A DNA stretch of 64,000 nucleotides. Source: Pontibacillus chungwhensis (GTDB taxonomy: Bacteria; Bacillota; Bacilli; Bacillales; BH030062). Shown here in pieces: positions 1 through 64,000 of the stretch (the first letter of the stretch is position 1; the number at the start of each line of letters is the position of its first letter). The stretch is taken from the NCBI RefSeq assembly GCF_030166655.1, contig NZ_CP126446.1, positions 1,302,001 through 1,366,000 of the forward strand, given 5' to 3'. The notes under the pieces are model-generated. The model worked only from the letters and a program-made list of their open reading frames with translations, made no database searches and was not told the origin of the DNA. The translations under genes and the position numbers were made by a program.

Positions 1-24
1 TTTTTCATGCTGTAAAGGAGCAAA

Positions 25-113
25 GCGTGTCAGACACCCTTTTGCGCGGTAAAGACCTGCAGGGTGTCAGACACCCTTTCGTACGGTGAAGAGTTGCATG
101 GTGTCAGGCACGC
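25..113. repeat. Cluster of three GTGTCAGACAC palindromes
   Basis: Three short palindromic units lie at 25-39, 62-76 and 100-113, about 37 bp apart, joined by spacers resembling 'cggtaaag'. The core is GTGTC-A-GACAC with G/C-rich ends; the third has a G in the right half (gtgtcaggcac). The same unit recurs between genes at many places in this window. No coding sequence is visible in 1-200. Confidence 0.8.
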
Positions 114-207
114 TATCCTTCTGGGAAGTGATGGTTGACGGGTATAAGTGGTGAGGGTATAGTAGAGGTAGATTTAAGAAAACGCTTACGTAAAAGTGGG
201 TGATGGA

Positions 208-1209
208 GTGAATCCGACGATTCAAGATGTGGCGAGGTTAGCAAATGTATCCATTGCGACGGTTTCAAGAGTACTGAATGATCAGCCAGGGTATTCAGAG
301 AAAACGAAGCAGAAAGTGCTGAAGATTATTGAAGAGCTTGGGTACCAGCCGAACGCCGTTGCCAGAGGTCTTGTAAATCAGAAAACGGGTACGATTGGGG
401 TGCTTTTCCCGAGTGTGTCTGGCTTACTATCAGCTGAAATCCTTCACGGGATTGAAACAAAAGCTCACGAACACAGGTATAGTGTGATCGTGTGTAATAC
501 AGCCGAGAACCGGGAAAAGACGATCAAGTATCTGCAAGTTTTGCGAGAGAAGCGAGTGGATGGACTGATCTTTGTCAGTGAGGCTGTGACAGAGGAGTAT
601 TACGAAATATTCTGTCGCATGGATATCCCTGTCGTGCTCGTCTCCACCCAGTCCTACCAGTATCCCCTTCCATTTGTGAAGGTGGATGATCGCAACGGGG
701 CTTATGCGGCGACGAAGCATTTAATTGATAAAGGTCATGCTGCTATCGGCATGATCGCAGGGAGTGAGGATGATCCAATCGCTGGATGGCCTAGAATCGA
801 AGGCTACCGTCACGCGATGAGAGAAGCGGGATTGTCCCTTGAAGAGACGCTCGTGCAGTCACGAGAAAGCTTTCACTATCATGAGGGGCGACGCGGTTTT
901 CAGGTACTGATGAAAGACCATCCAGAGCTTACAGCCATTTTTGCAGCGAGCGATGAGTTGGCGTTAGGGGCGATTTCAGCAGCTTATGAAGCATCGATTA
1001 CTATTCCAGAGGACGTATCCATTATAGGGTATGACAATCTGATTCTCGCTGAAATGTCTGTGCCTCCGCTCACAACAATCGCTCAGCCTTTCAAGCGAAT
1101 GGGGTCTAAAGCCGTTAGAATGATGCTTGATCTCATAAATGGGAAAGAAGCAGAGTCGACCATTTTACCTCATGAGCTAGTCATTCGAGATTCTGTGAAA
1201 AGCAGGTAA
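208..1209 (+). CDS. LacI/GalR family transcriptional regulator
   Basis: A 333-residue repressor of the LacI/GalR family. The N-terminus (NPTIQDVARLANVS, then TVSRVLN) is the typical LacI helix-turn-helix and hinge, followed by a periplasmic-binding-protein-like sensor domain (about residues 60-333) ending in the usual 'IRDSVKSR'. I place the start at GTG 208 because family members begin just before 'PTIQDVA' and because GGTGAT at 199-204 pairs with 16S rRNA; an in-frame GTG at 196 is the alternative. It sits 52 bp upstream of an alpha-glucosidase, with a 12-bp perfect palindrome between them and a related half-site (aacgcttacg, 181-190) before its own start, so it probably represses both itself and the sugar gene in response to an isomalto- or maltooligosaccharide. 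The ligand is inferred. Confidence 0.9.
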   Translation: MNPTIQDVARLANVSIATVSRVLNDQPGYSEKTKQKVLKIIEELGYQPNAVARGLVNQKTGTIGVLFPSVSGLLSAEILHGIETKAHEHRYSVIVCNTAENREKTIKYLQVLREKRVDGLIFVSEAVTEEYYEIFCRMDIPVVLVSTQSYQYPLPFVKVDDRNGAYAATKHLIDKGHAAIGMIAGSEDDPIAGWPRIEGYRHAMREAGLSLEETLVQSRESFHYHEGRRGFQVLMKDHPELTAIFAASDELALGAISAAYEASITIPEDVSIIGYDNLILAEMSVPPLTTIAQPFKRMGSKAVRMMLDLINGKEAESTILPHELVIRDSVKSR

Positions 1210-1226
1210 ATTTTTTAACCAAAAGA

Positions 1227-1238
1227 GTAAACGTTTAC
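1227..1238. promoter_or_regulatory. LacI-type operator before the alpha-glucosidase
   Basis: GTAAACGTTTAC is a perfect palindrome with the central CG typical of LacI/CcpA-family operators. It lies 23 bp before the glucosidase start and directly before its ribosome site (aagggga, 1243-1249). A similar half-site is found at 181-190 before the regulator gene. It could also act as a CcpA cre site. Confidence 0.7.
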
Positions 1239-1261
1239 GTAAAAAGGGGAGAAAATCTAGT

Positions 1262-2947
1262 ATGGCGAAACAATGGTGGAAAGAAAGTGTAGTCTATCAA
1301 ATTTATCCGAGAAGTTTTAATGACAGTAATGGGGATGGAATTGGTGATATCCCTGGTATTATAGAGAAACTTGATTACTTAAAAAATCTGGGGATTGATG
1401 TGATCTGGTTATCCCCTGTTTATGATTCCCCGAACGATGACAACGGATATGATATCCGTGATTATAAAGCCATTATGGACGAATTCGGCACGATGAACGA
1501 TTTTGACAGATTACTAGAGGAAGCCCACAGTCGCGGCATTCGTATTGTGATGGACCTTGTTGTGAATCATACCTCTGATGAGCATGCGTGGTTTGTGGAG
1601 TCGAAGTCTTCAAAAGACAATCCGAAGCGAGATTATTATATTTGGAAAGAAGGAAAAGGCGATCAGCCTCCAACGAACTGGGAATCTGCCTTTAGCGGCT
1701 CAGCTTGGAAATACGACGAAACGACAGGCGAGTATTTCTTACACATCTTCAGTAAAAAGCAGCCAGACTTAAACTGGGAGAATGAAGAGGTTCGTCAAGA
1801 AGTGTACAACATGATGACCTGGTGGCTTGATAAAGGCATAGATGGGTTCCGTATGGATGTGATTAACTTTATTTCAAAAGATCCTTCTTATCCCGACGGC
1901 GAGGTCCATCCCGGGAAACAGTACGGAGATGGTGGCAAGTATTTTATGAACGGGCCACGAATTCACGAGTTCCTTCATGAAATGAATCAGGAAGTGCTGT
2001 CAAAGTATGACGTTATGACGGTAGGAGAGATGCCTGGTGCTACCCCTGAACAGGGGAAACTGTACACCGCAGATGACCGCGAGGAACTGAATATGGTGTT
2101 CCACTTTGAGCATATGGATATTGGTGGCGGTGAGCTTGGCAAGTGGACATTGAATCCTTGGAAGCTGACAGAGCTTAAGGGCATTTTGTCTAAATGGCAG
2201 TATGAACTAGAGGAAAAGGGTTGGAACAGCTTGTACTGGAACAACCACGACCAGCCCCGTGTTGTTTCCCGATTTGGGAATGATGGGGAGTACCGGAAGA
2301 AGTCGGCTAAAATGTTGGCGACGTGTCTTCATATGATGAAGGGGACGCCTTACATTTACCAGGGTGAAGAGATCGGGATGACGAACGTGGCTTTTGACCG
2401 TATTGAAGACTACGAGGATCTTGAGTCTTTAAATATGTATGAAGAGCGCGTGAACGATTTCGGTGAGGACCCGGGTTCTGTACTTGAGCGCATTCACCAC
2501 AGAGGCCGCGATAATGCCCGCACACCGTTTCAATGGAACAGGGAGAAGAATGGGGGATTCACAGATGGGACCCCTTGGCTTGCAGTGAATCCGAACTATA
2601 CAGAAATCAACGCAGAAGAAGCCGTGAACGACCCGGATTCTGTGTTCTACTTTTATAAAAAACTGATCGAGTTACGGAAATTGAATGACGTGATTGTGTA
2701 TGGTCGTTACGATCTTCTTCTTGAAGAGAGTGAAGCGATTTATGCATATACACGCACACTTGGCGAGGATCAGTTACTAGTGCTATGTAATTTCACAGGC
2801 GAGACCCAGACCATTGAGCTTGAAGACTTCGACGGGAAGCGTGGTTCTGTCTTCTTAACGAATCGTGAAGGGGACGTAGTGGACACGGATAACTTGAAAG
2901 AAGTTGAGTTAGAGCCCTATGAAGGGATTGTCTTTACTGTAAAATAA
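1262..2947 (+). CDS. malL: Oligo-1,6-glucosidase (GH13 alpha-glucosidase)
   Basis: A 561-residue cytoplasmic GH13 enzyme that releases glucose from isomaltose-type or maltooligosaccharides. The whole family frame is visible: QIYPRSFNDSNGDGIGD at residues 13-29, the DLVVNHTS region (98-105), nucleophile D199 in GFRMDVIN, acid/base E256 in VGEMPG and D330 in NNHDQPR. The Val after the nucleophile (V200) is the residue associated with alpha-1,6 specificity in Bacillus oligo-1,6-glucosidases; alpha-1,4 enzymes usually have Thr or Ala. Length is standard (about 560). It is preceded by a LacI operator and followed by a strong terminator, so it is a single-gene unit under the upstream repressor. Trehalose-6-phosphate hydrolase is a less likely alternative, since no PTS gene is adjacent. 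Confidence 0.92.
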   Translation: MAKQWWKESVVYQIYPRSFNDSNGDGIGDIPGIIEKLDYLKNLGIDVIWLSPVYDSPNDDNGYDIRDYKAIMDEFGTMNDFDRLLEEAHSRGIRIVMDLVVNHTSDEHAWFVESKSSKDNPKRDYYIWKEGKGDQPPTNWESAFSGSAWKYDETTGEYFLHIFSKKQPDLNWENEEVRQEVYNMMTWWLDKGIDGFRMDVINFISKDPSYPDGEVHPGKQYGDGGKYFMNGPRIHEFLHEMNQEVLSKYDVMTVGEMPGATPEQGKLYTADDREELNMVFHFEHMDIGGGELGKWTLNPWKLTELKGILSKWQYELEEKGWNSLYWNNHDQPRVVSRFGNDGEYRKKSAKMLATCLHMMKGTPYIYQGEEIGMTNVAFDRIEDYEDLESLNMYEERVNDFGEDPGSVLERIHHRGRDNARTPFQWNREKNGGFTDGTPWLAVNPNYTEINAEEAVNDPDSVFYFYKKLIELRKLNDVIVYGRYDLLLEESEAIYAYTRTLGEDQLLVLCNFTGETQTIELEDFDGKRGSVFLTNREGDVVDTDNLKEVELEPYEGIVFTVK

Positions 2948-2952
2948 ACATG

Positions 2953-2996
2953 AAAAACGCCGCATTCGCCAGAGAGCGATGCGGCGTTTTTTTATT
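2953..2996. terminator. Bidirectional Rho-independent terminator
   Basis: A 12-bp stem (aaaacgccgcat at 2953-2964 with atgcggcgtttt at 2979-2990) is followed by T-rich DNA on the plus strand and has A-rich DNA before it. It serves the glucosidase and the convergent chemotaxis gene. Confidence 0.9.
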
Positions 2997-4239
2997 TTGC
3001 GAAGGCGCTCACTAGTTTGTTCGAGACGCCTTGGATTTGTTGGGTTTGTTCATTTTGTGTGGCGATCATGGTGTTAATCTTCATAATATGGGTGTTGCTT
3101 CCTTCAGCGCGGGAGGTGACATGTTCGATGGCTGTTGTCACTTCCTGGCTTGAAGAGGTGAGCTGGTTGATTTGGTTTGTCGTTTCATGGATAAGCGATG
3201 AATTCTCGAGCACCTGGTTCAGGATGGTTTCAAACGTTTCGTTCATTTCTTTAACATGGTGATCGTTTTGAACAACGAGTTCAGCGCGGTCTGCTGAAAG
3301 GTCGACGTTTTTCTGGACTTCTTCTAAGATTTCGTTCGTCAGGTCTGAAATTTGCTGTGTCGTACGAAGGGAGGTTTCAGCTAGCTTACGCACTTCTGTC
3401 GCCACCACTTCAAACCCTTTACCAGCTTCGCCAGCTCGAGCTGCCTCGATGGAAGCATTTAAGGCAAGCAGGTTCGTTTGTTCTGAGATGTCGTTGATCG
3501 ACGTCACCACATCCTGAATCTGTTCTACTTTTCCGGAAAGGGCCTGGAGTTGCTGATGTCCTTCATCGGTTTTATCCGTGATCTCTTTAAAACGCGTTGT
3601 CACTTTTTGAATATTTTCCATACCGGCCTGTGAAGAGTCTTTAATCGCTTGGAACGAAGAATTCACATCGCTAAGCTGTTGGTTCATGGACGTCATATGA
3701 TCATTCATCTCTTCAGTGATGCTTGACGTTTCTTCATATGTAGCAAGCTGTTCTTCTGTTTGAGAAGCAATTTCCTGCATCGCGCCTGAGATGGAATCAG
3801 AGCTATGGCTTAACTTTAGCAGGCGGTTGTCGATATCATCAGAATGCTTGATGGCAATATCCGATCGATTTTCTTGTGCCTTTTGTGCTTCCTGAATCGT
3901 TGAAAACAACCGATTTAGCTTTATGCCTAAAGTGGAAAGTTCATTTAAATGGGTGATCGTAATGCGCGTATCTTGATCACCTTGCTCAAATTGTTCAATT
4001 TTTTCCATGATGTGAAATAAAGGCTTGAGCACGAGATAATGAAGCAACACGCTTATTAAAATCGTAGCGATCAAAATGCTCGTTATATTACGGGTAAGCT
4101 CCCCGGCGATCCCAAGGTCTACATTAGCCCGTTCCATTCCTCCTACAATAATACTCGTTATACTTAAGTTGACGGTCATGACGACAATAATAGCTGCTAG
4201 AAATTGAAATCGCAGATATTTCCAGTATTTTTTCTTCAT
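2992..4239 (-). CDS. Methyl-accepting chemotaxis protein without an extracellular sensor domain
   Basis: A 415-residue chemoreceptor. Two membrane segments lie at about residues 12-33 and 50-71, separated by only about 18 residues, so there is no room for an external ligand-binding domain. A HAMP linker follows (about 70-120) and then a long coiled-coil signalling domain with the diagnostic hairpin tip ([19 protein letters not shown]), which binds CheA/CheW. The start has a strong ribosome site (ggagggtgaaggg). It probably senses membrane or cytoplasmic state rather than an external solute; this is inference from the missing domain. Monocistronic, ending at the shared terminator. Confidence 0.93.
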
Positions 4240-4360
4240 CCCTTCACCCTCCGTTAGAAAAGTTTTGCTACTTTTGTCCTATTCTAGCAGAAGTCATAAA
4301 GATATCTTAATAAAACGATTTGGCGGATGTGCTAGGTGGTTTTGTGTAAGCATTAAAGAA

Positions 4361-4394
4361 AAACGTACAAAGGCGAATCGGCCTTTGTACGTTT
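4361..4394 (-). terminator. Perfect 14-bp hairpin at the left edge of the island
   Basis: aaacgtacaaaggc (4361-4374) and gcctttgtacgttt (4381-4394) form a 14-bp stem with a 6-nt loop. Read on the minus strand it is followed by a T-rich run (tttttcttt), so it looks like a terminator for a minus-strand gene that is no longer present. AT-rich island DNA begins to its right. Confidence 0.6.
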
Positions 4395-4448
4395 ATTAAT
4401 AGCTTCTAGGTCGAACCAGGCTAATATGATTCGATAACCATCAGATAA

Positions 4449-5096
4449 CTTAGTAATGCTTGGGACTTCAGACTGTCCGAAGTAGAAAAAATCATTTTAC
4501 TTGATATAGCTTCAGCATCAGGTGAAAGGGGATATGCATTTTATAGTCACAACTATTTAGCATTTCGGATAGGAAAGAAAAGTACCGCTTCAATCAAATC
4601 CATTTTGCACTCTCTTAAAAAGAAGAAACTAATTTACTGGGAGGTTGGTGGGGGAGATCTAGGAACAAATCATTATATTATGAATGACTTGTATAAAAAT
4701 CCTTATATAGTATTGAGTGAAGCTGTACAATATTTTGTCGACAAGATACTAGCTTCTTTTAGTAATAGAATTCCTTATGAGAAATTGTATGGAGCGATGC
4801 TTAATTTTGTACAAGTACCTAAAAGTCAACTTTATACTGAAGATGACCTATATGGAACTTTCATTAATCATTTAATTGATAATCCCTATGAAAAGGATTG
4901 TCTACCTATGTACATTGATCTTTTTATGTGTTTGTTCAATGTATTGAATGATAATGGTTACTATATAGATGATGAATGGCGAGAGTGGTTCTACAGTTCT
5001 TTTAAGAAACATTTTTATAAGGTTGTTTCAAAGGAACCTAAATATACCTTAGAGATACCTGGATCACAAAATAATGCGTTATTACACCTTTGTTGA
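4449..5096 (+). pseudogene. Winged-helix protein lacking a normal start (probable remnant)
   Basis: An open frame runs from just after a stop at 4446-4448 to 5096 (215 codons). Its first 65 codons read like the N-terminal helix-turn-helix of phage or plasmid replication/regulatory proteins: WDFRLSEVEKIILLDIAS, then GYAFYSHNYLAFRIGKKS, then an SIKSILHSLKKKKLIYW wing. There is no ATG, GTG or TTG with a ribosome site before this domain; the first candidate, TTG at 4605, would cut through it. I read it as a gene that lost its 5' end. The rest, about 140 residues rich in Tyr and Leu, is not recognised. Base composition is AT-rich, unlike the chemoreceptor next to it. A rare start (CTG 4473) cannot be excluded. 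Confidence 0.5.
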
Positions 5097-5718
5097 GATG
5101 CTGCTTTCTATGGGAATCTTCAAATGAAGGTATTCACTAAGTATGAAGAAATTGCTTGAGAGCACTTCATAACTATAAATAGATATCCGTACCGTAACCC
5201 TCACCCAGGATTACGGTTATTTTTTCTGAAATTAACTGTAAATAGTTTGATACCCCTCTGCTTTAATAATGCCTAACCTTGGTCAATAATTTGTCTACAT
5301 ATGGGTAATTAATTGGCAGTGGTGTATCGTAATTTTGTCTGCTGTAAGCCATTTATCTGACTACAAATAATAAAAGATTAAATAGTAAAAGTGATTGTTA
5401 AAATAAGAAATAAAAGTTATCTGTAAAAGTCTTAGTTGTCCCTAAGGGACAACTTTAAGATCGAAGGTTAGAAGTAAAGTTAAGAATAGAACTTGTTAAT
5501 AAATGGAGTCTGTACCAAAATACATAAAAAGTCTTAGCACCTCTCTCTTACTATTCATAAAATTTTGGTTCGTGTTGCGGATACCCTCAAACTTAAACGA
5601 TAGAAAAACACACCAGTCCACATCATTTTTTAATTTCACACTAAAATTAGATCATTTGTCCTTTATTTAAGGATAATAGTATAATTGAACCATCCAAAAT
5701 ATGTAAAGGAGATTCAAT
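5097..5718. other. AT-rich non-coding gap with hairpins
   Basis: No convincing gene was found. It holds a terminator for the upstream remnant (stem accgtaa 5191-5197 with ttacggt 5211-5217, then T-rich to 5226), a 9-bp perfect hairpin (agttgtccc 5434-5442 with gggacaact 5446-5454, 3-nt loop), and the gajA promoter at the right end. Confidence 0.6.
5656..5685 (+). promoter_or_regulatory. Probable SigA promoter of gajA
   Basis: TTGTCC (5656-5661) and TATAAT (5680-5685) are 18 bp apart. The gajA start is 33 bp downstream with the ribosome site aaaggag at 5705-5711. Confidence 0.6.
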
Positions 5719-7476
5719 ATGAATATATCTAATATAAAGGTAAATAATTATCGTAATCTAAAAGAAGTTGACATAGACACAAATGAAGTTGTGGTCTTTA
5801 TAGGGGATAATAATAGTGGGAAGAGCAATCTTCTTAGAGCAATAACGCTTCCTTTTATGAATCATGAAATTGGTTCGATAAATAAGAATCTTGGTTGGCA
5901 AGACATTAATAGTGAAACAAAACAAGACTATTATTCTTTCATAGATGCCCATTTAGATGAAATTAAAGATGATAAGTGTAATCTAGACCAATTTATTTCT
6001 CACATACCTTCCGTAAGTGTAGAAGTAACATTTACTCCACAAGAACTTGCGGAAGAGTATTATGTTCGAAATTGGACTACTAGCTTAGATACTATCACAC
6101 CCACATTCACCATAAGATATGAATATAATGTCGAAGATCCCAAAGATTTACTACGCCACATCTCAGACATATTACAAAATGTTGATTCCATTGATAACTT
6201 AAAGATGAATTTACTACCAATTGAATTTTATAAATACCAAACTATCATACCCTCAACCAATGAAAAGGTTTCATTTACGGATCTGTCTTATTTTAAATAT
6301 AATGCACTAGCAGCGGAAAGAGATGATTTTTCAAATAAAGCTTCTCAACTAGGTTCTAAATCATTAGTGTCTCTTTTACATAGTAAGATGAATTCAGATG
6401 ATAAAAAGAAGGTGGAAAAATCATATGAAACTTTTTTCAAAGACTTAAAGGACATTAGTAGTTTAGAAGAAGTATTTAATTGGCAGGATTCATCAGAATT
6501 AGAAAATGCTAAAGATTTCTTTGAAAAAATCACTTTACTACCCAATATTCCTACAATGAATTCTCTATTAAATAACGTTCGCCTAGGTTATGGTGACGAA
6601 TTTTTAAATGCCCAAGGATTAGGGTATCGAAACTTAATTTACTTATTTGTTATGTTAAATTCGTTAAGCGTAGAAAGTGATGTAGCTTTAAACATACTAA
6701 CAATAGAGGAACCAGAGGCTCATTTAAGTGTAAGTAATGAACAACTTTTAGCTAGCTTTATTAATACAACAATGAGTAACAATAAGCAACTGCAACTGTT
6801 TATTTCAACACACAGCTCTGAATTCCTTAACAAGTTAGAATTAAGTAATGTATCTATAGTATCAGAGGGTAAAACGTTTGCTTTAAAAAACGAACTCGAT
6901 GCCGACCATTTAGATTACTTAGCTAAGAAACCGAATCTTGATTTTCTCAAGTTTCTCTATTCAAGAAATTGCATTTTAGTTGAAGGCCCTACAGAAGAAA
7001 TGCTCATTAAATCTTATTTAAGTACACAAACTGACCAGTTGAATGATATTGAAGTAATCTCTTTGCATAAAGGCTTTAGAGACATGCTGGATATATGGCT
7101 TAGAGTGAATAAAGATACCGAATACAAAATTGGTATTATAAGAGACTATGACAATCAGCCAAAGGCTCAAAAAGATCACGAAGTCTATAATCAGTATTCC
7201 AACATATATGTAACAACTACCCAAGAATACACACTGGAACCTGAATTCGTAGGAACTGGTGATAATTTCGATAAGTTGAAAGCATACTTTACAACCGAAC
7301 ATGGGTGGGAAAATGTAGATACAAAAGAAGAACTCTCTGAGAAATGGAAACATGCAAAAACAGATACAATGCTACACTTTTGCAGGGATATAGGAACTGA
7401 CGCATTAAAAGATATAGAAATGCCAAACCACATTTCTGAGGTCATTAAATTCTTAAAAACAGGTGATAAATCATGA
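5719..7476 (+). CDS. gajA: Gabija-like protein GajA (OLD-family ATPase-TOPRIM nuclease)
   Basis: A 585-residue two-domain protein. An ABC-type ATPase comes first: Walker A GDNNSGKSN at 29-37, Walker B/Glu region LTIEEPEAH at 327-335, and the STHSSEFL switch at 363-370. A TOPRIM nuclease domain follows, with the metal-binding Glu in VEGPTE (E422) and the D-x-D pair in RDYD (D476, D478). This is the layout of OLD-family nucleases and of GajA, which nicks phage DNA when nucleotide levels fall. Length (GajA is about 580) and the 4-bp overlap with a UvrD-like helicase gene fit Gabija. Sequence is divergent from the GajA I remember, so 'Gabija-like' is the safe name. It has its own promoter and ribosome site and lies in AT-rich accessory DNA. 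Confidence 0.8.
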   Translation: MNISNIKVNNYRNLKEVDIDTNEVVVFIGDNNSGKSNLLRAITLPFMNHEIGSINKNLGWQDINSETKQDYYSFIDAHLDEIKDDKCNLDQFISHIPSVSVEVTFTPQELAEEYYVRNWTTSLDTITPTFTIRYEYNVEDPKDLLRHISDILQNVDSIDNLKMNLLPIEFYKYQTIIPSTNEKVSFTDLSYFKYNALAAERDDFSNKASQLGSKSLVSLLHSKMNSDDKKKVEKSYETFFKDLKDISSLEEVFNWQDSSELENAKDFFEKITLLPNIPTMNSLLNNVRLGYGDEFLNAQGLGYRNLIYLFVMLNSLSVESDVALNILTIEEPEAHLSVSNEQLLASFINTTMSNNKQLQLFISTHSSEFLNKLELSNVSIVSEGKTFALKNELDADHLDYLAKKPNLDFLKFLYSRNCILVEGPTEEMLIKSYLSTQTDQLNDIEVISLHKGFRDMLDIWLRVNKDTEYKIGIIRDYDNQPKAQKDHEVYNQYSNIYVTTTQEYTLEPEFVGTGDNFDKLKAYFTTEHGWENVDTKEELSEKWKHAKTDTMLHFCRDIGTDALKDIEMPNHISEVIKFLKTGDKS

Positions 7477-8843
7477 ACATTGTAGTGGCAGGTGCTGGTG
7501 CAGGAAAAACAACTTCAATGGCTGAAGTCGTTATTTCAAGGCTTCAAGAAGTTACAGATGGTAAAATCATTTACGTTATTACATACACCAACTCCGCAAG
7601 AGATAGAATAAGGAATAAAATTATAGAGAATGAAGGAAAAATTCCAAATCAACTAAAGATTGAGACTATCCATACATTCTTATTAAGGGAAGTGATTTAT
7701 CCATTCAATCATTTAATTTATGATAATTATTATAAATCTGCTTCCCAGATACCTCTTTCATCGAAACCAGCATTTAAAGCAAAAAAGAAAAAGGAGTTAA
7801 AAGAGGAATGTATAATACACGTAGAAGACGTAACCAAGACAGCCAAATACATTTTGTGTGGTAAAAGCAAAGATACCAAAATTATCAAATTTAGACGTGA
7901 TAAAGCTTTGCAGATGATGTTCAGGTACTTAGATTCAATATACGTGGACGAATCACAAGATATAGACAGTGAGTTTTTAGACGCCTTGACTATGCTACAT
8001 GATAATAATATCAAAATTAACCTCATTGGGGACCCAAAGCAAGACCTTAGAAATAGAGGGGCTTTTAGGAATATTATTGAGAGTATTCCATCTGTTCAGT
8101 ATAAGTCTGAGAACTATCGTTGCCCAAGAATTCATGTTGATTTTTCAAACAGCTACATTGTTAGAAAAGAACTCCAAAACACCACAAAAAAAGGTGGTAG
8201 CTTACAGTACATATTAGAATCTAACACTAACATTAAGAAAGACATTGAAAGTGGAGTGTATGATTTAGCTTATATTTATCAAAAGAATGCTCGGTTTAAA
8301 ACTCATAGAGAAGACCAAACAAAAGTAAGCAATCAATTGTTTTACGAATTAAAGTCATTAGTACGGAAAGTTTCTTCTGATAAAGTGAGAAACATAGATC
8401 AGGTAGCATATGTACTATTAAAAAAGACAACTCTCACAATTAGAAGAAAAAGGAATACCAAAATAATCTTTGCAGGACTTGAGCATGATCTTGGGCTAGT
8501 TATGCAAAATGAAGACAAAGGTAAAATTGGTAATGCTGTAGATGCGTATAGAAGCACATTATCAAATGAACCAGGGGTTTTAGTGAATTCTATAGATAGT
8601 ATCAAAGGGTTAGAAGGTAATAATTGTCTGTTTATAGTTTCTACTCAGCTTGCGCCTTATCTATTTAAAGATGATGTTAATCATAATAAAATGATGAACT
8701 ATTTATATGTAGGTCTTACACGTTCTAAGCGTGATTTAACTATTATGGTTACAAACGAGGTGGAAAATAAGTATGGCCTTAAATATATCCATGACAAATT
8801 TAAGGAATTAGGTATAGCAGAGTTAAGACCACCAAATAACTAA
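7473..8843 (+). CDS. gajB: Gabija-like protein GajB (UvrD/Rep-type helicase)
   Basis: A 456-residue superfamily 1 helicase whose ATG overlaps the gajA stop by 4 bp, implying coupled translation. Visible motifs are Walker A AGAGAGKTT (6-14), motif Ia TYTNSARDR (38-46), Walker B DESQD (159-163), motif III GDPKQ (186-190), motif IV ENYRCP (213-218) and the C-terminal TRSKRDL of motif VI. It is short like GajB (about 490) and starts directly at the P-loop with no Q-motif extension. In Gabija, GajB is thought to sense DNA ends and activate GajA. The stop codon lies within the 10-bp sequence duplicated by the neighbouring insertion element, so the gene end was only just spared. Confidence 0.8.
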   Translation: MNIVVAGAGAGKTTSMAEVVISRLQEVTDGKIIYVITYTNSARDRIRNKIIENEGKIPNQLKIETIHTFLLREVIYPFNHLIYDNYYKSASQIPLSSKPAFKAKKKKELKEECIIHVEDVTKTAKYILCGKSKDTKIIKFRRDKALQMMFRYLDSIYVDESQDIDSEFLDALTMLHDNNIKINLIGDPKQDLRNRGAFRNIIESIPSVQYKSENYRCPRIHVDFSNSYIVRKELQNTTKKGGSLQYILESNTNIKKDIESGVYDLAYIYQKNARFKTHREDQTKVSNQLFYELKSLVRKVSSDKVRNIDQVAYVLLKKTTLTIRRKRNTKIIFAGLEHDLGLVMQNEDKGKIGNAVDAYRSTLSNEPGVLVNSIDSIKGLEGNNCLFIVSTQLAPYLFKDDVNHNKMMNYLYVGLTRSKRDLTIMVTNEVENKYGLKYIHDKFKELGIAELRPPNN

Positions 8844-8845
8844 AG
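8836..8845. repeat. Left target-site duplication (10 bp)
   Basis: ATAACTAAAG, overlapping the gajB stop codon, is repeated exactly at 9908-9917, on the outer side of each terminal inverted repeat. Confidence 0.75.
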
Positions 8846-9079
8846 TAAGTAGTTCAGTTTTGGAGTACAAAAAGCGAAAATGTATACTAAAATGAGCGTT
8901 GAATTGCATGACAATTTGATGCTCATTTTGCAATGTTTATAAGTGTTTTGAGTCGATTTTTCACAATAAAATGCAAACCAAATAGCGCGTCTACAATAAT
9001 TATTGAAGACCTTCAATTTTAGGTGAAAAATGCCATTTCCACTACAAAAAAGAGCAAATTCCTTATCGGAAAATGCTCC

Positions 9080-9109
9080 TTCTTCTTCAACTAACGCACC
9101 CGTTAGTTG
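9080..9109. repeat. Internal repeat A, left copy
   Basis: A segment starting ttcttcttcaactaac and ending in gttagttg, with an 8-bp inverted repeat (caactaac/gttagttg). It closely matches 9701-9731; together they bracket the lipoprotein gene inside the cassette. A second hairpin (gagca..ttcc/ggaa..tgctc, 9051-9078) lies just before it. Confidence 0.65.
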
Positions 9110-9184
9110 CAAAAGTATTGTTCATAACCATAAAAGAGCCACGTGCATTAGTAAATACTAATATATGTTGCTCTTTTCATTCTG

Positions 9185-9649
9185 TTATTTCTCTTCAAGT
9201 TCAGCAAGATTGACTTCTTTCCAATCTTTTTCTTTGTCGCTAAGCTGTTTATCATAATAGTTTGACTCTCTTTCTCTGGCTTCTAACTTAGTTATCACCC
9301 AAGAGCTATTACGTTTCTCAATCGTTACTTTTCCATTAGTAGCATAAGCCGGAATTATAAATTGATAATTAACTTTTTTATCTCCATCGTCTTTATTGCT
9401 TTTGAAGTAGTATGTGGTGACTTTTCTTTTGTACGTATCCACTAAATGTTTTGGTACGTGTTTGGTTTTATCCTTTAGTTCTTCATTTGTCAAACTGTCT
9501 GTTAATTCACTAGCCTTTTCAAAATTTTGCTCTTGCACCCATATTGCGTGAGAGAATTTGAAGAATAAGTCTTCAGGCGTGCTCTTCTCAGAACAACCTT
9601 GTAGCATAAAAATAGAAAGTATGGAAATAAGAATAACTTTCTTGTACAT
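9185..9649 (-). CDS. Predicted lipoprotein, cargo of the insertion cassette
   Basis: A 154-residue secreted lipoprotein: MYKKVILISILSIFMLQGC is a short lipoprotein signal with lipobox L-Q-G-C, so Cys19 would be lipidated. I start at 9649 because this ATG has an aggagct ribosome site and gives a proper signal peptide; the frame is open further upstream only because of a dinucleotide repeat. The mature part (PEDLFFKFSHAIWVQEQNFEKA, then a beta-rich stretch ending WVITKLEARE) resembles small NTF2-like or DUF4878-like lipoproteins, but I cannot name a family firmly. No function is known. It is the only gene inside the cassette. Confidence 0.7.
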   Translation of the reverse strand: MYKKVILISILSIFMLQGCSEKSTPEDLFFKFSHAIWVQEQNFEKASELTDSLTNEELKDKTKHVPKHLVDTYKRKVTTYYFKSNKDDGDKKVNYQFIIPAYATNGKVTIEKRNSSWVITKLEARERESNYYDKQLSDKEKDWKEVNLAELEEK

Positions 9650-9680
9650 CTTTTCAGCTCCTATAAATAAATAGAGATTT

Positions 9681-9696
9681 ACACACACACACACAC
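9681..9696. repeat. (AC)8 dinucleotide repeat in the lipoprotein 5' region
   Basis: Eight AC units, (GT)8 on the coding strand, lie 31 bp before the lipoprotein start, outside the ribosome site. Such tracts change length easily and could alter promoter spacing or the leader. Confidence 0.85.
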
Positions 9697-9700
9697 TTTT

Positions 9701-9731
9701 TTCTTCTTCCACTAACCTGCCCCGTTAGTTG
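9701..9731. repeat. Internal repeat A, right copy
   Basis: Matches 9080-9109 (ttcttcttcc, actaac, ccccgttagttg) with a slightly different loop. It lies upstream of the lipoprotein gene. Confidence 0.65.
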
Positions 9732-9907
9732 AATAACGCTCTTTAATTCATTTTACCATATTAATACCAAAATCCTCTAAACCACATAATTAGTGATGCA
9801 AATTAACGTGCAGTTCACCCTACAAATTTGACTACATTTTCCTATGAAAAAGTAGTTCAATTAAGGGGTACAAATTACAATATTGTACTCCAAAACTGAA
9901 CTACTTA

Positions 9908-10147
9908 ATAACTAAAGGGGAGGGTTTTCATTTAGAGAGACATCTTAACATTCTAGCCCATTATTACTTTAGTAATAATATTTAGAATGAATTATCTTGT
10001 AAAATAGAAATTGAGCATCTACTTATCAAATATTGTATAATTAGTATGCTGGGCGGCAGAGTTAGGTTACTTCTTTTGATAATGAAATCTATCTCATGCT
10101 GAAAAGCCTATCCACAAGCAGGATAGGCTTTTATATTGTCTTCAAAC
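9908..10147. other. Right target duplication and AT-rich non-coding DNA
   Basis: 9908-9917 is the second copy of ATAACTAAAG. The rest has no gene; it contains a 9-bp hairpin (attattact/agtaataat, about 9960-9979) and a terminator (stem aaaagcctatcc 10102-10113 with ggataggctttt 10121-10132) serving the minus-strand gene that follows. Confidence 0.6.
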
Positions 10148-10453
10148 TTATTCATGAAGTGTGTGTATTAACTCGAGTGCTTTATCTTTTATGTCCCATA
10201 TAACTCTCTTCTTCATATTTCCTTCGTTAAACTTGCTGATCACCAAGTATACTTGCTTTGTTAATAAATCGTAATCAGGTTCAAATACTTTTTGAAAAGT
10301 ATTTTGTTTGGAATGGTAAACAATCTCCTCCAACATAGTAATCAACTTTAGGGACGTTAGAGTTACTTCTAAGAAGTCTTCATCCATTGATTGTCTATAT
10401 TCACCCACCACCTCTGTTAAATACTCTAATGTTTCAGCTTTACTCTCATTCAT
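10148..10453 (-). CDS. Small acidic helical protein, function unknown
   Basis: A 101-residue protein starting MNESKAETLEYLTEVVGEYRQ. The start at 10453 is chosen because ggagg sits 8 bp before it; an in-frame ATG 15 bp earlier lacks a ribosome site. It is predicted to be all helical, soluble and acidic, without a signal peptide. I do not recognise a family. It lies in the AT-rich island, alone on its strand and followed by a clear terminator, so it appears to be a real single-gene unit. A regulator or immunity-type role would be guesswork. Confidence 0.6.
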   Translation of the reverse strand: MNESKAETLEYLTEVVGEYRQSMDEDFLEVTLTSLKLITMLEEIVYHSKQNTFQKVFEPDYDLLTKQVYLVISKFNEGNMKKRVIWDIKDKALELIHTLHE

Positions 10454-10518
10454 TAAAATTTCCTCCAATTAGGTTATTTCTTTTGAGCTTGTCAAATAAC
10501 CTTCTGAGGACTTTTATG

Positions 10519-10554
10519 TTTGGTACCGAATTTGGTGCCGAAAATGGTACCATT
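10519..10554. repeat. Three 12-bp iterons (TGGTACC/TGGTGCC)
   Basis: tttggtaccgaa, tttggtgccgaa and aatggtaccatt follow one another with a 12-bp period. In one plus-strand frame they encode a repeated 'FGTE-FGAE-NGT' tail, similar to the C-termini of some Bacillus phage integrases; alternatively they are a protein-binding array near the right edge of the island. Confidence 0.6.
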
Positions 10555-10731
10555 CAATGTATCAGGTCTTTCCTTTAATATTTATTATTCAAATGATTTA
10601 TTAGAAACCCACGAAAAGTAAGGGCTATTAGGTGTTTCCTATATCAAATAAAATTCTTTCCAGTCTCATTTTTACTCTAACACCGTAGAGGTATTAATAT
10701 GGTGTGTGAGTCCGTTCATCCCTATTAGACA

Positions 10732-10858
10732 GGGCTTGTTCGGGGACGACGAGACTCCCGCGGGAAGAAGAGCCTAGGGGAGGCCCCGCAGAGAGAGTTA
10801 GCGAACGAGGAGACTTCCCAGCTCCCCGCAGGAAAGCGAGTTGTCCCCGAACAAGGCC
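10732..10858 (+). repeat. Covarying hairpin element, copy 1
   Basis: A member of the dispersed GC-rich family recognised by 'gagactcccgcggg' near one end and 'cccgcaggaaagcgag' near the other. The outer arms here are cttgttcggggac (10735-10747) and its exact complement (10843-10855). It stands where the AT-rich island ends. Confidence 0.85.
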
Positions 10859-10905
10859 AAGCACTCTTATGGCGACGGACCCTCTCGAAAAAAATATGAA
10901 AAAGT

Positions 10906-10933
10906 TGAAACCTCATCCCGCCCTTTTTCGGTA
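10906..10933 (+). promoter_or_regulatory. Possible SigW-type promoter of floT
   Basis: TGAAAC (10906-10911) followed after 17 bp by CGGTA (10929-10933) resembles the ECF SigW consensus (TGAAAC, 16-17 bp, CGTA). The B. subtilis flotillin operon is SigW-dependent, which supports the reading; the -10 is not perfect. Confidence 0.45.
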
Positions 10934-11036
10934 TGTAATACTAAGAAACATCCAAATTTTCCAAATGATCGGTCGACTGTCAGGAAAAGGGTTGCTACAA
11001 TGTTGTAAGGAAAAGTAAAAAATAGGGAGGGCTTCG

Positions 11037-12548
11037 ATGTTACAAGGAGCAGTAATTTTTATTATTCTAGGAATATTAGGGGCGTTGTTGTTAATCGGCG
11101 GAATCGTCACCTTTGTTATTTTCCGGATTCGGTACAAAACAGCGAGTTCAAATGAGGCACTGATTGTGACTGGACCGAAACTAGGGGATCCGGAACAAGA
11201 AAAGAACGTGTTTGAGGATGATAACGGGCGATCGGTTAAGATCATCCGTGGCGGTGGGTACCGTCTTCGGATGTTCCAAACGGCAACACCGATTGATTTA
11301 ACCTCATTCCAGCTTCAAGTCAATTCGGATAAAGCTTATACGAAAGAAGGTATTCCGGTACGCGTGCAGAGTACTGCTGTGATCAGTATCGGTAGTGAAC
11401 TTGAGATTATGGCGAACTTCGCTGAGAAATTCCTCGGTAAGAAGCAAAATGAGCGTGAATCTGAACTGAAGGACGTATTGAACGGTCACCTTCGTTCAAT
11501 TATAGCATCCCTTCCTATTGAGAAGATCTATAACGACTTTAAAGAAGTCAATACACAGGTGAAAAATATCGCAGAAGCTGACCTGAAGGGCATGGGCTTT
11601 GAGATTACGTCTTTTGCCTTAAATGATGTAGAAGATGTTGATGAAGAGAATGGTTACATCGATGCTCTGGGTCGTCCACATATTGCGGAAGTTCAGAAGA
11701 ATGCGGATATGGCTGAAAGTGATGCTCGTAAAGAAACGCGTATCTATCAGGCGAAGAACGACCAGGAAGCGCAAGACGAAGAGAACCGTCGCCTAACGGC
11801 TGTTGCGGAGTCTACGAAAGAGAAAGATATTCGTGAGGCAGAGTTCCAAAAAGACACGAACAAAGCACGCGCCAATGCCGATCAAGCTGGTGAGCTAGAG
11901 AAGCAGAAGATGGCGCAACAGGTCAAGGAAGAGGAGTTAAAAGTTCAATACATTGAGAAGCAACGTGCGGTTGAACTAGAAGAAGAAGAAAACAAACGCC
12001 GTCGCTCAATTGCCGATGCGGAAGCCTATGAGTTAACGAAACGTGCTCAGGCTGAAGCGGACCAAGAGCGCATTAAAGGTGAATCAGAAGCAGAAGTCAT
12101 TCGTCAACGTGGTATCGCAGAGGCCGATTCGAAAGAACGCATGGCAAAAGCGATGGAATACTACGGCGAAGCAGCGATTATGGAAATGCTGATCTCTGTA
12201 TTGCCTGAATACGCTGAGAAAGTATCGGCTCCACTGTCTCAAATTAAGGACATGAAAGTGATCGACATGGGTGGCTCGAACTCTCAAGGAGGATCTTCAC
12301 GCGTTGCGAATAGTGTCACCTCTACGATGCTAGGAATTCAGGAATCTTTAAAAGAAACAACAGGTATGGATTTAAAAGCGATGCTTGAAAGCTATGTATC
12401 TCGCGGAAATGTGAATAACTTTGATCTCAATCCTGACCAGCACAAGCAGGAAGCTTCTGCTACGAAGGAAAGAGAAGAAGAAACGTATGATGCAGAATCG
12501 GTAGAAGAGAATGAAGCCCCGGGCGAAACGGAAGAAGAGAATAAATAA
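11037..12548 (+). CDS. floT: Flotillin, membrane microdomain scaffold
   Basis: A 503-residue flotillin. An N-terminal membrane anchor (residues 1-30, IIFLLIG-type hydrophobic) is followed by an SPFH/band 7 domain (about 35-210) and a long Glu/Ala/Gln-rich coiled coil (about 220-370, many AEA and EAE repeats), then an acidic C-terminal tail. Flotillins organise functional membrane microdomains and tune fluidity, secretion and signalling. The preceding NfeD-like partner (yuaF) found in B. subtilis is absent; a covarying hairpin repeat occupies that place. Strong terminator directly after the stop. Confidence 0.95.
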   Translation: MLQGAVIFIILGILGALLLIGGIVTFVIFRIRYKTASSNEALIVTGPKLGDPEQEKNVFEDDNGRSVKIIRGGGYRLRMFQTATPIDLTSFQLQVNSDKAYTKEGIPVRVQSTAVISIGSELEIMANFAEKFLGKKQNERESELKDVLNGHLRSIIASLPIEKIYNDFKEVNTQVKNIAEADLKGMGFEITSFALNDVEDVDEENGYIDALGRPHIAEVQKNADMAESDARKETRIYQAKNDQEAQDEENRRLTAVAESTKEKDIREAEFQKDTNKARANADQAGELEKQKMAQQVKEEELKVQYIEKQRAVELEEEENKRRRSIADAEAYELTKRAQAEADQERIKGESEAEVIRQRGIAEADSKERMAKAMEYYGEAAIMEMLISVLPEYAEKVSAPLSQIKDMKVIDMGGSNSQGGSSRVANSVTSTMLGIQESLKETTGMDLKAMLESYVSRGNVNNFDLNPDQHKQEASATKEREEETYDAESVEENEAPGETEEENK

Positions 12549-12552
12549 TGAG

Positions 12553-12590
12553 AAAAAGTTGCCTTGCTTAGGAGCGAGGCAACTTTTTTA
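12553..12590 (+). terminator. Terminator of floT
   Basis: aaaaagttgcctygc (12553-12567) pairs with gcgaggcaacttttt (12573-12587), followed by further T and A. Confidence 0.9.
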
Positions 12591-12650
12591 TATTTACTAA
12601 GAGTGGAAAGCACCTTAATAGATAAGTTTAGTTCAAGTGCATTGTATTTG

Positions 12651-12806
12651 TTAGGGTTGATCTTTGGATGGATTGTGTCGGAGGACATAGTAGCGAATGG
12701 TTAAGATATGATCCACGATGGTAGGATCCATGTGCTCCTGCTTGGCCAGCTCTTCGAGGGTATCGAGGAGATCCAAGAATTCGTCGAACGCTTCTTCTTT
12801 AGACAA
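12651..12806 (-). CDS. Small conserved-looking protein, 51 residues
   Basis: A TTG-started frame with a strong gaggagg ribosome site 8 bp upstream. The protein begins MSKEEAFDEFLDLLDTLEEL and ends VLRHNPSKDQP; it is acidic, helical and soluble. Codon use looks like its neighbours and the start-site spacing is ideal, so I consider it real. Function unknown. It lies between the convergent floT and telA genes. Confidence 0.65.
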   Translation of the reverse strand: MSKEEAFDEFLDLLDTLEELAKQEHMDPTIVDHILTIRYYVLRHNPSKDQP

Positions 12807-12900
12807 TAAGCGTCCTCCTCTACTAATAGACTCATACTAGTGTATGCGGCAGCAAAAAGTCCGTATGTGCAATCGCCTTTGGTGTTGGAGGAAAGGGCAT

Positions 12901-12934
12901 AAAAAAGACTTGAACCTGTTCGGATTCAAGTCTT
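12901..12934 (-). terminator. Terminator of xpaC-telA
   Basis: aagacttgaa (12905-12914) pairs with ttcaagtctt (12925-12934); on the minus strand a run of T follows. It begins immediately after the telA stop. Confidence 0.85.
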
Positions 12935-13960
12935 CTATCGTGCTCCTGATAATGATGCGAGAGTATGTTCAGCTTCTTTTCGTTGTTCTGTCTCAGTCTG
13001 CTGCAGGTGAATCGTCTGTTGAATGGTTTCAATAAATTCTCGCTGAGCTTCATGCAGTGACTGCTGGTTGTGTGGATTGGACTGCAAGCTGGACTGATAC
13101 AGCCGCGCTGTCCGCCGGAAGAGCTCGTCTGTTTTTCGATTGACGTTACGCTGTGATTTGCTTGCTTCCTGTTGTTTATAGTGAGAAAGCGCAATGGAAA
13201 TCTGGTGTTTCCAGATCGGTAAAGTCGTTAAAACAGAGGACTGAATGTGATCCGCTAAACGCTGATTGCCCTTTTGAATCATTCGAATTTGCGGTGCTGT
13301 CTGCATCGCAATCTGCTGACTGATCTCAAGGTCATATAAACGTTGTTCTAAGTGTTCTGTAATGGTATCAAGATCGCGAACTTTTTGATCTGTGAAATCA
13401 TCAGGATTTTTGGTAAGCTCTTCTTTTAAACGAGGCAGCGTTTCCTGAAGCCACGTTGCCTTCTTCAGTTCTCCAGCAGCAAGAAGCACTCGAATATCTT
13501 CGTAATAGGATTCGTTCTGCTGATAGAGCTGTTCGAGGATTTCATTATCCTCGAGTAAGCTCTCTCTCGATCGGCGCAAGCGAACGCTTGTCTTCTCCAT
13601 TTGAGCCCCTACCTTCTGGTACTTCGAGAGCGTTTCATGGATCGAGGGGGACTTAGAGAACCATTTGGCGAGAAGCCCTTTCTTTGGTGAAGAAAGCTCG
13701 TCCGGCTCCACTTTAGTCAGGTTATTTAATAACTCGTTCATGATCTGGCCGGCTGTTACCATGTTGTTTTGCTTCATTTGTCCAAGAATATCGTTGGCAA
13801 ATGAGCTGATTCTCTCTTGAACGTCTTGTCCAAAATTCATGGGGCCACTTTCTAAATCGAGTTCCCTTGCGATCTGTAAAGCCTCTGGTTGCTGTGAGGA
13901 AGGGAGTTCCTGAAACTTCGCAATGTCTTTTGAGACCATTTCGACTGAAAGGTTAGTCAT
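12935..13960 (-). CDS. yaaN: TelA/KlaA family 'toxic anion resistance' protein (YaaN-like)
   Basis: A 341-residue helical protein of the TelA family (PF05816), named for plasmid tellurite resistance. Family features are the charged coiled segments (LSKYQKVGAQMEKTSVRLRR), the 'DNEILEQLYQQNESYYEDI' stretch and the Q/E-rich C-terminus. It overlaps the upstream xpaC-like gene by 8 bp, the same pair as xpaC-yaaN in B. subtilis, so both are translated together. The molecular role is not established; a link to membrane stress or anion stress is often assumed. Slightly shorter than usual (about 380). Confidence 0.88.
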   Translation of the reverse strand: MTNLSVEMVSKDIAKFQELPSSQQPEALQIARELDLESGPMNFGQDVQERISSFANDILGQMKQNNMVTAGQIMNELLNNLTKVEPDELSSPKKGLLAKWFSKSPSIHETLSKYQKVGAQMEKTSVRLRRSRESLLEDNEILEQLYQQNESYYEDIRVLLAAGELKKATWLQETLPRLKEELTKNPDDFTDQKVRDLDTITEHLEQRLYDLEISQQIAMQTAPQIRMIQKGNQRLADHIQSSVLTTLPIWKHQISIALSHYKQQEASKSQRNVNRKTDELFRRTARLYQSSLQSNPHNQQSLHEAQREFIETIQQTIHLQQTETEQRKEAEHTLASLSGAR

Positions 13961-14603
13961 GGTGTTTGACCTTTTCAGGAATGGTACTCTTCTGCAGGTG
14001 AATCGAGTGTTCTGCGATTTCCCGCTCAGCGCTTAAGTCTTCAAAGTCACTAGAAAGAATCGTGGCCAGTTCTTTCTCAACGGCAAACGTCAATTTGCGA
14101 ATCAGGTCTTCTGTTTCCTGTAAGGCTTTCTTCGATTCCTCATCCTTTAAGGAATGGGAAGCAAGAAATGTGTACTTTTCAGTTAACTGAACGACGGAAT
14201 CAAGCTGGTAGAAGAAGAAATGATCAGCTTCATAAAAGCGTGCTGGTTCTTTCTTCACAACTTTAAGTACACGCGAGACGGAACGGTTTAGTTGTCCGAT
14301 CTCCTTTAAAGCGTCAACAGAGCGAACCCCGAAGAGTGCTTTGTTGAGTCGTTTTTTCTTGGCTTGTGCTTCTTTTAAGTTCTTCATAATGTATTGGTAA
14401 TCTTGTCGGGATAATTGATTGGTGGCAAGTTTCTTCCGGTTACTTAGGTACTGTAGGCCAAAATAGGTGCCGAAACCGACAATCGTGGCCCAGAAGCTTG
14501 ATGAAATAAAACTCTGATCTCCTAGGAAAAAGATGAACCAGGAAATCACCATCACGTGAAAAGCCAAAACGCCAAACAGGAATTTGATTAATATAGACTT
14601 CAT
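13953..14603 (-). CDS. xpaC: XpaC-family membrane protein
   Basis: A 216-residue protein with two N-terminal membrane segments (about residues 4-22 and 28-48) and a helical cytoplasmic part containing LFGVRSVDALKEIGQLNRSV. It belongs to the XpaC family, annotated historically as '5-bromo-4-chloroindolyl phosphate hydrolysis protein', although direct enzymatic proof is weak. The start at 14603 has an aaggag ribosome site; the open frame upstream has none. It forms an overlapping operon with the telA-like gene downstream. Confidence 0.85.
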   Translation of the reverse strand: MKSILIKFLFGVLAFHVMVISWFIFFLGDQSFISSSFWATIVGFGTYFGLQYLSNRKKLATNQLSRQDYQYIMKNLKEAQAKKKRLNKALFGVRSVDALKEIGQLNRSVSRVLKVVKKEPARFYEADHFFFYQLDSVVQLTEKYTFLASHSLKDEESKKALQETEDLIRKLTFAVEKELATILSSDFEDLSAEREIAEHSIHLQKSTIPEKVKHHD

Positions 14604-14741
14604 GTGATCGACTCCTTCAAGAGTTTCCTTGTATCTTCTATTATATGACATCTTTACGATTTTTCAGAGGGGTAGGTTTCAAAAGTTGGGGAATTTTCTC
14701 GATTTGATGGGGGAGATGGGGCCGTCACGGTAGAAAGAGGA

Positions 14742-14870
14742 AGAGCTGACTTGGGGACAACTCGCTTTCCTGCGGGGAGCTGGGAAGTCTCCTCGTTCGC
14801 TTACGCTCTCTGCGGGGCCTCCCCTAGGCTCCTCTTCCCGCGGGAGTCTCGCAGTCCCCCAGTCAGCTCT
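14742..14870 (-). repeat. Covarying hairpin element, copy 2
   Basis: Inverted relative to copy 1. The outer arms are agagctgacttggggac (14742-14758) and gtcccccagtcagctct (14854-14870), complementary at 16 of 17 positions yet different from the arms of the other copies. Inner blocks actcgctttcctgcgggg and cccgcgggagtctc are conserved. Confidence 0.85.
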
Positions 14871-15027
14871 GCCGTAAATGTCAATCAACGGCCCTACCAA
14901 ATGGTAGAATTAAAATAATACTTTCATGGCACATTGAACAAGTGACTTTTCTAGAACCGTAGGTATATTCCCGTTTTATTTCAGCTGAGAGTAAAGATGG
15001 CCTTGGGAATTAAATTACTCGATTCCC

Positions 15028-15066
15028 GTGGCGAGCCGGGATCTCACCTATTGCCACAGGCGGCTC
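15028..15066. other. Possible H-type pseudoknot sequence
   Basis: GTGGC (15028-15032) can pair with GCCAC (15053-15057), while GAGCCG (15033-15038) can pair with CGGCTC (15061-15066), in interleaved order. It lies in a 700-bp gene-free stretch between two hairpin repeats. It could be chance. Confidence 0.3.
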
Positions 15067-15117
15067 ACAATTTCACACGGTCTCAATCGGATGGGCTGTT
15101 TCATCTATACTTGGCAA

Positions 15118-15244
15118 GGGGTGGCTGGGGAACGGGGAGACTCCTACGGGAGAAAGAGGTCGACGAGACCCCGCAGGGCATGAATTTTGCCCGAGGAGGC
15201 TCGACAGCTCGCCCGTGGAAAGCGAGTCGTTCCCCAGCCACCCC
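15118..15244 (+). repeat. Covarying hairpin element, copy 3
   Basis: Outer arms ggggtggctggggaac (15118-15133) and gttccccagccacccc (15229-15244) are perfect complements over 16 bp. The interior carries ggagactcctacggg, gacgagaccccgcaggg, gaggaggctcgacagc and ggaaagcgagtcg. Confidence 0.85.
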
Positions 15245-15290
15245 AAGCATTCATCAAGCAGAACAGCCCTATAGATCAAAAAATACACTC

Positions 15291-15320
15291 AAAGGGCACC
15301 TTTTCAAGGTGCCCTTTGTT
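15291..15320. terminator. Terminator of the first BCCT gene
   Basis: aaagggcacctt (15291-15302) pairs with aaggtgcccttt (15306-15317). It lies just beyond the stop of the minus-strand transporter. Confidence 0.85.
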
Positions 15321-15322
15321 CA

Positions 15323-16843
15323 TTATGCAGAGTAGGTGCTGGATTGGGATTTGTTTTTTTGTTGGTCTAGTTCTTTTTTGTCTTGCTGCAAGGCCTTGTA
15401 CAACGACAACACCATAAAGATCATTATGAAGGAGAAGGGCAAGGCGGCGGTGATGAGGGCGTTTTGTAAGGCGGTTAGGCCTCCTGTGTATAAGAGAACG
15501 GCTGCGATGGTGGATTGGGATACGCCCCATGCGAATTTGACTGTTTTCGGTGGATTTAGGGATCCGTTTGTTGTTTGCATGCCGAGTACGAAGGTTGCGG
15601 AGTCAGCTGATGTGATGAAGAAGGTTGCAATCAGCATCATCGCAAGGATTGATAGGACAATGGCAAATGGGAACTGATCGAATACACCGAATAGGGCTTG
15701 TTCGTCTGGTAGTTTGGCGATATCTGCGCCGTCTTTTTGAGCTTGAATTCCTGAGATTCCGAACGTCGTCATCCATAGGAAACTGACCAGGGATGGGACG
15801 AGAAGAACGCCTGATAGAAATTCTCGTATTGTTCGTCCTTTTGATACGCGGGCAATGAAGATACCTACAAATGGTGCCCAGGCAATCCACCATGCCCAGA
15901 AGAAGACCGTCCAGTCCATAATCCATTTGCGTTCTTCATCGTTGTTCGGTGAAATTCGTAAACTTTCATCAGGAAGCTTTTGAATATAGTTACCAAGTGT
16001 ATCAACAAAGGAATTGAGGATGTACATGGTCGGTCCAATAATAAGCATAGCGACAAATAATACACCGGCAATTCCCATATTTGCATTACTTAAGTACTTA
16101 ATCCCTTTGCTTAGGCCCGTGTAAGCACTCAACATGAAGAGAACGGTTACAACAGCAATGATGACAAGCTGAATCCAGTATTGTTTCTCAATACCAAGAA
16201 GGTAGGTGAACCCGCCATTGATCTGAGCGGCACCAAATCCAAGTGTTGTAGCGACACCGACAATCGTTGCGAATACCGCGATGACGTCAATCGCTTTGCC
16301 AAGTGGTCCTTTCATTTTATCGCCAAAAAGTGGCTCAAGCGTCGCGCTAATGAGGCCTGGTTTTCCATGTCTGAATTTAAAGTAGGCCAGAACAAGGGCC
16401 ACAACTGCATAGATCGCCCATGCGTGTACCCCGTAGTGGAAAAAGGTTGTTCTCATCGAGTCTCTGAGAGCTTCTGTTGTCCCAGGTTCTGCTGTTGGAG
16501 GTGTGGAGATGTAGTGGGAGACAGGTGATGCGGCTCCGTAGAATACGAGTCCAATCCCCATACCGGCACTAAAGAGCATGGCAAACCAAGTGGAATAGCT
16601 GTAATCAGGTTTGTCCCCAGGTTTCCCTAGCTTAATTTTGCCAAATGGACTGAAAATCATATAAAGACAAAAGACAACGAAAATGGATACGAGTAATAAA
16701 TAATACCAACCAAAGTGAACGGAAATATAGTTTTTGATACTTCCTGTGATGGATTCAAAATTCTCTGGTGCCAGTACCCCCCAGAGTGAAGCGGCTAGTG
16801 TAATCGCTAATGTGATCCAGAATACGGATGTAACTTTCTTCAT
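15323..16843 (-). CDS. opuD: BCCT-family osmolyte transporter (OpuD-like)
   Basis: A 506-residue secondary transporter with twelve predicted membrane segments that imports glycine betaine or similar osmolytes, driven by sodium. BCCT hallmarks are GIGLVFYGAASPV near residue 95-107, and the Trp-rich signature in TM8, FFWAWWIAWAPFVGIFIARVSKGRTIREF (given in part: WAWWIAWAPFVG), which builds the betaine-binding aromatic box. The charged C-terminal tail (QQDKKELDQQKNK) is the part used for osmosensing in relatives. A second, diverged BCCT gene lies 6 kb away. Choline or carnitine cannot be excluded as substrates. Confidence 0.92.
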   Translation of the reverse strand: MKKVTSVFWITLAITLAASLWGVLAPENFESITGSIKNYISVHFGWYYLLLVSIFVVFCLYMIFSPFGKIKLGKPGDKPDYSYSTWFAMLFSAGMGIGLVFYGAASPVSHYISTPPTAEPGTTEALRDSMRTTFFHYGVHAWAIYAVVALVLAYFKFRHGKPGLISATLEPLFGDKMKGPLGKAIDVIAVFATIVGVATTLGFGAAQINGGFTYLLGIEKQYWIQLVIIAVVTVLFMLSAYTGLSKGIKYLSNANMGIAGVLFVAMLIIGPTMYILNSFVDTLGNYIQKLPDESLRISPNNDEERKWIMDWTVFFWAWWIAWAPFVGIFIARVSKGRTIREFLSGVLLVPSLVSFLWMTTFGISGIQAQKDGADIAKLPDEQALFGVFDQFPFAIVLSILAMMLIATFFITSADSATFVLGMQTTNGSLNPPKTVKFAWGVSQSTIAAVLLYTGGLTALQNALITAALPFSFIMIFMVLSLYKALQQDKKELDQQKNKSQSSTYSA

Positions 16844-17024
16844 ACATTTCTCCTTTCAACTGCTTCGATTAGATTGGGCCGGCCTGCATCTAATAATCTA
16901 TACCCATAACATTCCAGTCTAAACAAAAGCTGGTTGTTTGAGATTCGGTTCTATTCGTCGTTCTTGTATCCTGATATAATGGGTTCACATCGAATTGTGA
17001 CAGGAACTAGAGGAGGAGAGCGAC

Positions 17025-18008
17025 GTGGCAATTACAGACTTTAAAGAATTAACGGAATCAGGACTCTATTTTGACGGATATGCCCTGGTCAAATCAGCTC
17101 AGGAAGCAACGACAAAGGGCGGCGTTCCTTTTTTTAATATTACGCTTTCGAAACAAGAGAAAAGTATTTCAACAAAACTTTGGGAAAATAAATTTAACAA
17201 CCATGATCTTGCGCAGCTTAAGAAGGTTTTCGAGAATGGAAATGTTCTTCACATTAAAGGGAAACTGAGTGAATACCGTGAACAGCTTCAGTTAACAATT
17301 GATGAGTTTGCTTTTCCGGAGGATGGTGTGGTTCAGGTTGAGGACTATCTGGAATCGGCACCGGAACCGATTGAGAGCTTGAAACAGGAGTACGAGAATT
17401 ATATTGCAAACATTGAGAGCCCGGTGCTGAAGGAGATCTGTCAGCGTCTTTATGATGAGCATCAGGACAAATTCATTACCTATCCGGCTGCGAAATCGAA
17501 CCACCACTGTTTCACAGGTGGACTGTTGTATCATACGGTTTCAATGCTTCGTCTTGGAGATCATATTTCAAACCAGTATAAAGAGGTCAAGAAAGATCTT
17601 GTGATGGCTGGGATTGCGCTTCATGATATGGGGAAAGTGGTCGAGTACACGAATTATTTCGCGCCAGACTATTCGAAGGTCGGTAATTTCCTGGGACATA
17701 TTACGATTATCAATATGTTCATTGACCGAAAAGTACAAGTTCTGAAAGAGGAAATGCCATGGACACGTAAGGAAGCGGATGAAGTGTATGAACTCATGCA
17801 CGTCATTAACGCCCATCACGGGAAACTTGAGTATGGTAGTCCCGTTGAGAGTAAGATCTTAGAAGCAGAAGTCGTTCACCAGGTGGATATGATGGATAGT
17901 CGTATTAATATGATCACATACGGGCTTCAGGATGAGAATTTACAGGAAAACGAAGCGAAACGCATTTATCCAATGGGGATGTATTACCGTACATCTCAAT
18001 CTGATTAA
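17025..18008 (+). CDS. yhaM: 3'-5' exoribonuclease YhaM
   Basis: A 327-residue enzyme with an N-terminal OB-fold nucleic-acid binding domain (about 10-105) and an HD-type hydrolase domain (about 150-300). Metal-binding motifs are NHHCFTGGLLYHT, LHDMGKV (HD pair) and NAHHGKLEYGSP. YhaM trims RNA 3' ends, and can act on single-stranded DNA, in a metal-dependent manner. Start is GTG 17025 with aggagga directly upstream (17010-17018). A TATAAT at 16975-16980 is the likely -10. Length and motifs match the Firmicutes family well. Confidence 0.95.
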   Translation: MAITDFKELTESGLYFDGYALVKSAQEATTKGGVPFFNITLSKQEKSISTKLWENKFNNHDLAQLKKVFENGNVLHIKGKLSEYREQLQLTIDEFAFPEDGVVQVEDYLESAPEPIESLKQEYENYIANIESPVLKEICQRLYDEHQDKFITYPAAKSNHHCFTGGLLYHTVSMLRLGDHISNQYKEVKKDLVMAGIALHDMGKVVEYTNYFAPDYSKVGNFLGHITIINMFIDRKVQVLKEEMPWTRKEADEVYELMHVINAHHGKLEYGSPVESKILEAEVVHQVDMMDSRINMITYGLQDENLQENEAKRIYPMGMYYRTSQSD

Positions 18009-18077
18009 TCTGATGTTGGTGTAGCGCCTCCTCTTTGGACGTGGTACGCTTACTAGGATACATGGAGGAGGAATACT

Positions 18078-18986
18078 GTGGCTAAAAAAGCACCAACACC
18101 AAGAAAGAAAAAAGGACCTCTCTTTACGTTTGATGTTCAGGAAACGACTGAATTATTTCCGTTTTTAATGGATTCGATAAAGAATAAGAGCCGAAATTCA
18201 ATAAAATCGTTCATGACTCGCGGCCAGGTGGTTGTGGATGATGAACCGGTCACCAAGCACAATGCGGTTGTGAAGAAGGGACAAACGGTGAAAGTATTGA
18301 AGACACCTGCCCCTTCTAAGGTTACGTTTAACGGACTAAAGATTTTGCATGAAGATGATGACATTATTGTGATTGATAAGGATTCTGGTTTATTGTCAAT
18401 GGCTTCTGATAAGGAAAAGGAAGCAACGGCTTATAAGCAGCTAACGGAGCACGTGAAGCGTCAGCAGCTAAAGAATCGTGTCTTTATCGTGCATCGCCTC
18501 GACCGTGACACCTCAGGCGTAATGCTATACGCCAAGAACGAAAAAGCCAAAATGAAGCTTCAGGATCATTGGAAAGAGATGGTCAAGGAGCGTACCTATG
18601 TGGCTTTAGTAGAAGGATATGTGAAAAAGCCTGAGGGCAAGATTGAGTCCTGGTTGAAGGAAACGAAAACGTTCCGGATGTATTCAAGTCAACGTAAAGA
18701 CGACGGGAAACATGCGGTTACCCATTATAAGAAGTTAAAGGGCAATAAGTATTTATCTTTAATGGAGCTTGAGCTTGAAACAGGGCGCAAGAATCAGATT
18801 CGTGTTCATATGCAGGACCTCGGTCATCCGATTGTTGGAGACAAGAAGTACGGAGCTTCAAAGAATCCGATCGGACGCCTTGGTTTACATGCGAAAGCGA
18901 TCGTGTTTGAACACCCGACATCAGGAAAAGTATTGAAATTTGAAACGAAAATCCCGCAAGCTTTTCAGAAAGCTTTGCAGAAATAA
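18078..18986 (+). CDS. RluA-family pseudouridine synthase with S4 domain
   Basis: A 302-residue RNA-modifying enzyme. A basic N-terminal tail (KKAPTPRKKKG) and an S4-like RNA-binding domain (about 20-80) precede the catalytic domain, with the family motif HRLDRDTSGVM, whose second Asp is the catalytic nucleophile, and GRKNQIRVHMQDLGHPIVGD near the C-terminus. It converts uridine to pseudouridine in rRNA or tRNA; which sites is unknown (YhcT/YlyB/YjbO paralogues all look similar). It follows yhaM by 69 bp but has its own ribosome site (ggaggag) and terminator. Confidence 0.9.
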   Translation: MAKKAPTPRKKKGPLFTFDVQETTELFPFLMDSIKNKSRNSIKSFMTRGQVVVDDEPVTKHNAVVKKGQTVKVLKTPAPSKVTFNGLKILHEDDDIIVIDKDSGLLSMASDKEKEATAYKQLTEHVKRQQLKNRVFIVHRLDRDTSGVMLYAKNEKAKMKLQDHWKEMVKERTYVALVEGYVKKPEGKIESWLKETKTFRMYSSQRKDDGKHAVTHYKKLKGNKYLSLMELELETGRKNQIRVHMQDLGHPIVGDKKYGASKNPIGRLGLHAKAIVFEHPTSGKVLKFETKIPQAFQKALQK

Positions 18987-19032
18987 AAAAGCAGGAAGCG
19001 AGTTCACTATGGAACTCGCTTCCTGCTTTTTG
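18986..19032. terminator. Strong bidirectional terminator
   Basis: An 18-bp stem (aaaagcaggaagcgagtt with aactcgcttcctgctttt, centred near 19008) with A and T runs on both sides serves the pseudouridine synthase and the convergent 47-residue gene. Confidence 0.92.
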
Positions 19033-19039
19033 TTTATGT

Positions 19040-19183
19040 TTATTTGAAGACACGTTTTATGACTTTGCGAACCCCTTTCTCAGCTGCGCGATGTTTCAAC
19101 CGTTGACCTCCACGTCCTTGCTTCACGGCGCTCGCATCGTTCTTTAAACGAGTAGCTTTATATGCCTTCGATAACAGTCCCAT
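19040..19183 (-). CDS. Small basic protein, 47 residues
   Basis: Starts MGLLSKAYKATRLKNDASA and ends in the basic tail RKVIKRVFK, with the ribosome site aaggag 10 bp upstream. The middle has GRGGQRLKHRAAEKG. The net charge is strongly positive, suggesting nucleic-acid or ribosome binding, but no family is recognised. It ends at the strong shared terminator, which supports expression. Confidence 0.65.
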   Translation of the reverse strand: MGLLSKAYKATRLKNDASAVKQGRGGQRLKHRAAEKGVRKVIKRVFK

Positions 19184-19295
19184 TTGATCAACAACTCCTT
19201 TTATTTATCAAATTATTTGTTCCTAATCAGTTCCCCCTCACCAACCTCTGTCAAACCTCAATCTCCAACCCGGTTTAGTGCATTAAAGAGCAAAC

Positions 19296-19347
19296 GCGTG
19301 TCAGACACGCTTCTCTCCTTTAACGCAAAGAAGGGTGTCAGACACGC
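19296..19347. repeat. Two GTGTCAGACAC palindromes
   Basis: Units at 19296-19310 (gcgtgtcagacacgc) and 19333-19347 (gggtgtcagacacgc), 37 bp apart as in the cluster at the window start. Confidence 0.8.
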
Positions 19348-19497
19348 TTCACTTCACTAAAGGGGATTCCAATAAAATGGAGATTGACTTTTAGGGGGGA
19401 GGGTGTATAAAATATAGTGTTGTAGTAGTGATTATATGATTGGTTTCATTGTAGCCTAATTTTATATCCTGCAAATATAAATAGAGGTGGAATTAAG

Positions 19498-20466
19498 ATG
19501 GAAAAACAAAATTATCAAGTATTGCTGTATTACAAATATGTTCAGATTGATGATCCGGAACAAGTAGCGAGCGAGCACTTAGAGTATTGTAAAGAGCTTG
19601 GCTTAAAAGGGCGTATCTTGATTGCTGGTGAAGGCATTAACGGTACAGTTTCTGGTACGATCGAACAAACGGAAAAGTATATGGAAGATATGAAGAATCA
19701 TCCATTATTTGAAGGAACGACATTTAAGATCGATGCAGCTGATGGCCATGCATTCAAGAAGATGCACTGCCGCGCGCGTCCTGAACTTGTTACCCTTCGT
19801 TTAGAAGATGACATTAACCCACATGATTTAACCGGCGAGTATTTGGAGCCGAAAGAATTCTATAAACGTATGCAAGAAGAAAATACAATCGTAATCGACG
19901 CTCGTAACGATTACGAGTACGACTTAGGGCACTTCCGTAATGCGGTTCGCCCGGATATCGAAACGTTCCGTGAGCTTCCGGACTGGGTGCGCGAGAACAA
20001 AGAAATGCTTGAAGGTAAGCAAATCCTAACGTACTGCACGGGCGGTATTCGCTGTGAGAAGTTCTCTGGTTGGTTGAAGCGTGAAGGCTTCGACAATGTA
20101 GGACAACTTCACGGTGGTATTGCAACGTACGGAAAAGACCCTGAAGTACAAGGCCAGCTTTGGGACGGTCAAATGTACGTATTCGATGAGCGCATCAGTG
20201 TTCCAATCAACCAGGTTGAACACAACATCGTCGGAAAAGATTATTTTGACGGTGAACCATGTGAACGCTATGTAAATTGTGCGAACCCTGAGTGTAATAA
20301 ACAAATTATTACGTCAGAAGAAAATGAGCATAAATATGTTCGTGGCTGTAGCCCTGAGTGCCGTTCGCACCACCGTAACCGCTATGTAGTCGAGCAAGGC
20401 TTAACAGAAGAGCAGTGGAACGAACGCCTTCAGGCTTTAGGTGAAGGGAAAACACAAGCATCGTAA
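19498..20466 (+). CDS. trhO: tRNA uridine(34) hydroxylase TrhO (rhodanese-like, YceA/YbfQ family)
   Basis: A 322-residue protein with an N-terminal acylphosphatase-like domain ([15 protein letters not shown], about 35-50), a rhodanese domain (about 125-215) with the active-site loop YCTGGIRCE, and a Cys-rich C-terminus ([12 protein letters not shown], then CSPEC). TrhO makes 5-hydroxyuridine at wobble position 34 of certain tRNAs. The length matches the family, and the first Cys of the loop is the catalytic residue. Ribosome site is agaggtgg. Single gene followed by a terminator. Confidence 0.93.
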
Positions 20467-20477
20467 TGGATATGTGG

Positions 20478-20511
20478 AGCTATCATACATTTTGTATGAT
20501 AGCTTTTTTTA
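20478..20511 (+). terminator. Terminator of trhO
   Basis: agctatcataca (20478-20489) pairs with tgtatgatagct (20493-20504), followed by seven T. Confidence 0.9.
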
Positions 20512-20571
20512 TGCCCCTTTTCGACACAATCTCCTATATAATAGGAGTAGAGTATAAAAAAGGAGGCAGTT

Positions 20572-22080
20572 ATGCAGCATTTTATCAAGAAAGTTATGGT
20601 AGCAATTATTTTTCTAGGGGCGATTGGAACCACTCAAGTGGTGGAGGCGGCGATCGTCGATACGAACAGCACGTATACCTATGAATCTATGAAAAAGGAT
20701 TTACAGGAACTAGACGAGGCATATGGGGATTTGATCGAATTGTACACGATCGGCCAATCCGCATATGGGAGAGATTTGATTCTTGTCCGCTTAGGAAATG
20801 GAGATGCGGATACGTTTTATAACGGTTCTCACCATGCGAGAGAGTGGTTAACGACCATCTTAAATATGAAGATGATCGAAGAATATGGGAATGCGGCTTA
20901 TACCAACAGCAGGATGTCTGGCTATAACGTCAAAGACCTTTTAGAAGAGACGACCCTTTGGTTTATTCCGATGGTGAATCCAGACGGGGTGACCCTACAG
21001 CAAAAGGGGCTTAACGCTTTCCCAAAAGAAATCCATAGCTCTTTAATTTCGATGAACAATGGCAGTTCAAACTTTGATAGATGGAAAGCCAATGCTCAGG
21101 GGATCGACCTGAACAGACAATATCCTTCAGGTTGGGCAGAGGTAAAAGCGACAAGTCCTAGCTGGAAGAATTATAAAGGAAAATATCCCTTCCAGGCTCC
21201 AGAAGCAAAAGTGATGCGTGACATTACATACTTGTTAGAACCTGATCTTTCTCTTGCTTATCATACGTCCGGAAGAATTTTATATTGGAATTTTAACGTA
21301 GAACAAGTTGACTTGGCCCGTGATCGTTCTATCGCAGAAACGTACGCTTATCTTAGCGGATATCGGATGGTTCCGACCTATTCAGGTGCCGGATATACGG
21401 ATTGGATCAATGAGGTCTTTAACCGACCGAGCTTAACGCCTGAGTTGGCCCTTTTCGCAGGAGAGAAACATGTGAATCCTGTGACATTCCCTGAAACGTG
21501 GAGACGGAATAAAGGAGCCGGTTTAGCGATGGCGGAGGAATCGATTGCTTTATCTTCAGGTGAATCCGTAGGTGAACAGCCGGTTGTATGGGGAGATAAG
21601 GCTTTAGAAGCTGCGATTCGTCCCCCAGGAAAAGGCGATGATTTGTATAAAAAAGCGCTTCGTGTGAAAGAGGATTTCGAGTTAACGCAGGAACAGACGG
21701 TTGAACTATACAGCTGGTATCAGCAATGTGAAACGTGCTCGATTAAAGATAGAGAGCTAGAGGAAGTATTTGATTCTCTGAATCATTTTGAAGAAATCCC
21801 TGAGAAAAAAAGCGTAAACACCGATAAATCGTGGACGATTACGCTCAATACAAAAATTGATCCTGACAGTGTAAACAGGGACAACGTGTATATCCAAGGG
21901 GAATATGGGAGCACTGTGAGTGTAGATTCAGTTGAAGTCGCAGGGGAGAAGATTACGATTTCTCCTTTGCCTGGAAGTTATGAAAGAGGACAAACCTATA
22001 CGATGTATATCAAAGATCTTGCCTCCATCTATGGGAAAAAGATGGAGAAGCCTGTTGAGATGACGTTTACGATTCAATAG
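20572..22080 (+). CDS. Secreted M14 zinc carboxypeptidase with C-terminal Ig-like domain
   Basis: A 502-residue exported peptidase. A signal peptide (residues 1-26, ending VVEA) is followed by the M14 catalytic domain. Zinc ligands are H88 and E91 in HHAREW; the third His is in SLAYHTSGR, and the catalytic Glu is in LTPELALF. The specificity region carries IDLNRQYPSGW. Residues about 405-502 form a SbsA/Big-type Ig-like domain (TWTITLN-like strands, KPVEMTFTIQ end) that may hold the enzyme at the wall. Relatives cleave gamma-D-glutamyl-diaminopimelate bonds in peptidoglycan; general carboxypeptidase activity is the alternative. Confidence 0.9.
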   Translation: MQHFIKKVMVAIIFLGAIGTTQVVEAAIVDTNSTYTYESMKKDLQELDEAYGDLIELYTIGQSAYGRDLILVRLGNGDADTFYNGSHHAREWLTTILNMKMIEEYGNAAYTNSRMSGYNVKDLLEETTLWFIPMVNPDGVTLQQKGLNAFPKEIHSSLISMNNGSSNFDRWKANAQGIDLNRQYPSGWAEVKATSPSWKNYKGKYPFQAPEAKVMRDITYLLEPDLSLAYHTSGRILYWNFNVEQVDLARDRSIAETYAYLSGYRMVPTYSGAGYTDWINEVFNRPSLTPELALFAGEKHVNPVTFPETWRRNKGAGLAMAEESIALSSGESVGEQPVVWGDKALEAAIRPPGKGDDLYKKALRVKEDFELTQEQTVELYSWYQQCETCSIKDRELEEVFDSLNHFEEIPEKKSVNTDKSWTITLNTKIDPDSVNRDNVYIQGEYGSTVSVDSVEVAGEKITISPLPGSYERGQTYTMYIKDLASIYGKKMEKPVEMTFTIQ

Positions 22081-22084
22081 ACAG

Positions 22085-22119
22085 AACGCCGTGCTGGTAT
22101 GAACCGCACGGCGTTTTTG
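22085..22119 (+). terminator. Terminator of the M14 gene
   Basis: aacgccgtgc (22085-22094) pairs with gcacggcgtt (22106-22115), followed by T. Confidence 0.85.
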
Positions 22120-22134
22120 TGTGAGAGGATACAG

Positions 22135-22391
22135 AAAAACCTCTTCCCAAAAGGGAAGAGGTTATAATATCGAGATTATGTAGCCGTCCCGCTCTGCCGT
22201 CTTTCTGTTGCCTCAAAACCCGCGTAGGCAGGTGGGTTCTCGCATCATACCATTCAACGTCCCAACTTAATGGGCTTGTTGGCAAGTATGAAATGTAAAG
22301 ATCCCTGAGTTAATGCATCGGTTTGAGACATACTGAAATGACGTACATGGCAGGGCCGGCTCCCTCGTTTGAACGAGGGGATCAATTTGTA
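22135..22391 (-). ncRNA. ssrS: Structured RNA, probable 6S RNA
   Basis: A transcription unit with promoter, structured body and terminator but no coding frame. On the minus strand it folds as a rod: closing stem (22353-22361 with 22182-22190, extended by ggca/tgcc at 22349-22352 and 22195-22198), an asymmetric loop, a second stem CUCAAACC/GGGUUUUGAG (22320-22327 with 22212-22221), a large central bubble, and a terminal hairpin with nested stems UCAUAC/GUAUGA (22286-22291 with 22245-22250), CAAC/GUUG and CCCA/UGGG. A closing stem, central bubble and terminal arm of about 180 nt is the 6S architecture, an RNA that mimics an open promoter and binds RNA polymerase. The terminator is cctcttccc/gggaagagg (22140-22161). 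I could not run Rfam. Confidence 0.65.
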
Positions 22392-22397
22392 TTCTCT

Positions 22398-22426
22398 ATA
22401 TTACACCGGAACGGATTAGATTTCAA
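22398..22426 (-). promoter_or_regulatory. SigA promoter of the structured RNA
   Basis: On the minus strand TTGAAA (22426-22421) and TAATAT (22403-22398) are separated by 17 bp, giving a start near 22391. Confidence 0.65.
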
Positions 22427-22476
22427 GGGGGTTGCTTATAATTTATTAAGCAGCTTTAGCGCAGTGAAGAATCGAA

Positions 22477-22491
22477 GGGTGTCAGACACGC
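22477..22491. repeat. GTGTCAGACAC palindrome
   Basis: gggtgtcagacacgc, single unit with 'cagtgaaga' and 'ttcagtacagt' flanks resembling the other copies. Confidence 0.7.
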
Positions 22492-22624
22492 TTCAGTACA
22501 GTAGTGCAAAGAAGGCTGTTTAACACGTTAGAAAATAATTATATAAAAATAATTAAATTTTCCTTTTAATGTGAATGGATTCGGGGTAGAAGGGTTAGGA
22601 ATACGTTTACATAGGAGGGTAAAT

Positions 22625-24163
22625 ATGAACCGGAGAAAGTTAATTGATTATAGTATTTTTGTTCCTTCGTTACTGGTCATTATTGCGATCAGTATTCCGT
22701 TCGCGCTATATGAACAGGAGTCTCTAAGCATGCTTAATGGAATCTTTTCCTTTATTGTGGACATGTTTAGCTGGGGGTATCTTTGGTATGGGATTCTTTT
22801 AGTTGTAGCAGGCCTTTACTTTTCGTTTTCGAAATATGGACAGGTCGTATTAGGGGACCCGAAAGAGAAACCGAGGTTTACATTATTTGAGTATGCTTCG
22901 ATTCTTATTGCGATGGGAGTTGGCTCCACAATTATGCGAACGGGGATGCTGCAGTGGACCTCTGTAGCGAACGACCCGCCAGCAGGTGTAGAGGCTGGTT
23001 CCGCTCAAGCGATCCTTTGGGGAAATGCGTATAGCATGTTCTTGTGGGGATTTCAGGTCTTTGCGATCTTCGTCATGATTGCTCCTGCGATGGGGTACAT
23101 ATTGCATGTAAAAAAACGCCCGCTAATGCGAATCTCTGAAGCGTGCCGCGTTCTGTTTGGGGACCGGTTTACGGATGGGTTTGGTGGAAAGGTGCTTGAT
23201 GCCCTTTTCTTAATAAGTATCCTTGCTGGTGCGTCCGTGACACTAGGCCTTGGCGCACCGATTATCACTTACAACCTATCGGCATTATTTGATATAAATG
23301 TGACCTTTGGATTAACCATTATCGTTACAATTGTATGGGTGTTCTTATTTTCACTTAGTGCCTACTTAGGTATTGAAAAAGGGATCAAACGTTTAAGCAC
23401 ATTCAATATGTATTTAGCAGGAATTTTTGCGATCTTTATCATTGTGGCAGGCCCTGGTGTCTTTATCCTTAACTACTTTTCTGATAGCCTGTCATTCTTA
23501 CTCTCTAATTATCTTAATATATCTTTAAACACCGATTCGGTTCACCAGGGAGAGGCCTCACACATCCAGAGTAATACAGTCTTCTGGTTTGCTTACAGTG
23601 CCACCTGGGCCATGCTCCATAGCGTTTTTGCTGCTAAGATCTCGAAGGGTCGAACGATAAAAGAGATGATCTTAACCTACTTATTAGCACCGACGCTTAT
23701 TTCGTGGATCGCTACCGGCGTACTTGGAGGCCTTGGTGTTCACCGCTACTTAAAAGAAAACATGGAAGTTCTGAATCTTGTAAAAGAAGAAGAACGAATG
23801 GCTGCCATTCCAGAGATTCTATCAACCCTTCCATTCGGAGAAGTAGCCATCGCGATCTTCATGGTGGTAGCGCTCGTCTTCTTAACCACGACGCTCGACT
23901 CGACAACGTACACCGTCGCTGCTTACACGAGCACACGGGATATGAGTAAATATGAACCACCGAAAAACTTACGCATCATCATCGCAGCAGTCATCACGAT
24001 TCTAGCACTCGTTCTTATGCGAATCGGCGGTCTTGCCCCACTCGAAGTCGTTTCCGGCTTAATGGGACTCCCTGTCATTATCATTCAGTTTATCTTGATT
24101 TACGCAGCCAAAAAAATGATCGACGAAGACAAAGCCTATTCCTATAACATCCGCTCTTCATAA
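22625..24163 (+). CDS. Second BCCT-family osmolyte transporter
   Basis: A 512-residue BCCT transporter, clearly diverged from the OpuD-like copy on the other strand. It has about twelve membrane segments. Where typical members have GIGLVFYG it has VGSTIMRTGMLQW, and the TM8 region reads FWFAYSATWAMLHSVFAAKISKG, keeping only part of the Trp cluster (shown piecewise: SATWAMLHS). The substrate may therefore differ from glycine betaine. Start 22625 is chosen for its aggagggt ribosome site; upstream codons are open but unlikely. It is followed by a terminator (24168-24199). Confidence 0.88.
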   Translation: MNRRKLIDYSIFVPSLLVIIAISIPFALYEQESLSMLNGIFSFIVDMFSWGYLWYGILLVVAGLYFSFSKYGQVVLGDPKEKPRFTLFEYASILIAMGVGSTIMRTGMLQWTSVANDPPAGVEAGSAQAILWGNAYSMFLWGFQVFAIFVMIAPAMGYILHVKKRPLMRISEACRVLFGDRFTDGFGGKVLDALFLISILAGASVTLGLGAPIITYNLSALFDINVTFGLTIIVTIVWVFLFSLSAYLGIEKGIKRLSTFNMYLAGIFAIFIIVAGPGVFILNYFSDSLSFLLSNYLNISLNTDSVHQGEASHIQSNTVFWFAYSATWAMLHSVFAAKISKGRTIKEMILTYLLAPTLISWIATGVLGGLGVHRYLKENMEVLNLVKEEERMAAIPEILSTLPFGEVAIAIFMVVALVFLTTTLDSTTYTVAAYTSTRDMSKYEPPKNLRIIIAAVITILALVLMRIGGLAPLEVVSGLMGLPVIIIQFILIYAAKKMIDEDKAYSYNIRSS

Positions 24164-24167
24164 ACCA

Positions 24168-24199
24168 GAACCCAGGTGACCTCACCTGGGTTCTTTCTT
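24168..24199 (+). terminator. Terminator of the second BCCT gene
   Basis: gaacccaggtga pairs with tcacctgggttc across a 2-nt loop region (24168-24193), followed by T-rich DNA. Confidence 0.85.
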
Positions 24200-24289
24200 A
24201 TTAATAGGGTGAGTTAAAATTTAGAGGAGGGGGACTGCGATCTGCTCGAAGAGAAAGCGAGTGTTTCCGTTAGCTTTAGTTGAGTGTAA

Positions 24290-24415
24290 GGCTGGCCTGG
24301 AAACCACTCGCTTTCCTGTGGGGAGCGGGTGAGCCTCCTCAGCCGGCTCTGCCGGCCTCCGGGGTCTCACCTAGGCTCTTCTGCCCACGGGAGTCTCGCA
24401 GTTTCCAGGCCAGCC
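24290..24415 (-). repeat. Covarying hairpin element, copy 4
   Basis: Outer arms ggctggcctggaaac (24290-24304) and gtttccaggccagcc (24401-24415) are perfect complements over 15 bp. Inner blocks actcgctttcctgtgggg and cccacgggagtctc follow the family pattern. Confidence 0.85.
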
Positions 24416-24509
24416 CTATCCAAATTATGATGAACGGAAACGCTCCATTTATAGAGGAATGGGATTTCCTATTCTATAATAGGCTGGTCCGTATACCCTC
24501 TTTACGCCA

Positions 24510-24757
24510 GGGCTTGATCGGGAATGGTGAGACTCCCACGGGGTAAGTAGCCTATCCAGTTCTGGCATGGAGGACCTAGCGTGATAAGTCATCTTTTTTA
24601 CAAAGGCTAACCGCCTTTTCCAAAAAGCTGTCTTATCCGTATGGCCCTGAGCACCATGCCTGCACCTTTAAACTAGGGGAGACCCCGCAGAGAGCGCACG
24701 CGAACGAGGAGGCTTCCCAGCTCGCCGCGGAAAGCGAGTGATTTCCCGAACCACCTT
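24510..24757 (+). repeat. Hairpin element copy 5, with a nested 121-bp repeat
   Basis: A family (a) element whose middle is interrupted at 24555-24675 by a 121-bp segment flanked by CTA on both sides (24552-24554, 24673-24675). The outer arms are only partly complementary. The same composite is found at 48403-48653. The insert contains ataagtcatctttttt and aaaaagctgtcttat, an inverted pair. Confidence 0.75.
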
Positions 24758-24893
24758 CCCCCGAATGAAAGCTAACGGAAACACTCCCTCAAAGCTCTTT
24801 CACAAAAGATAAGACTTTTTCATCACAAAAAACTTTCGACAAACTAAATCGAATGAACTCGTAAAATAGTACTTTTTTTCGAAACACAATTGT

Positions 24894-24911
24894 AATGTAA
24901 GCGTTACCTTA
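24894..24911. promoter_or_regulatory. Weak cre-like palindrome upstream of comQ
   Basis: aatgtaagcgttacctta resembles a CcpA cre site with two mismatches, about 205 bp before comQ. Low confidence. Confidence 0.25.
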
Positions 24912-25116
24912 TTCTAGTTCAATAAAGCTTCTATAGTTGGGAAACACGGTTGGAACAGCTTCTTTACAATAGACTAGGAACATTTGCCCTGAGGGGATGT
25001 CCTGTTACTTTAATACCTATTCAACCGTTCGACAGATGTGGTACTCTATTTTTGAATTTTAAGAATATGAAATTAGGATCAATGAGTTCCTTTTTTAATG
25101 AAAGGAAACGATTGAA

Positions 25117-26031
25117 ATGGACGAATTAAGGGATGAGGAGATTGGAGAGCGGATGCTTGAAGCACTTCAAAAAGAGAGTAAAGATGACTCTTTTATGGAG
25201 CTACTACATACGTTTGTCCAGTCTAAACAACAAGAAGGATTCTCTTTTGCAAAAATGGTGTATCTTCATTATCTTCTCTTTGGCGGGAAGGATCGATCCG
25301 TTGTTCTTCAAGGAGCCGCTGGAATGGAAGCGTTTATCCTCGGTCTGGATATACTAGATGATCTTGAGGATCAGGACGGATCAGAGCGTGACTGGATGGA
25401 GCAACAAGCTCTTTCGATGAACGGATCGACAGGCCTAATACTTGCAGCTGTTAAGATGGTGGGAGAGGTTGATTCGACGGGACAAGCGGTTGCGCAACTA
25501 TCTCAATTCGGAATCGGTGCTGTGACAGGACAACACCATGATCTCTTAGGTGACCTTCAGTCGGAAGAGGCTTACATTCAGATGGTGGAGAGAAAATCGG
25601 GATCGCTGATGGCACTAGCGTGTCAGCTCGGTACCATTCTGGCTAAAGGAGAGTATGACTCCAGGGTTAAGGGTTACGGAGTAGAGTTTGGATGTACGGC
25701 GCAGCTTGCCAATGATCTAGAAGATGCGCTTCGTCTTGACCAGACGAACGATATTTTGCATAAGAAGAGAACGCTGCCTGTCCTAAAGTTACTGGAAGAA
25801 GAGGGGCCTTTTTCAGATCGGCTTCGTCAGTATTATGAAGGAGCGATCGGGCAGGATGAATTCCTTAAGAGGAAACAGGAAACCTTCCAATTTGTCTCTC
25901 AATCTACGGCACTCACCTATTCAAGGGTCAAGAAGCGTGTCTGGCAGTTAAGTGCGATTGACGGGGTGAAAAAAGTAGATGGGGACGAAGCGGTGAAAGC
26001 CCGGCTCGTTGCGTTTATGGAAAGAATTTAG
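25117..26031 (+). CDS. comQ: ComQ, isoprenyl transferase for ComX maturation
   Basis: A 304-residue trans-isoprenyl diphosphate synthase-like protein. The first aspartate-rich motif is DDLED at 81-85 (D78-I-L-D-D-L-E-D) and the second region reads ANDLEDALRLD. ComQ attaches a farnesyl or geranyl group to the tryptophan of pre-ComX and helps its processing and export. Directly followed by a short ORF with a C-terminal Trp and by comP and comA homologues, in the canonical order, which makes the assignment firm although isoprenoid biosynthesis enzymes look alike. Ribosome site ggaaacg is modest. Confidence 0.9.
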   Translation: MDELRDEEIGERMLEALQKESKDDSFMELLHTFVQSKQQEGFSFAKMVYLHYLLFGGKDRSVVLQGAAGMEAFILGLDILDDLEDQDGSERDWMEQQALSMNGSTGLILAAVKMVGEVDSTGQAVAQLSQFGIGAVTGQHHDLLGDLQSEEAYIQMVERKSGSLMALACQLGTILAKGEYDSRVKGYGVEFGCTAQLANDLEDALRLDQTNDILHKKRTLPVLKLLEEEGPFSDRLRQYYEGAIGQDEFLKRKQETFQFVSQSTALTYSRVKKRVWQLSAIDGVKKVDGDEAVKARLVAFMERI

Positions 26032-26098
26032 GTATACCTCATGAGGAAGGCTTCATGAGTTCTAATAAACTATAGCGGAATTATAGGAGGAATGTGTG

Positions 26099-26266
26099 AT
26101 GTTACAATCTGTAGTGGAAAAATTAATGGGGAACCAGAGTCTTTTACAGCAGTGGAAAGAAGGACAGGTTCAGTTTGACGGACTTACAAAGACAGAGGAA
26201 CTGGCTCTAGCGGATGTGTTTAGTGAAAACACAGGCGAAGTGATGAAAATGTCATTTTGGAAGTAA
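26099..26266 (+). CDS. comX: ComX quorum-sensing pheromone precursor
   Basis: A 55-residue peptide (starts MLQSVVEKLMGNQ, ends EVMKMSFWK) between comQ and comP with the ribosome site aggagg 8 bp upstream. Pre-ComX peptides are about 55 residues and carry near the C-terminus a Trp that ComQ prenylates; here W54 is next to last. The mature pheromone would be the last 5-10 residues. The sequence is unlike B. subtilis ComX, which is expected because ComX is highly variable between strains. A GTG at 26096 is an alternative start. Confidence 0.88.
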   Translation: MLQSVVEKLMGNQSLLQQWKEGQVQFDGLTKTEELALADVFSENTGEVMKMSFWK

Positions 26267-26346
26267 TCTTCATAATCGATTTTGTAGATGGAATAGCCAG
26301 AGCTGATCTGGCTATTTTTTCTCGTTAAAAAGGTGGGTCTTTAGCC

Positions 26347-28650
26347 GTGCAACATCAGCAGAAACGCTCCAATATATTAGTAGGGGCAGCGATTTTGGCC
26401 ATTGCGTTTTATCTGTCCTATGTAACCATTACAGAGCCTTATGTGGGGCTTAATGTAAAAAAAGAGGGTGATCAGTGGGTAGTAACTAACGTGGATCCTA
26501 TTGGTTGGGCAAGTGAGGAAGGGATTGAAAAAGGGGACGAAATACAATTCCTCAATGGTCTGCCTCCTGGGGCACACCGGTCGATTCGAAAATTTGGTGT
26601 CATTGATAGCTTTGATTATATTACAGTTAAACATCAAGTAGGTGACAATGAAACGTACTTTGCGGAAGAAAAGATCCTATCGAGTACGTTGCTCTATCAT
26701 ACGGTTATACCGGCTCTTGTATTTATTGTTCTTTTTACGTTTAGTGCATTTATCTATATGAAAAAAAGGGATGACCCCGCGGCTGTCATGTTCTCAGCGT
26801 TTCTACTCGTTGTTGGGTACGGTTATATTAGCGCCGGAGCATCTGCCAGGACGGATGATTTTGCCCGCTTTATTAATGGATTGTCGCTGTTACTCGTGCC
26901 AGCGATTTTTCTCCATTTTCTAAGCAATTATTTTAGGCGGTATTCGATTAAGCTGGTCAGTCGAAGGATGCTTATTTCCCTATATACCTTGACGATCTTG
27001 ATTGTCATGATTGATACATATACCATCTTCGTCCCGTTAGGTGACTTGTATTCTTTTGTGAGGCAGCTTCAATTGTTTGGGTTTTCGTTTGGAATTTTTC
27101 TATGTTTATATGTCTTAGTGAGTCGATATATTAGTTACCGCAAGACCACGCATAAAGCTGTCTTTCAAAATATGATTTTCGGTCTAGTGATATCGTTTTT
27201 GCCTTTTATTCTGTTAACGGCTATGCCGAGTGGGATTATAGGGATTGATATTATACCGGCTTCTATTACATCGGTTTTCTTGTTATTTTTACCGTTATTT
27301 TTCTTATATCTGATCTTATCGAATCGATTATTTGATATTGACTTTATTAATAGTCGCATCCGTTACTATTCCTTCTTGTCTCTCGTATTTACTGTGATGG
27401 TTCTCGGAATTTTAGTGATCGCGACGTCATTTACGATTGTTCAGTGGATTCGACTTGCAATTTTGCTCTATGTTTTATTCGGACTATTGTTTTACCTAGA
27501 AGATAAATTACACATCCGTCCGAAGCTATTCGGAGAGAAGTTCAATTACCAGGTCAGCCTTGATCGCTTCTCGAAGGATCTGTCGAAGTTACTAAACAGA
27601 GACGAACTCGATGATCGGCTGCTTGAGGAAGTGAAGTCGGTCTTGCCTGTTGAGCGTGTTTCTCTTGTGGAGTACCGCAAAGATACGTGGGATGTGAAAG
27701 AAATTAAGGGGGATGAGAATATCTCCGTCATAGCCCTCAGGGAGAATGTGGATAAGCGTATCCGTATGAAGGCTCCGGGGGATTACGTGAAGATTTATCA
27801 GGGCATGTGTTTTCTTGTAAGTGAGAGCAATGATGCGCTTCACTTGTTATGGGTGGATCAGAAAGTGAACCATACACCATTTAATGAGGATGAGCGGGCT
27901 TGGCTTCAGACGCTTGCTCACTATACGAGTATTGTGTATGAGAACTTCCAGCTTATTGAAGGAGTAACAGAGGAACTGAAGCGGTCGATGTATCAAAACA
28001 CGGACGCGCCACTCTGGCTTTCTCGTTTACTATTTAATTTATCGGAGAAAGAACGGGCGCGCCTTGCGTCTGATCTTCATGATGAAGCCCTTCAGGAGCA
28101 ACTCGTCTGGTACCGGAAGATCGAAGCGATGGTAGAGGATGAGAAGATGCCTGATCATTTTGAAGAGGAGTTGTTTGAGGTCAAGGAGGGCTTGCTTGGC
28201 GTTGTTCAGCAAATCCGGGAGACGTGTACGTTCCTGCGCCCTCCGTTCTTACGGGAAACAGGGATTGTAGAAGCGTTGAATCAGCTTATGGATTATTACC
28301 GGATGAGGTCTGATTACCAGGTTGATTTCGATGCTGAAACGTTTAAAGCAACACTCGATCATGAGCATTCGCTCGCGATTTACCGGGTTGTTCAGGAACT
28401 ATTGAATAACGCAACGAAGCACTCTGGTGCTAGTTGTGTAGAGTTTGAGTTAAAGAGTAGTCAGGGCATGATTGTGCTGAATTATAAAGATGATGGCGTC
28501 GGATTGCCAGATCAACAAACCCAAGACCTATCAAAAGGGATGGGACTTGCAGGAATCAAGCAGCGTGTCAAAAGTTTAGAGGGACACGTGGAGTTTCTAT
28601 CCTCTGAAGAAGGTGGATTAGAGCTATCGTTGGCTCTCTTTATGAAGTAA
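26347..28650 (+). CDS. comP: ComP, membrane histidine kinase sensing ComX
   Basis: A 767-residue sensor kinase. After a first membrane segment (about 10-28) comes an extracytoplasmic PDZ-like stretch (about 35-110, VVTNVDPIGWASEEGIEKGDEI), then about nine membrane segments to about residue 380, as in ComP. The cytoplasmic part has a HisKA_3 domain with the phosphorylated His in SDLHDEALQEQ (H578), an N-box ELLNNATKHSG and G-boxes DDGVGLP and GMGLAGIKQRV. Start GTG 26347 with aaaggtgg upstream. ComX binding to the membrane part triggers phosphotransfer to ComA. Confidence 0.92.
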   Translation: MQHQQKRSNILVGAAILAIAFYLSYVTITEPYVGLNVKKEGDQWVVTNVDPIGWASEEGIEKGDEIQFLNGLPPGAHRSIRKFGVIDSFDYITVKHQVGDNETYFAEEKILSSTLLYHTVIPALVFIVLFTFSAFIYMKKRDDPAAVMFSAFLLVVGYGYISAGASARTDDFARFINGLSLLLVPAIFLHFLSNYFRRYSIKLVSRRMLISLYTLTILIVMIDTYTIFVPLGDLYSFVRQLQLFGFSFGIFLCLYVLVSRYISYRKTTHKAVFQNMIFGLVISFLPFILLTAMPSGIIGIDIIPASITSVFLLFLPLFFLYLILSNRLFDIDFINSRIRYYSFLSLVFTVMVLGILVIATSFTIVQWIRLAILLYVLFGLLFYLEDKLHIRPKLFGEKFNYQVSLDRFSKDLSKLLNRDELDDRLLEEVKSVLPVERVSLVEYRKDTWDVKEIKGDENISVIALRENVDKRIRMKAPGDYVKIYQGMCFLVSESNDALHLLWVDQKVNHTPFNEDERAWLQTLAHYTSIVYENFQLIEGVTEELKRSMYQNTDAPLWLSRLLFNLSEKERARLASDLHDEALQEQLVWYRKIEAMVEDEKMPDHFEEELFEVKEGLLGVVQQIRETCTFLRPPFLRETGIVEALNQLMDYYRMRSDYQVDFDAETFKATLDHEHSLAIYRVVQELLNNATKHSGASCVEFELKSSQGMIVLNYKDDGVGLPDQQTQDLSKGMGLAGIKQRVKSLEGHVEFLSSEEGGLELSLALFMK

Positions 28651-28716
28651 ATCGTAATAGGTTATGAAATAGAAGAAGTGTACACATTTTAGTTTAACTT
28701 GTTGGGAGCTGGAAAC

Positions 28717-29406
28717 ATGATTCATATTTTACTAGTAGATGACCATCCTTCTGTTGGGGAAGGAACGAAAGTCATGATTGAGAAAGAAGAAGATATGAAG
28801 GTAACCATTGTGGATGCGGCAGGAAAAGCGCTTCCCCTTGTGGAGGAACAGGAATTTGATGTGATGTTATTTGATCTTAGGATGCGAGGCATGAACGGTA
28901 TTGAACTCGTCAAAGAAGTACGTGCTCTTGGGAAAGAAGCACCGATCTTAATTTATACCGGTTATGACATTGGTCCTTATTTCAATACGCTTATTGAGGC
29001 GGGGGCTTCTGGATTTATTAATAAAACCGAACCCCGGGATCAGCTCATTCTTTCAATTCGCTCGGTTTTAAAAGGGAAAGTTATTCTCCCAATTGGATTG
29101 TTCAAACAGCTCCGCCGTATGGAAGTCCAGGTGGAGCAGCAAGTGGTGAAAGAAGAACAGGAAGAGCAACCAGAAGAGGAGATTCAGGAAGATGTATCGA
29201 TTAACTCGAAGGAACAAAAGATTCTGATTGAAGTCGCCAGAGGCAAAAGTAACCGAGAAATTGCCAGTATCTATTATAAAAGTCAGCGAACCATCGAGTA
29301 CAATCTCACCGAAATATTCAAGAAGCTTCAAGTGAAATCAAGAGCAGAAGCCGTCCTGAAATCAAAGCAGCTCGGCATCATATCAGACGAAGATCTCATC
29401 GAATAA
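28717..29406 (+). CDS. comA: ComA, NarL-type response regulator
   Basis: A 229-residue regulator with a receiver domain (acidic pair DD8-9 in LLVDDHPS, phosphorylated D53 in MLFDLRMRG) and a C-terminal LuxR-type helix-turn-helix (KIL...ARGKSNREIASIYYKSQRTIEYNL, given as key words). Between them lies a Glu/Gln-rich linker longer than in B. subtilis ComA. The start is ATG 28717, preceded by gggagctgg; upstream in-frame TTG is unlikely. It completes comQXPA and should activate competence, surfactant or other density-controlled genes. Confidence 0.92.
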   Translation: MIHILLVDDHPSVGEGTKVMIEKEEDMKVTIVDAAGKALPLVEEQEFDVMLFDLRMRGMNGIELVKEVRALGKEAPILIYTGYDIGPYFNTLIEAGASGFINKTEPRDQLILSIRSVLKGKVILPIGLFKQLRRMEVQVEQQVVKEEQEEQPEEEIQEDVSINSKEQKILIEVARGKSNREIASIYYKSQRTIEYNLTEIFKKLQVKSRAEAVLKSKQLGIISDEDLIE

Positions 29407-29407
29407 A

Positions 29408-29469
29408 CAAGAGGGACAGGCCACATTGCACGAGTCATGCTCGCGCCATTTCGGGCCTGTCCCTCTTTT
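29408..29469 (+). terminator. Terminator of comQXPA
   Basis: gagggacaggcc (29411-29422) pairs with ggcctgtccctc (29454-29465), followed by T; the loop contains a smaller palindrome (gcacgagtcatgctcgc). Confidence 0.85.
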
Positions 29470-29470
29470 A

Positions 29471-29603
29471 TGCGGTAAAGCAAAGCAGCGTGCCAGACAC
29501 GCGTCTATGCGGTAAAGCACCGCAACGTGTCAGACACGCGTCTGTGCGGTAAAGCACCACAGCGTGCCAGACACGCGTCAGTACGCTAAAGCGCCACAGC
29601 GCC
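29471..29603. repeat. 37-bp tandem repeat built from the GTGTCAGACAC unit
   Basis: Three full copies (29471-29507, 29508-29544, 29545-29581) and one partial copy (29582-29603). Each starts tgcggtaaagc and contains gcgtgccagacacgcgtc or its gtgtcagacac version. Differences between copies are a few bases. Confidence 0.9.
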
Positions 29604-29612
29604 TTCTCGTGC

Positions 29613-31310
29613 TTATGGTTTGGCGTTGATCCAGTATCGGTAGGAGTGGACCATGGTACCTTTGTAGGTTGGGTGGTCGGATAGCTCTGTGTTTAGTTGT
29701 TTGAGCTCTTGTTCCATGAAGGAGGCTCCTTCTTCATGGAAGGAAATGTGATTGACGTAAGGGTTTTCTTTCATTTCAACGGATAGAAGGATGTCTTTCC
29801 CTAAATCCTTGGCGTGGTCGAGTTCTTCTTCTGCCATGAAGAGAATGCCTCCTCGTCCTTCAGTGAAGTCACGGAAGGCCATGACGGATGTATGATCCAT
29901 CGTTTGAATCACCCAGCGATTAAACGGCATTCCTTTCCCTGGTGCCGGGTCTTCATCAAGCCACATGGCAAGATCCATACTCGCTTCAAGATTTGAATTC
30001 TTTCTTGTCTCTGAAGCGAAATACTCCAGGTTCCCGACCCATTGTCTCATCAGCTCTGTCTTATTGTCGTCCCAGCTTTGTAACACATAAGGTTCGATAT
30101 CCAAATGGATCCCTTGGAACATGGCTCCGTCCTCGACAGATTGATTGTATCCTTTAACATAATCAATTAAATTCTGAATTCGGTACCGCTCGCTCTCCTC
30201 AGCCCACGTGGGATGACCGCCCATTGCGTGAACCTCGATCCCTGCCTCGTGTGCCTTCTTAACGAAAGGACTATAAGAGGAGTAAGGTTGTCGTAAATCG
30301 AGCCGAACATATAGAAAGTTGAGGTTTTTCTCTTTGGCGAAAGCTAAGATGTTGTCTCCTTCGTTGATTAATCGTTCGGCTTCCCATATATACGTTCCGC
30401 GCGTCTTCTCATGCTTAACCTCTGATTCTGTCTGCTGTTCTGCATCGAGATTCAGCTGGTCTTTCACATATTGATAACTTTGAAAAGCTGTGCCAGCGTA
30501 ACTCGGATGCTCCCCGGCATGCTCTTCAAGTACCCCTAAGTGCATATTCATATCAGGAACGCCTTCCTCAGCGAAAGTTACATAATCAAGCCCCGTATCT
30601 TCCATCGTTACCCCGATTAAGAGTTTGTTCCCTGTGCGGTCTGCGGTTTCTAGTTCTGTTTCAATCAAAGACATAATGCCATTGTCTCCTTCAAGGGTTT
30701 CCCGGAAGGCTAAGATCGTTGTTTGATCATATTGATTCATTAACCACTCGTGGAAGGGTGTACCGTCTGTTCCTGGCGTTTCGAGGGTATCAAGCCAGAA
30801 AGGGATCGTTTCTGTGACGGTAAGCCCAGCTTCCTGCGCTCTGGCTGTTAGCGTCTGAACATTTTCTTTCCACCCCTTCAGAACCTCTTCTTGGTCTTCG
30901 TTCCAAAGAGGCAGGTGATAGGCTTTGATATCCACATTTAGCCCTCGGAAATGAGCGCTATCTTCAGAGCGATCGTTATAAGACTTTACCCATTTTACGA
31001 AGGCAATTCCTTCATCCTGATGAGTCGTTAGTCCCCATGAAGGTGACCCGCCCCAGGCATAAACGGCTATTCCTTCTGATTGTGCTCTCGTGATGAAAGA
31101 TTGATAAAAGGAGTCAGACTGATTTTGATCAAGCTCCACATAGAGGAGCGTCACTTGCTGATCTTTCGCTGCTTTAAGAACCTGATCTGATTCTTGTTTA
31201 AGTTGTTCCTTCTCGACATACATGACGTGATCGTTGTCCGGGGCGTGTTTGAACCCCATTAAAAAGAAGACAACCCCTGTTAGCAAAACGACATACAAAG
31301 ACTTTCTCAT
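29613..31310 (-). CDS. Secreted protein with two tandem TIM-barrel-like domains (exopolysaccharide locus)
   Basis: A 565-residue protein with an N-terminal signal or anchor (MRKSLYVVLLTGVVFFLMGF) and two homologous halves of about 270 residues. Each half has the series 'LLYVELD/LYVRLDL', 'GIAVYAWGGSPSWG / GIEVHAMGGHPTWA', 'LNVDIKAYHLPLW / IHLDIEPYVLQSW', 'FHEWLM...ILAFRETLEG / FNRWVI...VMAFRDFTEG'. The acidic DIEPY motif is kept in the second half, but is DIKAY in the first, so the first barrel probably lost catalysis. A third copy is encoded at 41811-42710. The fold suggests a glycosidase-like enzyme of unknown family. Start 31310 is chosen for its ggagg site. It faces away from the polysaccharide operon and shares its control region. 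Confidence 0.75.
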   Translation of the reverse strand: MRKSLYVVLLTGVVFFLMGFKHAPDNDHVMYVEKEQLKQESDQVLKAAKDQQVTLLYVELDQNQSDSFYQSFITRAQSEGIAVYAWGGSPSWGLTTHQDEGIAFVKWVKSYNDRSEDSAHFRGLNVDIKAYHLPLWNEDQEEVLKGWKENVQTLTARAQEAGLTVTETIPFWLDTLETPGTDGTPFHEWLMNQYDQTTILAFRETLEGDNGIMSLIETELETADRTGNKLLIGVTMEDTGLDYVTFAEEGVPDMNMHLGVLEEHAGEHPSYAGTAFQSYQYVKDQLNLDAEQQTESEVKHEKTRGTYIWEAERLINEGDNILAFAKEKNLNFLYVRLDLRQPYSSYSPFVKKAHEAGIEVHAMGGHPTWAEESERYRIQNLIDYVKGYNQSVEDGAMFQGIHLDIEPYVLQSWDDNKTELMRQWVGNLEYFASETRKNSNLEASMDLAMWLDEDPAPGKGMPFNRWVIQTMDHTSVMAFRDFTEGRGGILFMAEEELDHAKDLGKDILLSVEMKENPYVNHISFHEEGASFMEQELKQLNTELSDHPTYKGTMVHSYRYWINAKP

Positions 31311-31717
31311 TGTGTTCCTCCATCCCGAAAATGATGTCGTAAAACGGCGACAAAACATGTAAGCGTTTTAGTGTTGGAATCGTTCTCTTGCTTCTCAGGC
31401 CCCCGCATTTCGGAACCTTAATTGAACCACGCATCCATAGTGGAAACCCGGTGTGGCGAGGGTTTGGCCCCTTTTTCGGTTTCCGCATATTCGAGATCCG
31501 AAGTCCGAATTAGGAGGGCACCGCAATCGAAATTCGTGGTTCCGAAACGGGTTTTTCGAAGATAGAGTTGTCGAACCGTGTTACGTTATTAACGTGCTAA
31601 GGCGAGTTAGCAACTTCAAGTTAAATGTTTGTCAGATAATTTTCAAGAACAAATCAAAGATCAATGAAAAACGAGAAAATGTGACTACACTTCTAATTCA
31701 GGAGGGAGGCAAGAGTC
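31311..31717. other. Divergent control region with nested inverted repeats
   Basis: This 407-bp gap separates two divergent polysaccharide genes. tttcggaacc (31408-31417) is repeated inverted at 31538-31547, and ggaaacc (about 31441-31447) is inverted at about 31479-31485, so the region can fold into a long irregular hairpin. A plus-strand ribosome site aggagg lies at 31700-31706. No protein gene is visible. It may hold operators, a leader RNA, or a decayed insertion. Confidence 0.5.
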
Positions 31718-31738
31718 ATCTCAGGTAAAAGAACAGGG

Positions 31739-33826
31739 GTGGGTGTCATTCTTTTAGCAGTTGTACTAGCGATCAGCTATACAGTGCTTTCAACGTCCCA
31801 ACACGTCGAGAGCAAAACACTAGAAGACGGCACAAAGCTGAAATTTCGTACCCAACAACAATCCATCGAAATCTATCAAAATGAATCCTGGTCTCCCCTG
31901 ATGATTAAAGGGGTGAACCTGGGCGCTACTCTTCCAGGCTATTATCCTGGCTCACTCCCTCTTGACCTTGAAACGTATCAACGGTGGTTTAGAAGTATGA
32001 AAGATATGGGAGTCAACACGGTAAGGATCTACACGATTCACGAGCCGGTCTTTTATGAAGCGTTGGTTGAATTCAACCAGAAGCATCCGGATGATCCTCT
32101 TTACTTCATTCAAGGTATTTGGTCACCGGTTAAGCAGCTAAGAGAGACAGAGGACGCGCTGTCCCCTGAAGTGACGGAGGCTTTCAAAGATGAAATAAAG
32201 AGAGCGGTCGGAGCGGTTTATGGGGAGACGACCATTAAAGAAGAGGCTGGGAAAGCCAGTGGAACCTATGAATCAAATGCTGCGCCTTATTTAGTCGCTT
32301 GGCATCTTGGAACCGAATGGGATCCGAAAATGGTTCAACAAACGAACAAGTTGCATGCTGGGGAAGATCCTTTTGAAGGAGAAAGGTTTCAAGCAACAGA
32401 ACAAGCCAATCCATTTGAATCCTGGCTTGCTGAACTGCTTGATTACACGGCTCAACAAGAAAGAACACACGGGTGGGAACATCCGATGACGTTCACCAAT
32501 TGGGTCACAACTGATCCCCTCAAGCACTCTGAAGAACCGCTCATTATGGAAGACAAGGTAAGCGTTGATGCTACCCATATAAAAGAGCGGGATTGGAACG
32601 GAGGATATTTTGCTTCCTTCCACGCTTATCCTTATTATCCGGATTTCTTACGGTTAGGGGAGGCTTATAAGGATGTCTTAAACAAAAAGGGCGAACCTGA
32701 CGCGTACAAAGGGTACCTGAAGGAACTGAAAGCCTATCACAGAGACATGCCGATTATGATTACAGAGTTCGGATTGCCATCTTCACTCGGTGTCGCTCAC
32801 TTAGGTCAATATGGCCGAAATCAGGGAGGCCACACTGAAGTTGAACAAGGCGAGATGAACGCTGAACTATACAAACTCATTCAGGAAGAAGGCTACGCCG
32901 GATCCGCGCTATTCACATGGCAGGATGAGTGGTTTAAGAAAACATGGAACACCATGCCTTATGTGGAAGACGGGAGGCGCGCTTATTGGTTCAACTATTT
33001 ATCAAGCGAAACCTCTTACGGAGTCATTGGCATGTACCCAGATAAAGAAGATGATATCCGGATTGACGGTGAGATTGAAGAATGGGACAGCTTAGATGAC
33101 CTCAAGTCATACACCGTTAGGGAAAACGGAGTGAAGGATATTACCTTCACCCACGATGAAGGCTTTGTCTACATCAATGCTCATTTATCGGAAGATTCTG
33201 ATTTAGAGGGAGAAACATTCCAGCTAGGCGTGAACACACTGCCAGGCGGAACGAGCCAACCTCCATACAAGAAACCCCTTGAGGCGCTTGTGACCTTAAA
33301 CGGGGACAAGGGAGAGGTTGTTCTTTCATCGGAATATGATCCTCATCACAGACTTTATAAAGAGGAAGAGGCTGAACAGCCGAAAGAAAATCAGGCGTTC
33401 GTGCCATGGAAATTACCCGTAAGCCTCCAATTTGAACCACCGAACACGAGGCATGCTCACCCGTTTGAGGATGTGGAAGTAGGTGGACTGAAAAGAGGCG
33501 ATGCAGGAGCGTTTTCAAGTAAAACGTACGATCCGCAAATCTTTTGGGAAGCTAAGGGAAACGTCATTGAAATGAAAATTCCGTGGGCGCTCCTAGGCTT
33601 TGCAGATCCGAGTCAACGAAAGGTCATAAGCTATCCTGAAGAGGAAGAAGCTACGACCATGAAGACAGAATCAATAGAATCGATTCAATTCTTACCTGCT
33701 TTATCAGGGGAAACAGAGCAATCCGTTTCAGCGTTTGACTATAGCTTTGAGAAATGGAATCAGGTTCAATATGCAGAACGAAAGAAAAACAGTTTCTATC
33801 AAATGAAAGAAGCACTATCAAAATAA
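31739..33826 (+). CDS. Membrane-anchored glycosidase-like protein with C-terminal carbohydrate-binding-like domain
   Basis: About 695 residues: a signal anchor (about 3-20), a (beta/alpha)8 glycosidase domain (about 50-430) and a beta-sandwich (about 440-690) starting RIDGEIEEWDSLDDL, like CBM9/DOMON modules. In the barrel IKGVNLGATLPG, RIYTIHEP, the possible acid/base E193 in LGTEWDP and nucleophile E343 in MITEFGLPSS resemble GH2/GH5-type clans. It probably trims or remodels the polymer made by the downstream synthase. The start is uncertain: GTG 31739 has no spaced ribosome site, whereas the aggagg at 31700-31706 points to codon ATC at 31718 in the same frame. First gene of the plus-strand operon. 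Confidence 0.75.
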   Translation: MGVILLAVVLAISYTVLSTSQHVESKTLEDGTKLKFRTQQQSIEIYQNESWSPLMIKGVNLGATLPGYYPGSLPLDLETYQRWFRSMKDMGVNTVRIYTIHEPVFYEALVEFNQKHPDDPLYFIQGIWSPVKQLRETEDALSPEVTEAFKDEIKRAVGAVYGETTIKEEAGKASGTYESNAAPYLVAWHLGTEWDPKMVQQTNKLHAGEDPFEGERFQATEQANPFESWLAELLDYTAQQERTHGWEHPMTFTNWVTTDPLKHSEEPLIMEDKVSVDATHIKERDWNGGYFASFHAYPYYPDFLRLGEAYKDVLNKKGEPDAYKGYLKELKAYHRDMPIMITEFGLPSSLGVAHLGQYGRNQGGHTEVEQGEMNAELYKLIQEEGYAGSALFTWQDEWFKKTWNTMPYVEDGRRAYWFNYLSSETSYGVIGMYPDKEDDIRIDGEIEEWDSLDDLKSYTVRENGVKDITFTHDEGFVYINAHLSEDSDLEGETFQLGVNTLPGGTSQPPYKKPLEALVTLNGDKGEVVLSSEYDPHHRLYKEEEAEQPKENQAFVPWKLPVSLQFEPPNTRHAHPFEDVEVGGLKRGDAGAFSSKTYDPQIFWEAKGNVIEMKIPWALLGFADPSQRKVISYPEEEEATTMKTESIESIQFLPALSGETEQSVSAFDYSFEKWNQVQYAERKKNSFYQMKEALSK

Positions 33827-33840
33827 CAGGAGGAACGTGT

Positions 33841-35001
33841 ATGTTTTTCAGTTTAGATGCCGCTTTCTATGTCATTTATGTACTTGCTGGACTTATGGCC
33901 ATCATGTCATCAATCATTATCGGTATTAAAGTCAGAAAGAAGCAACTTCATAAGAAAACGCAAAAAGTGATGCAACGTTATCAGAGTTATTTCACTTACC
34001 TCACACAGCAGTTAGATGCGAAGGAACCTTTAGAGGTGCCGAAATCGGAATTAACGACATTTGAGAAAAAGGTTTTCCAGCGTGAATTAGTGGAGCGATT
34101 AGAGCGCCTATCTGGTAACCAGCGCGACAAGCTGATTCAGCTTTGTAACGATCTTGGTCTTAAAGAATTCAATATGAAACGCCTTAAGAGCGGACGTCAC
34201 TATGTTCGTCTTGAAGCGGCTTACAACCTAGGGGCTATGCGCGCGAAAGAGGCGGTGCCATCCCTTTGCAAAATGCTTTATAAGAATAAGAAAGACTCAA
34301 CCAGGTTCATTGTAGCTCGTTCGATTGCTCAAACGGCAACATCAACAGGGCAGATCAATGACATGATTCATTATCTAGCAAAGGATCAAGAGAATAATTA
34401 TCAGCTCATTGTCGACATTGCACAAGAGTCTGATCTTGATCTTAGTGGAGCATTCATTTCATTACTCAAAGAATCCAATCCAGAGTTAACGAAGGTAGGA
34501 TTGTTCGGATTAAGGCATCAACCAGATTCTGAAATCCATTCCATTCTTCGTCCTCACCTTGACTCGAAAGACTTTGATATTCGCACGAATACAGCGAAAT
34601 TGATGGTCGCTTCTGGTCAATGTAGTCAAAAAGAGATGGAACAATTCATGAAATTTAAAGATGAAGAAGTCCGTTTATATACAGGCGAATGGATCGGGCA
34701 AGCAGGTATGCGTCAGTATCAGGAAGTTCTTGAACTGGGTGTTCAAGATAAGAATCAACAAGTCGCAAGAACGAGTGCGAAGAGCTTGTCTCAGCTTGGC
34801 GAATCTGGTTTCCGTACCCTTTGTAAGCTTGCTGTTAGTAACTTATCAAACGGAACAGTCGCTTTTGAAGCTGTGCATGAACACCTGAAAGAAAGTGCTG
34901 CTGGCTATGCGACAAATCGTAAAATTGCAGATTATAACCAAAAGCTATCGATCTATGAAACGTACTTCGGCAAAGACCAACAGCTTATTGACGCCATGTA
35001 A
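33841..35001 (+). CDS. HEAT-repeat protein with N-terminal membrane anchor
   Basis: A 386-residue protein: one membrane segment (about 6-28), a basic linker (IKVRKKQLHKKTQK), and then a helical solenoid of HEAT-like repeats (for example YVRLEAAYNLGAMRAKEAVPSLCKML, quoted here by its key word AAYNLGAMRAKEAV; later DIRTNTAKLMVASGQ and VARTSAKSLSQLGES). Such solenoids are scaffolds. Start 33841 follows aggagg and lies 15 bp after the previous stop; the next gene starts 21 bp after its end. Its position just before the GT2 polymerase suggests a cytoplasmic partner of the synthase. No enzymatic motif. Confidence 0.8.
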   Translation: MFFSLDAAFYVIYVLAGLMAIMSSIIIGIKVRKKQLHKKTQKVMQRYQSYFTYLTQQLDAKEPLEVPKSELTTFEKKVFQRELVERLERLSGNQRDKLIQLCNDLGLKEFNMKRLKSGRHYVRLEAAYNLGAMRAKEAVPSLCKMLYKNKKDSTRFIVARSIAQTATSTGQINDMIHYLAKDQENNYQLIVDIAQESDLDLSGAFISLLKESNPELTKVGLFGLRHQPDSEIHSILRPHLDSKDFDIRTNTAKLMVASGQCSQKEMEQFMKFKDEEVRLYTGEWIGQAGMRQYQEVLELGVQDKNQQVARTSAKSLSQLGESGFRTLCKLAVSNLSNGTVAFEAVHEHLKESAAGYATNRKIADYNQKLSIYETYFGKDQQLIDAM

Positions 35002-35021
35002 TTGGTAGAAAGGGGAGAGGC

Positions 35022-36440
35022 ATGAGAGAAATATTACTCGGTTACGGCATTTTCGCAATGTATTATGTCCTAACCATCAACACGATCTACTTCGGGATTA
35101 TCTTATTCTCATTTAAAGAAATCTCTAAAATCCTAAAAAGCACGACATTCTCGAAATACAAATCACTATCTGGATCAAACAACGTACCACCTATTTCGAT
35201 ACTCGTACCAGCGTTTAACGAAGAATTAACGATTATTGAAAACGTGCGATCCCTCCTGGCTCTTCATTATCCGAAACATGAAGTAATCGTCGTCAACGAT
35301 GGATCAAGCGACGACACAGTAGGAGTAATGATTAAAGAATTTGAACTTCAATATTACAAACCAACATCGATGAAAGATGTCATTAAGACGGCCAAAGTAA
35401 GAGGCCTTTACTACAACCCGGATTATCCGAACCTTTACGTTGTGGATAAGGAAAACGGCGGTAAAGCCGACTCCTTAAATGCAGGGATTAACTTATCTAG
35501 CTATCCACTGATTTCATCCATTGATGCTGACTCTTTATTAGAAGAGGATGCCCTGATTCGCATTGCACGCATGTACATGGAAAAGCCAGAAGAATATGTA
35601 GCAATTGGCGGAAATGTACGCATTGCCAACGGATGCAAAATCGAAAACGGCGTTGTCAAAAATGTAAAACTACCGAAAAAGCTTCTCCCAATGTGGCAGC
35701 TAGTTGAATATATGAAAGCCTTCTTAGGCGGACGTATCGGCTGGAGTTCTGTAAATGGTCTGATTATTGTATCTGGTGCCTTCGGGGTCTTCCGTAAAGA
35801 CTACGTTGTCGAAGTTGGAGGATACCGCGGCGGTTATCCAGGTGAAGACATGAACATTATTATTAAGCTTCATCGCCATATGCTTGAGAACAATTTACCT
35901 TATAAAGTGGCCTTTTGTCCGGACGCTGTTTGCTGGACGCAGGCGCCTGACACCTTCAAGATCCTTGGAAGTCAGCGTAAGCGTTGGGGACGTGGAAACT
36001 TGAAGAACATGATCGAAGAAGGACGCTTCATGTTTATGCGACCGAAATACAAGATCATGGGTTGGTTGACCATTCCTTATAACATTATTTTTGAAACATT
36101 AAGTCCTTATTTCCGAATTACAGGACTCCTTGCTCTTATTGGTTATGCGCTAATGGACATGTCCGGTTGGAAGATCCTCCTGACCTTTAGCTTAATTAAC
36201 ATTCTATACGGAACGCTGCTTGGACTAGGATCGATGCTTCTTGAAGAGATCGCCTTCCAGCGTTATCCGAGAATACGAGATTTCTTCAAAATGCTGATCT
36301 ATACCGTATTGATGTTCTTTGGTTATCGTCAACTCGGTATTCTGTGGAGATTCCTTGGTCACATCGATTTCTTCCGCAAGAAAACGTCTTGGGGAACGAT
36401 GGTACGAACCAGCTTCAACGAAGATAAGAAATCAGCCTAA
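35022..36440 (+). CDS. Processive GT2 polysaccharide synthase
   Basis: A 472-residue membrane glycosyltransferase of the PgaC/IcaA/hyaluronan synthase type. A membrane segment at about 8-32, the GT2 catalytic domain (about 57-330) with VNDGSSDD (D93), DAD at 168-170, the catalytic GED at 274-276 and QRKRW at 318-322 (QxxRW, the mark of processive synthases), then about four C-terminal membrane segments. It would polymerise a UDP-sugar and extrude the chain. Neighbouring precursor genes point to an amino-sugar/uronic-acid polymer. The polymer identity cannot be read from sequence. Confidence 0.9.
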   Translation: MREILLGYGIFAMYYVLTINTIYFGIILFSFKEISKILKSTTFSKYKSLSGSNNVPPISILVPAFNEELTIIENVRSLLALHYPKHEVIVVNDGSSDDTVGVMIKEFELQYYKPTSMKDVIKTAKVRGLYYNPDYPNLYVVDKENGGKADSLNAGINLSSYPLISSIDADSLLEEDALIRIARMYMEKPEEYVAIGGNVRIANGCKIENGVVKNVKLPKKLLPMWQLVEYMKAFLGGRIGWSSVNGLIIVSGAFGVFRKDYVVEVGGYRGGYPGEDMNIIIKLHRHMLENNLPYKVAFCPDAVCWTQAPDTFKILGSQRKRWGRGNLKNMIEEGRFMFMRPKYKIMGWLTIPYNIIFETLSPYFRITGLLALIGYALMDMSGWKILLTFSLINILYGTLLGLGSMLLEEIAFQRYPRIRDFFKMLIYTVLMFFGYRQLGILWRFLGHIDFFRKKTSWGTMVRTSFNEDKKSA

Positions 36441-36464
36441 TCGATTAAAAGGGGGTAATCAGCT

Positions 36465-37271
36465 GTGGAACAGCATGTAGGGTCACGAATCATACAGACG
36501 TTTCATCATTTTCTTCAGTATTATCAGGAAAGTAACTTAGCTTGTGGAATGATTATTGCCCGCGCAGATCTGGATGCGAAACAACTCGAGAGAGTGAAAG
36601 CGCACATGGAAAGAATGGAGCCAGAAGTTGGCGTTCAGTTCAGCCATGACCAGGAAGAAGGGTTAGTCGGAATTCTGTTAGACAACCGTACGATTGGGTA
36701 TTCTCACTTTTATTCCTTATATGTAAAAGAATTCTTAGAGGACAATGGCTTCTTAACGGGCCCCATACTAGTGGGGAGTTTCCCGGAGAGCAGCCCATAC
36801 GCCGAGCAGATGCTTTTTGATATGATCACTGAAATCATAGAAAGTGGCGGAGAAAAGGGTGAGATCCGCGTCTTTAAAAAAGGAAACGAAAAGAAGAACG
36901 ATTCGATCCTGATCGTCGATAGTGATCAGAAAGTATTAGAGCTTGTGACCTCGTATTTTACTCATAAAGGCTACACCGTCCATACCGCAACAGACGGGAA
37001 AGAAGGCGTAGCCCAGTATGAGTTGCATCATCCGAATTTGGTTATTACAGAGATCAACCTGTCAGCGCTTGGTGGGTATCAGTTTATTCACCATATAAAG
37101 CATTTAGAATCCATCAAGGCTGCGCCGATCATGGTGCTTACGAATAAACAGTTAGAAGAAGACGTAAAGCGAACGTTTGAATACGGTGTATCGGACTACG
37201 TTACGAAGCCATTTTCTTTAATGGAAATCGAACAACGGATGGTCAAGCTGTTACAACCGGTGCATTCCTAA
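36465..37271 (+). CDS. Response-regulator-like protein with Glu at the phosphorylation site
   Basis: 268 residues. The C-terminal half (about 146-268) is a receiver domain: acidic pocket D152/D154 in LIVDSDQ, T226 and K248 (VTKPF) are present, but the phospho-acceptor Asp is replaced by Glu (E196 in NLVITEINL). Glu often mimics the phosphorylated state, so it may be permanently active or not phosphorylated. The N-terminal 140 residues are not clearly assigned; IIARADLD near the start and GPILVGSFPESSPYAEQML near the end faintly resemble a degenerate GGDEF domain with no GGDEF motif. No DNA-binding domain. Its location between synthase and dehydrogenase suggests post-translational control of polymer synthesis. 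Confidence 0.75.
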   Translation: MEQHVGSRIIQTFHHFLQYYQESNLACGMIIARADLDAKQLERVKAHMERMEPEVGVQFSHDQEEGLVGILLDNRTIGYSHFYSLYVKEFLEDNGFLTGPILVGSFPESSPYAEQMLFDMITEIIESGGEKGEIRVFKKGNEKKNDSILIVDSDQKVLELVTSYFTHKGYTVHTATDGKEGVAQYELHHPNLVITEINLSALGGYQFIHHIKHLESIKAAPIMVLTNKQLEEDVKRTFEYGVSDYVTKPFSLMEIEQRMVKLLQPVHS

Positions 37272-37302
37272 TCGAATCATTATTTTATAGGGGGATTTAT
37301 TC

Positions 37303-38658
37303 ATGAAATATGCAAATCATTTAGCTCAGAAAATCGAAGCGAAAAAAGCGAACATTGGTGTTGTAGGCATGGGGTATGTTGGACTTCCGCTTGCAGTTGA
37401 AATGGTGAAATCCGGTTTCAACGTAACGGGAATCGATCTTGATCCGAACAAAATCAACGCCTTAAAAGCTGGTGATTCCTATATCGGGGACATCACAGAT
37501 GAAGAACTAACAGAGGCAATGGAATCAGGCCGTTTCCGTCCTTCAACAGACTATAGCCTAGTCAATGAACTAGATGCGATCAGCATTTGTGTACCGACGC
37601 CACTAAGTGAAAACCAGGATCCGGATACATCTTATATCACAAGCGTTATTGACCAGGTGAAGATGTATATGAAGAAGGGCACATTGATCACGCTTGAAAG
37701 TACAACGTACCCAGGAACAACAGAAGAGCTTATTCTTAGTGAGTTAAACAAACTTGGCTATCAAGCAGGAGACGACTTCTTCCTTTGCTATTCTCCTGAA
37801 CGAGTAGACCCAGGTAACGATAAATTTAACACGAAGAACATGCCGAAAGTAATTGGTGGGGTTACACCGAAATGTAGTGAACTAGGTGCGAGCCTTTACA
37901 AGAACTACGTAGGGAATGTTGTGCCTGTTTCATCTCCACGCGTAGCTGAGATGTCTAAGCTTCTTGAAAATACGTTCCGAAGCGTCAATATTGCTTTCGT
38001 GAATGAAATTGCGATGATGTGTGAACGAATGGATATCGATGTATGGGAAGTCATCGATGCAGCGGCAACGAAACCATTCGGCTTCATGAAGTTCCAGCCA
38101 GGACCAGGAATTGGCGGTCACTGCATCCCGCTTGATCCGATGTACCTTTCTTGGAAAGCAAAAGGATTCCGTTTCTACAGCAAGTTCATTGATCTAGCTC
38201 AATCGATCAATAGCAACATGCCTGACGTGGTCGTGTCTAAGACGTCTCAAGTACTAAACGTATACGGTCGTTCTATTAATAGCTCAAACATCTTAATTCT
38301 AGGAATGGCATACAAGCCAAATATCAGTGACCTTCGTGAATCTCCAGGTCTTTACCTTTATGAGCTTTACAAAGAGAACGGGGCTAATATCGAGTACTGC
38401 GATCCACATGCTCACAGCTTCATTGATGATGACGGTGAAATTGTAAGATCTGTTCCATATAACAGAGAGCAATTGAAGAAATACGATTGCATGGTGCTTG
38501 TAACGAATCACTCTGACTTTGATTATCAAGAGCTTGCTGACTTAGGCGTACCGATTGTCGATACTCGTAACGCATTTGAAGAGTACGATCGCGATCACAT
38601 TCACAAGCTTGGAACATCTTCTAAAGTTCATTCTAAAGACCATTCTATTGCACTATAA
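37303..38658 (+). CDS. UDP-N-acetylhexosamine 6-dehydrogenase (WbpA/WecC type)
   Basis: A 451-residue nucleotide-sugar dehydrogenase. It has a Rossmann motif GVVGMGYVGLPLA (residues 19-31), YSPERVDPGN, and the active-site PGPGIGGHCIPLDPMYLSWKAKG region whose Cys forms the thioester during the two-step oxidation. The HCIPLDP with SWKAK is typical of enzymes acting on UDP-GlcNAc or UDP-ManNAc rather than UDP-glucose. The product, UDP-GlcNAcA or UDP-ManNAcA, would feed the neighbouring synthase. No 2-epimerase is encoded nearby, which favours GlcNAcA unless a housekeeping epimerase is used. Confidence 0.88.
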   Translation: MKYANHLAQKIEAKKANIGVVGMGYVGLPLAVEMVKSGFNVTGIDLDPNKINALKAGDSYIGDITDEELTEAMESGRFRPSTDYSLVNELDAISICVPTPLSENQDPDTSYITSVIDQVKMYMKKGTLITLESTTYPGTTEELILSELNKLGYQAGDDFFLCYSPERVDPGNDKFNTKNMPKVIGGVTPKCSELGASLYKNYVGNVVPVSSPRVAEMSKLLENTFRSVNIAFVNEIAMMCERMDIDVWEVIDAAATKPFGFMKFQPGPGIGGHCIPLDPMYLSWKAKGFRFYSKFIDLAQSINSNMPDVVVSKTSQVLNVYGRSINSSNILILGMAYKPNISDLRESPGLYLYELYKENGANIEYCDPHAHSFIDDDGEIVRSVPYNREQLKKYDCMVLVTNHSDFDYQELADLGVPIVDTRNAFEEYDRDHIHKLGTSSKVHSKDHSIAL

Positions 38659-38712
38659 GTAGCACGTAACAGAGTAGGAACCATTACAACAACACAAAGG
38701 GAGATGAATAAT

Positions 38713-40545
38713 ATGTGCGGAATCATGGGGTATATTGGACAACAACAAACACAAGAGATCTTAACGAACGGACTGAAGAAATTAGAGTACCGCGGCTATG
38801 ACTCTGTCGGGGTGGCGATCCATGACGGAGAATCAGTTCAGGTAACAAAAGCAGAAGGGCGCCTTGATAATCTGGCATCTCGTTTAGAGAATGCACCGTT
38901 ACAGGGCTCTATCGGAATTGGTCATACACGTTGGGCGACACATGGTCGTCCTTCTGACCAAAACTCTCACCCACACACAGATGACAACACAGAATTCGCA
39001 GTCGTTCATAACGGCATTATCGAGAACTACATTGAGCTTAAGCAAGAGCTTGTGGCAGAGGGCGCAACATTTACATCTGAAACAGATTCAGAAGTCATTG
39101 CTCAGCTCCTTTCTAAACTATACGACGGCGATATGATTACAACGATTCAGAAAGTCATCGAAAAGTTAGATGGTGCCTATGCGCTAGGAATCGTTTCTGA
39201 ACATGCACCAGGTAAGCTTTATGCCGTTCGTCAAGCGAGCCCGCTTATTATTGGCTCTGGAGACGGAGAGAACTTCATCAGCTCTGACATTCCAGCTGTT
39301 TTAGAGCATACGCGTGATGTGTACATTCTAGAAGACGGTGAAATGGCTGTATTAACAGAAGAGAACATTTCTCTTATGGACGTAACAACAGGCAACCCGA
39401 TCTCTCGTGATTTATTCCGCGTTGATTGGGATATGGAACAAGCAGAGAAGAACGGATTCGATCATTTCATGCTTAAAGAAATCTTTGAACAGCCTAAAGC
39501 CCTTGAGAAAACAATGGCTGGTCGTATTGATAAAGAAACAAACGAAGTAGATTTCCCTGAGCTTGCATGGAGCGAAGAACAGGTAGCGAAGTGGGATAAA
39601 GTGCACATCGTCGCATGTGGAACAGCTTACCACGCTGGATTACTAGGTAAATCGGTTATTGAAGAATTAACACGCACACCAGTAGACGTTGAGGTTGCGT
39701 CAGAATTCCGTTACCGTAATCCAATCGTCACAGAGAATACGCTTGTCATTGCTGTGAGTCAGTCTGGTGAAACAGCAGATACGCTTGCTGCATTACGTCA
39801 AAGTAAAGAACTGGGCGCAAAAACGTTGTCCATTACGAATGTTGTAGGAAGCTCCATTTCAAGAGAAGCAGATGACGTCATCTTAACCCTTGCAGGTCCT
39901 GAGATTGCCGTTGCTTCAACAAAAGCGTACACGACACAGGTATTATCTTTCTATCTATTAGGCATCTATTTAGCTCAGAAGAAAAAGCAGATTACACCTG
40001 AACAGAACGCCCAGTACATGAAAGCTCTTCAGCACATTCCAGAGCAAATGGAAGAGATTCTGTTCCATAATGACGATATCAAAAATTACGGCGAATCCAT
40101 TAAAGACGCGAAGAGCGTGTTCTTCTTGGGACGTGGAATCGATACCGCCGTTGCGCTTGAAGGGTCTCTCAAGTTAAAAGAGATTTCTTATATCCACTCT
40201 GAGGCTTATGCAGCGGGAGAATTAAAACACGGTACGCTTGCGTTAATTGAAGAAGGCACACCAATCATTTCCTTGCTCACTCAAGAGAACCTTTACGACA
40301 AGATGCTTGGAAACATTAAAGAAGTAAGTGCCCGAGGAGCAAATGTTTTAGGAATCACAATGAGTGGGAATGTAAAGGTAACACAATACGTAGACGAAAC
40401 ATGCTTTATCCCTGAAACGTATTCTCTATTTACACCACTACTATCGGTTGTACCATTGCAGCTGATTTCCTATTATACATCTCTTGCACTTGGCAACGAT
40501 GTGGACAAACCTCGTAACCTGGCAAAGAGTGTAACGGTAGAATAA
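38713..40545 (+). CDS. glmS: Glucosamine-6-phosphate synthase (GlmS), locus-dedicated copy
   Basis: A 610-residue enzyme converting fructose-6-phosphate and glutamine to glucosamine-6-phosphate, the first step to UDP-GlcNAc. Start is ATG 38713 because Cys must follow Met (MCGIMGYIG) to become the catalytic N-terminal nucleophile; the ATG 9 bp earlier would bury it. The glutaminase domain (to about 240) and two SIS domains (VASEFRYRNP, SQSGETADTL, ending DKPRNLAKSVTVE) are complete. Only 54 bp separate it from the preceding gene, so there is no room for the glmS ribozyme that controls the housekeeping gene in Bacillaceae. Confidence 0.95.
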   Translation: MCGIMGYIGQQQTQEILTNGLKKLEYRGYDSVGVAIHDGESVQVTKAEGRLDNLASRLENAPLQGSIGIGHTRWATHGRPSDQNSHPHTDDNTEFAVVHNGIIENYIELKQELVAEGATFTSETDSEVIAQLLSKLYDGDMITTIQKVIEKLDGAYALGIVSEHAPGKLYAVRQASPLIIGSGDGENFISSDIPAVLEHTRDVYILEDGEMAVLTEENISLMDVTTGNPISRDLFRVDWDMEQAEKNGFDHFMLKEIFEQPKALEKTMAGRIDKETNEVDFPELAWSEEQVAKWDKVHIVACGTAYHAGLLGKSVIEELTRTPVDVEVASEFRYRNPIVTENTLVIAVSQSGETADTLAALRQSKELGAKTLSITNVVGSSISREADDVILTLAGPEIAVASTKAYTTQVLSFYLLGIYLAQKKKQITPEQNAQYMKALQHIPEQMEEILFHNDDIKNYGESIKDAKSVFFLGRGIDTAVALEGSLKLKEISYIHSEAYAAGELKHGTLALIEEGTPIISLLTQENLYDKMLGNIKEVSARGANVLGITMSGNVKVTQYVDETCFIPETYSLFTPLLSVVPLQLISYYTSLALGNDVDKPRNLAKSVTVE

Positions 40546-40567
40546 ATCGAAGAAGGAGGGTTCCCTC

Positions 40568-40735
40568 TTGCAAAAGGAACGCCACCAAACAACGCTCGAT
40601 GAATCAAACCTTAAAACGATTATGCTTAATCTGCAGGAAAAGATTAATGATCAAACCATCTCAGAAGATGGCCAGATCTTAACCACACTCATTAACGACC
40701 TGCGTCCTCACTTCAGTGGAGCAGGCAATGAATAA
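40568..40735 (+). CDS. Small protein, 55 residues, in the polysaccharide operon
   Basis: A TTG-started frame with aaggaggg 8 bp upstream, coding MQKERHQTTLDESNLKTIML and ending HFSGAGNE. It is helical and soluble, with no membrane segment. It lies 22 bp after glmS and uses similar codons, so it is likely co-translated. Family and function are not recognised; a small regulatory subunit is possible. Confidence 0.6.
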   Translation: MQKERHQTTLDESNLKTIMLNLQEKINDQTISEDGQILTTLINDLRPHFSGAGNE

Positions 40736-40749
40736 AATTCCTTTAACGA

Positions 40750-40776
40750 AGTAAAGCGTGTCTGACACGCTTTACT
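40750..40776. repeat. 27-bp perfect palindrome of the GTGTCAGACAC family
   Basis: agtaaagcgtgtc and gacacgctttact flank a single central T. It lies inside the polysaccharide operon, before the glmU-like gene; as RNA it would be a 13-bp hairpin. Confidence 0.85.
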
Positions 40777-40811
40777 CTAATAAAGGATTAGGAACAAAGG
40801 GAGTGAAGTTG

Positions 40812-41792
40812 ATGGAACGTACATATGCGGTTGTGTTAGCAGCTGGTAAAGGAACGAGAATGAAGTCAGATCTTCCGAAAGTCCTTCATCCGGTTTGTGG
40901 AAAGCCGATGGTTGAACATATTACAGATCTACTGAAAGACCTCTCTATGAACGAAATCGTTACCGTAGTGGGGCACAAACACGAAATGATAGAAGAGCAA
41001 CTTGGGGACTCTGTCACCTATGCTCACCAGAAGGAGCAGCTAGGAACGGCTCATGCTGTTGGGATGAGTGCTGAGAAGCTGGCGGATCAGGAAGGGACTA
41101 CGGTCATTGTGACAGGCGATACGCCGCTTATTACAAGTCAGACCATTCAGAACCTACTCGATCACCACCGTGAAACGAAAGCGGCAGCTACGATCTTAAC
41201 GATGTTGCCTGAAGATCCAACAGGGTACGGACGCATTGTTCGGAATGAAGACGGAAACGTAGAACGAATTGTAGAACAAAAAGATGCCACACCAGAAGAA
41301 CAAGCTATTGGTGAAGTCAATACAGGCATCTTCTGCTTTGATAACAAGTTGTTATTCGAATCCTTAGACCAAGTTGGAACAAATAACAATCAAAGCGAAT
41401 ACTATCTGCCTGATGTCATAGAAATATTAAAAGAACAAGGTTACACCATTTCAGCTAACTCCACGGAAGATGTAGCTGAAGGACTTGGCGTCAATGATCG
41501 CATCCAACTGGCTAAAGCAGAGAAGATTATGCAGGACCGAATCATTGAAGGCCATATGAAAAACGGTGTTTCCTTCGTCGATCCGTCCACAAGTTACGTC
41601 GAGAAAGACGTCACGATTGGACAAGATACACTGATAGAACCTCGAGCTCATTTAAGAGGAAAGACGGTGATTGGTTCTTACTGCGTCATTGGTCCAGATG
41701 TTGATCTTAAAGACTTCGAAGCCCGGGACAAAACACGGGTGCAGAACTTCTCAATGACCAATGACATTTGTAAGATACCGATTCACTCATAA
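40812..41792 (+). CDS. Truncated GlmU: UDP-GlcNAc pyrophosphorylase without acetyltransferase domain
   Basis: 326 residues. The N-terminal nucleotidyltransferase domain is intact: VVLAAGKGTRMKSDLPKVL (residues 5-23), HPVCGKPM, QLGTAHAV, TGDTPL, GYGRIVR and VNTGIF. It makes UDP-GlcNAc from GlcNAc-1-phosphate and UTP. Full GlmU has about 456 residues; here only a few left-handed-helix hexapeptides remain (about 270-310) before an unrelated end (MTNDICKIPIHS), so the glucosamine-1-phosphate acetyltransferase active site is missing. The housekeeping GlmU must supply acetylation. Start 40812 follows ggagtgaag. Confidence 0.88.
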   Translation: MERTYAVVLAAGKGTRMKSDLPKVLHPVCGKPMVEHITDLLKDLSMNEIVTVVGHKHEMIEEQLGDSVTYAHQKEQLGTAHAVGMSAEKLADQEGTTVIVTGDTPLITSQTIQNLLDHHRETKAAATILTMLPEDPTGYGRIVRNEDGNVERIVEQKDATPEEQAIGEVNTGIFCFDNKLLFESLDQVGTNNNQSEYYLPDVIEILKEQGYTISANSTEDVAEGLGVNDRIQLAKAEKIMQDRIIEGHMKNGVSFVDPSTSYVEKDVTIGQDTLIEPRAHLRGKTVIGSYCVIGPDVDLKDFEARDKTRVQNFSMTNDICKIPIHS

Positions 41793-41810
41793 AGGGTGGG
41801 TCAGACCATT

Positions 41811-42710
41811 GTGAGAAAGATGAAAAGGATCGCAAAACAATACAAAATCCCGGCAATTCTTCTTGGTGTGATTATTGTAATAGGAGTGGCCGTCATGAGT
41901 GAAAGTCATCCAAAGACCAAAGCAACCTGGATTTGGGATCTGTCTAAGATTGAAGGAGATCCGAGTCAGCCTGTTTCCTTCTTGGAAGAAGAAGGTGTCA
42001 ACCGGGTCTATCTTCATATTGATTTCGAAACCTTCAAACCAGGTCCTTATCGATCCTTTATTAAAGAAGCAACGAAAGCGGATATCGATGTATATGCGCT
42101 AGGAGGAGACCCGAACTGGGCGCTTCTAAAAAACCGTGACAGCCTCGATCGTTTTGCTTCCATTGTCCATGATTACAACAACATGGTTGGGGAAGATGAA
42201 GCCTTCAAGGGTGTTCACTTGGATATTGAGCCTTACCTTCTATCAGAGTGGAAGGAAGACAGTGACAATGTGAAGAATCAGTGGATGATGAATAGCGTTC
42301 ATTTTATTCGCCAGGTGAAAGAAAAGGCAAACCTCGCCGTAAGCGGTGATTTTCCTTTTTGGATTCACAAAGAAAAAGTGCCTTATAAGGATCAAACGTT
42401 GAGTGACTGGATGATGGAACATTATGATTCCTTAACGCTGATGGCTTACCGCAATAAAGCAGAGGGGCCAAACGGCATTCAATCCATCTCAGAACCTATC
42501 GTTAACGAGGCACGTAAAAATGGAAAGACCGTCGTCGTTGGTGTCAACATCATCGATACGTCAGAAGGAAGCTACACGACGTTTCATGGAGACGCACCAG
42601 GTGCGATGAATGAAGAACTAGATGTTCTACAAAATGCCTACAAACGCCATGATGGCTACGAGGGCATAGCGATACATGATTATTCGCATTGGGTTGACCA
42701 AGCGAAATAA
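41811..42710 (+). CDS. Membrane-anchored single-copy version of the locus TIM-barrel protein
   Basis: About 299 residues: a basic N-terminus and signal anchor (IPAILLGVIIVIGVAVM), then one barrel domain homologous to both halves of the protein at 29613-31310: VYLHIDFE, DVYALGGDPNWA, VHLDIEPYLLSEW, WMMEHYDSLTLMAYRNKAEGPNG and a C-terminal IAIHDYSHW. The DIEPY acidic motif is present. Start at GTG 41811 follows aaagggtggg, 18 bp after the glmU-like stop; ATG 41820 is possible. Probably an extracellular enzyme acting on the polymer. Last gene of the operon. Confidence 0.78.
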   Translation: MRKMKRIAKQYKIPAILLGVIIVIGVAVMSESHPKTKATWIWDLSKIEGDPSQPVSFLEEEGVNRVYLHIDFETFKPGPYRSFIKEATKADIDVYALGGDPNWALLKNRDSLDRFASIVHDYNNMVGEDEAFKGVHLDIEPYLLSEWKEDSDNVKNQWMMNSVHFIRQVKEKANLAVSGDFPFWIHKEKVPYKDQTLSDWMMEHYDSLTLMAYRNKAEGPNGIQSISEPIVNEARKNGKTVVVGVNIIDTSEGSYTTFHGDAPGAMNEELDVLQNAYKRHDGYEGIAIHDYSHWVDQAK

Positions 42711-42766
42711 TGATAAATAGATAGACTTTGTGAAAAATGCATCTCCCCCTAATTTATAGATGCAAA

Positions 42767-42803
42767 AAAAACGCCATCCACTCTAGTGGATGGCGTTTTT
42801 GTG
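42767..42803 (+). terminator. Terminator of the polysaccharide operon
   Basis: aaaaacgccatcca (42767-42780) pairs with tggatggcgttttt (42787-42800). Confidence 0.9.
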
Positions 42804-42827
42804 TCGTCCGCTGCTATATGTGGATTA

Positions 42828-42956
42828 GGGCTTGCTGGGGGACTACTCGCTTTCCTGCGGGGAGCCTAGGGGAGCCTCCTCAGACGGCAAGCCGTCTTCC
42901 GGGGTCTCCCCTAGGCTCCTTACCCCGCGGGAGTCTCGCAGTCCCCCAACAAGCCC
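42828..42956 (-). repeat. Covarying hairpin element, copy 6
   Basis: Outer arms gggcttgctgggggac (42828-42843) and gtcccccaacaagccc (42941-42956) match at 15 of 16 positions. It has an additional inner palindrome cctaggggag/ctcccctagg and gacggcaagccgtc. Confidence 0.85.
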
Positions 42957-42986
42957 AAGGACTCGTCCCTGATGTTTGGTGGTGCT

Positions 42987-43113
42987 GGGAGTGTCTGGGG
43001 AACGACTCGCTTTCCGTGGGCGAGCTGTCGAGCCTCTTCACTCACTTCGTTCCCTCCGGGGTCTCGTCGACCTCTTTCTCCCACAGGAGTCTCCCCGTTC
43101 CCAAGACACTCCC
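42987..43113 (-). repeat. Covarying hairpin element, copy 7
   Basis: Outer arms gggagtgtctggggaac (42987-43003) and gttcccaagacactccc (43097-43113) match at 16 of 17. The interior resembles copy 3 inverted (gagctgtcgagcctc, gtctcgtcgacctc). It lies 30 bp from copy 6. Confidence 0.85.
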
Positions 43114-43202
43114 TTGCTTAATAAGAGTTACCGATTTCCATAAGAAATCAACCTCATCCCTGTGAGTCATATTAGGCGCATTTCCGTTTCTTCCCATTAG
43201 GC

Positions 43203-43271
43203 AAAGGTGGTCCTCAGAAATTGCGAGACTCCCGCGGGCAAACGGTCGGACGAGACCCCGGAGGCCATGCT
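43203..43271 (+). repeat. Covarying hairpin element copy 8, left half (split by IS)
   Basis: Left arm aaaggtggtcctcagaaat (43203-43221), then gcgagactcccgcggg and gacgagaccccggaggccatgct. The element continues at 44723 after the insertion. Confidence 0.85.
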
Positions 43272-43318
43272 TGAAGTGAACCCCAAATTTAGGACTTCTA
43301 TTTGTTAGAAATTGTTAG

Positions 43319-44155
43319 TTATGCAGCTAGTTGATGCTTTTCTCTATAAGAGATTGGACTTGTTTTCAATTTGGATTTAATTCGATCATGGTTATAGTAA
43401 TGCATATATTCATCAAGCTCTTGTTTGAAGTGATCTACACTATTAAATTCGCTTATGTAAAGGAATTCTGACTTCATAATTCCAAAAAAGTTTTCCATGA
43501 CGGCATTGTCGAGACAGTTTCCTTTGCGAGACATACTTTGTGTAACGCCATATTCTTTAAGAGCTGTGCGGTATTGAGGCATTTGGTAATGCCAGCCTTG
43601 GTCTGAGTGTAAGAGAAGGTCATCGCCTTCTTTAAGGCGTCCTAGAGCCTTGTATAACATCTTTTCTACTAAAGAATAGGTAGGGCGATGGCCAATCGTG
43701 TATCCGATCACTTCTCCGTTATAAAGATCTAAAACAGTAGATAGGTACAGCTTTTCACCAAATACTTTGAACTCCGTGATATCTGTAACCCATTTCTGAT
43801 TAGGAAATTCGGCTTCAAAGGCGCGTTCTAACAGGTTTTGAGCGATTTGGCCAACTTTCCCTTTATAAGATTTATATTTTTTCACACGAACCACACTTGA
43901 AAGACTCAATTCTTTCATTAGACGATAAACTTTCTTGTGGTTTACATGATGCCCTGTGTTCTCTAATTCTTGTTGAACACGTCGGTATCCATAACGACCT
44001 TTATGTTTATGGTAGATGGACATGATGCGCTCTTTTAAGCCTTGATCTGGATCAGGTTTATTGATTTTGGAAAGATGGTAGTAAAAATTACTTCTAGATA
44101 AACCAGCCATCTTAATTAATTCGTGAAACGGATAGGTGGACCTTAATTCATTCAC
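43319..44155 (-). CDS. IS150-group transposase OrfB (DDE integrase domain)
   Basis: 278 residues with an HTH_21-type N-terminus (YHKHKGRYGYRRVQQEL) and an rve catalytic core. The DDE triad is visible: D in VTDITEFKV, D in LLHSDQGWHY and E in NAVMENFFGIMKSE; the C-terminal YNHDRIKSKLKTSPISYRE is the family signature. It starts at GTG 44155 overlapping the orfA stop (TAGTG). In this group an OrfAB fusion is made by -1 frameshifting; an A-rich gcgaaaaaacgc stretch just before the orfA stop is the likely slip site. No frameshift or stop damage seen. Confidence 0.93.
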   Translation of the reverse strand: MNELRSTYPFHELIKMAGLSRSNFYYHLSKINKPDPDQGLKERIMSIYHKHKGRYGYRRVQQELENTGHHVNHKKVYRLMKELSLSSVVRVKKYKSYKGKVGQIAQNLLERAFEAEFPNQKWVTDITEFKVFGEKLYLSTVLDLYNGEVIGYTIGHRPTYSLVEKMLYKALGRLKEGDDLLLHSDQGWHYQMPQYRTALKEYGVTQSMSRKGNCLDNAVMENFFGIMKSEFLYISEFNSVDHFKQELDEYMHYYNHDRIKSKLKTSPISYREKHQLAA

Positions 44156-44679
44156 TACTTGCGTTTTTTCGCTTTTGGTGATTTTTCCTTTTCGTGAATT
44201 AAGGTTCTTAACTTTTTTAGATAAGCGTTCTCCATACGTAGGTACTCGACTTCTTTTTGAATAGCTTCAGTATCTATTGCCTGGTCTTTTTTATCATTTT
44301 TCTGGTTGTTGGTTTCTTCTGATGACATTCTGGCAGCCCTCTCTTTAGGTGATTCGAGGGCTGCCATACCGCCTTTTTTCCATTTCTTCTTCCACCTACG
44401 GACCATAGAGGGATCCGGGATCTGAAAAATGGCTGAGGCAGCCCGAATCGAATAACTCGATTTTTCGATAAATTGAACAATCTTCAGTTTAAAGGCAGCC
44501 GTGTAATTTGTATAGAGGAAATGGAAAGCTTGTTCCCCATGATAAGTATATAATTGAACCCAATATCGGATAACCGAGTTGTCAATGTTTAACCGCTTTT
44601 CTAGATCGCGATAACTTACGCCACCATTTATATACTCTTGGGCAGCTTGAAGCTTTTCGGTGGGAGTAAATCTTCCCAT
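44155..44679 (-). CDS. IS150-group transposase OrfA (helix-turn-helix)
   Basis: 174 residues, starting MGRFTPTEKLQAAQEYINGG, within the IS. Two helix-turn-helix segments bind the terminal repeats (SYRDLEKRLNIDNSVIRYWV and IRAASAIFQIPDPSMVRRWK, each 20 residues), followed by a leucine-zipper-like C-terminus (EVEYLRMENAYLKKLRTLI). The frame is open upstream out of the IS end, but ATG 44679 is the internal start. Confidence 0.9.
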   Translation of the reverse strand: MGRFTPTEKLQAAQEYINGGVSYRDLEKRLNIDNSVIRYWVQLYTYHGEQAFHFLYTNYTAAFKLKIVQFIEKSSYSIRAASAIFQIPDPSMVRRWKKKWKKGGMAALESPKERAARMSSEETNNQKNDKKDQAIDTEAIQKEVEYLRMENAYLKKLRTLIHEKEKSPKAKKRK

Positions 44680-44722
44680 AAATGATCCCCCTATTTTTGT
44701 CCTAAGATAGGGGGGCACTTCA

Positions 44723-44789
44723 GCTTTTGCCCGAGGAGGCTCGGGAGTCCGTCCGCAGGAAAGCGAGTGATTTCTGAGGTCCACCTTTT
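44723..44789 (+). repeat. Covarying hairpin element copy 8, right half
   Basis: gcttttgcccgaggaggctcgggagtc, quoted in part as gcccgaggaggctcg, then cgcaggaaagcgagtg, and the right arm atttctgaggtccaccttt (44771-44789), complementary to the left arm at 43203-43221 in 18 of 19 positions. Confidence 0.85.
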
Positions 44790-44852
44790 CACGATTATAG
44801 GTAACGGAAACGATTCTCTCATTCAATTAAAGTACCGAATACAACTAGATTC

Positions 44853-45152
44853 TTATAGTTCAGGATTAATTAGAATTGGTGGGATGGGTGGTTCGCCGAT
44901 AATGAAAGCTGGTCCTTTGCCGTCGTTAAGGGGATATCCATAAGGGTATGGCCCTGGGCATTTGGCTGAGTAGGGGAAGGTTTGGGAGTAAAAGGGAGGG
45001 TAAAAGAATAAGCCGTCGTATACTCCCCAGAAAACATCAGCTGACGCTCCAAATGGAAAGGTCCGAAACGGATAGCCGTTCCAAAACGCGTCCTGTTCCA
45101 ATGATCTCTCCTTATTTCCAAGAGGTAAAAAGGAAAATATAGATTGTGCCAT
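44853..45152 (-). CDS. Pro/Tyr/Phe/Gly-rich small protein
   Basis: 99 residues beginning MAQSIFSFLPLGNKERSLEQ. The C-terminal two thirds are rich in aromatic residues and Pro (GVYDGLFFYPPFYSQTFPYS, then CPGPYPYGYP and GEPPIPPILINPEL). The composition recalls spore coat or crust proteins, but no family is recognised. Start 45152 has the aaggaga ribosome site. It stands divergent from ferritin-linked genes. Confidence 0.6.
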   Translation of the reverse strand: MAQSIFSFLPLGNKERSLEQDAFWNGYPFRTFPFGASADVFWGVYDGLFFYPPFYSQTFPYSAKCPGPYPYGYPLNDGKGPAFIIGEPPIPPILINPEL

Positions 45153-45210
45153 AATGATTCGTCTCCTTCCATCGAGTGGTTGTTGGTATAGTCTATGCAG
45201 GTAATGGGAG

Positions 45211-45324
45211 ATGTGTGGAGGGGGGAGGGATCTGGCCGAGCGAATAAAGAAGGTCCTCAACGATCCAGTTTTTCATAAACAACATGTTCAAGCTCCTCTC
45301 ATACCTTATAAGGAAGTAGCCTAG
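45211..45324 (+). CDS. Short ORF before ferritin, 37 residues
   Basis: Encodes MCGGGRDLAERIKKVLNDPV and ends HKQHVQAPLIPYKEVA. The ATG is poorly placed relative to a ribosome site; the purine block gtggaggggggagggat lies inside the frame and could serve a CTG start at codon 8. The protein part looks natural (amphipathic helix, then Pro turn). It ends 15 bp before the ferritin start, whose ribosome site is separate. Confidence 0.4.
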   Translation: MCGGGRDLAERIKKVLNDPVFHKQHVQAPLIPYKEVA

Positions 45325-45339
45325 TAAGGAGTGTGAAGG

Positions 45340-45846
45340 ATGGTAAAAGAAGAAGTACAGCAGTTAGTGAATTACCTGATTGAAATCGAGCATGTCTCAA
45401 CGACCCTTTATTTAGCGATGTCTGCCTATTTAGATCGTCAGGATTATACGGGAATGGCGAAGTGGTTACGGTTACAGTCGGAAGAAGAACGGACGCATAT
45501 GTTATCATTAATTGATTATTTAGCTGGGAAAGATGGCGTGGTGAAACTGGGGGAAGTGCCGGCGCAACCGAGTGATTTTGGGACACCTCTTGAAACGTTT
45601 CAGAAAGTACTCGAGCACGAACAATTCGTTACAAACGCCTATCGCCAAGCCTATGAATATATCCTTCCGATCGACCCTCAGACCGCTGTCATTGTGCAAG
45701 ACTTCTTAAGAGAGCAGATTGACGAAGAGGCTCAATCTCTCACGATCGTTCAAAGGTTAAAGATTGCAGCTGACAACCCATCGGCCCTGTTAGTGATCGA
45801 CCAGGAGTTAGGGCAACGACAGCCGGGAGCGGCAGCAGGGGGATAA
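45340..45846 (+). CDS. Non-heme ferritin-like iron storage protein
   Basis: 168 residues forming a four-helix bundle. Likely di-iron ligands are E in NYLIEIEHVS, E and H in SEEERTHMLSL, E in LEHEQFVTNAYRQA, and E/Q in REQIDEEAQSL, in the order expected for ferritin. It would oxidise and store iron. Ribosome site aaggag. It is slightly shorter at the C-terminus than E. coli FtnA (165), ending in a flexible PGAAAGG tail. A manganese/iron-binding Dps-like or rubrerythrin function is less likely as no C-terminal rubredoxin domain exists. Confidence 0.8.
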   Translation: MVKEEVQQLVNYLIEIEHVSTTLYLAMSAYLDRQDYTGMAKWLRLQSEEERTHMLSLIDYLAGKDGVVKLGEVPAQPSDFGTPLETFQKVLEHEQFVTNAYRQAYEYILPIDPQTAVIVQDFLREQIDEEAQSLTIVQRLKIAADNPSALLVIDQELGQRQPGAAAGG

Positions 45847-45868
45847 TCGAAGATAAGCAGGTGATTGT

Positions 45869-46048
45869 ATGTGTAAGAACTTATCCATAGAAGCGGCTAT
45901 GAAGAAAGCGAAAGCATCTATTGAACTTGAAGGGTTCAACGTAACGAAGGAGCATGACGAGCTTGTGCGAAAAAGTTTGAACGATGAACTGACGCATGAG
46001 CAATTTATGGAAGAGGCTAAGCAGTTAGCTGCTAAGCGGGAACGTTAA
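45869..46048 (+). CDS. Small protein resembling VbhA-type antitoxins
   Basis: 59 residues: MCKNLSIEAAMKKAKASIEL then EGFNVTKEHDELVRKSLNDE and LTHEQFMEEAKQLAAKRER. The pattern 'EGF-V-hydroxyl-E...LV+K.L.-E.T.EQF..EA' is like the antitoxin VbhA domain that inhibits Fic toxins, also found in many stand-alone Bacillaceae proteins. No Fic gene lies nearby. It starts 23 bp after ferritin and could be in its operon; ribosome site is weak (aagcaggtga). Confidence 0.55.
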   Translation: MCKNLSIEAAMKKAKASIELEGFNVTKEHDELVRKSLNDELTHEQFMEEAKQLAAKRER

Positions 46049-46079
46049 TATCGACAACTTAAAGCGTGTGGATTCTATA

Positions 46080-46122
46080 ACCAAATGGCGTGCCAATCTA
46101 ACTGATAGGCACGCCATTTGGT
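46080..46122. terminator. Bidirectional terminator-like hairpin
   Basis: accaaatggcgtgcc (46080-46094) pairs with ggcacgccatttggt (46108-46122), between convergent genes. Confidence 0.8.
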
Positions 46123-46156
46123 GTTTCACTTAAGATCGATCCAATTTTAAAAAGAG

Positions 46157-47008
46157 CTACCCCCGTCTAAGCGGCAAGGTACAACACCTGAACGAACCGC
46201 CTGATTTAATAATCTCAGAGAAATCAACAGGGATCACATGAAAGCCTTTTTCCTCAAGAATTCGATTCATTCGGTCGTTCTGAGGCAGACTAATGATCAT
46301 TTTGTCCCCAATGGATAAAACGTTTGGGCCCATTTGGAACTGTTCGTCACGTGTTACTCGAATGAGATTGAACATCGAAGAGATTCGCCCCAGTCCTTCA
46401 GGGGTGAACGCAGAAGGGTACACTAGAGCTGTTTCCTCATCCACGATATTAAATACACAATCAAGGTGGAGGATGGACTCATGAAGGGGCAGGGCCACGA
46501 CCTTATAAGAAGGCAGGCGATCTTGCAACGCCTCTATGGCTTCCATAGAAGTTCGCCCACTTTGTCCAACAAATATAGTCGTTCCATGCACAATTACATC
46601 GCCTCCTTCGATAGAAGAAGGGAATTCATTGTGATAGGGGATTTCGTTGGCTTCAAGCCATCTTTTTAAAGTTTCTGACTCTGGCTGTCTAATCGTTTCA
46701 CTCATAGAGGCAACGTACAGTTCATCATGAAGCGCAAATCCTATATCCCTTGTGAAAACTTGCTCAGGTAGGGCGGGATCAGGTGAAAGCTCTTCTACTT
46801 CCACGTGCTGGTCTTGCAACACGCGCACAAATTGTTCATGCTGTTCTTGAGCGAGAGGGATATTTATATTTTGATTCTGATAATGTTTCTGTGTTTCGTT
46901 GATCACTTCAGTAATTTCCATAAAAGAAGGTTTCACGACGAGGACTTTGTGTAAGGTATCGTATTCTGATCTACATTGGATGCGGTTGTCTGTTTCTAAA
47001 CTCTTCAT
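46157..47008 (-). CDS. DDAH-like guanidino hydrolase (amidinotransferase superfamily)
   Basis: 283 residues of the arginine deiminase/DDAH superfamily. Key sites are FTRD (residues 85-88), the SSIEGGD loop (E134, D137), H181 in LHLDCVFN, and the nucleophile C275 in GGSFRCCTLPLRR. DDAH-type enzymes hydrolyse N-omega-substituted arginines to citrulline plus an amine. The gene follows a YqcI/YcgG-family gene by 31 bp on the same strand, so they are probably one operon. B. subtilis YkgA is a similar unassigned protein. The true substrate is unknown; see findings. Confidence 0.85.
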   Translation of the reverse strand: MKSLETDNRIQCRSEYDTLHKVLVVKPSFMEITEVINETQKHYQNQNINIPLAQEQHEQFVRVLQDQHVEVEELSPDPALPEQVFTRDIGFALHDELYVASMSETIRQPESETLKRWLEANEIPYHNEFPSSIEGGDVIVHGTTIFVGQSGRTSMEAIEALQDRLPSYKVVALPLHESILHLDCVFNIVDEETALVYPSAFTPEGLGRISSMFNLIRVTRDEQFQMGPNVLSIGDKMIISLPQNDRMNRILEEKGFHVIPVDFSEIIKSGGSFRCCTLPLRRG

Positions 47009-47039
47009 GCTTGTAACCTCTTTCTACTGATTTTTAACG

Positions 47040-47768
47040 TTATTTATGATGGAATGGACACTTGCCTTCAATTGGCTTAATGTCGTCTCCTATAAAAGAC
47101 TGTTTCCACTCATTATGCGTAGGATCGCCAAAATGGCTGATGTCAGGATGAGTAGGGAGCTGGTCCCATTTCTCAACGCGGGCTCTCACCTTCTCCCGAG
47201 ACATGATTCCTCCTTTTTCAGTTCCCTCTAAACCTTGAAAAATCACCCGAGGCTGGAACCCCAAAATTAAGCTGTTCCCGAGATTTCTCGTCTTCCGTTG
47301 TTTATAGGCAGGGGCATTTCCGAAGGTGAAAATCGGCTCGCCCCCAAAGTGAAAATCCCATAAATAATGCTCAGGATCCTTTGGTGCACCTTCTGGCCAA
47401 GGGAAGCGATCCTGATTGTGTAAATACTGTAAAATCTCCCAAAAATACGAGCGGTAATAATCCACTGATTTTTCCTCTTTTTCGGGTTCCACAAAGATAA
47501 ACAACCCGTGCCGCGGCGCATTCGGTTCCTTGAACAAACTTAAGAAACTTTCAACGGCTTCAGGTAGGTGGTCCCACTTATCATGACTTATATAGGAATA
47601 ACGAAGCTCGCCTATTTTTTGAGCCTTCATACCAAAAAAACAAGGAAACGTTGGATCCGTCACAATTTCACTAAACGTTTGATATTCATTCACAAGCCAC
47701 TCAGGCAGGTGATCAGACTTGTCAAAATCCTCTTTCGTAAGCAAATAAGGGCTTTTCGTTTTTAACAT
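47040..47768 (-). CDS. YqcI/YcgG-family protein (putative heme-dependent guanidine N-oxygenase)
   Basis: 242 residues of the YqcI/YcgG family (PF08892), seen from FPCFFGMKAQKIGELRYSY, the HGLFIFVEP strand, WDFHFGGEPIFTFGNAPAYK and the C-terminal GKCPFHHK. As I recall, members such as GntA and DcsA from specialised metabolism are heme enzymes that hydroxylate a guanidine nitrogen of arginine-like amino acids; most family members are uncharacterised. Located first in a two-gene operon with a DDAH-like hydrolase. The start has the ggagaag ribosome site. Confidence 0.85.
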   Translation of the reverse strand: MLKTKSPYLLTKEDFDKSDHLPEWLVNEYQTFSEIVTDPTFPCFFGMKAQKIGELRYSYISHDKWDHLPEAVESFLSLFKEPNAPRHGLFIFVEPEKEEKSVDYYRSYFWEILQYLHNQDRFPWPEGAPKDPEHYLWDFHFGGEPIFTFGNAPAYKQRKTRNLGNSLILGFQPRVIFQGLEGTEKGGIMSREKVRARVEKWDQLPTHPDISHFGDPTHNEWKQSFIGDDIKPIEGKCPFHHK

Positions 47769-47935
47769 GTTTCTTCTCCTTTATATGTAATTCGTGATGG
47801 AGAATCTTGGATGCATGCTATCTAGTGTGTATAACCTGATTTGGGAAGGGTGAAACATTCTATTGTAAAATAGTTTTAGAGGAGATAGAGGGAGAAATCG
47901 CTTTCAATATTTTACAGAAAATATGGATCTAACTA

Positions 47936-47966
47936 AATAAAAACGCACCCCCATCGGAGGTGCGTA
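47936..47966 (-). terminator. Terminator after the 66-residue membrane protein gene
   Basis: acgcaccccc and aggtgcgt form a stem (47944-47966) followed on the minus strand by T-rich DNA. Confidence 0.8.
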
Positions 47967-47981
47967 CTAGAGCTTTGTATG

Positions 47982-48182
47982 TTATTGAAAATTATTCCCA
48001 TCATGTCGATGTCTGGCCTGGTCTAATGACGTTTCTGTATAAACCTGAGTCGAATCACTAACGTTTTTGACCCCTTCTTCAGGATCAATATTTAACTTTC
48101 TTTTCTTCGCAATCATATCAATCACAAAACCAAGAACAAGGAGCGCTCCCATAATGATCAGCAAAAACAGCCACATAGGCAT
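47982..48182 (-). CDS. Small membrane protein, 66 residues
   Basis: One N-terminal membrane helix (MPMWLFLLIIMGALLVLGFV), a basic stop-transfer KKRK and a polar tail with DPEEGVKNVS and QARHRHDG. Ribosome site aaggaga 7 bp upstream and its own terminator support it. Widespread in Bacillaceae as an uncharacterised protein as far as I can tell; no function can be read. Confidence 0.75.
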   Translation of the reverse strand: MPMWLFLLIIMGALLVLGFVIDMIAKKRKLNIDPEEGVKNVSDSTQVYTETSLDQARHRHDGNNFQ

Positions 48183-48402
48183 AGCGGCATCTCCTTTCCT
48201 ACCTTAACCTGATTTACTTTTGTAGCTTTATATTTTTAGTATATCATAAGTATGATCTGAATTGTATTTTATTTCCTTATATATGGAAGAATCAGGTGTT
48301 ATAAGTTCCATGAGGCGAGCTTGAAGATTTGCTCATTTTCAGTAAGCTATTTAAGCCCTTGTTATCTAATTCAGCACGTTTCCGTCTCTTCTATACTTGG
48401 TA

Positions 48403-48653
48403 AAGGTGGTTCGGGAAAGTGCGAGACTCCTGCGGCAACGTGAGCCTATCCAGCTCCGGCGTGGAGGACCTAGCGTGATAAGTCATCTTTTTTACAAAGG
48501 CAAACCGCCTTTTCCAAAAAGCTGTCTTATCCGTACGGTCCTAAGCACCACGCCTGCACTTTTAAACTAGGTGAGACCCCGGAGGCCGGCAAAGGCGGTT
48601 GAGGAGGCTCATCAGCTCCCCACAGGAAAGCGAGTAGTTTCCAGGCCCACCTT
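48403..48653 (+). repeat. Hairpin element copy 9, with a nested 121-bp repeat
   Basis: Same composite as 24510-24757: the 121-bp insert (48449-48569) sits at the same point, flanked by CTA. The outer arms aaggtggttcgggaaa and tttccaggcccacctt match in 13 of 16 positions. Confidence 0.8.
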
Positions 48654-48670
48654 AAACTCAACTAAAGCCC

Positions 48671-48710
48671 AATAAAAAAGCCGCGCAAACAGTTACGTTT
48701 GCGCGGCTCG
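48671..48710 (-). terminator. Terminator of ltaS
   Basis: agccgcgcaaac (48679-48690) pairs with gtttgcgcggct (48697-48708); the minus strand continues with T. Confidence 0.9.
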
Positions 48711-48715
48711 TCTTA

Positions 48716-50629
48716 TTATTTCTCTTCATTAGGAGAGTCCGTTAACGGTTTGTCCTCTTCCTCATCATCTAAGAATCGAAGTAAATCCCCGTATACAAGC
48801 TTATCAGACAGGTTCAATTCTGTTTGAGCTTTTTGGACAATGGTATCACATTCAGAACCTTCTAGTTCTTGCCCTGTCGCTTTATCGTAGCACTTCTCGG
48901 ATTCACCGTCGTAGACGTATTTGTCAGTAATAACGGATCCATCACGTAGAATCGCTAAGTCTTCGCGATCTTTAGCAAGTAGGTCTGTACCAAACTGAAT
49001 ATCGTCTTCCGTTTCAACTCCTAGTAAGTTTAGGATCGTTGGCTTCACGTCAATTTGACTTCCGACTGTATCCATTGTTTTCCCTTCAAGACCAGGGGAG
49101 TGGATGATGAATGGAACACGCTGCAATTGCGTGTGCTCAAATGGTCGGATTTCAGTTCCTGTAATTTCAGCCATCGCACGGTTATGGTTTTCAGAGATTC
49201 CGTAGTGGTCACCGTAGAATACGAATACGGTATCTTCATACTCGCCGGCTTTCTTCATGTCTTCCATGAATGTCTCTAAAGATTTATCCATATAACGCGC
49301 AGTTTGGAAGTAACGGTCTACTGTGCCGTCTCCAGTGTTCGTGCGGTCGATCATGACATCCTCTTCGTCGTTAAGAACGAAAGGATAGTGGTGCGTAAGC
49401 GTAATGAACTTCGTATAATATGGTTTCTCTAAGCCTTTAATCTTAGACATGGATTGTTTAAAGAACGGAATGTCCTTTAAGCCATAGTTAACAGAGTTCT
49501 CCGTTGTAACATTATAATCTTTCTTCGAGAAGAAACGATCATAACCTAAGGCTGGGTACATCACATCGCGGTTCCAGAAACTATCGTTGTTTCCGTGGAA
49601 TACGGCAGATGTGTAGCCTTTTTCTTTTAGAATTTCAGGTGTTGCATTGAACTCGTTACCAGCATTGGTCGTAAAGACGGCTCCACGAGGAAGTGGATAA
49701 AGGGAGTTCGCAATTGTGAACTCAGCGTCTGATGTCTTTCCTTGACCTGTGTTGTGGTAGAAGTTATTAAAGTAAAGCGTATTTTTGTCTCTTACTAAAT
49801 CGTTTAAGAATGGAGTAACTTCCTTGCCGTTTACTTTGTAATCAATAATAAAGTTCTGCAAGGATTCCATTGAGATCAGAACAACGTTTTTGCCTTCAAG
49901 TTCTCCGAAGTTTTCGCTTTTCGGGTCTTTCTGACTGGATAAGTAACTGCGTACTTCTGTTAACTCATCACTTTCAGCGAAAACGCGGTGACTCTGGGTG
50001 TTCGCTGTCATAATAGAATCGTATAGGTGGAAGTTATACACACCCATAAGTTTTACGAACATCGCACGGTCGAATGTACGTGTTAATAACTCAGAACGTT
50101 CGTCGTTCGCCATGTTCAGGTTTAATGAAATGGCTAGAAGCGCGGTAGCAAATAAAGCGCCCATTGTACGCTTTTTCACGCTGAGTGTGAGCGTACCTTT
50201 CTTCATGCGTGCCCAAACCATTAATGCGACTACGTCAACCCAGAACAGTAAGTCTGTAAAGCTCATTAATGACTTAGCACTTCCGCCAAGCTGAGCGAAG
50301 TTCTTGTACTGCATCAATACCGGGATGGTAATGAAGTCGTTAAAGAATCGGTAATACACGACGTTTGCAAATAACACAAACGACATAATGAAGTATAAGG
50401 TTAGAAACGCTTTAATCCGTTTCGCTTTTGGAAAGATAAAACTAAGTCCTAAGAAAAATAAAATCGACCCTAGTGGTGTAAGAGCCAAGATATATTCTTG
50501 CGTTGTGTTTTCTAAATCTAGGTTAAAAGAAAATCTGAATGCTAAGTACGATTTGGCCCATAGCAAAACTGTCGCTATGAGGAAGAAGAATAGTCCATTC
50601 TGTAGCAATCGGTCTACTCTTTTATTCAT
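48716..50629 (-). CDS. ltaS: Lipoteichoic acid synthase (LtaS family)
   Basis: A 637-residue membrane enzyme with five N-terminal membrane helices (to about residue 170) and an extracellular sulfatase-fold domain (about 215-600). The Mn ligand E255 (ISMESLQ), the catalytic T299 in GQGKTSD, and later FVFYGDHYG are as in S. aureus LtaS. It polymerises glycerol phosphate from phosphatidylglycerol onto a glycolipid anchor. Paralogues (YfnI, YqgS, YvgJ) are usual in Bacillus; the full active site here suggests a true polymerase. Monocistronic with strong terminator. Confidence 0.93.
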   Translation of the reverse strand: MNKRVDRLLQNGLFFFLIATVLLWAKSYLAFRFSFNLDLENTTQEYILALTPLGSILFFLGLSFIFPKAKRIKAFLTLYFIMSFVLFANVVYYRFFNDFITIPVLMQYKNFAQLGGSAKSLMSFTDLLFWVDVVALMVWARMKKGTLTLSVKKRTMGALFATALLAISLNLNMANDERSELLTRTFDRAMFVKLMGVYNFHLYDSIMTANTQSHRVFAESDELTEVRSYLSSQKDPKSENFGELEGKNVVLISMESLQNFIIDYKVNGKEVTPFLNDLVRDKNTLYFNNFYHNTGQGKTSDAEFTIANSLYPLPRGAVFTTNAGNEFNATPEILKEKGYTSAVFHGNNDSFWNRDVMYPALGYDRFFSKKDYNVTTENSVNYGLKDIPFFKQSMSKIKGLEKPYYTKFITLTHHYPFVLNDEEDVMIDRTNTGDGTVDRYFQTARYMDKSLETFMEDMKKAGEYEDTVFVFYGDHYGISENHNRAMAEITGTEIRPFEHTQLQRVPFIIHSPGLEGKTMDTVGSQIDVKPTILNLLGVETEDDIQFGTDLLAKDREDLAILRDGSVITDKYVYDGESEKCYDKATGQELEGSECDTIVQKAQTELNLSDKLVYGDLLRFLDDEEEDKPLTDSPNEEK

Positions 50630-51128
50630 GTGTGATCCTCCTTTGATCGCCTGGTTCCATGATTGATTGTGATTGAGGATATCGTGCTTTTTATCTGTAT
50701 AGTCAAAGTACTTGAGATCCTACATTTACAAATTCTTTAGAATTTCATTATAGAACGATTTTTGAAAAGGTCAATGGGAACACTACTAAAATTAGCCAAT
50801 ATTCCTATAAAAATAGACTTTATTCATAGAAATGTCACTCTTTAATGCCTTCGACCTTACAAAAAGTTAACATGCATTTAATATAATATCAAAGGTTATT
50901 TTTTACATAAATAGTAAATTAAAAAAGCCTGTCCTCGGTATCCTCCTTTATACTCACCAATTCTCAACCTTCTAAACTATAAATTCTACTTTAGCCAAGT
51001 GAAGCGTGCCAGACACCCTTTCGTGTTGTAAAGCACCGCAGGGTGTCTGACACGATCATCTTTTTCCGTTTTTTGTTAAATGCTCTCGGGTGTTCTACTA
51101 TATAATAAGGAAGAGAGGAGGTTGGCTG
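50630..51128. other. Gene-free AT-rich stretch
   Basis: No coding frame is convincing. It contains the ltaS upstream region and a pair of GTGTC palindromes (gcgtgccagacaccc 51004-51018 and gggtgtctgacacg 51041-51054, 37 bp apart). A ribosome site (gaggagg) at the right end serves the next small gene. Confidence 0.6.
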
Positions 51129-51308
51129 TTGTCTGGTATTGGGCTTTTAGGTGTGGTGTGGCTCCTTTTGATTGTTGGGCTCATCGTTTTGTTCCTAGTA
51201 TCCTTTACGTATTTCCTTAGGAGAACGTTTCAAAAAAATGTCGGCGATCGGTTGGAACGTGTGGAGAAGAAAGTGGATGGGTTGACGGAAAAATTTCAGA
51301 AGAAATGA
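51129..51308 (+). CDS. Small membrane protein, DUF4083-like
   Basis: 59 residues from TTG 51129, which has GGAGG (51117-51121) 7 bp upstream. One membrane helix (GVVWLLLIVGLIVLFLVSFT) is followed by RRTFQK and a short coiled coil RLERVEKKVDGLTEKFQKK. This is the usual plan of DUF4083-type Bacillus membrane proteins; function unknown. The terminator at 51327-51355 follows. Confidence 0.6.
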   Translation: MSGIGLLGVVWLLLIVGLIVLFLVSFTYFLRRTFQKNVGDRLERVEKKVDGLTEKFQKK

Positions 51309-51326
51309 CATGGGGAATATATAATA

Positions 51327-51355
51327 GGAGAGAGGCAGGAGCCTCTCTCCTTTTG
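51327..51355. terminator. Terminator between convergent genes
   Basis: ggagagaggc (51327-51336) pairs with gcctctctcc (51341-51350), followed by tttt. Confidence 0.85.
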
Positions 51356-51366
51356 TGTATCCGTTA

Positions 51367-51918
51367 TTATACATTAAACACTTCAGCAAGATGCTGACGA
51401 AGTTCTGTCATATACGTATCGATATCAGGGTTTTTGATTACATCAAATGCGCCAAAGCTCTTCAGTGGTTCCATACCGACGTATTTCTGCATGTTATGAA
51501 GATGATCAATTGCTCCTTCGAGATCTTGGCCTTTAAAGAATTCTTCGTCTTTACTGAACGCATCTTTTGGAGCGTTCCATGTTGTAGAGAACATGTACTT
51601 TCTTCCGGTCATCAGGCCACCTTCTCCGTACTTACCTCCACCGCCGAAGAAAATACCTGGTTCATAAACTGAATCCATATAAGTCTTTGTTGCACCAGGA
51701 AGGCTGAACCAGTACATCGGTGTTTGAACAACGATGGTATCAGCCCATTTGAATTTTTCTTGTTCTTCTTTTACATCGTAGCCTTCACTTACAACTGTTG
51801 TTTTGACTTCATATTTTGAAGAGAGCTTGGTTACAATTTCATCATAAAGCGTCTTATTCAAACGTCCCTCAGCAATTGGGTATGGTTCGTGTCCATTTAT
51901 AACTAGAATATTGTTCAT
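51367..51918 (-). CDS. MdaB-like NAD(P)H quinone oxidoreductase
   Basis: 183 residues of the flavodoxin-like quinone reductase family: ILVINGHEPYPIAEGRLN at the FMN-phosphate loop, QTPMYWFSLPGATKTYMDSV for isoalloxazine contacts, and GGKYGEGGLMTGRKYMFS. MdaB reduces quinones by two electrons, limiting oxidative stress. Start 51918 is favoured because aaagga is properly spaced to this ATG. Downstream of an ArsR-type regulator on the same strand (127 bp), which may control it. Confidence 0.85.
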   Translation of the reverse strand: MNNILVINGHEPYPIAEGRLNKTLYDEIVTKLSSKYEVKTTVVSEGYDVKEEQEKFKWADTIVVQTPMYWFSLPGATKTYMDSVYEPGIFFGGGGKYGEGGLMTGRKYMFSTTWNAPKDAFSKDEEFFKGQDLEGAIDHLHNMQKYVGMEPLKSFGAFDVIKNPDIDTYMTELRQHLAEVFNV

Positions 51919-52003
51919 CTTAAACATCCTTTATCATATAGTTTTATTGTTCGAAAACCATCGAACTGTTTTAAACTATAGCACCCTATTAAGTGGAATG
52001 CAA

Positions 52004-52037
52004 ACAAAAAAAGAACCACCAAAAAATGGTGGTTCTC
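52004..52037 (-). terminator. Terminator of the ArsR-type gene
   Basis: agaaccacc (52012-52020) pairs with ggtggttct (52028-52036); T-run on the minus strand. Confidence 0.8.
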
Positions 52038-52045
52038 CGAACACG

Positions 52046-52363
52046 CTATAAATCTTCTTCATTTACTTTTCCGATCGCGTCGAGTAATCCAGGGAACTTT
52101 CCTTCAATTTCTTCTGTCCGTATGGAGTAAAAATGCTCCTTTCCTACAATTCTGGCCTGGATAAGCCCGGCTTCTCGTAATACTTTTATATGATGAGATA
52201 CGGTTGATTTCGGTAATTGAAGTTGAAGCGTGTAATGGGTACAGTTATTCTCATGCGTGTCCCGAAGACACCGGATAATCTTAGCTCGGTTCGGTTCACT
52301 CAGGGCCTGCAAAACTTTTGTAAACGTTACGCTTTCAATTGGTGGATGATAAGGTATTTTCAT
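52046..52363 (-). CDS. ArsR-family winged-helix regulator
   Basis: 105 residues with the ArsR fold: VLQALSEPNRAKIIRCL, recognition helix region LPKSTVSHHIKVLREAGLI, and a wing GKEHFYSIRTEEI. No ArsR metal box (ELCVCDL) is present; Cys only at CLRDTHENNC, so it may sense redox or a small molecule rather than metals. Next gene on the strand is an MdaB-like reductase, a plausible target. Confidence 0.85.
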   Translation of the reverse strand: MKIPYHPPIESVTFTKVLQALSEPNRAKIIRCLRDTHENNCTHYTLQLQLPKSTVSHHIKVLREAGLIQARIVGKEHFYSIRTEEIEGKFPGLLDAIGKVNEEDL

Positions 52364-52543
52364 AATTCATATTGTATCGATTATCATACTTGAAGGCAAG
52401 ACAGTGGACTCTTGATAGTTGAAAAGGGTCCTGTGTACTGAGAGTCTTTTAGAACCTTTTTTTAACAATATGCAATTTTGTGGCATAGCTTCTTCAAGAG
52501 AAGGGTATTCCCTTTACATAATTAAAAAAAGGAGAGAAGAACC

Positions 52544-52819
52544 ATGCCAAAAGCATTATCTGGGAAATTGGCCTTATTTATGTTAGCGATCTTCGTCGGG
52601 CAATTACTCGCGCTTTTAATTGTCGGCTCCATAGAAGGACTTCTAACGATTGTCACCTTCTCACATCTTACACGCTACACAGCGATTATCGGTCTGATCG
52701 TCGGGGTTGCAGGTGTCTTACAAGAAAACGGAAAGGGGAGAATCATTCCGATTTTAACCCTTGTACTAAGTGTTGCATTAGCAGCCTTTAATGGCTATTT
52801 AATGTTTATCTGGGGATAA
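52544..52819 (+). CDS. Small three-helix membrane protein
   Basis: 91 residues with about three membrane helices (LALFMLAIFVGQLLALLIVG, then TAIIGLIVGVAGVL, then PILTLVLSVALAAFNGYLMF). Start has aaaggagagaag upstream. No family recognised; it looks like a generic Bacillaceae hypothetical. It lies alone between an ArsR-type gene and the SAM riboswitch. Confidence 0.65.
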   Translation: MPKALSGKLALFMLAIFVGQLLALLIVGSIEGLLTIVTFSHLTRYTAIIGLIVGVAGVLQENGKGRIIPILTLVLSVALAAFNGYLMFIWG

Positions 52820-52915
52820 CCTGTGAAAAGAAATCCGTAATTGTCAGAGTCGCAGTCGTTTCATAGCTCACTTAACGATTATTAAAATTTTTAACTAAAA
52901 AGTTTGAAAAATCCT

Positions 52916-52944
52916 TTGACATTTTTATGATACACTTGTAACAT
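52916..52944 (+). promoter_or_regulatory. SigA promoter of the methionine transport operon
   Basis: TTGACA (52916-52921) and TAACAT (52939-52944) with a 17-bp spacer, about 30 bp before the riboswitch aptamer. Confidence 0.75.
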
Positions 52945-52977
52945 ATGGATTAACGAAAAACACATATGCATACAATC

Positions 52978-53149
52978 TTCTTATCCAGAGAGGTGGAGGG
53001 AATGGCCCTTTGAAACCTCGGCAACGGATCCTGATTAACAGGGCACCGTGCCAATTCCTTCAAGCATACGCTTGAAAGATGAGAAGAGACGGATCTACAT
53101 ATACGTAAATCCCCTCTTCTTATTTTTTTAAGAAGAGGGGATTTTTTAT
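52978..53149 (+). promoter_or_regulatory. SAM-I (S-box) riboswitch with terminator
   Basis: The aptamer (52978-53092) shows the conserved order: cttcttatccagagaggtgg at P1/P2, gagggaatggccc, tgaaacctcggcaac, cagggcaccgtgccaattcc, a P4 hairpin caagcatacgcttg, and gatgagaagag closing P1. The expression platform is the terminator ccctcttctt/aagaagaggg (53112-53141) with a T run to 53148; its left half can pair with the aptamer 3' side as an antiterminator. SAM binding would stop transcription of metNIQ. Confidence 0.96.
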
Positions 53150-53236
53150 TGTCCATAAGGGAGTGAAATGGACCGGATTTAGCTATAAAACCAAGTTATC
53201 ATATCTGTTTTATCAGTATTAAAGGAGGCAGGCAGC

Positions 53237-54256
53237 ATGATCGAGTTACACAATATTGAGAAAGTGTACCATAAGGATGAACAAATCATTCGAGCAGTCG
53301 ATGGAGTGGACCTATCAATTGATAAGGGAGCTATTTACGGCGTAATTGGATTTAGCGGGGCGGGGAAAAGTACACTCCTTCGTTGCGTCAATCTCATTGA
53401 GCGCCCTACATCTGGAGAGGTGAAGTTAGACGGGGAGGACCTGACCAAGTTGCCAAAGGCAAAACTAAGGAAAGTCAGGCGGCGTATTGGCATGATCTTT
53501 CAACATTTTAATTTGCTAGAATCGAAAACCGTCTATCAAAACGTTGCTTTCCCCTTACTTCTTGACGGACAAAAAGGGAAACATGTGGAAGCTAAAGTGA
53601 AAGAGCTTCTCGATTTTGTTGGCTTAGCTGATCAAGCAGGGAAATATCCAGATGAACTCTCCGGCGGTCAGAAACAGCGTGTAGGTATTGCGCGCGCCCT
53701 TGTCCGGTCTCCTGAAGTCCTCTTGTGTGATGAGGCGACTTCGGCGCTTGATCCTCAGACGACGGATGCGATTCTTGATTTGTTAAAGGAAATTCGCGAT
53801 CAGTATAAGATTACGATTTTAATGATTACCCATGAGATGGGAGTCATTCGTGAGATCTGTGACCGGGTTGCTGTAATGGAGGGAGGAAAGGTGATCGAAG
53901 AAGGATCGGTCTTTGATATTTTCTCTAGTCCCAAGCATCAGACGACAAAGAACTTTGTGAGTTCGGTGATGAACGATAAGATTCCGGATTCGATTCTAGA
54001 GGCTCTAGACAGTACCCGCCATGTGTACCGGATTACGTTCTTACGGGAAAAAGCATCTGAGCCCATTCTCTATAGAGCTGCGGCTCAGCACAATGTTGAA
54101 GTGAATGTGTTATACGGGCAAATAACTGAATTGCAAGGTGAACCATTTGGAAGTCTGATTGTCGAATTTATTGGAGGAGAGAAAGAAATTTTTAAGGCCC
54201 TTCATACAATCGGGCAATCCGTTACATTGAAAGAGGTGACAAGAAATGCAAGTTGA
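53237..54256 (+). CDS. metN: Methionine ABC transporter ATPase MetN
   Basis: 339 residues: ABC ATPase with Walker A GFSGAGKST (about 40-48), signature LSGGQKQRVGIARAL, Walker B VLLCDEATSAL, H-loop LMITHEMG, and a C-terminal NIL regulatory domain (about 265-339) that binds methionine and shuts transport. It powers L-methionine and D-methionine uptake. Under SAM riboswitch control; it overlaps metI by 11 bp. Confidence 0.96.
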   Translation: MIELHNIEKVYHKDEQIIRAVDGVDLSIDKGAIYGVIGFSGAGKSTLLRCVNLIERPTSGEVKLDGEDLTKLPKAKLRKVRRRIGMIFQHFNLLESKTVYQNVAFPLLLDGQKGKHVEAKVKELLDFVGLADQAGKYPDELSGGQKQRVGIARALVRSPEVLLCDEATSALDPQTTDAILDLLKEIRDQYKITILMITHEMGVIREICDRVAVMEGGKVIEEGSVFDIFSSPKHQTTKNFVSSVMNDKIPDSILEALDSTRHVYRITFLREKASEPILYRAAAQHNVEVNVLYGQITELQGEPFGSLIVEFIGGEKEIFKALHTIGQSVTLKEVTRNAS

Positions 54257-54908
54257 ATTAGCTACATTTTGGCCAAAGATTTTAGAGGCAACACAAGAGA
54301 CTGTCGTTATGGTAGGCATCGCTTTACTGTTTGCGGTCGTAATTGGATTACCCCTTGGGATTTCTCTCGTTGTAACGAGGAAGAATGGACTGCTAGAGAA
54401 TGGCCCTCTATTTACTGTATTAAACGGCGTGGTGAACTTCTTCCGTTCAATTCCGTTCATTATCTTGCTTGTTGCTATTCTACCGATCACTCGATTTATT
54501 GTCGGTACTTCAATTGGGACAGCGGCAGCCGTGGTGCCCCTTGTATTCTTCTCAGCGCCTTATATTGCAAGGCTCGTTGAGAGTAGTTTGCTAGAAGTGA
54601 ATCCAGGGGTTGTAGAAGCAGCAGAATCGATGGGAGCCACACCCTGGCAAATCATTCTACGCGTATTTTTGCCAGAAGCATTAAGCTCTCTCGTGTTAAA
54701 CATCACGATCGCAACAATCGGCCTTGTCGGAGCATCGGCGATGGCAGGTTTTGTAGGAGGCGGTGGTCTTGGAGATTTAGCGATTGCCTATGGGTACCAG
54801 CGCTTTGAGACAAACGTCATGATCATAACGGTGATCCTGTTGGTCATCATTGTTCAAACCGTTCAAACATTAGGAAATTACGTATCAAAAGCAGTTCGTA
54901 GACGATAA
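54246..54908 (+). CDS. metI: Methionine ABC transporter permease MetI
   Basis: 220 residues, five membrane helices, with the EAA loop (ESMGATPWQIILRVFLPEAL) that docks on MetN. The usual Met permease size. Start 54246 overlaps metN, indicating translational coupling. Confidence 0.95.
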   Translation: MQVELATFWPKILEATQETVVMVGIALLFAVVIGLPLGISLVVTRKNGLLENGPLFTVLNGVVNFFRSIPFIILLVAILPITRFIVGTSIGTAAAVVPLVFFSAPYIARLVESSLLEVNPGVVEAAESMGATPWQIILRVFLPEALSSLVLNITIATIGLVGASAMAGFVGGGGLGDLAIAYGYQRFETNVMIITVILLVIIVQTVQTLGNYVSKAVRRR

Positions 54909-54924
54909 AAGGAGGAAATTACAT

Positions 54925-55755
54925 ATGAAAAAGTGGATTGTATTCATCGCAGTATTAACAACATTAGGAGCGGCCCTTGCAGGGTGCGGCAGTACGGAAG
55001 CAGAAGGGGAGACCAAAACCGTTAAAATTGGAGTCAGTGGTTCTGGAGTACCTTTGTGGGATCCGATTAAAGAACGTGCAGCAGAAGAAGGGATTGATAT
55101 TGAGCTTGTCGAGTTTGCCGATTACGTTCGACCGAACCTTGCCCTTGCCGATGGAGATATTGATTTAAACGCATTCCAGACGGTTTCCTATTTCGATGCG
55201 TTCATTGAAGAACACGACCTCGATCTTGAGCCGATTGGAACGACGCTTATTGCACCAATGGGCGTTTACTCAGAAAAGTATGAAGACCTAAGTAACATCC
55301 CAGAAGGAAGCGCGATTGCGTTACCTAAAGAAGCAACGAACATGGGCCGGGCACTACTTCTTCTTGAGAAAGCTGGCTTGATTGGACTTCCGGAAGACTT
55401 TGATGGGAACGGATCATTAGAGAAAGTCGAAGAGAATCCAAAGAATTTAGAATTAACTCCAGTTGTAGCTGCGCAGACACCTCGCGTGTTACCAGATGTA
55501 GCTGCAAGTGTGATTAACAACGGTGTAGCTGTTGAAGCAGGATTTGTCCCTGTTGAGGATGCGGTATTTATTGAAGGAGACACAGCGACCCCTTATATTA
55601 ATATTATTGCAGCACGAGCTGATGAAGCAGATAAAGAAGCGTATCAAAAAATTGTAGAGATCTATCAAACAGAAGAAACAGCTGAACACATTCGTGAAAC
55701 GTATAACGATTCTTTAATCCCGACGTTCGTATCATTAGAGAAAATTGGCTGGTAA
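54925..55755 (+). CDS. metQ: Methionine-binding lipoprotein MetQ
   Basis: 276 residues with a lipoprotein signal peptide (lipobox LAGC at about 18-21) and the NlpA/MetQ substrate-binding domain: ADYVRPNLALADGDIDLNAF, LPKEATNMGRALLLLEKAGL, INNGVAVEAG. It delivers methionine to MetNI. 16 bp after metI with an aaaggagg site. Confidence 0.95.
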   Translation: MKKWIVFIAVLTTLGAALAGCGSTEAEGETKTVKIGVSGSGVPLWDPIKERAAEEGIDIELVEFADYVRPNLALADGDIDLNAFQTVSYFDAFIEEHDLDLEPIGTTLIAPMGVYSEKYEDLSNIPEGSAIALPKEATNMGRALLLLEKAGLIGLPEDFDGNGSLEKVEENPKNLELTPVVAAQTPRVLPDVAASVINNGVAVEAGFVPVEDAVFIEGDTATPYINIIAARADEADKEAYQKIVEIYQTEETAEHIRETYNDSLIPTFVSLEKIGW

Positions 55756-55779
55756 TCGCCAGTAAAAGGAGTGAACGGC

Positions 55780-56976
55780 ATGAGTACAGTAGAGAAAACG
55801 CTTGAAGGAGTCGTGACGGGCTATGTGGATGACCGCGAGGAAGTCTACTTAGATGTGAGTCACCGCATCCATCAGAATCCAGAGATCGGGAATGAAGAAT
55901 ATTTTGCCAGTGAAACGTTGTGTAAGCTGTTAGAAGGAGAAGGATTCGAGGTTACAAGAGGCATCCCGGAACATGAGACAGCTTTTATCGCTCGGAAAAA
56001 AGGGAGCGCGAAAGGACCGAAAATTGGCTTTCTCGCAGAATACGATGCTTTACCTGGACTTGGGCATGCTTGTGGGCACAATATTATTGGAACAACGAGC
56101 ACACTTGCTGCGATCTCCCTTAGTAAAGTTCTCGACCAGACTGGAGGAGAGGTGGTCGTCCTCGGAACCCCGGCTGAAGAAGGGGGACCGAATGGAAGTG
56201 CGAAAGGGACATTTGTCAGACACGGTCTTGTTCAGGACCTTGATGCGTGCATGATGGTTCATCCATCCAATCAGACGAACGGAACATCTGACTCCTTGGC
56301 TGTTGATCCGCTAGATTTTGAATTCTATGGTCAATCAGCCCATGCCGCAGCGAAGCCAGAGTACGGGATAAATGCGCTAGATGGTGTCATTCAGCTCTTT
56401 AACGGAGTCAACGCCATTCGCCAACACGTCACAGATGACGTACGTCTTCACGGTGTCATTCTAGATGGAGGCGTCGCTCCAAACATTGTTCCTGACTACG
56501 CAAGAGCACGCTTCTTTGTAAGAGCCGCTACCCGCGAGGCGTGTAACGAAGTGACAGCAAAAGTAAAACGCATCGCAGAAGGAGCAGCCTTAACAACCGG
56601 AGCTTCTGTAAAAGTCACACCCATTCAAAACGGCGTCGATAACCTCGTTTTGAATACTCGATTTGATGAAATCTTCAAAGAGCACATCATAGCCCTTGGA
56701 GAGAACTATATCGAAGAAGGCCGCGAGGGGATCGGTTCAACCGATGCAGGAAACATCAGCCAAGTCGTACCAACCATCCACCCCTATATCAAAATCGGCT
56801 CCTCTGACCTCGTCCCCCACACCGACGCATTCAGAGAAGCAGCCATTTCAAAACGTGGCGACTTAGCCCTTCTTCGTGGATCAAAAGCACTTGCCTTAAC
56901 TGGCCTTGAATTACTAACGAACGAAGAATCCTTGCAAGAGGTTCAGAAAGAATTTGAACTGAAGAAGAATGGTTGA
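55780..56976 (+). CDS. M20-family amidohydrolase in the met operon
   Basis: 398 residues of the M20D peptidase/amidohydrolase family: FLAEYDALPGLGHACGHNI (metal ligands), GTPAEEGG (catalytic Glu region), and GSTDAGNISQVVPTIHPY near the end. Relatives (AbgB, YxeP) remove acyl groups from N-acyl amino acids. Start 55780 follows aaaggagtg; GTG 55771 is less likely. As the fourth gene under the SAM riboswitch it probably deacylates N-acyl- or N-formyl-methionine, or a sulfur-containing conjugate brought in by MetNIQ; the substrate is inferred. Confidence 0.88.
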   Translation: MSTVEKTLEGVVTGYVDDREEVYLDVSHRIHQNPEIGNEEYFASETLCKLLEGEGFEVTRGIPEHETAFIARKKGSAKGPKIGFLAEYDALPGLGHACGHNIIGTTSTLAAISLSKVLDQTGGEVVVLGTPAEEGGPNGSAKGTFVRHGLVQDLDACMMVHPSNQTNGTSDSLAVDPLDFEFYGQSAHAAAKPEYGINALDGVIQLFNGVNAIRQHVTDDVRLHGVILDGGVAPNIVPDYARARFFVRAATREACNEVTAKVKRIAEGAALTTGASVKVTPIQNGVDNLVLNTRFDEIFKEHIIALGENYIEEGREGIGSTDAGNISQVVPTIHPYIKIGSSDLVPHTDAFREAAISKRGDLALLRGSKALALTGLELLTNEESLQEVQKEFELKKNG

Positions 56977-56977
56977 T

Positions 56978-57015
56978 AAAAGGAGTTATCTCGATATGGG
57001 GTGACTCCTTTTTTT
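56978..57015 (+). terminator. Terminator of the met operon
   Basis: aaaggagt pairs with gactccttt around a loop, followed by seven T (56978-57015). Confidence 0.75.
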
Positions 57016-57197
57016 GTTTAAGCTAACGCAAACGGAAACATTCTCCCATTTTATGAATCGAAACGTGTCTATCGTTGTAGAAATATTTCCTGGGGAATAC
57101 CCAAAACGTGTAACCTATGACTCATATTCCTCCTGAAGTGTTTAATAGCACCACGATGGGTGAAAAGAACAACTAACAAACCAAAGGAGGAGTTCAC

Positions 57198-57284
57198 ATG
57201 TTACACAAATTAATCGACAAGATTGTAGCCATCGTAACGTTCATTCCAAGAATGATCGGTCGCCTTCTTAAGAAGGTTGTGTAA
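57198..57284 (+). CDS. 28-residue cationic amphipathic peptide
   Basis: Encodes MLHKLIDKIVAIVTFIPR then MIGRLLKKVV. It has six Lys/Arg and one Asp, alternating with bulky hydrophobics in a pattern suited to an amphipathic helix, like leaderless bacteriocins, phenol-soluble modulins or type I toxins. A very strong aaaggagg site lies 8 bp upstream, and a large terminator follows 13 bp after the stop, so it looks like a deliberately expressed mini-gene. No immunity or export gene is next to it. Not recognised as a known peptide. Confidence 0.65.
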   Translation: MLHKLIDKIVAIVTFIPRMIGRLLKKVV

Positions 57285-57296
57285 AGGTCAGGGAAT

Positions 57297-57356
57297 AGGG
57301 GGAAAGGAACGGTTTACTGTTGAGATAGTAAATCGTGCCTTTCCCCCTATTTTTTT
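57297..57356. terminator. Large bidirectional terminator
   Basis: agggggaaagg (57297-57307) with cctttccccct (57338-57348) and an inner stem ggtttact/agtaaatc close a long hairpin followed by eight T. It ends both the peptide gene and the convergent ger operon. Confidence 0.88.
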
Positions 57357-58450
57357 TGGATCTTTCTTTTACGAATAAAGAGAAGGAGTAGCAACAAGCT
57401 TGGAACGATCATTTGCATAGGGACGTGGACATAAAGAGGAACGATCTCTAATCCTTCTTTCAAATGTTCGGCGATATTTTCACTAATTAACATCGACACG
57501 GTCATGACAAGGAGGCCTATAAATCCGATTAACCCCTTGCTTTTTCTCCTTGGGAGCTTGAATAAATACTGAAGCATTGTCACTCCACCGTAGAAGAAAA
57601 TCGTAATTTTAAAGAAGCCGGTGACCACCATAATGATGATGACGATCGGGTCCATGCGTTGAATGATTCCCTGGATATTTACTAGGGAGATGGTGTCAAG
57701 AAGCGGGACCGTTGAATTCATCGCAATGGTCGGGCCAAGAACCATAAGAATCGTCACACTTATAATCAGTAAAATGATCCCGCTTATGAGAATACCGATA
57801 ACGCCATATCGGAAGCTATTTAAGGGATGCTCCAAGTGAGGGAAGATCACGGCAAACACAATCAGTTCTCCGAACGGGAACGACACCCCGCGTGGGAAAA
57901 CGAGAGAGAGTAACTCTTTCACCCCTATATTGAAAAACGGCTCAAGTCGTTCGATTTTCGGCAGATCCATGATAAAGACAAACATGAGGAATAGTCCTCC
58001 CATTAACAATACGTAAGGGAGAAAAAGCTCTCCTGATCTGGCAATCACCTCTATGCCAAGATAACAGGCGAAGCCCACTACAATCATAAACAACAATGAA
58101 ACAGCGAAGAGAGGCGTCTCGTGTAAGATCGTCTGGGAAATTAATATGGTAAAGTCCCGTAAGACGCGTGCTGAGATGTATAAGAAATAGAGAATATACC
58201 CCCAGACCAAAATGTAGCCGATGACCGGACCAGCGAGTATTTGTATGACTTGGGGGAATGGGGTGTCCGGATAAAAGGACACGAATCGAGTGAATAGTCC
58301 ATAAAGGATGAGTCCACCTGCCATACTTAACAAGATAAAGAGCCATGCGTTTTGCTTTGCTTCAAATCCTAATCCTACAATAATCGAGCTCCCAAATTCG
58401 AAGAGGATGATAAGGGAAATGAACTGATAACGAGTAATGGACTCTTTCAT
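57347..58450 (-). CDS. Spore germination permease, second GerB-type subunit
   Basis: 367 residues, ten membrane helices, of the GerB/spore permease (APC-like) family: ITRYQFISLIILFEFGSS at the start, a central YLGIEVIARSGELFLPYV motif shared with its neighbour, ending IRKRKIQKK. Start 58450 overlaps the stop of the preceding gerB gene by 4 bp and has an aaagggg site. B subunits bind the germinant and form part of the receptor channel. Two B genes in one operon is unusual. Confidence 0.9.
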   Translation of the reverse strand: MKESITRYQFISLIILFEFGSSIIVGLGFEAKQNAWLFILLSMAGGLILYGLFTRFVSFYPDTPFPQVIQILAGPVIGYILVWGYILYFLYISARVLRDFTILISQTILHETPLFAVSLLFMIVVGFACYLGIEVIARSGELFLPYVLLMGGLFLMFVFIMDLPKIERLEPFFNIGVKELLSLVFPRGVSFPFGELIVFAVIFPHLEHPLNSFRYGVIGILISGIILLIISVTILMVLGPTIAMNSTVPLLDTISLVNIQGIIQRMDPIVIIIMVVTGFFKITIFFYGGVTMLQYLFKLPRRKSKGLIGFIGLLVMTVSMLISENIAEHLKEGLEIVPLYVHVPMQMIVPSLLLLLLFIRKRKIQKK

Positions 58451-59565
58451 CGGGAAGCCCCTTTCAGAGAACGTTTGAACACTTTCTTCACGAGTGTTGT
58501 GATAGTGATAAGAATCGGATAGAGAACTCCAAACGTCGTGGAGTAATACAACCATGTCGTCTGGTTCCATTCTGCCGCATAAATGCTGCTAGGATATACG
58601 ATGAGAGATAAAGCGATGACTAAAAGGCCAAAAGGAAACGTGAGGGAGCGGTAATTTTTAGCCCCGAAAATCTGAGAAAAAGCAGTGACAGCCGCGTAAA
58701 AATATAAGGATAGCTTGAAAAATATCGTTAAGATCCAGGAGATCGCAATGATAACTTCCACCCTCTGAATTAACCCTTCTACATTTAACGTTTTCGCGAG
58801 TACATAAGTCGGATAGATATGGTGGGCCGTATATTCCACTCCGAGCACGGAGGTGGTAATAAACGTCGCAGTCATAATCATTAACATACCAAGGAGGTAA
58901 GCTATAATGACTTTTCTGGCCATGTGTTTCTTATCTTGGACGAGCTTAGGATAGACCATAAATAAAACAATAAGAGGGAAGGTCGAAACAGTAAGGTCGA
59001 ACCAAGCGCTTTTCACGATTGGACTCGCCCCGCTGCTTAACAAAGGTTCTACATAATCCAGGTTAATGCTAGGGATGCTGAACACAAAAATGACGAGCAA
59101 CAAGATGAGCACCCACGGGAAGAAGAGTTCTCCTGTTCTCGCGAGCGTTTCAATACCAAGATAGACGGCGTAGATGACGACAAACATGAATAGAAAATGG
59201 ATAAACGGCTGAGGCGTTTCGTGGAGCATTTGGGTGACCATAAAATGACCGATTGTCCATAATACCGTTGCTGCAGTAATGAGGGCATATAACATAAACA
59301 AAAGAGAAAAGAGGGTTCCGACCCACTTCCCGAACAATACCTTATTCAAATCCACCATGTTATGCTCAGGATACCATATGCTGATTAAGAGGTAGAATAG
59401 GATAACCCCCGTTCCGATAGCCATGGCTACCCCTACACTAATCCAGGCATCTTCTTTCGCTGTGCTAGCCAGATTAGAAGGAGAGAGTAAGATGGATGTT
59501 CCGATGACGAACAAGAATAAGAACAGCAAAAATTGCCTGACGTTGATTTTTTCTCTGCCATCCAT
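58447..59565 (-). CDS. Spore germination permease, first GerB-type subunit
   Basis: 372 residues and ten membrane helices: INVRQFLLFLFLFVIGTSIL, YLGIETLARTGELFFPWVL and a basic C-terminus KKVFKRSLKGASR. The start at 59565 follows aaaggagagaggg. Homologous to the next gene, with about a third of residues alike by eye. It would pair with GerA and GerC in the inner spore membrane. Confidence 0.9.
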   Translation of the reverse strand: MDGREKINVRQFLLFLFLFVIGTSILLSPSNLASTAKEDAWISVGVAMAIGTGVILFYLLISIWYPEHNMVDLNKVLFGKWVGTLFSLLFMLYALITAATVLWTIGHFMVTQMLHETPQPFIHFLFMFVVIYAVYLGIETLARTGELFFPWVLILLLVIFVFSIPSINLDYVEPLLSSGASPIVKSAWFDLTVSTFPLIVLFMVYPKLVQDKKHMARKVIIAYLLGMLMIMTATFITTSVLGVEYTAHHIYPTYVLAKTLNVEGLIQRVEVIIAISWILTIFFKLSLYFYAAVTAFSQIFGAKNYRSLTFPFGLLVIALSLIVYPSSIYAAEWNQTTWLYYSTTFGVLYPILITITTLVKKVFKRSLKGASR

Positions 59566-59598
59566 ATGCCCTCTCTCCTTTCTGAACAATTAAGATCA

Positions 59599-59817
59599 TC
59601 ACTTGAAAAATCGATGGACGGGATCATAGACGATGGAGATCCCCTCAAGTGGACTAGGTATGGATATCCCGACCTGGGACAAGATCAATATAGATAAACT
59701 GATGCCTATTAAAGTGACATATAAAAATAGATCTTTTTTCTTCGACGAATCACGTAACAAGGATTTGATCTGGACCCAGCTAATGATGAGAATTAGCAGA
59801 TAGAGTAGAAACCACAT
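59599..59817 (-). CDS. Small two-helix germination protein (GerXD-type)
   Basis: 72 residues with two membrane helices (FLLYLLILIISWVQIKSL and YVTLIGISLSILILSQVGI), between gerC and gerB, start with aaggagaaa. Small 'D' subunits of this kind occur in many ger operons and modulate germinant response. Starts 3 bp after gerC ends. Confidence 0.75.
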   Translation of the reverse strand: MWFLLYLLILIISWVQIKSLLRDSSKKKDLFLYVTLIGISLSILILSQVGISIPSPLEGISIVYDPVHRFFK

Positions 59818-59820
59818 AGT

Positions 59821-61017
59821 CTATTTCTCCTTATCCAGTTTATAAGGGTTTGAGATGGTTCCGGTTCGGTTAATTTCAACAGTGGCATCTACCGAAATAT
59901 CGACCTCAGGAAAAGTGCTGTCCCATTCTTGTTTGACAGTTTTCCAATAGGCAGGGTCTTTTCGGTGGAGTAGATCACCAAAACCGAAGATATCACTCTG
60001 GTAATCCTCTTGAACATCTTTAACGGTTTCGTTAAGTAGAATGGTGAGCTGTTTGCTAAAGCTTTGCTCTAGTTCTTTAATGGCATCTACTTTCATCAGG
60101 TCCACTTCGCATTCAACATCTGCAATATTCCCTTCCACCATTACCTTCACATTAAAGTGAGGTTCGCCGTTTTGAATCGACACTGTTTTGTCGCTTTTGG
60201 CTTTCATGACCTCTAACGTAATGCTTCCATCATCTTTGCATGTGAAATATTCAGCGGTATTCCTCACATTGCCTTGTATATAGTTAAAGCCTTTACTCTG
60301 AGCCTGATCCATCCACCCAATTAATCGATCCCCTTTGAAAACACCAACGGAGTCGACGCGTACATCTGTTGGAGCGCCCACGTCTTCTACATTTTCAAGC
60401 CTGCTTCCTTTTTCTAAGTCTCCTACGTTGTACACTCCGCTTAACACGGGTTCTTGTCCATCGCTGAGGATCTGTGTAATGAGTTGCTGAATTTTAACAA
60501 CGATCGAAGGGGCCCAGTAATCCCTAGATGTTTGCATGGAAAAATACATTTTACTTGCTGGGATTTTCTCCATTGGGGTTAAGATTGTGAGCAGGTCATG
60601 AGCTTCCATTCCTTTTGCCACAGCCATGTGAAAATCTGTCCGAAGCTCGTGGTCCCTGGTAAGGAAATCAAGGGTTTCGCTAATCCCTGAGCGGGCCAGC
60701 TCCTCCCCGAAGACAACTTTCCTGATATGAGATAAATACACTTTCCGGGGAGCTTTGTCTGTTAAGCCCCTCAAAGCTTCAAACATGGAGCGTCCTTCGC
60801 TCGTATAGGTGGTCACAGCGGTTCGTGTGGAAATGGTCTTAGCCGCTACTTCAGCTGGGTTAATGATTTGGACTGTGAACTTGTAGCCATTTTCTGTTTT
60901 ATCAAGACCCAAGCCGGTCGCAATGGCGAGTTCGTCCAGTTCGCGTTTACTCCAGCACCCCGTTAAACTCGTGAGTAAAAAGAGTAGCGTAATGCATAAA
61001 AGAAGTCGTTTCTTCAT
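59821..61017 (-). CDS. gerC: Spore germination lipoprotein GerC
   Basis: 398 residues, Ger(x)C family: a lipoprotein signal with LTGCWSKRELDELAIATGLGLD (quoted in part as LTGCWSKREL), the DELAI-A-G-D signature, and three alpha/beta domains. C subunits are anchored outside the inner spore membrane and needed for receptor assembly. It overlaps gerA by 4 bp. Confidence 0.93.
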   Translation of the reverse strand: MKKRLLLCITLLFLLTSLTGCWSKRELDELAIATGLGLDKTENGYKFTVQIINPAEVAAKTISTRTAVTTYTSEGRSMFEALRGLTDKAPRKVYLSHIRKVVFGEELARSGISETLDFLTRDHELRTDFHMAVAKGMEAHDLLTILTPMEKIPASKMYFSMQTSRDYWAPSIVVKIQQLITQILSDGQEPVLSGVYNVGDLEKGSRLENVEDVGAPTDVRVDSVGVFKGDRLIGWMDQAQSKGFNYIQGNVRNTAEYFTCKDDGSITLEVMKAKSDKTVSIQNGEPHFNVKVMVEGNIADVECEVDLMKVDAIKELEQSFSKQLTILLNETVKDVQEDYQSDIFGFGDLLHRKDPAYWKTVKQEWDSTFPEVDISVDATVEINRTGTISNPYKLDKEK

Positions 61018-62609
61018 GATGAATCACCCTTTTTTGGTGGTCGTGATGTAGGACTTGGCTTGTGCATGTTTTCTCGATTTATATTCTTTTGGTTAATTAA
61101 ACGCTGGCGTGACAGTAGCCCCCAGCGCGGGAATCTGAGTATCGTGTCCTTTTGGTCGCTTGTGATATAAGGTGCGATTGGACTTAAATACGGAACACCA
61201 AAAGAACGTAGACTTGCCAGGTGTAAAGCGAGTGCAATCAGTCCTAGTAAAATGCCGAATAATCCAAAGGTTGCCGCTAAGAACATAAATAGAAAGCGCA
61301 GCATGCGGATTGAGATCGCGAAATTAAAGCTTGGCGATACGAAACTTGAAATCGCGGTCAGACTCACAACGATAATCATCGCGCTTGAGACAAGACCGGC
61401 TTCTACAGCCGCCTGCCCTAAAACAAGGGCCCCGACAATTGAGATCGCAGAACCAACTGCTTTAGGGAGTCTGACCCCAGCCTCACGTAGGATCTCGAAC
61501 GTTACTTCCATAATAAGAGCCTCGACTAACGCAGGGAATGGAACGCCTTCTCGCTGTGAAGATAAGTTGATTAAGAGAGACGTAGGAATCATTTCCTGAT
61601 GATAGGTCGTGAGTGCGACGTATACAGAAGGAGTGAGCAAAGCAAGAAAGAACGACAAGAAGCGGATCATACGGACGAGTGTCGAGAAGTCTGATCGCTG
61701 GTAATAGTCTTCTGGTGACTGGAAGAACTGCATAAAGAGGGCAGGGACCAGTAAGACAAAAGGTGAACCGTCCACGATAATCGCGATGCGTCCTTCTAAC
61801 AATCCGGCAGCGATACTGTCAGGCCGTTCCGAGTTATAAACCGTGGGAAACGGTGTATACGTTTCATCTTGTATCAGTTCTTCTATATATCCGCTATCTA
61901 AAATGGAGTCAATGTCGATCTGGTTTAAGCGTTTATGGACCTCTTTTACGACTTTATCGTTCGCTATGCCGTTCATATAAGCGACGGCTACATCGGTTTT
62001 CGTCTTCTTACCAATGGATTGTGTGGAAATCCAAAGGTTAGGGTCTTTAATTTTACGTCGGAGTAGAGCTGTGTTTGTTCTTAAGGTTTCTGTAAAACCG
62101 TCTTTAGGCCCTCGAACAACGGCTTGAGTACTCGGCTCTTCCACGCCTCGGTCTTGCCAGCCACGAGTACTAACACAAAGAGCTTTCGTTTCACCTTCTA
62201 AGAAAATCACCGTATCCCCTGAAAGGACGTGAAGGAGTATATCGTCTAACGTATCAAGCTCATCCATCTCTCCAGCAGTTAAGACATGATCCCGTATGGT
62301 GTAATACATGCCTTTCTCTGAAGCTTGCTGGCTTAATCTCGTTTGACGAATATCAGACATCAACGTTTCAAGGAGTGATTCATGGACTGTATGTTCATTC
62401 ACAAGACCATCTGTATACACGACCGCTATTTTCACGGTACGCTTTTCTCCGATCTTGAACTTACGTATCACAATGTCCGTACTCTCTCCTAAGGAATGCT
62501 TAATAAACGTGAGGTTCTTAGGAAGATCAGGATCGATCGGTGTTGGATACTCTTCTTCCGTCTGCTGACTATTCTCTTTTTTCGTAAATAAACGAAATAA
62601 CTTTTTCAT
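61014..62609 (-). CDS. gerA: Spore germination receptor GerA subunit
   Basis: 531 residues of the GerA family: a cytosolic N-terminal domain (to about 260) and about five membrane helices. Typical stretches are EGRIAIIVDGSPFVLLVPAL, HQEMIPTSLLINLSSQREGVP in part, RLPKAVGSAISIVGALVLG and PYLSPIAPYI. A subunits form the oligomeric ion channel of the receptor. Start 62609 follows gaggg. First gene of a five-gene operon A-C-D-B-B. Confidence 0.94.
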   Translation of the reverse strand: MKKLFRLFTKKENSQQTEEEYPTPIDPDLPKNLTFIKHSLGESTDIVIRKFKIGEKRTVKIAVVYTDGLVNEHTVHESLLETLMSDIRQTRLSQQASEKGMYYTIRDHVLTAGEMDELDTLDDILLHVLSGDTVIFLEGETKALCVSTRGWQDRGVEEPSTQAVVRGPKDGFTETLRTNTALLRRKIKDPNLWISTQSIGKKTKTDVAVAYMNGIANDKVVKEVHKRLNQIDIDSILDSGYIEELIQDETYTPFPTVYNSERPDSIAAGLLEGRIAIIVDGSPFVLLVPALFMQFFQSPEDYYQRSDFSTLVRMIRFLSFFLALLTPSVYVALTTYHQEMIPTSLLINLSSQREGVPFPALVEALIMEVTFEILREAGVRLPKAVGSAISIVGALVLGQAAVEAGLVSSAMIIVVSLTAISSFVSPSFNFAISIRMLRFLFMFLAATFGLFGILLGLIALALHLASLRSFGVPYLSPIAPYITSDQKDTILRFPRWGLLSRQRLINQKNINRENMHKPSPTSRPPKKGDSS

Positions 62610-62666
62610 AACCATCCCTCATAAAAAGCCGACGTATCAATCACTTTCCTGTAGTAAAGTATAGAA

Positions 62667-62718
62667 GCGTGTCAGACACCATGTGGTGCTTTAAAAGGTT
62701 AAAGGGTGTCAGACACGC
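62667..62718. repeat. Two GTGTCAGACAC palindromes upstream of the ger operon
   Basis: gcgtgtcagacacc (62667-62680) and gggtgtcagacacgc (62704-62718), 37 bp apart. Confidence 0.8.
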
Positions 62719-62752
62719 TTTAGTCTGTTGAAGTGCGTGTGGAATCTCCCAA

Positions 62753-63120
62753 GGCGCTTGCGCTTTTCTTGATCTAGCTCCGGCGGCCATCCCCTTGAGC
62801 TTAAGTCAACCCTCTACGTGGCAAAGTCGCCACTTCGAGGTTTGTCTTAAGCTTGACGGGGATAAACGGCCGCTTGCGCTTTTCATGTCTAGCTCCAGCG
62901 CCCAGATTCTCGCGACATAAGTCAGACCACTCTGTGGCAAAGACCGCCACGCCGTGTTCTGTCTTATGCGTGTCGAATCTCCCGGGGCGCTTGCGCTTTT
63001 CTTGATCTAGCTCCGGCGGCCATCCCCTTGAGCTTAAGTCAACCCTCTACGTGGCAAAGTCGCCACTTCGAGGTTTGTCTTAAGCTTGACGGGGATAAAC
63101 GGGCCGCCTGCGCTTTTCTT
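62753..63120. repeat. Array of three 'cgcttgcgctttt' hairpin repeats
   Basis: 62753-62869 and 62986-63102 are identical over 117 bp; between them is a diverged copy (62870-62985). Each unit reads tctagctccggcg, an inverted pair cttaagtcaa.../...ttgtcttaag (cataagtcag/ctgtcttatg in the middle one), a central gtggcaaag-cgccac hairpin, then ggcgcttgcgctttt. They can fold as long stems. No gene lies in this 650-bp gap. Confidence 0.85.
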
Positions 63121-63257
63121 ACTAGCTTCTACATTGTTTGGTAATTCATACACATTTAGGTGGGATTGTCTTAAGTTCGAGATAGTGGGTGGGTTTTTGC
63201 GTGATTGAGGGATGGGTATGTGGTACAGTGAGAGGGAAAAGAGGAAAGGATGATTGG

Positions 63258-63740
63258 ATGTACGGTTTAGAAGAGAAACGTCAGCAAGTGTTGGATTATT
63301 TAAATAGCCTATCAGATGAACAAGCTTCTAAGAAACCAGATGAAGATACATGGTCTGTACTCGAAGTCGCGGAGCACCTTTATTTAATGGAAGGGTTTAT
63401 CATCCAGAAGATCGATAAAACCATCCGTGGTGGGGAGCGTGTAGAGACGTCAAAGAAACCGATTCATCATACACCTGATCGTTCACACAAGGTCGATGCC
63501 CCAGAAGGCTTAAAGCCAAAGGGAGACTTCAAATCGATTCAGGATGCTCTTGAAGGTTTGAAGCGCTCTAGAGAAGCGACGTTGTTCCTTCTTCATAACA
63601 AAGACGAAGAAACGCTTCAAAGCTATTCGTTCCCACATCCCGTATTCGGTGAAATGTCACTGGATCAGTGGGCTGAGTTTATCGGTTGGCATGAGCTTCG
63701 CCACCTTGAACAAATGAAAGAAGTAGCAGAAACCAACTAA
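63258..63740 (+). CDS. DinB/YfiT-like four-helix protein
   Basis: 160 residues of the DinB_2 superfamily. Possible metal-binding His residues are in VAEHLYLMEG and the C-terminal GWHELRHLEQM, the usual H-x3-H pattern. Many members are putative thiol-dependent transferases (bacillithiol). Start 63258 is chosen for aaagga 7 bp upstream; frames further upstream lack a site. A terminator (aaacccggg/cccgggttt, 63748-63774) follows. Confidence 0.85.
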   Translation: MYGLEEKRQQVLDYLNSLSDEQASKKPDEDTWSVLEVAEHLYLMEGFIIQKIDKTIRGGERVETSKKPIHHTPDRSHKVDAPEGLKPKGDFKSIQDALEGLKRSREATLFLLHNKDEETLQSYSFPHPVFGEMSLDQWAEFIGWHELRHLEQMKEVAETN

Positions 63741-63747
63741 TTAGGAA

Positions 63748-63774
63748 AAACCCGGGGCTATTAGTCCCGGGTTT
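63748..63774 (+). terminator. Terminator of the DinB-like gene
   Basis: aaacccggg and cccgggttt form a perfect 9-bp stem. Confidence 0.75.
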
Positions 63775-63819
63775 ACTAGTGCTATAGGTGGATTTTATAG
63801 CCTGTTGCCCCACAATAAA

Positions 63820-63849
63820 TTGACGATGAAACCTCACTATTTTTATACT
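63820..63849 (+). promoter_or_regulatory. Promoter of the TetR-type gene
   Basis: TTGACG (63820-63825) and TATACT (63844-63849), 18-bp spacer. Confidence 0.6.
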
Positions 63850-63860
63850 TAGCATAGAGG

Positions 63861-63878
63861 GGAATGAATGTTCATTCC
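63861..63878. promoter_or_regulatory. TetR-type operator
   Basis: ggaatgaa-tg-ttcattcc is an 18-bp palindrome, placed about 10-30 bp after the -10 box, so binding would block the regulator's own transcription. Confidence 0.75.
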
Positions 63879-63905
63879 GCTCCGGATGTAATGGAGGGTA
63901 CCTTG

Positions 63906-64000
63906 ATGGAAACAGCGACGAATAAACGAAAAGATATTTTAGAAGCGGGGCTTATGCTTTTTGCCGAGCGTGGCTATGATGCAACGACCATTCCTATGAT
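63906..64000 (+). CDS. TetR-family regulator, 5' part only
   Basis: The window ends inside this gene. The visible part METATNKRKDILEAGLMLFA followed by ERGYDATTIPM is the first helix-turn-helix region of TetR repressors. ATG 63906 follows ggaggg (63894-63899); TTG 63903 is possible. A palindromic operator upstream suggests autoregulation. The ligand and targets are beyond the window. Confidence 0.85.
   Translation, partial: METATNKRKDILEAGLMLFAERGYDATTIPM

Follow-up and report, generated by a model that had tools for sequence, protein, structure and literature searches.

A probable synthase-dependent exopolysaccharide locus with its own amino-sugar precursor genes in Pontibacillus chungwhensis and other genera

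What does an operon make that joins a single GT2 glycosyltransferase to amino-sugar precursor genes, a receiver-type protein and anchored barrel proteins? The operon comprises nine genes on the forward strand (about 31718-42710) of the window, that is, the whole stretch of 64,000 nucleotides of Pontibacillus chungwhensis DNA that was analyzed, with one divergent gene beside it (Table 1). The answer that is favored here, and that is probably correct, is a synthase-dependent exopolysaccharide system for a chain of GlcNAc and a HexNAc-uronic acid that would, in Bacillaceae-type loci, be switched by ComQXPA.

A preliminary description of this DNA had placed the locus at 29471..42803 and listed anchored barrels, a HEAT-repeat protein, a GT2 with QxxRW motif, a receiver-type protein, a dehydrogenase, GlmS, a 55-residue protein and a truncated GlmU. 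Every one of these genes is found in the window. The locus stands; its borders were drawn slightly too wide, since the divergent gene (about 29613-31310, reverse strand) and the operon end inside them. Missing from that description were the comQXPA genes upstream, a leader element and the AUC/AUU start of GHA, the first protein of the operon. Genera whose GHA proteins are about 50% identical keep the gene order, and the locus is therefore more than a product of chance. (The composition had been called unfamiliar. This holds for the literature that could be searched, where the gene set goes unnamed in titles and abstract openings among the matches listed, but the set is widespread rather than peculiar to the P. 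chungwhensis genome: among the matches listed it recurs in Pontibacillus, Halobacillus, Gracilibacillus, Salibacterium, Brevibacillus, Paenibacillus and relatives.) The host bacterium itself is probably salt-loving.

Table 1. Features of the operon and its upstream neighborhood (positions in the window)
Feature	Positions	Strand	Basis
ComQ-like isoprenyl transferase	25117..26031	+	PF00348, 1.5e-14
ComX pre-pheromone, 56 aa, ends FWK	26096..26266	+	PF05952 ComX, 1.3e-19, 70 bits (cut-off 25)
ComP-like histidine kinase (HisKA_3, HATPase; weak PDZ)	26347..28650	+	Domains; position conserved
ComA-like response regulator (REC + LuxR-type HTH)	28699..29406	+	Relatives 63-91% identical, same place
TIMx2, divergent anchored protein, two TIMb-like repeats	29613..31310	-	Start after GGAGGAACACA
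Leader element, ATTCG[TC]NNNTCCGAA ... TTTTCGA[TA]G ... TGTTA	31525..31595	+	Aligned in 12 distinct Bacillaceae-type genomes
GHA, anchored clan GH-A glycoside hydrolase (predicted) + beta-rich C-terminal domain	31718..33826	+	AUC start; alignment, predicted fold
HEAT-repeat protein, one N-terminal TM	33841..35001	+	PF13646, 1.5e-14; TM and ribosome-binding site; 66/66 loci with GT2 at least 60% identical
GT2 synthase	35022..36440	+	PF13641, 1.2e-20; GED 274-276, QRKRW 318-322; alignment A2
N-terminal domain + pseudo-receiver	36465..37271	+	E196 at the phospho-acceptor place
UGD, nucleotide-sugar (UDP-HexNAc) 6-dehydrogenase	37303..38658	+	TIGR03026, 423 bits; under WecC, TviB and TuaD cut-offs
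GlmS	38704..40545	+	TIGR01135, 9e-245; MCGI from residue 4
55-residue protein	40568..40735	+	TTG start after AAGGAGG
GlmU N-terminal uridylyltransferase domain	40812..41792	+	PRK14354, 441 bits (cut-off 450), positions 1-311 of 447
TIMb, anchored TIM-barrel-like protein	41796..42710	+	Profile match to solved 10yv, 3.2e-29

The GT2 clade and the proteins that accompany it

Co-occurrence of the GT2, HEAT and TIM-barrel families, which the preliminary description had offered as a check, is borne out in several genera. Sixty-six of 96 examined loci have a GT2 at least 60% identical to that of the window, and with it go HEAT (66 loci), GHA (66), TIMb (65), the receiver protein (65) and UGD (65; the 66 include three duplicate contigs, and the lone UGD-less locus is a cut contig). 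UGD lies at most 1.4 kb from GT2 in this close clade and is found in none of 22 loci with more distant GT2s (0/11 in each of two groups). GlmS and GlmU are optional, being present in 31 and 27 of the 66 loci, respectively; the loci whose GT2 is 50-60% identical have GlmS in 10 of 11 cases and no UGD. (These figures come from a tblastn recount; where ORFs on mixed strands are listed for a locus, they are a product of the greedy ORF picker.) A class-wide GT2 search, in which at most four candidates were scored per genome and counts are accordingly lower bounds, gave identities of 58-100% or 34-43%, with nothing between among the matches listed. A single gain may lie behind the link between UGD and this GT2 clade. 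Together with the gene content, the link supports the earlier proposal that a synthase-dependent polymer is made here from precursors supplied by the locus itself.

Seven GT2 positions tell the close clade and the middle group apart. Two of them adjoin the catalytic motifs: Y272, which precedes GED, and G323, which follows QxxRW; another two (15 and 443) are common to the distant group too. (This comparison covers 62 of 67 close GT2s, the window's plus 66; five that lack a clean ORF were left out.) Loci of a second type, B (L053, L054, L058 and the host's own L039), occur within the taxonomic order and share GHA and GT2 (GT2 38-42% identical), with a Pfam HEAT match in L054 and L058. They differ in that the 11 distant loci lack UGD, GlmS and GlmU, that the type B GHA has a 400-residue N-terminal extension, and in extra genes: an Hpt-REC-GGDEF-REC protein in L053 and L058, and a hybrid kinase in L054 and L058.

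The receiver domain of the fourth operon protein is present, as the preliminary description had it, but it is preceded by a 140-residue N-terminal domain, and of 31 aligned sequences 27 have Glu at the phospho-acceptor position. The L044 and L045 genes stop ahead of the receiver domain. A degenerate GGDEF at the N-terminus finds no profile support (hhalign probability 0.3%, compared with 3.0% for a control alignment of receiver with GGDEF); the topology of the model is compatible with GGDEF, and the matches in fold searches are filled by receivers. Pfam matches to the 31 members are weak (GlnR_1st in 10, a VpsR domain in 4).

GHA, TIMb and TIMx2 each have an N-terminal hydrophobic anchor. The predicted structure of GHA has the (beta/alpha)8 barrel of clan GH-A, in which E193 follows strand 4 and E343 lies at strand 7; neither of these catalytic Glu residues varies among the 36 sequences aligned, and hydrolase activity is predicted. 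(A sequence search of the PDB with GHA yielded nothing useful.) In TIMb, D143 and E145 are invariant (alignment A3, 29 sequences). The C-terminal repeat of TIMx2 retains this DxE motif; its N-terminal repeat has DIK in L040/L059, L041 and the window's own protein, whereas in the remaining Bacillaceae rows that repeat gave no match to such a motif.

comQXPA and the leader of the operon

The preliminary description had credited the locus with its own regulator. Within the operon, this is mostly a pseudo-receiver; transcription is likely to be controlled by comQXPA next to it. A complete comQXPA locus (isoprenyl transferase, ComX family member, HisKA_3 kinase and REC-LuxR regulator, in order) lies directly upstream of the operon in all 11 readable Bacillaceae-type genomes. 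ComQ relatives are found there in 10 genomes other than the host's, where the gene listed in Table 1 is the only strong match. Order and ComX family match are those of Bacillus subtilis ComQXPA, but the locus of the window adjoins an exopolysaccharide-type operon. A comX gene in a Pontibacillus is already published (PMC8389477), and a term search of the main text of a comQXPA census finds neither Halobacillus, Pontibacillus, Gracilibacillus nor exopolysaccharide (PMC4008528). Position most likely implies quorum control of the operon in Bacillaceae-type loci. Such control is not general: six Brevibacillus loci in which 10 kb ahead of the operon can be read have no comQXPA there (in a seventh, L070, the sequence is cut off).

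The first motif of the leader is found upstream of GHA in 15 rows (12 genomes, all Bacillaceae-type) and in none of 79 other rows, one of which (L133) has the second motif alone; there is one exact copy in the host genome. The second motif is present in all 12 genomes by alignment, its search pattern being too strict for four of them (five rows: L046, L047, L048, L061 and L069, a duplicate of L048). A consensus RNA fold has five pairs, none changed on both sides, and Rfam gives only two weak matches to the window's leader (E 3 and 4.2). The leader is therefore treated as a DNA element. Of 12 leaders, 11 have no canonical ComA box even when 2 mismatches are allowed; a perfect one occurs in the leader of Gracilibacillus L061 only. 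(At up to 3 mismatches the whole window has 14 such boxes, fewer than the 18 expected.)

GHA starts with AUC or AUU in eight of nine genomes examined, G075 being the exception. In L016 an in-frame ATG lies 30 nt ahead of the ATT start, by eye lacking a good ribosome-binding site; in L010 and L011 the 8-base spacing to the start was measured from a GGGGG run. Non-canonical starts are otherwise known for infC and pcnB.

Sugar nucleotides and the nature of the polymer

The class of UGD bears directly on the chemistry of the chain. UGD falls below the cut-offs of the UDP-glucose dehydrogenase models (TuaD, 150 vs 700 bits; AglM, 159 vs 670; HasB has no model in the comparison), of the UDP-GlcNAc dehydrogenase TviB (214 vs 592) and of the UDP-ManNAc dehydrogenase WecC (251 vs 459), and it is distinct from the TuaD-like (L135) and WecC-like (L137) enzymes of the same genome. 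Relatives on plasmids, up to 51% identical, are named only nucleotide sugar dehydrogenase in the best 25 of 986 records. A HexNAc-uronate is indicated rather than glucuronate. GlmS probably starts at residue 4 of its frame, and the truncated GlmU of the preliminary description is indeed the uridylyltransferase half; a relative at C1:65457 has a frame of 472 aa (52% identical). The 55-residue protein has relatives (33-35%) at the same place in L042 and in L043 with its duplicate L060 (two genomes, three rows). A GlmM-like gene, recognized by its N-terminal sequence, is found in four loci looked at.

UGD could, on the other hand, act on UDP-ManNAc, since a UDP-GlcNAc 2-epimerase is encoded elsewhere in every genome checked. 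It would then be a diverged member of the UDP-ManNAc dehydrogenases that draws its substrate from the housekeeping epimerase, and the chain would be GlcNAc-ManNAcA. We consider this rather unlikely. The best named UGD scores are for UDP-ManNAc dehydrogenases (259 and 251 bits), its top solved relative is Cap5O, which we take to be another such enzyme, and the epimerase is found in 40 of 40 genomes; but the WecC score is far under a cut-off that L137, also below it, approaches at 445, and it is GlmS, GlmU and the GlmM-like gene that have been recruited to these loci, with no epimerase within 70 kb (judged by eye; in many drafts it is on a separate contig, from which true distance is not readable).

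The operon might instead make a secondary cell-wall or spore-surface polymer, with the barrels as wall-remodelling enzymes. The N-terminal anchors would suit this, and the genera that have the operon are known as spore formers, but no wall-linkage or flippase family appears in the domain listing of the ten proteins, the GT2 is synthase-type and one group has a quorum-sensing neighbor; such a polymer is improbable. Slightly more improbable still is a GlcNAc homopolymer that is modified once made, UGD then belonging to the pathway of a different glycan. PgaC gives the best GT2 score, and the 50-60% loci combine GlmS with absence of UGD; against this stands the presence of UGD close to GT2 in 65 of 66 close-clade loci and in none of the 22 others.

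The absence of Pga/Ica, Bcs and UDP-glucose dehydrogenase hallmarks claimed earlier is supported by the domain listing and curated model scores. GT2 resembles PNAG synthase PgaC/IcaA (TIGR03937) in its QxxRW and its best curated score of 135 bits, which is far under the cut-off of 422, and no deacetylase domain is listed in the ten proteins; the XrtG-associated GT2 model TIGR03111 scores nearly as high (134 bits), yet under its cut-off of 364, and the cellulose synthase CelA equivalog is remote (38 vs 699 bits). The streptococcal hyaluronan operon, hasABC(DE), in which hasD is glmU, likewise places a single GT2 synthase in one operon with a nucleotide-sugar dehydrogenase of its own and with glmU for precursor supply. 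It differs in that the dehydrogenase here is outside the UDP-glucose class, in the added anchored barrels, HEAT and pseudo-receiver proteins, and in a GT2 that scores best with PgaC and TIGR03111. Judged from sequence, the product could plausibly be hyaluronan-like, insofar as it would combine an amino sugar with a uronate.

In the exopolysaccharide system proposed here, the inner-membrane GT2 would polymerize and extrude the chain from UDP-GlcNAc and a UDP-HexNAc-uronic acid supplied by UGD, most likely UDP-GlcNAcA made directly from UDP-GlcNAc, with flux to UDP-GlcNAc raised by GlmS and the GlmU half (and in some relatives by the GlmM-like protein). HEAT and pseudo-receiver proteins can be thought of as scaffold and regulator beside GT2. 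Outside the cell, GHA, TIMb (and TIMx2) may trim, release or remodel the chain. In Bacillaceae-type loci ComQXPA would, most likely, switch the operon through the conserved leader, and the AUC/AUU start may damp output of GHA in Pontibacillus. A more specific version is tentative, and we would sooner doubt than assert it: an undescribed class of acidic polymer in which GlcNAc and GlcNAcA alternate or are mixed (an analogue of hyaluronan with N-acetylated uronate), made by the Y272/G323 GT2 clade and remodelled by anchored barrel hydrolases of two uncharacterized families. In Pontibacillus and neighbors it would be produced in a ComX density response, with an IF3-sensitive AUC/AUU start limiting the supply of the first enzyme.

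If the proposal is correct, the short list of Gram-positive synthase-type polymers would gain a widespread member, the GT2 plus UGD clade would provide a genetic handle on HexNAc-uronate polymers, and a comQXPA system outside the B. subtilis group would be linked to a likely target in its neighborhood. As a case of non-canonical initiation beyond infC and pcnB, the conserved AUC/AUU start is rare and can be tested directly.

The putative polymer operon and its relatives

Every gene that the preliminary description had named is present at the locus (translation starts were refined with the help of ribosome-binding sites), which lies in a genome of 4.17 Mb. The putative polymer operon is a real, conserved system. 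GHA, the anchored clan GH-A glycoside hydrolase-like protein that it encodes first, has relatives in 88 of the 249 genomes of the order, and 10 of these 88 carry the window-type form (at least 51% identity). The majority of the remaining relatives are open frames of ~1,000-1,130 residues whose gene neighborhood differs (type B); in L053, L054 and L058 it comprises, more or less completely, a receiver-bearing GGDEF protein, a HEAT-repeat protein, a GT2 synthase, GHA and a hybrid kinase. Type B is common across the order; its GHA (L039, L053-L056, L058) has a 400-residue N-terminal part that is unassigned, and GGDEF/REC proteins and the hybrid kinase occur in some of these same loci. The window genome contains both types (L039 is its type B locus). 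The window-type locus is found in 7/8 genomes of the genus, G136 having type B only, and the GT2 is 99% identical to the window's in G076 (same genus) and in P. salipaludis (L059). A contig scan yielded at least 76 named loci from at least 585 relatives among the matches listed.

Coordinates of features (window numbering unless a locus is named)
Feature	Position	Strand	Remark
ComA box-like sequence	5575-5590		one mismatch to the B. subtilis box; ~130 bases before a 585-aa ORF; could be chance
ComQ-, ComX-, ComP-, ComA-like genes	25117-29406		complete comQXPA, directly upstream of operon
Leader element	31525-31595		~70 bases, between divergent genes
GHA start codon	31718-31720	+	
Putative polymer operon	~31718-42710	+	nine genes
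Regulator, 154 residues	L044:9191-9655		no receiver domain
Regulator, 154 residues	L045:8791-9255		no receiver domain

Synthase groups, gene content and precursor

A tblastn recount over 96 loci (L039-L134) divides them by identity of GT2 to that of the window: at least 60% in 66 (close; three contigs fetched twice are included), 50-60% in 11 (middle), below 50% in 11 (distant), and no GT2 in 8. The combination of GT2, HEAT and TIM-barrel families recurs elsewhere: with a close GT2, HEAT is found in 66/66 loci and the anchored TIM-barrel-like protein in 65/66 (middle, 11/11 and 2/11; distant, 0/11 and 3/11, respectively, with HEAT repeats still detected by Pfam in L054 and L058). The nucleotide-sugar dehydrogenase (UGD) is present in 65/66 close loci and GlmU in 27/66, each in 0/11 middle and 0/11 distant. 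GlmS is present in 31/66, 10/11 and 0/11, the receiver protein in 65/66, 11/11 and 8/11, and GHA in every locus of the three groups. A GlmM-like gene, recognized from N-terminal sequence only, adjoins the set in four inspected loci. Most middle-group loci have the order GlmS-HEAT-GT2-receiver-GHA; in four (L078, L103, L119, L125) the margin of the retrieved sequence holds another GHA-like ORF, on the opposite strand.

Residues D93, D168, D170, GED 274-276 and QxxRW 318-322 are kept in 16/16 aligned GT2 sequences, and GT2 falls below the NCBIfam cut-off in all 25 matches listed of 26. In a comparison of 62 sequences of the close group with 11 each of the middle and distant groups, positions 15, 272, 323, 364, 432, 439 and 443 proved at least 97% fixed in the close group and absent from the middle one; 272 and 323 adjoin catalytic motifs, and 15 and 443 are common to the close and distant groups. 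The close-clade residues are compatible with an altered substrate, and a single ancestral event would leave the same pattern of positions.

UGD represents a third kind of such dehydrogenase in the genome, beside a TuaD-like (526 bits against a cut-off of 700) and a WecC-like one (445 against 459; 32% identical to UGD). An epimerase gene exists in 40/40 genomes checked (10 from the GHA search of the order and 30 from the wider GT2 search), and in none of the 40 does it stand 70 kb or less from the locus on a shared contig, the nearest being ~74 kb away (G508) and many drafts placing it on a separate contig. UDP-GlcNAc is therefore favored as the putative substrate of UGD.

Upstream region and likely link to quorum sensing

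comQXPA precedes the locus in 11/11 Bacillaceae-type genomes with a readable upstream region (the window, G076, G213, G036, G108, G187, G236, G161, G075, L061 (Gracilibacillus) and L065; the ComX of G075 was seen as an ORF, not through BLAST); in a twelfth, G186, this region is cut by the contig end. Pfam confirms the ComX assignment for the window, L060 and L061, and the only strong comQ match of the genome is the operon-adjacent one. comX in Pontibacillus is already published (PMC8389477). comQXPA is absent upstream of the six Brevibacillus loci with 10 kb of upstream sequence (0/6; a further one, L070, is cut), and BLAST of Paenibacillus loci with the window ORFs gave operon families only among the matches listed.

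The leader element is conserved across comQXPA-type genera and, among the loci compared, restricted to comQXPA-type loci; its first motif stands upstream of GHA in 0/79 other rows. It contains the majority of the 31 invariant columns of a 152-column alignment (12 sequences), and the genome holds one exact copy and one other match with 3 mismatches, which equals the reversed-pattern control. Since no covariation was found in its alignment, the element looks like an operator-promoter. The leader carries a perfect ComA box in Gracilibacillus alone.

GHA appears to be read from AUC or AUU in 8/9 genomes examined (loci L010-L016 among them): the first eight comQXPA genomes listed, all of the window's genus except G161, have ATC (five) or ATT (three) in frame, 8 bases after a purine-rich ribosome-binding site, so that the N-terminus reads I/M-x-x-K and leads into the membrane anchor. 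In the ninth genome, G075, this codon is ATG. The first canonical start of L042 falls past the anchor and therefore cannot be the natural one. GHA ORFs of other genera start with ATG, GTG or TTG, as called by ORF prediction.

The reading of the locus as a synthase-dependent exopolysaccharide system stands in outline, and no description of the gene set was found in partial listings of the open-access literature searched. Judged by its sequence, the operon is a variant of such systems, new as a variant, and it is likely tied to quorum sensing.
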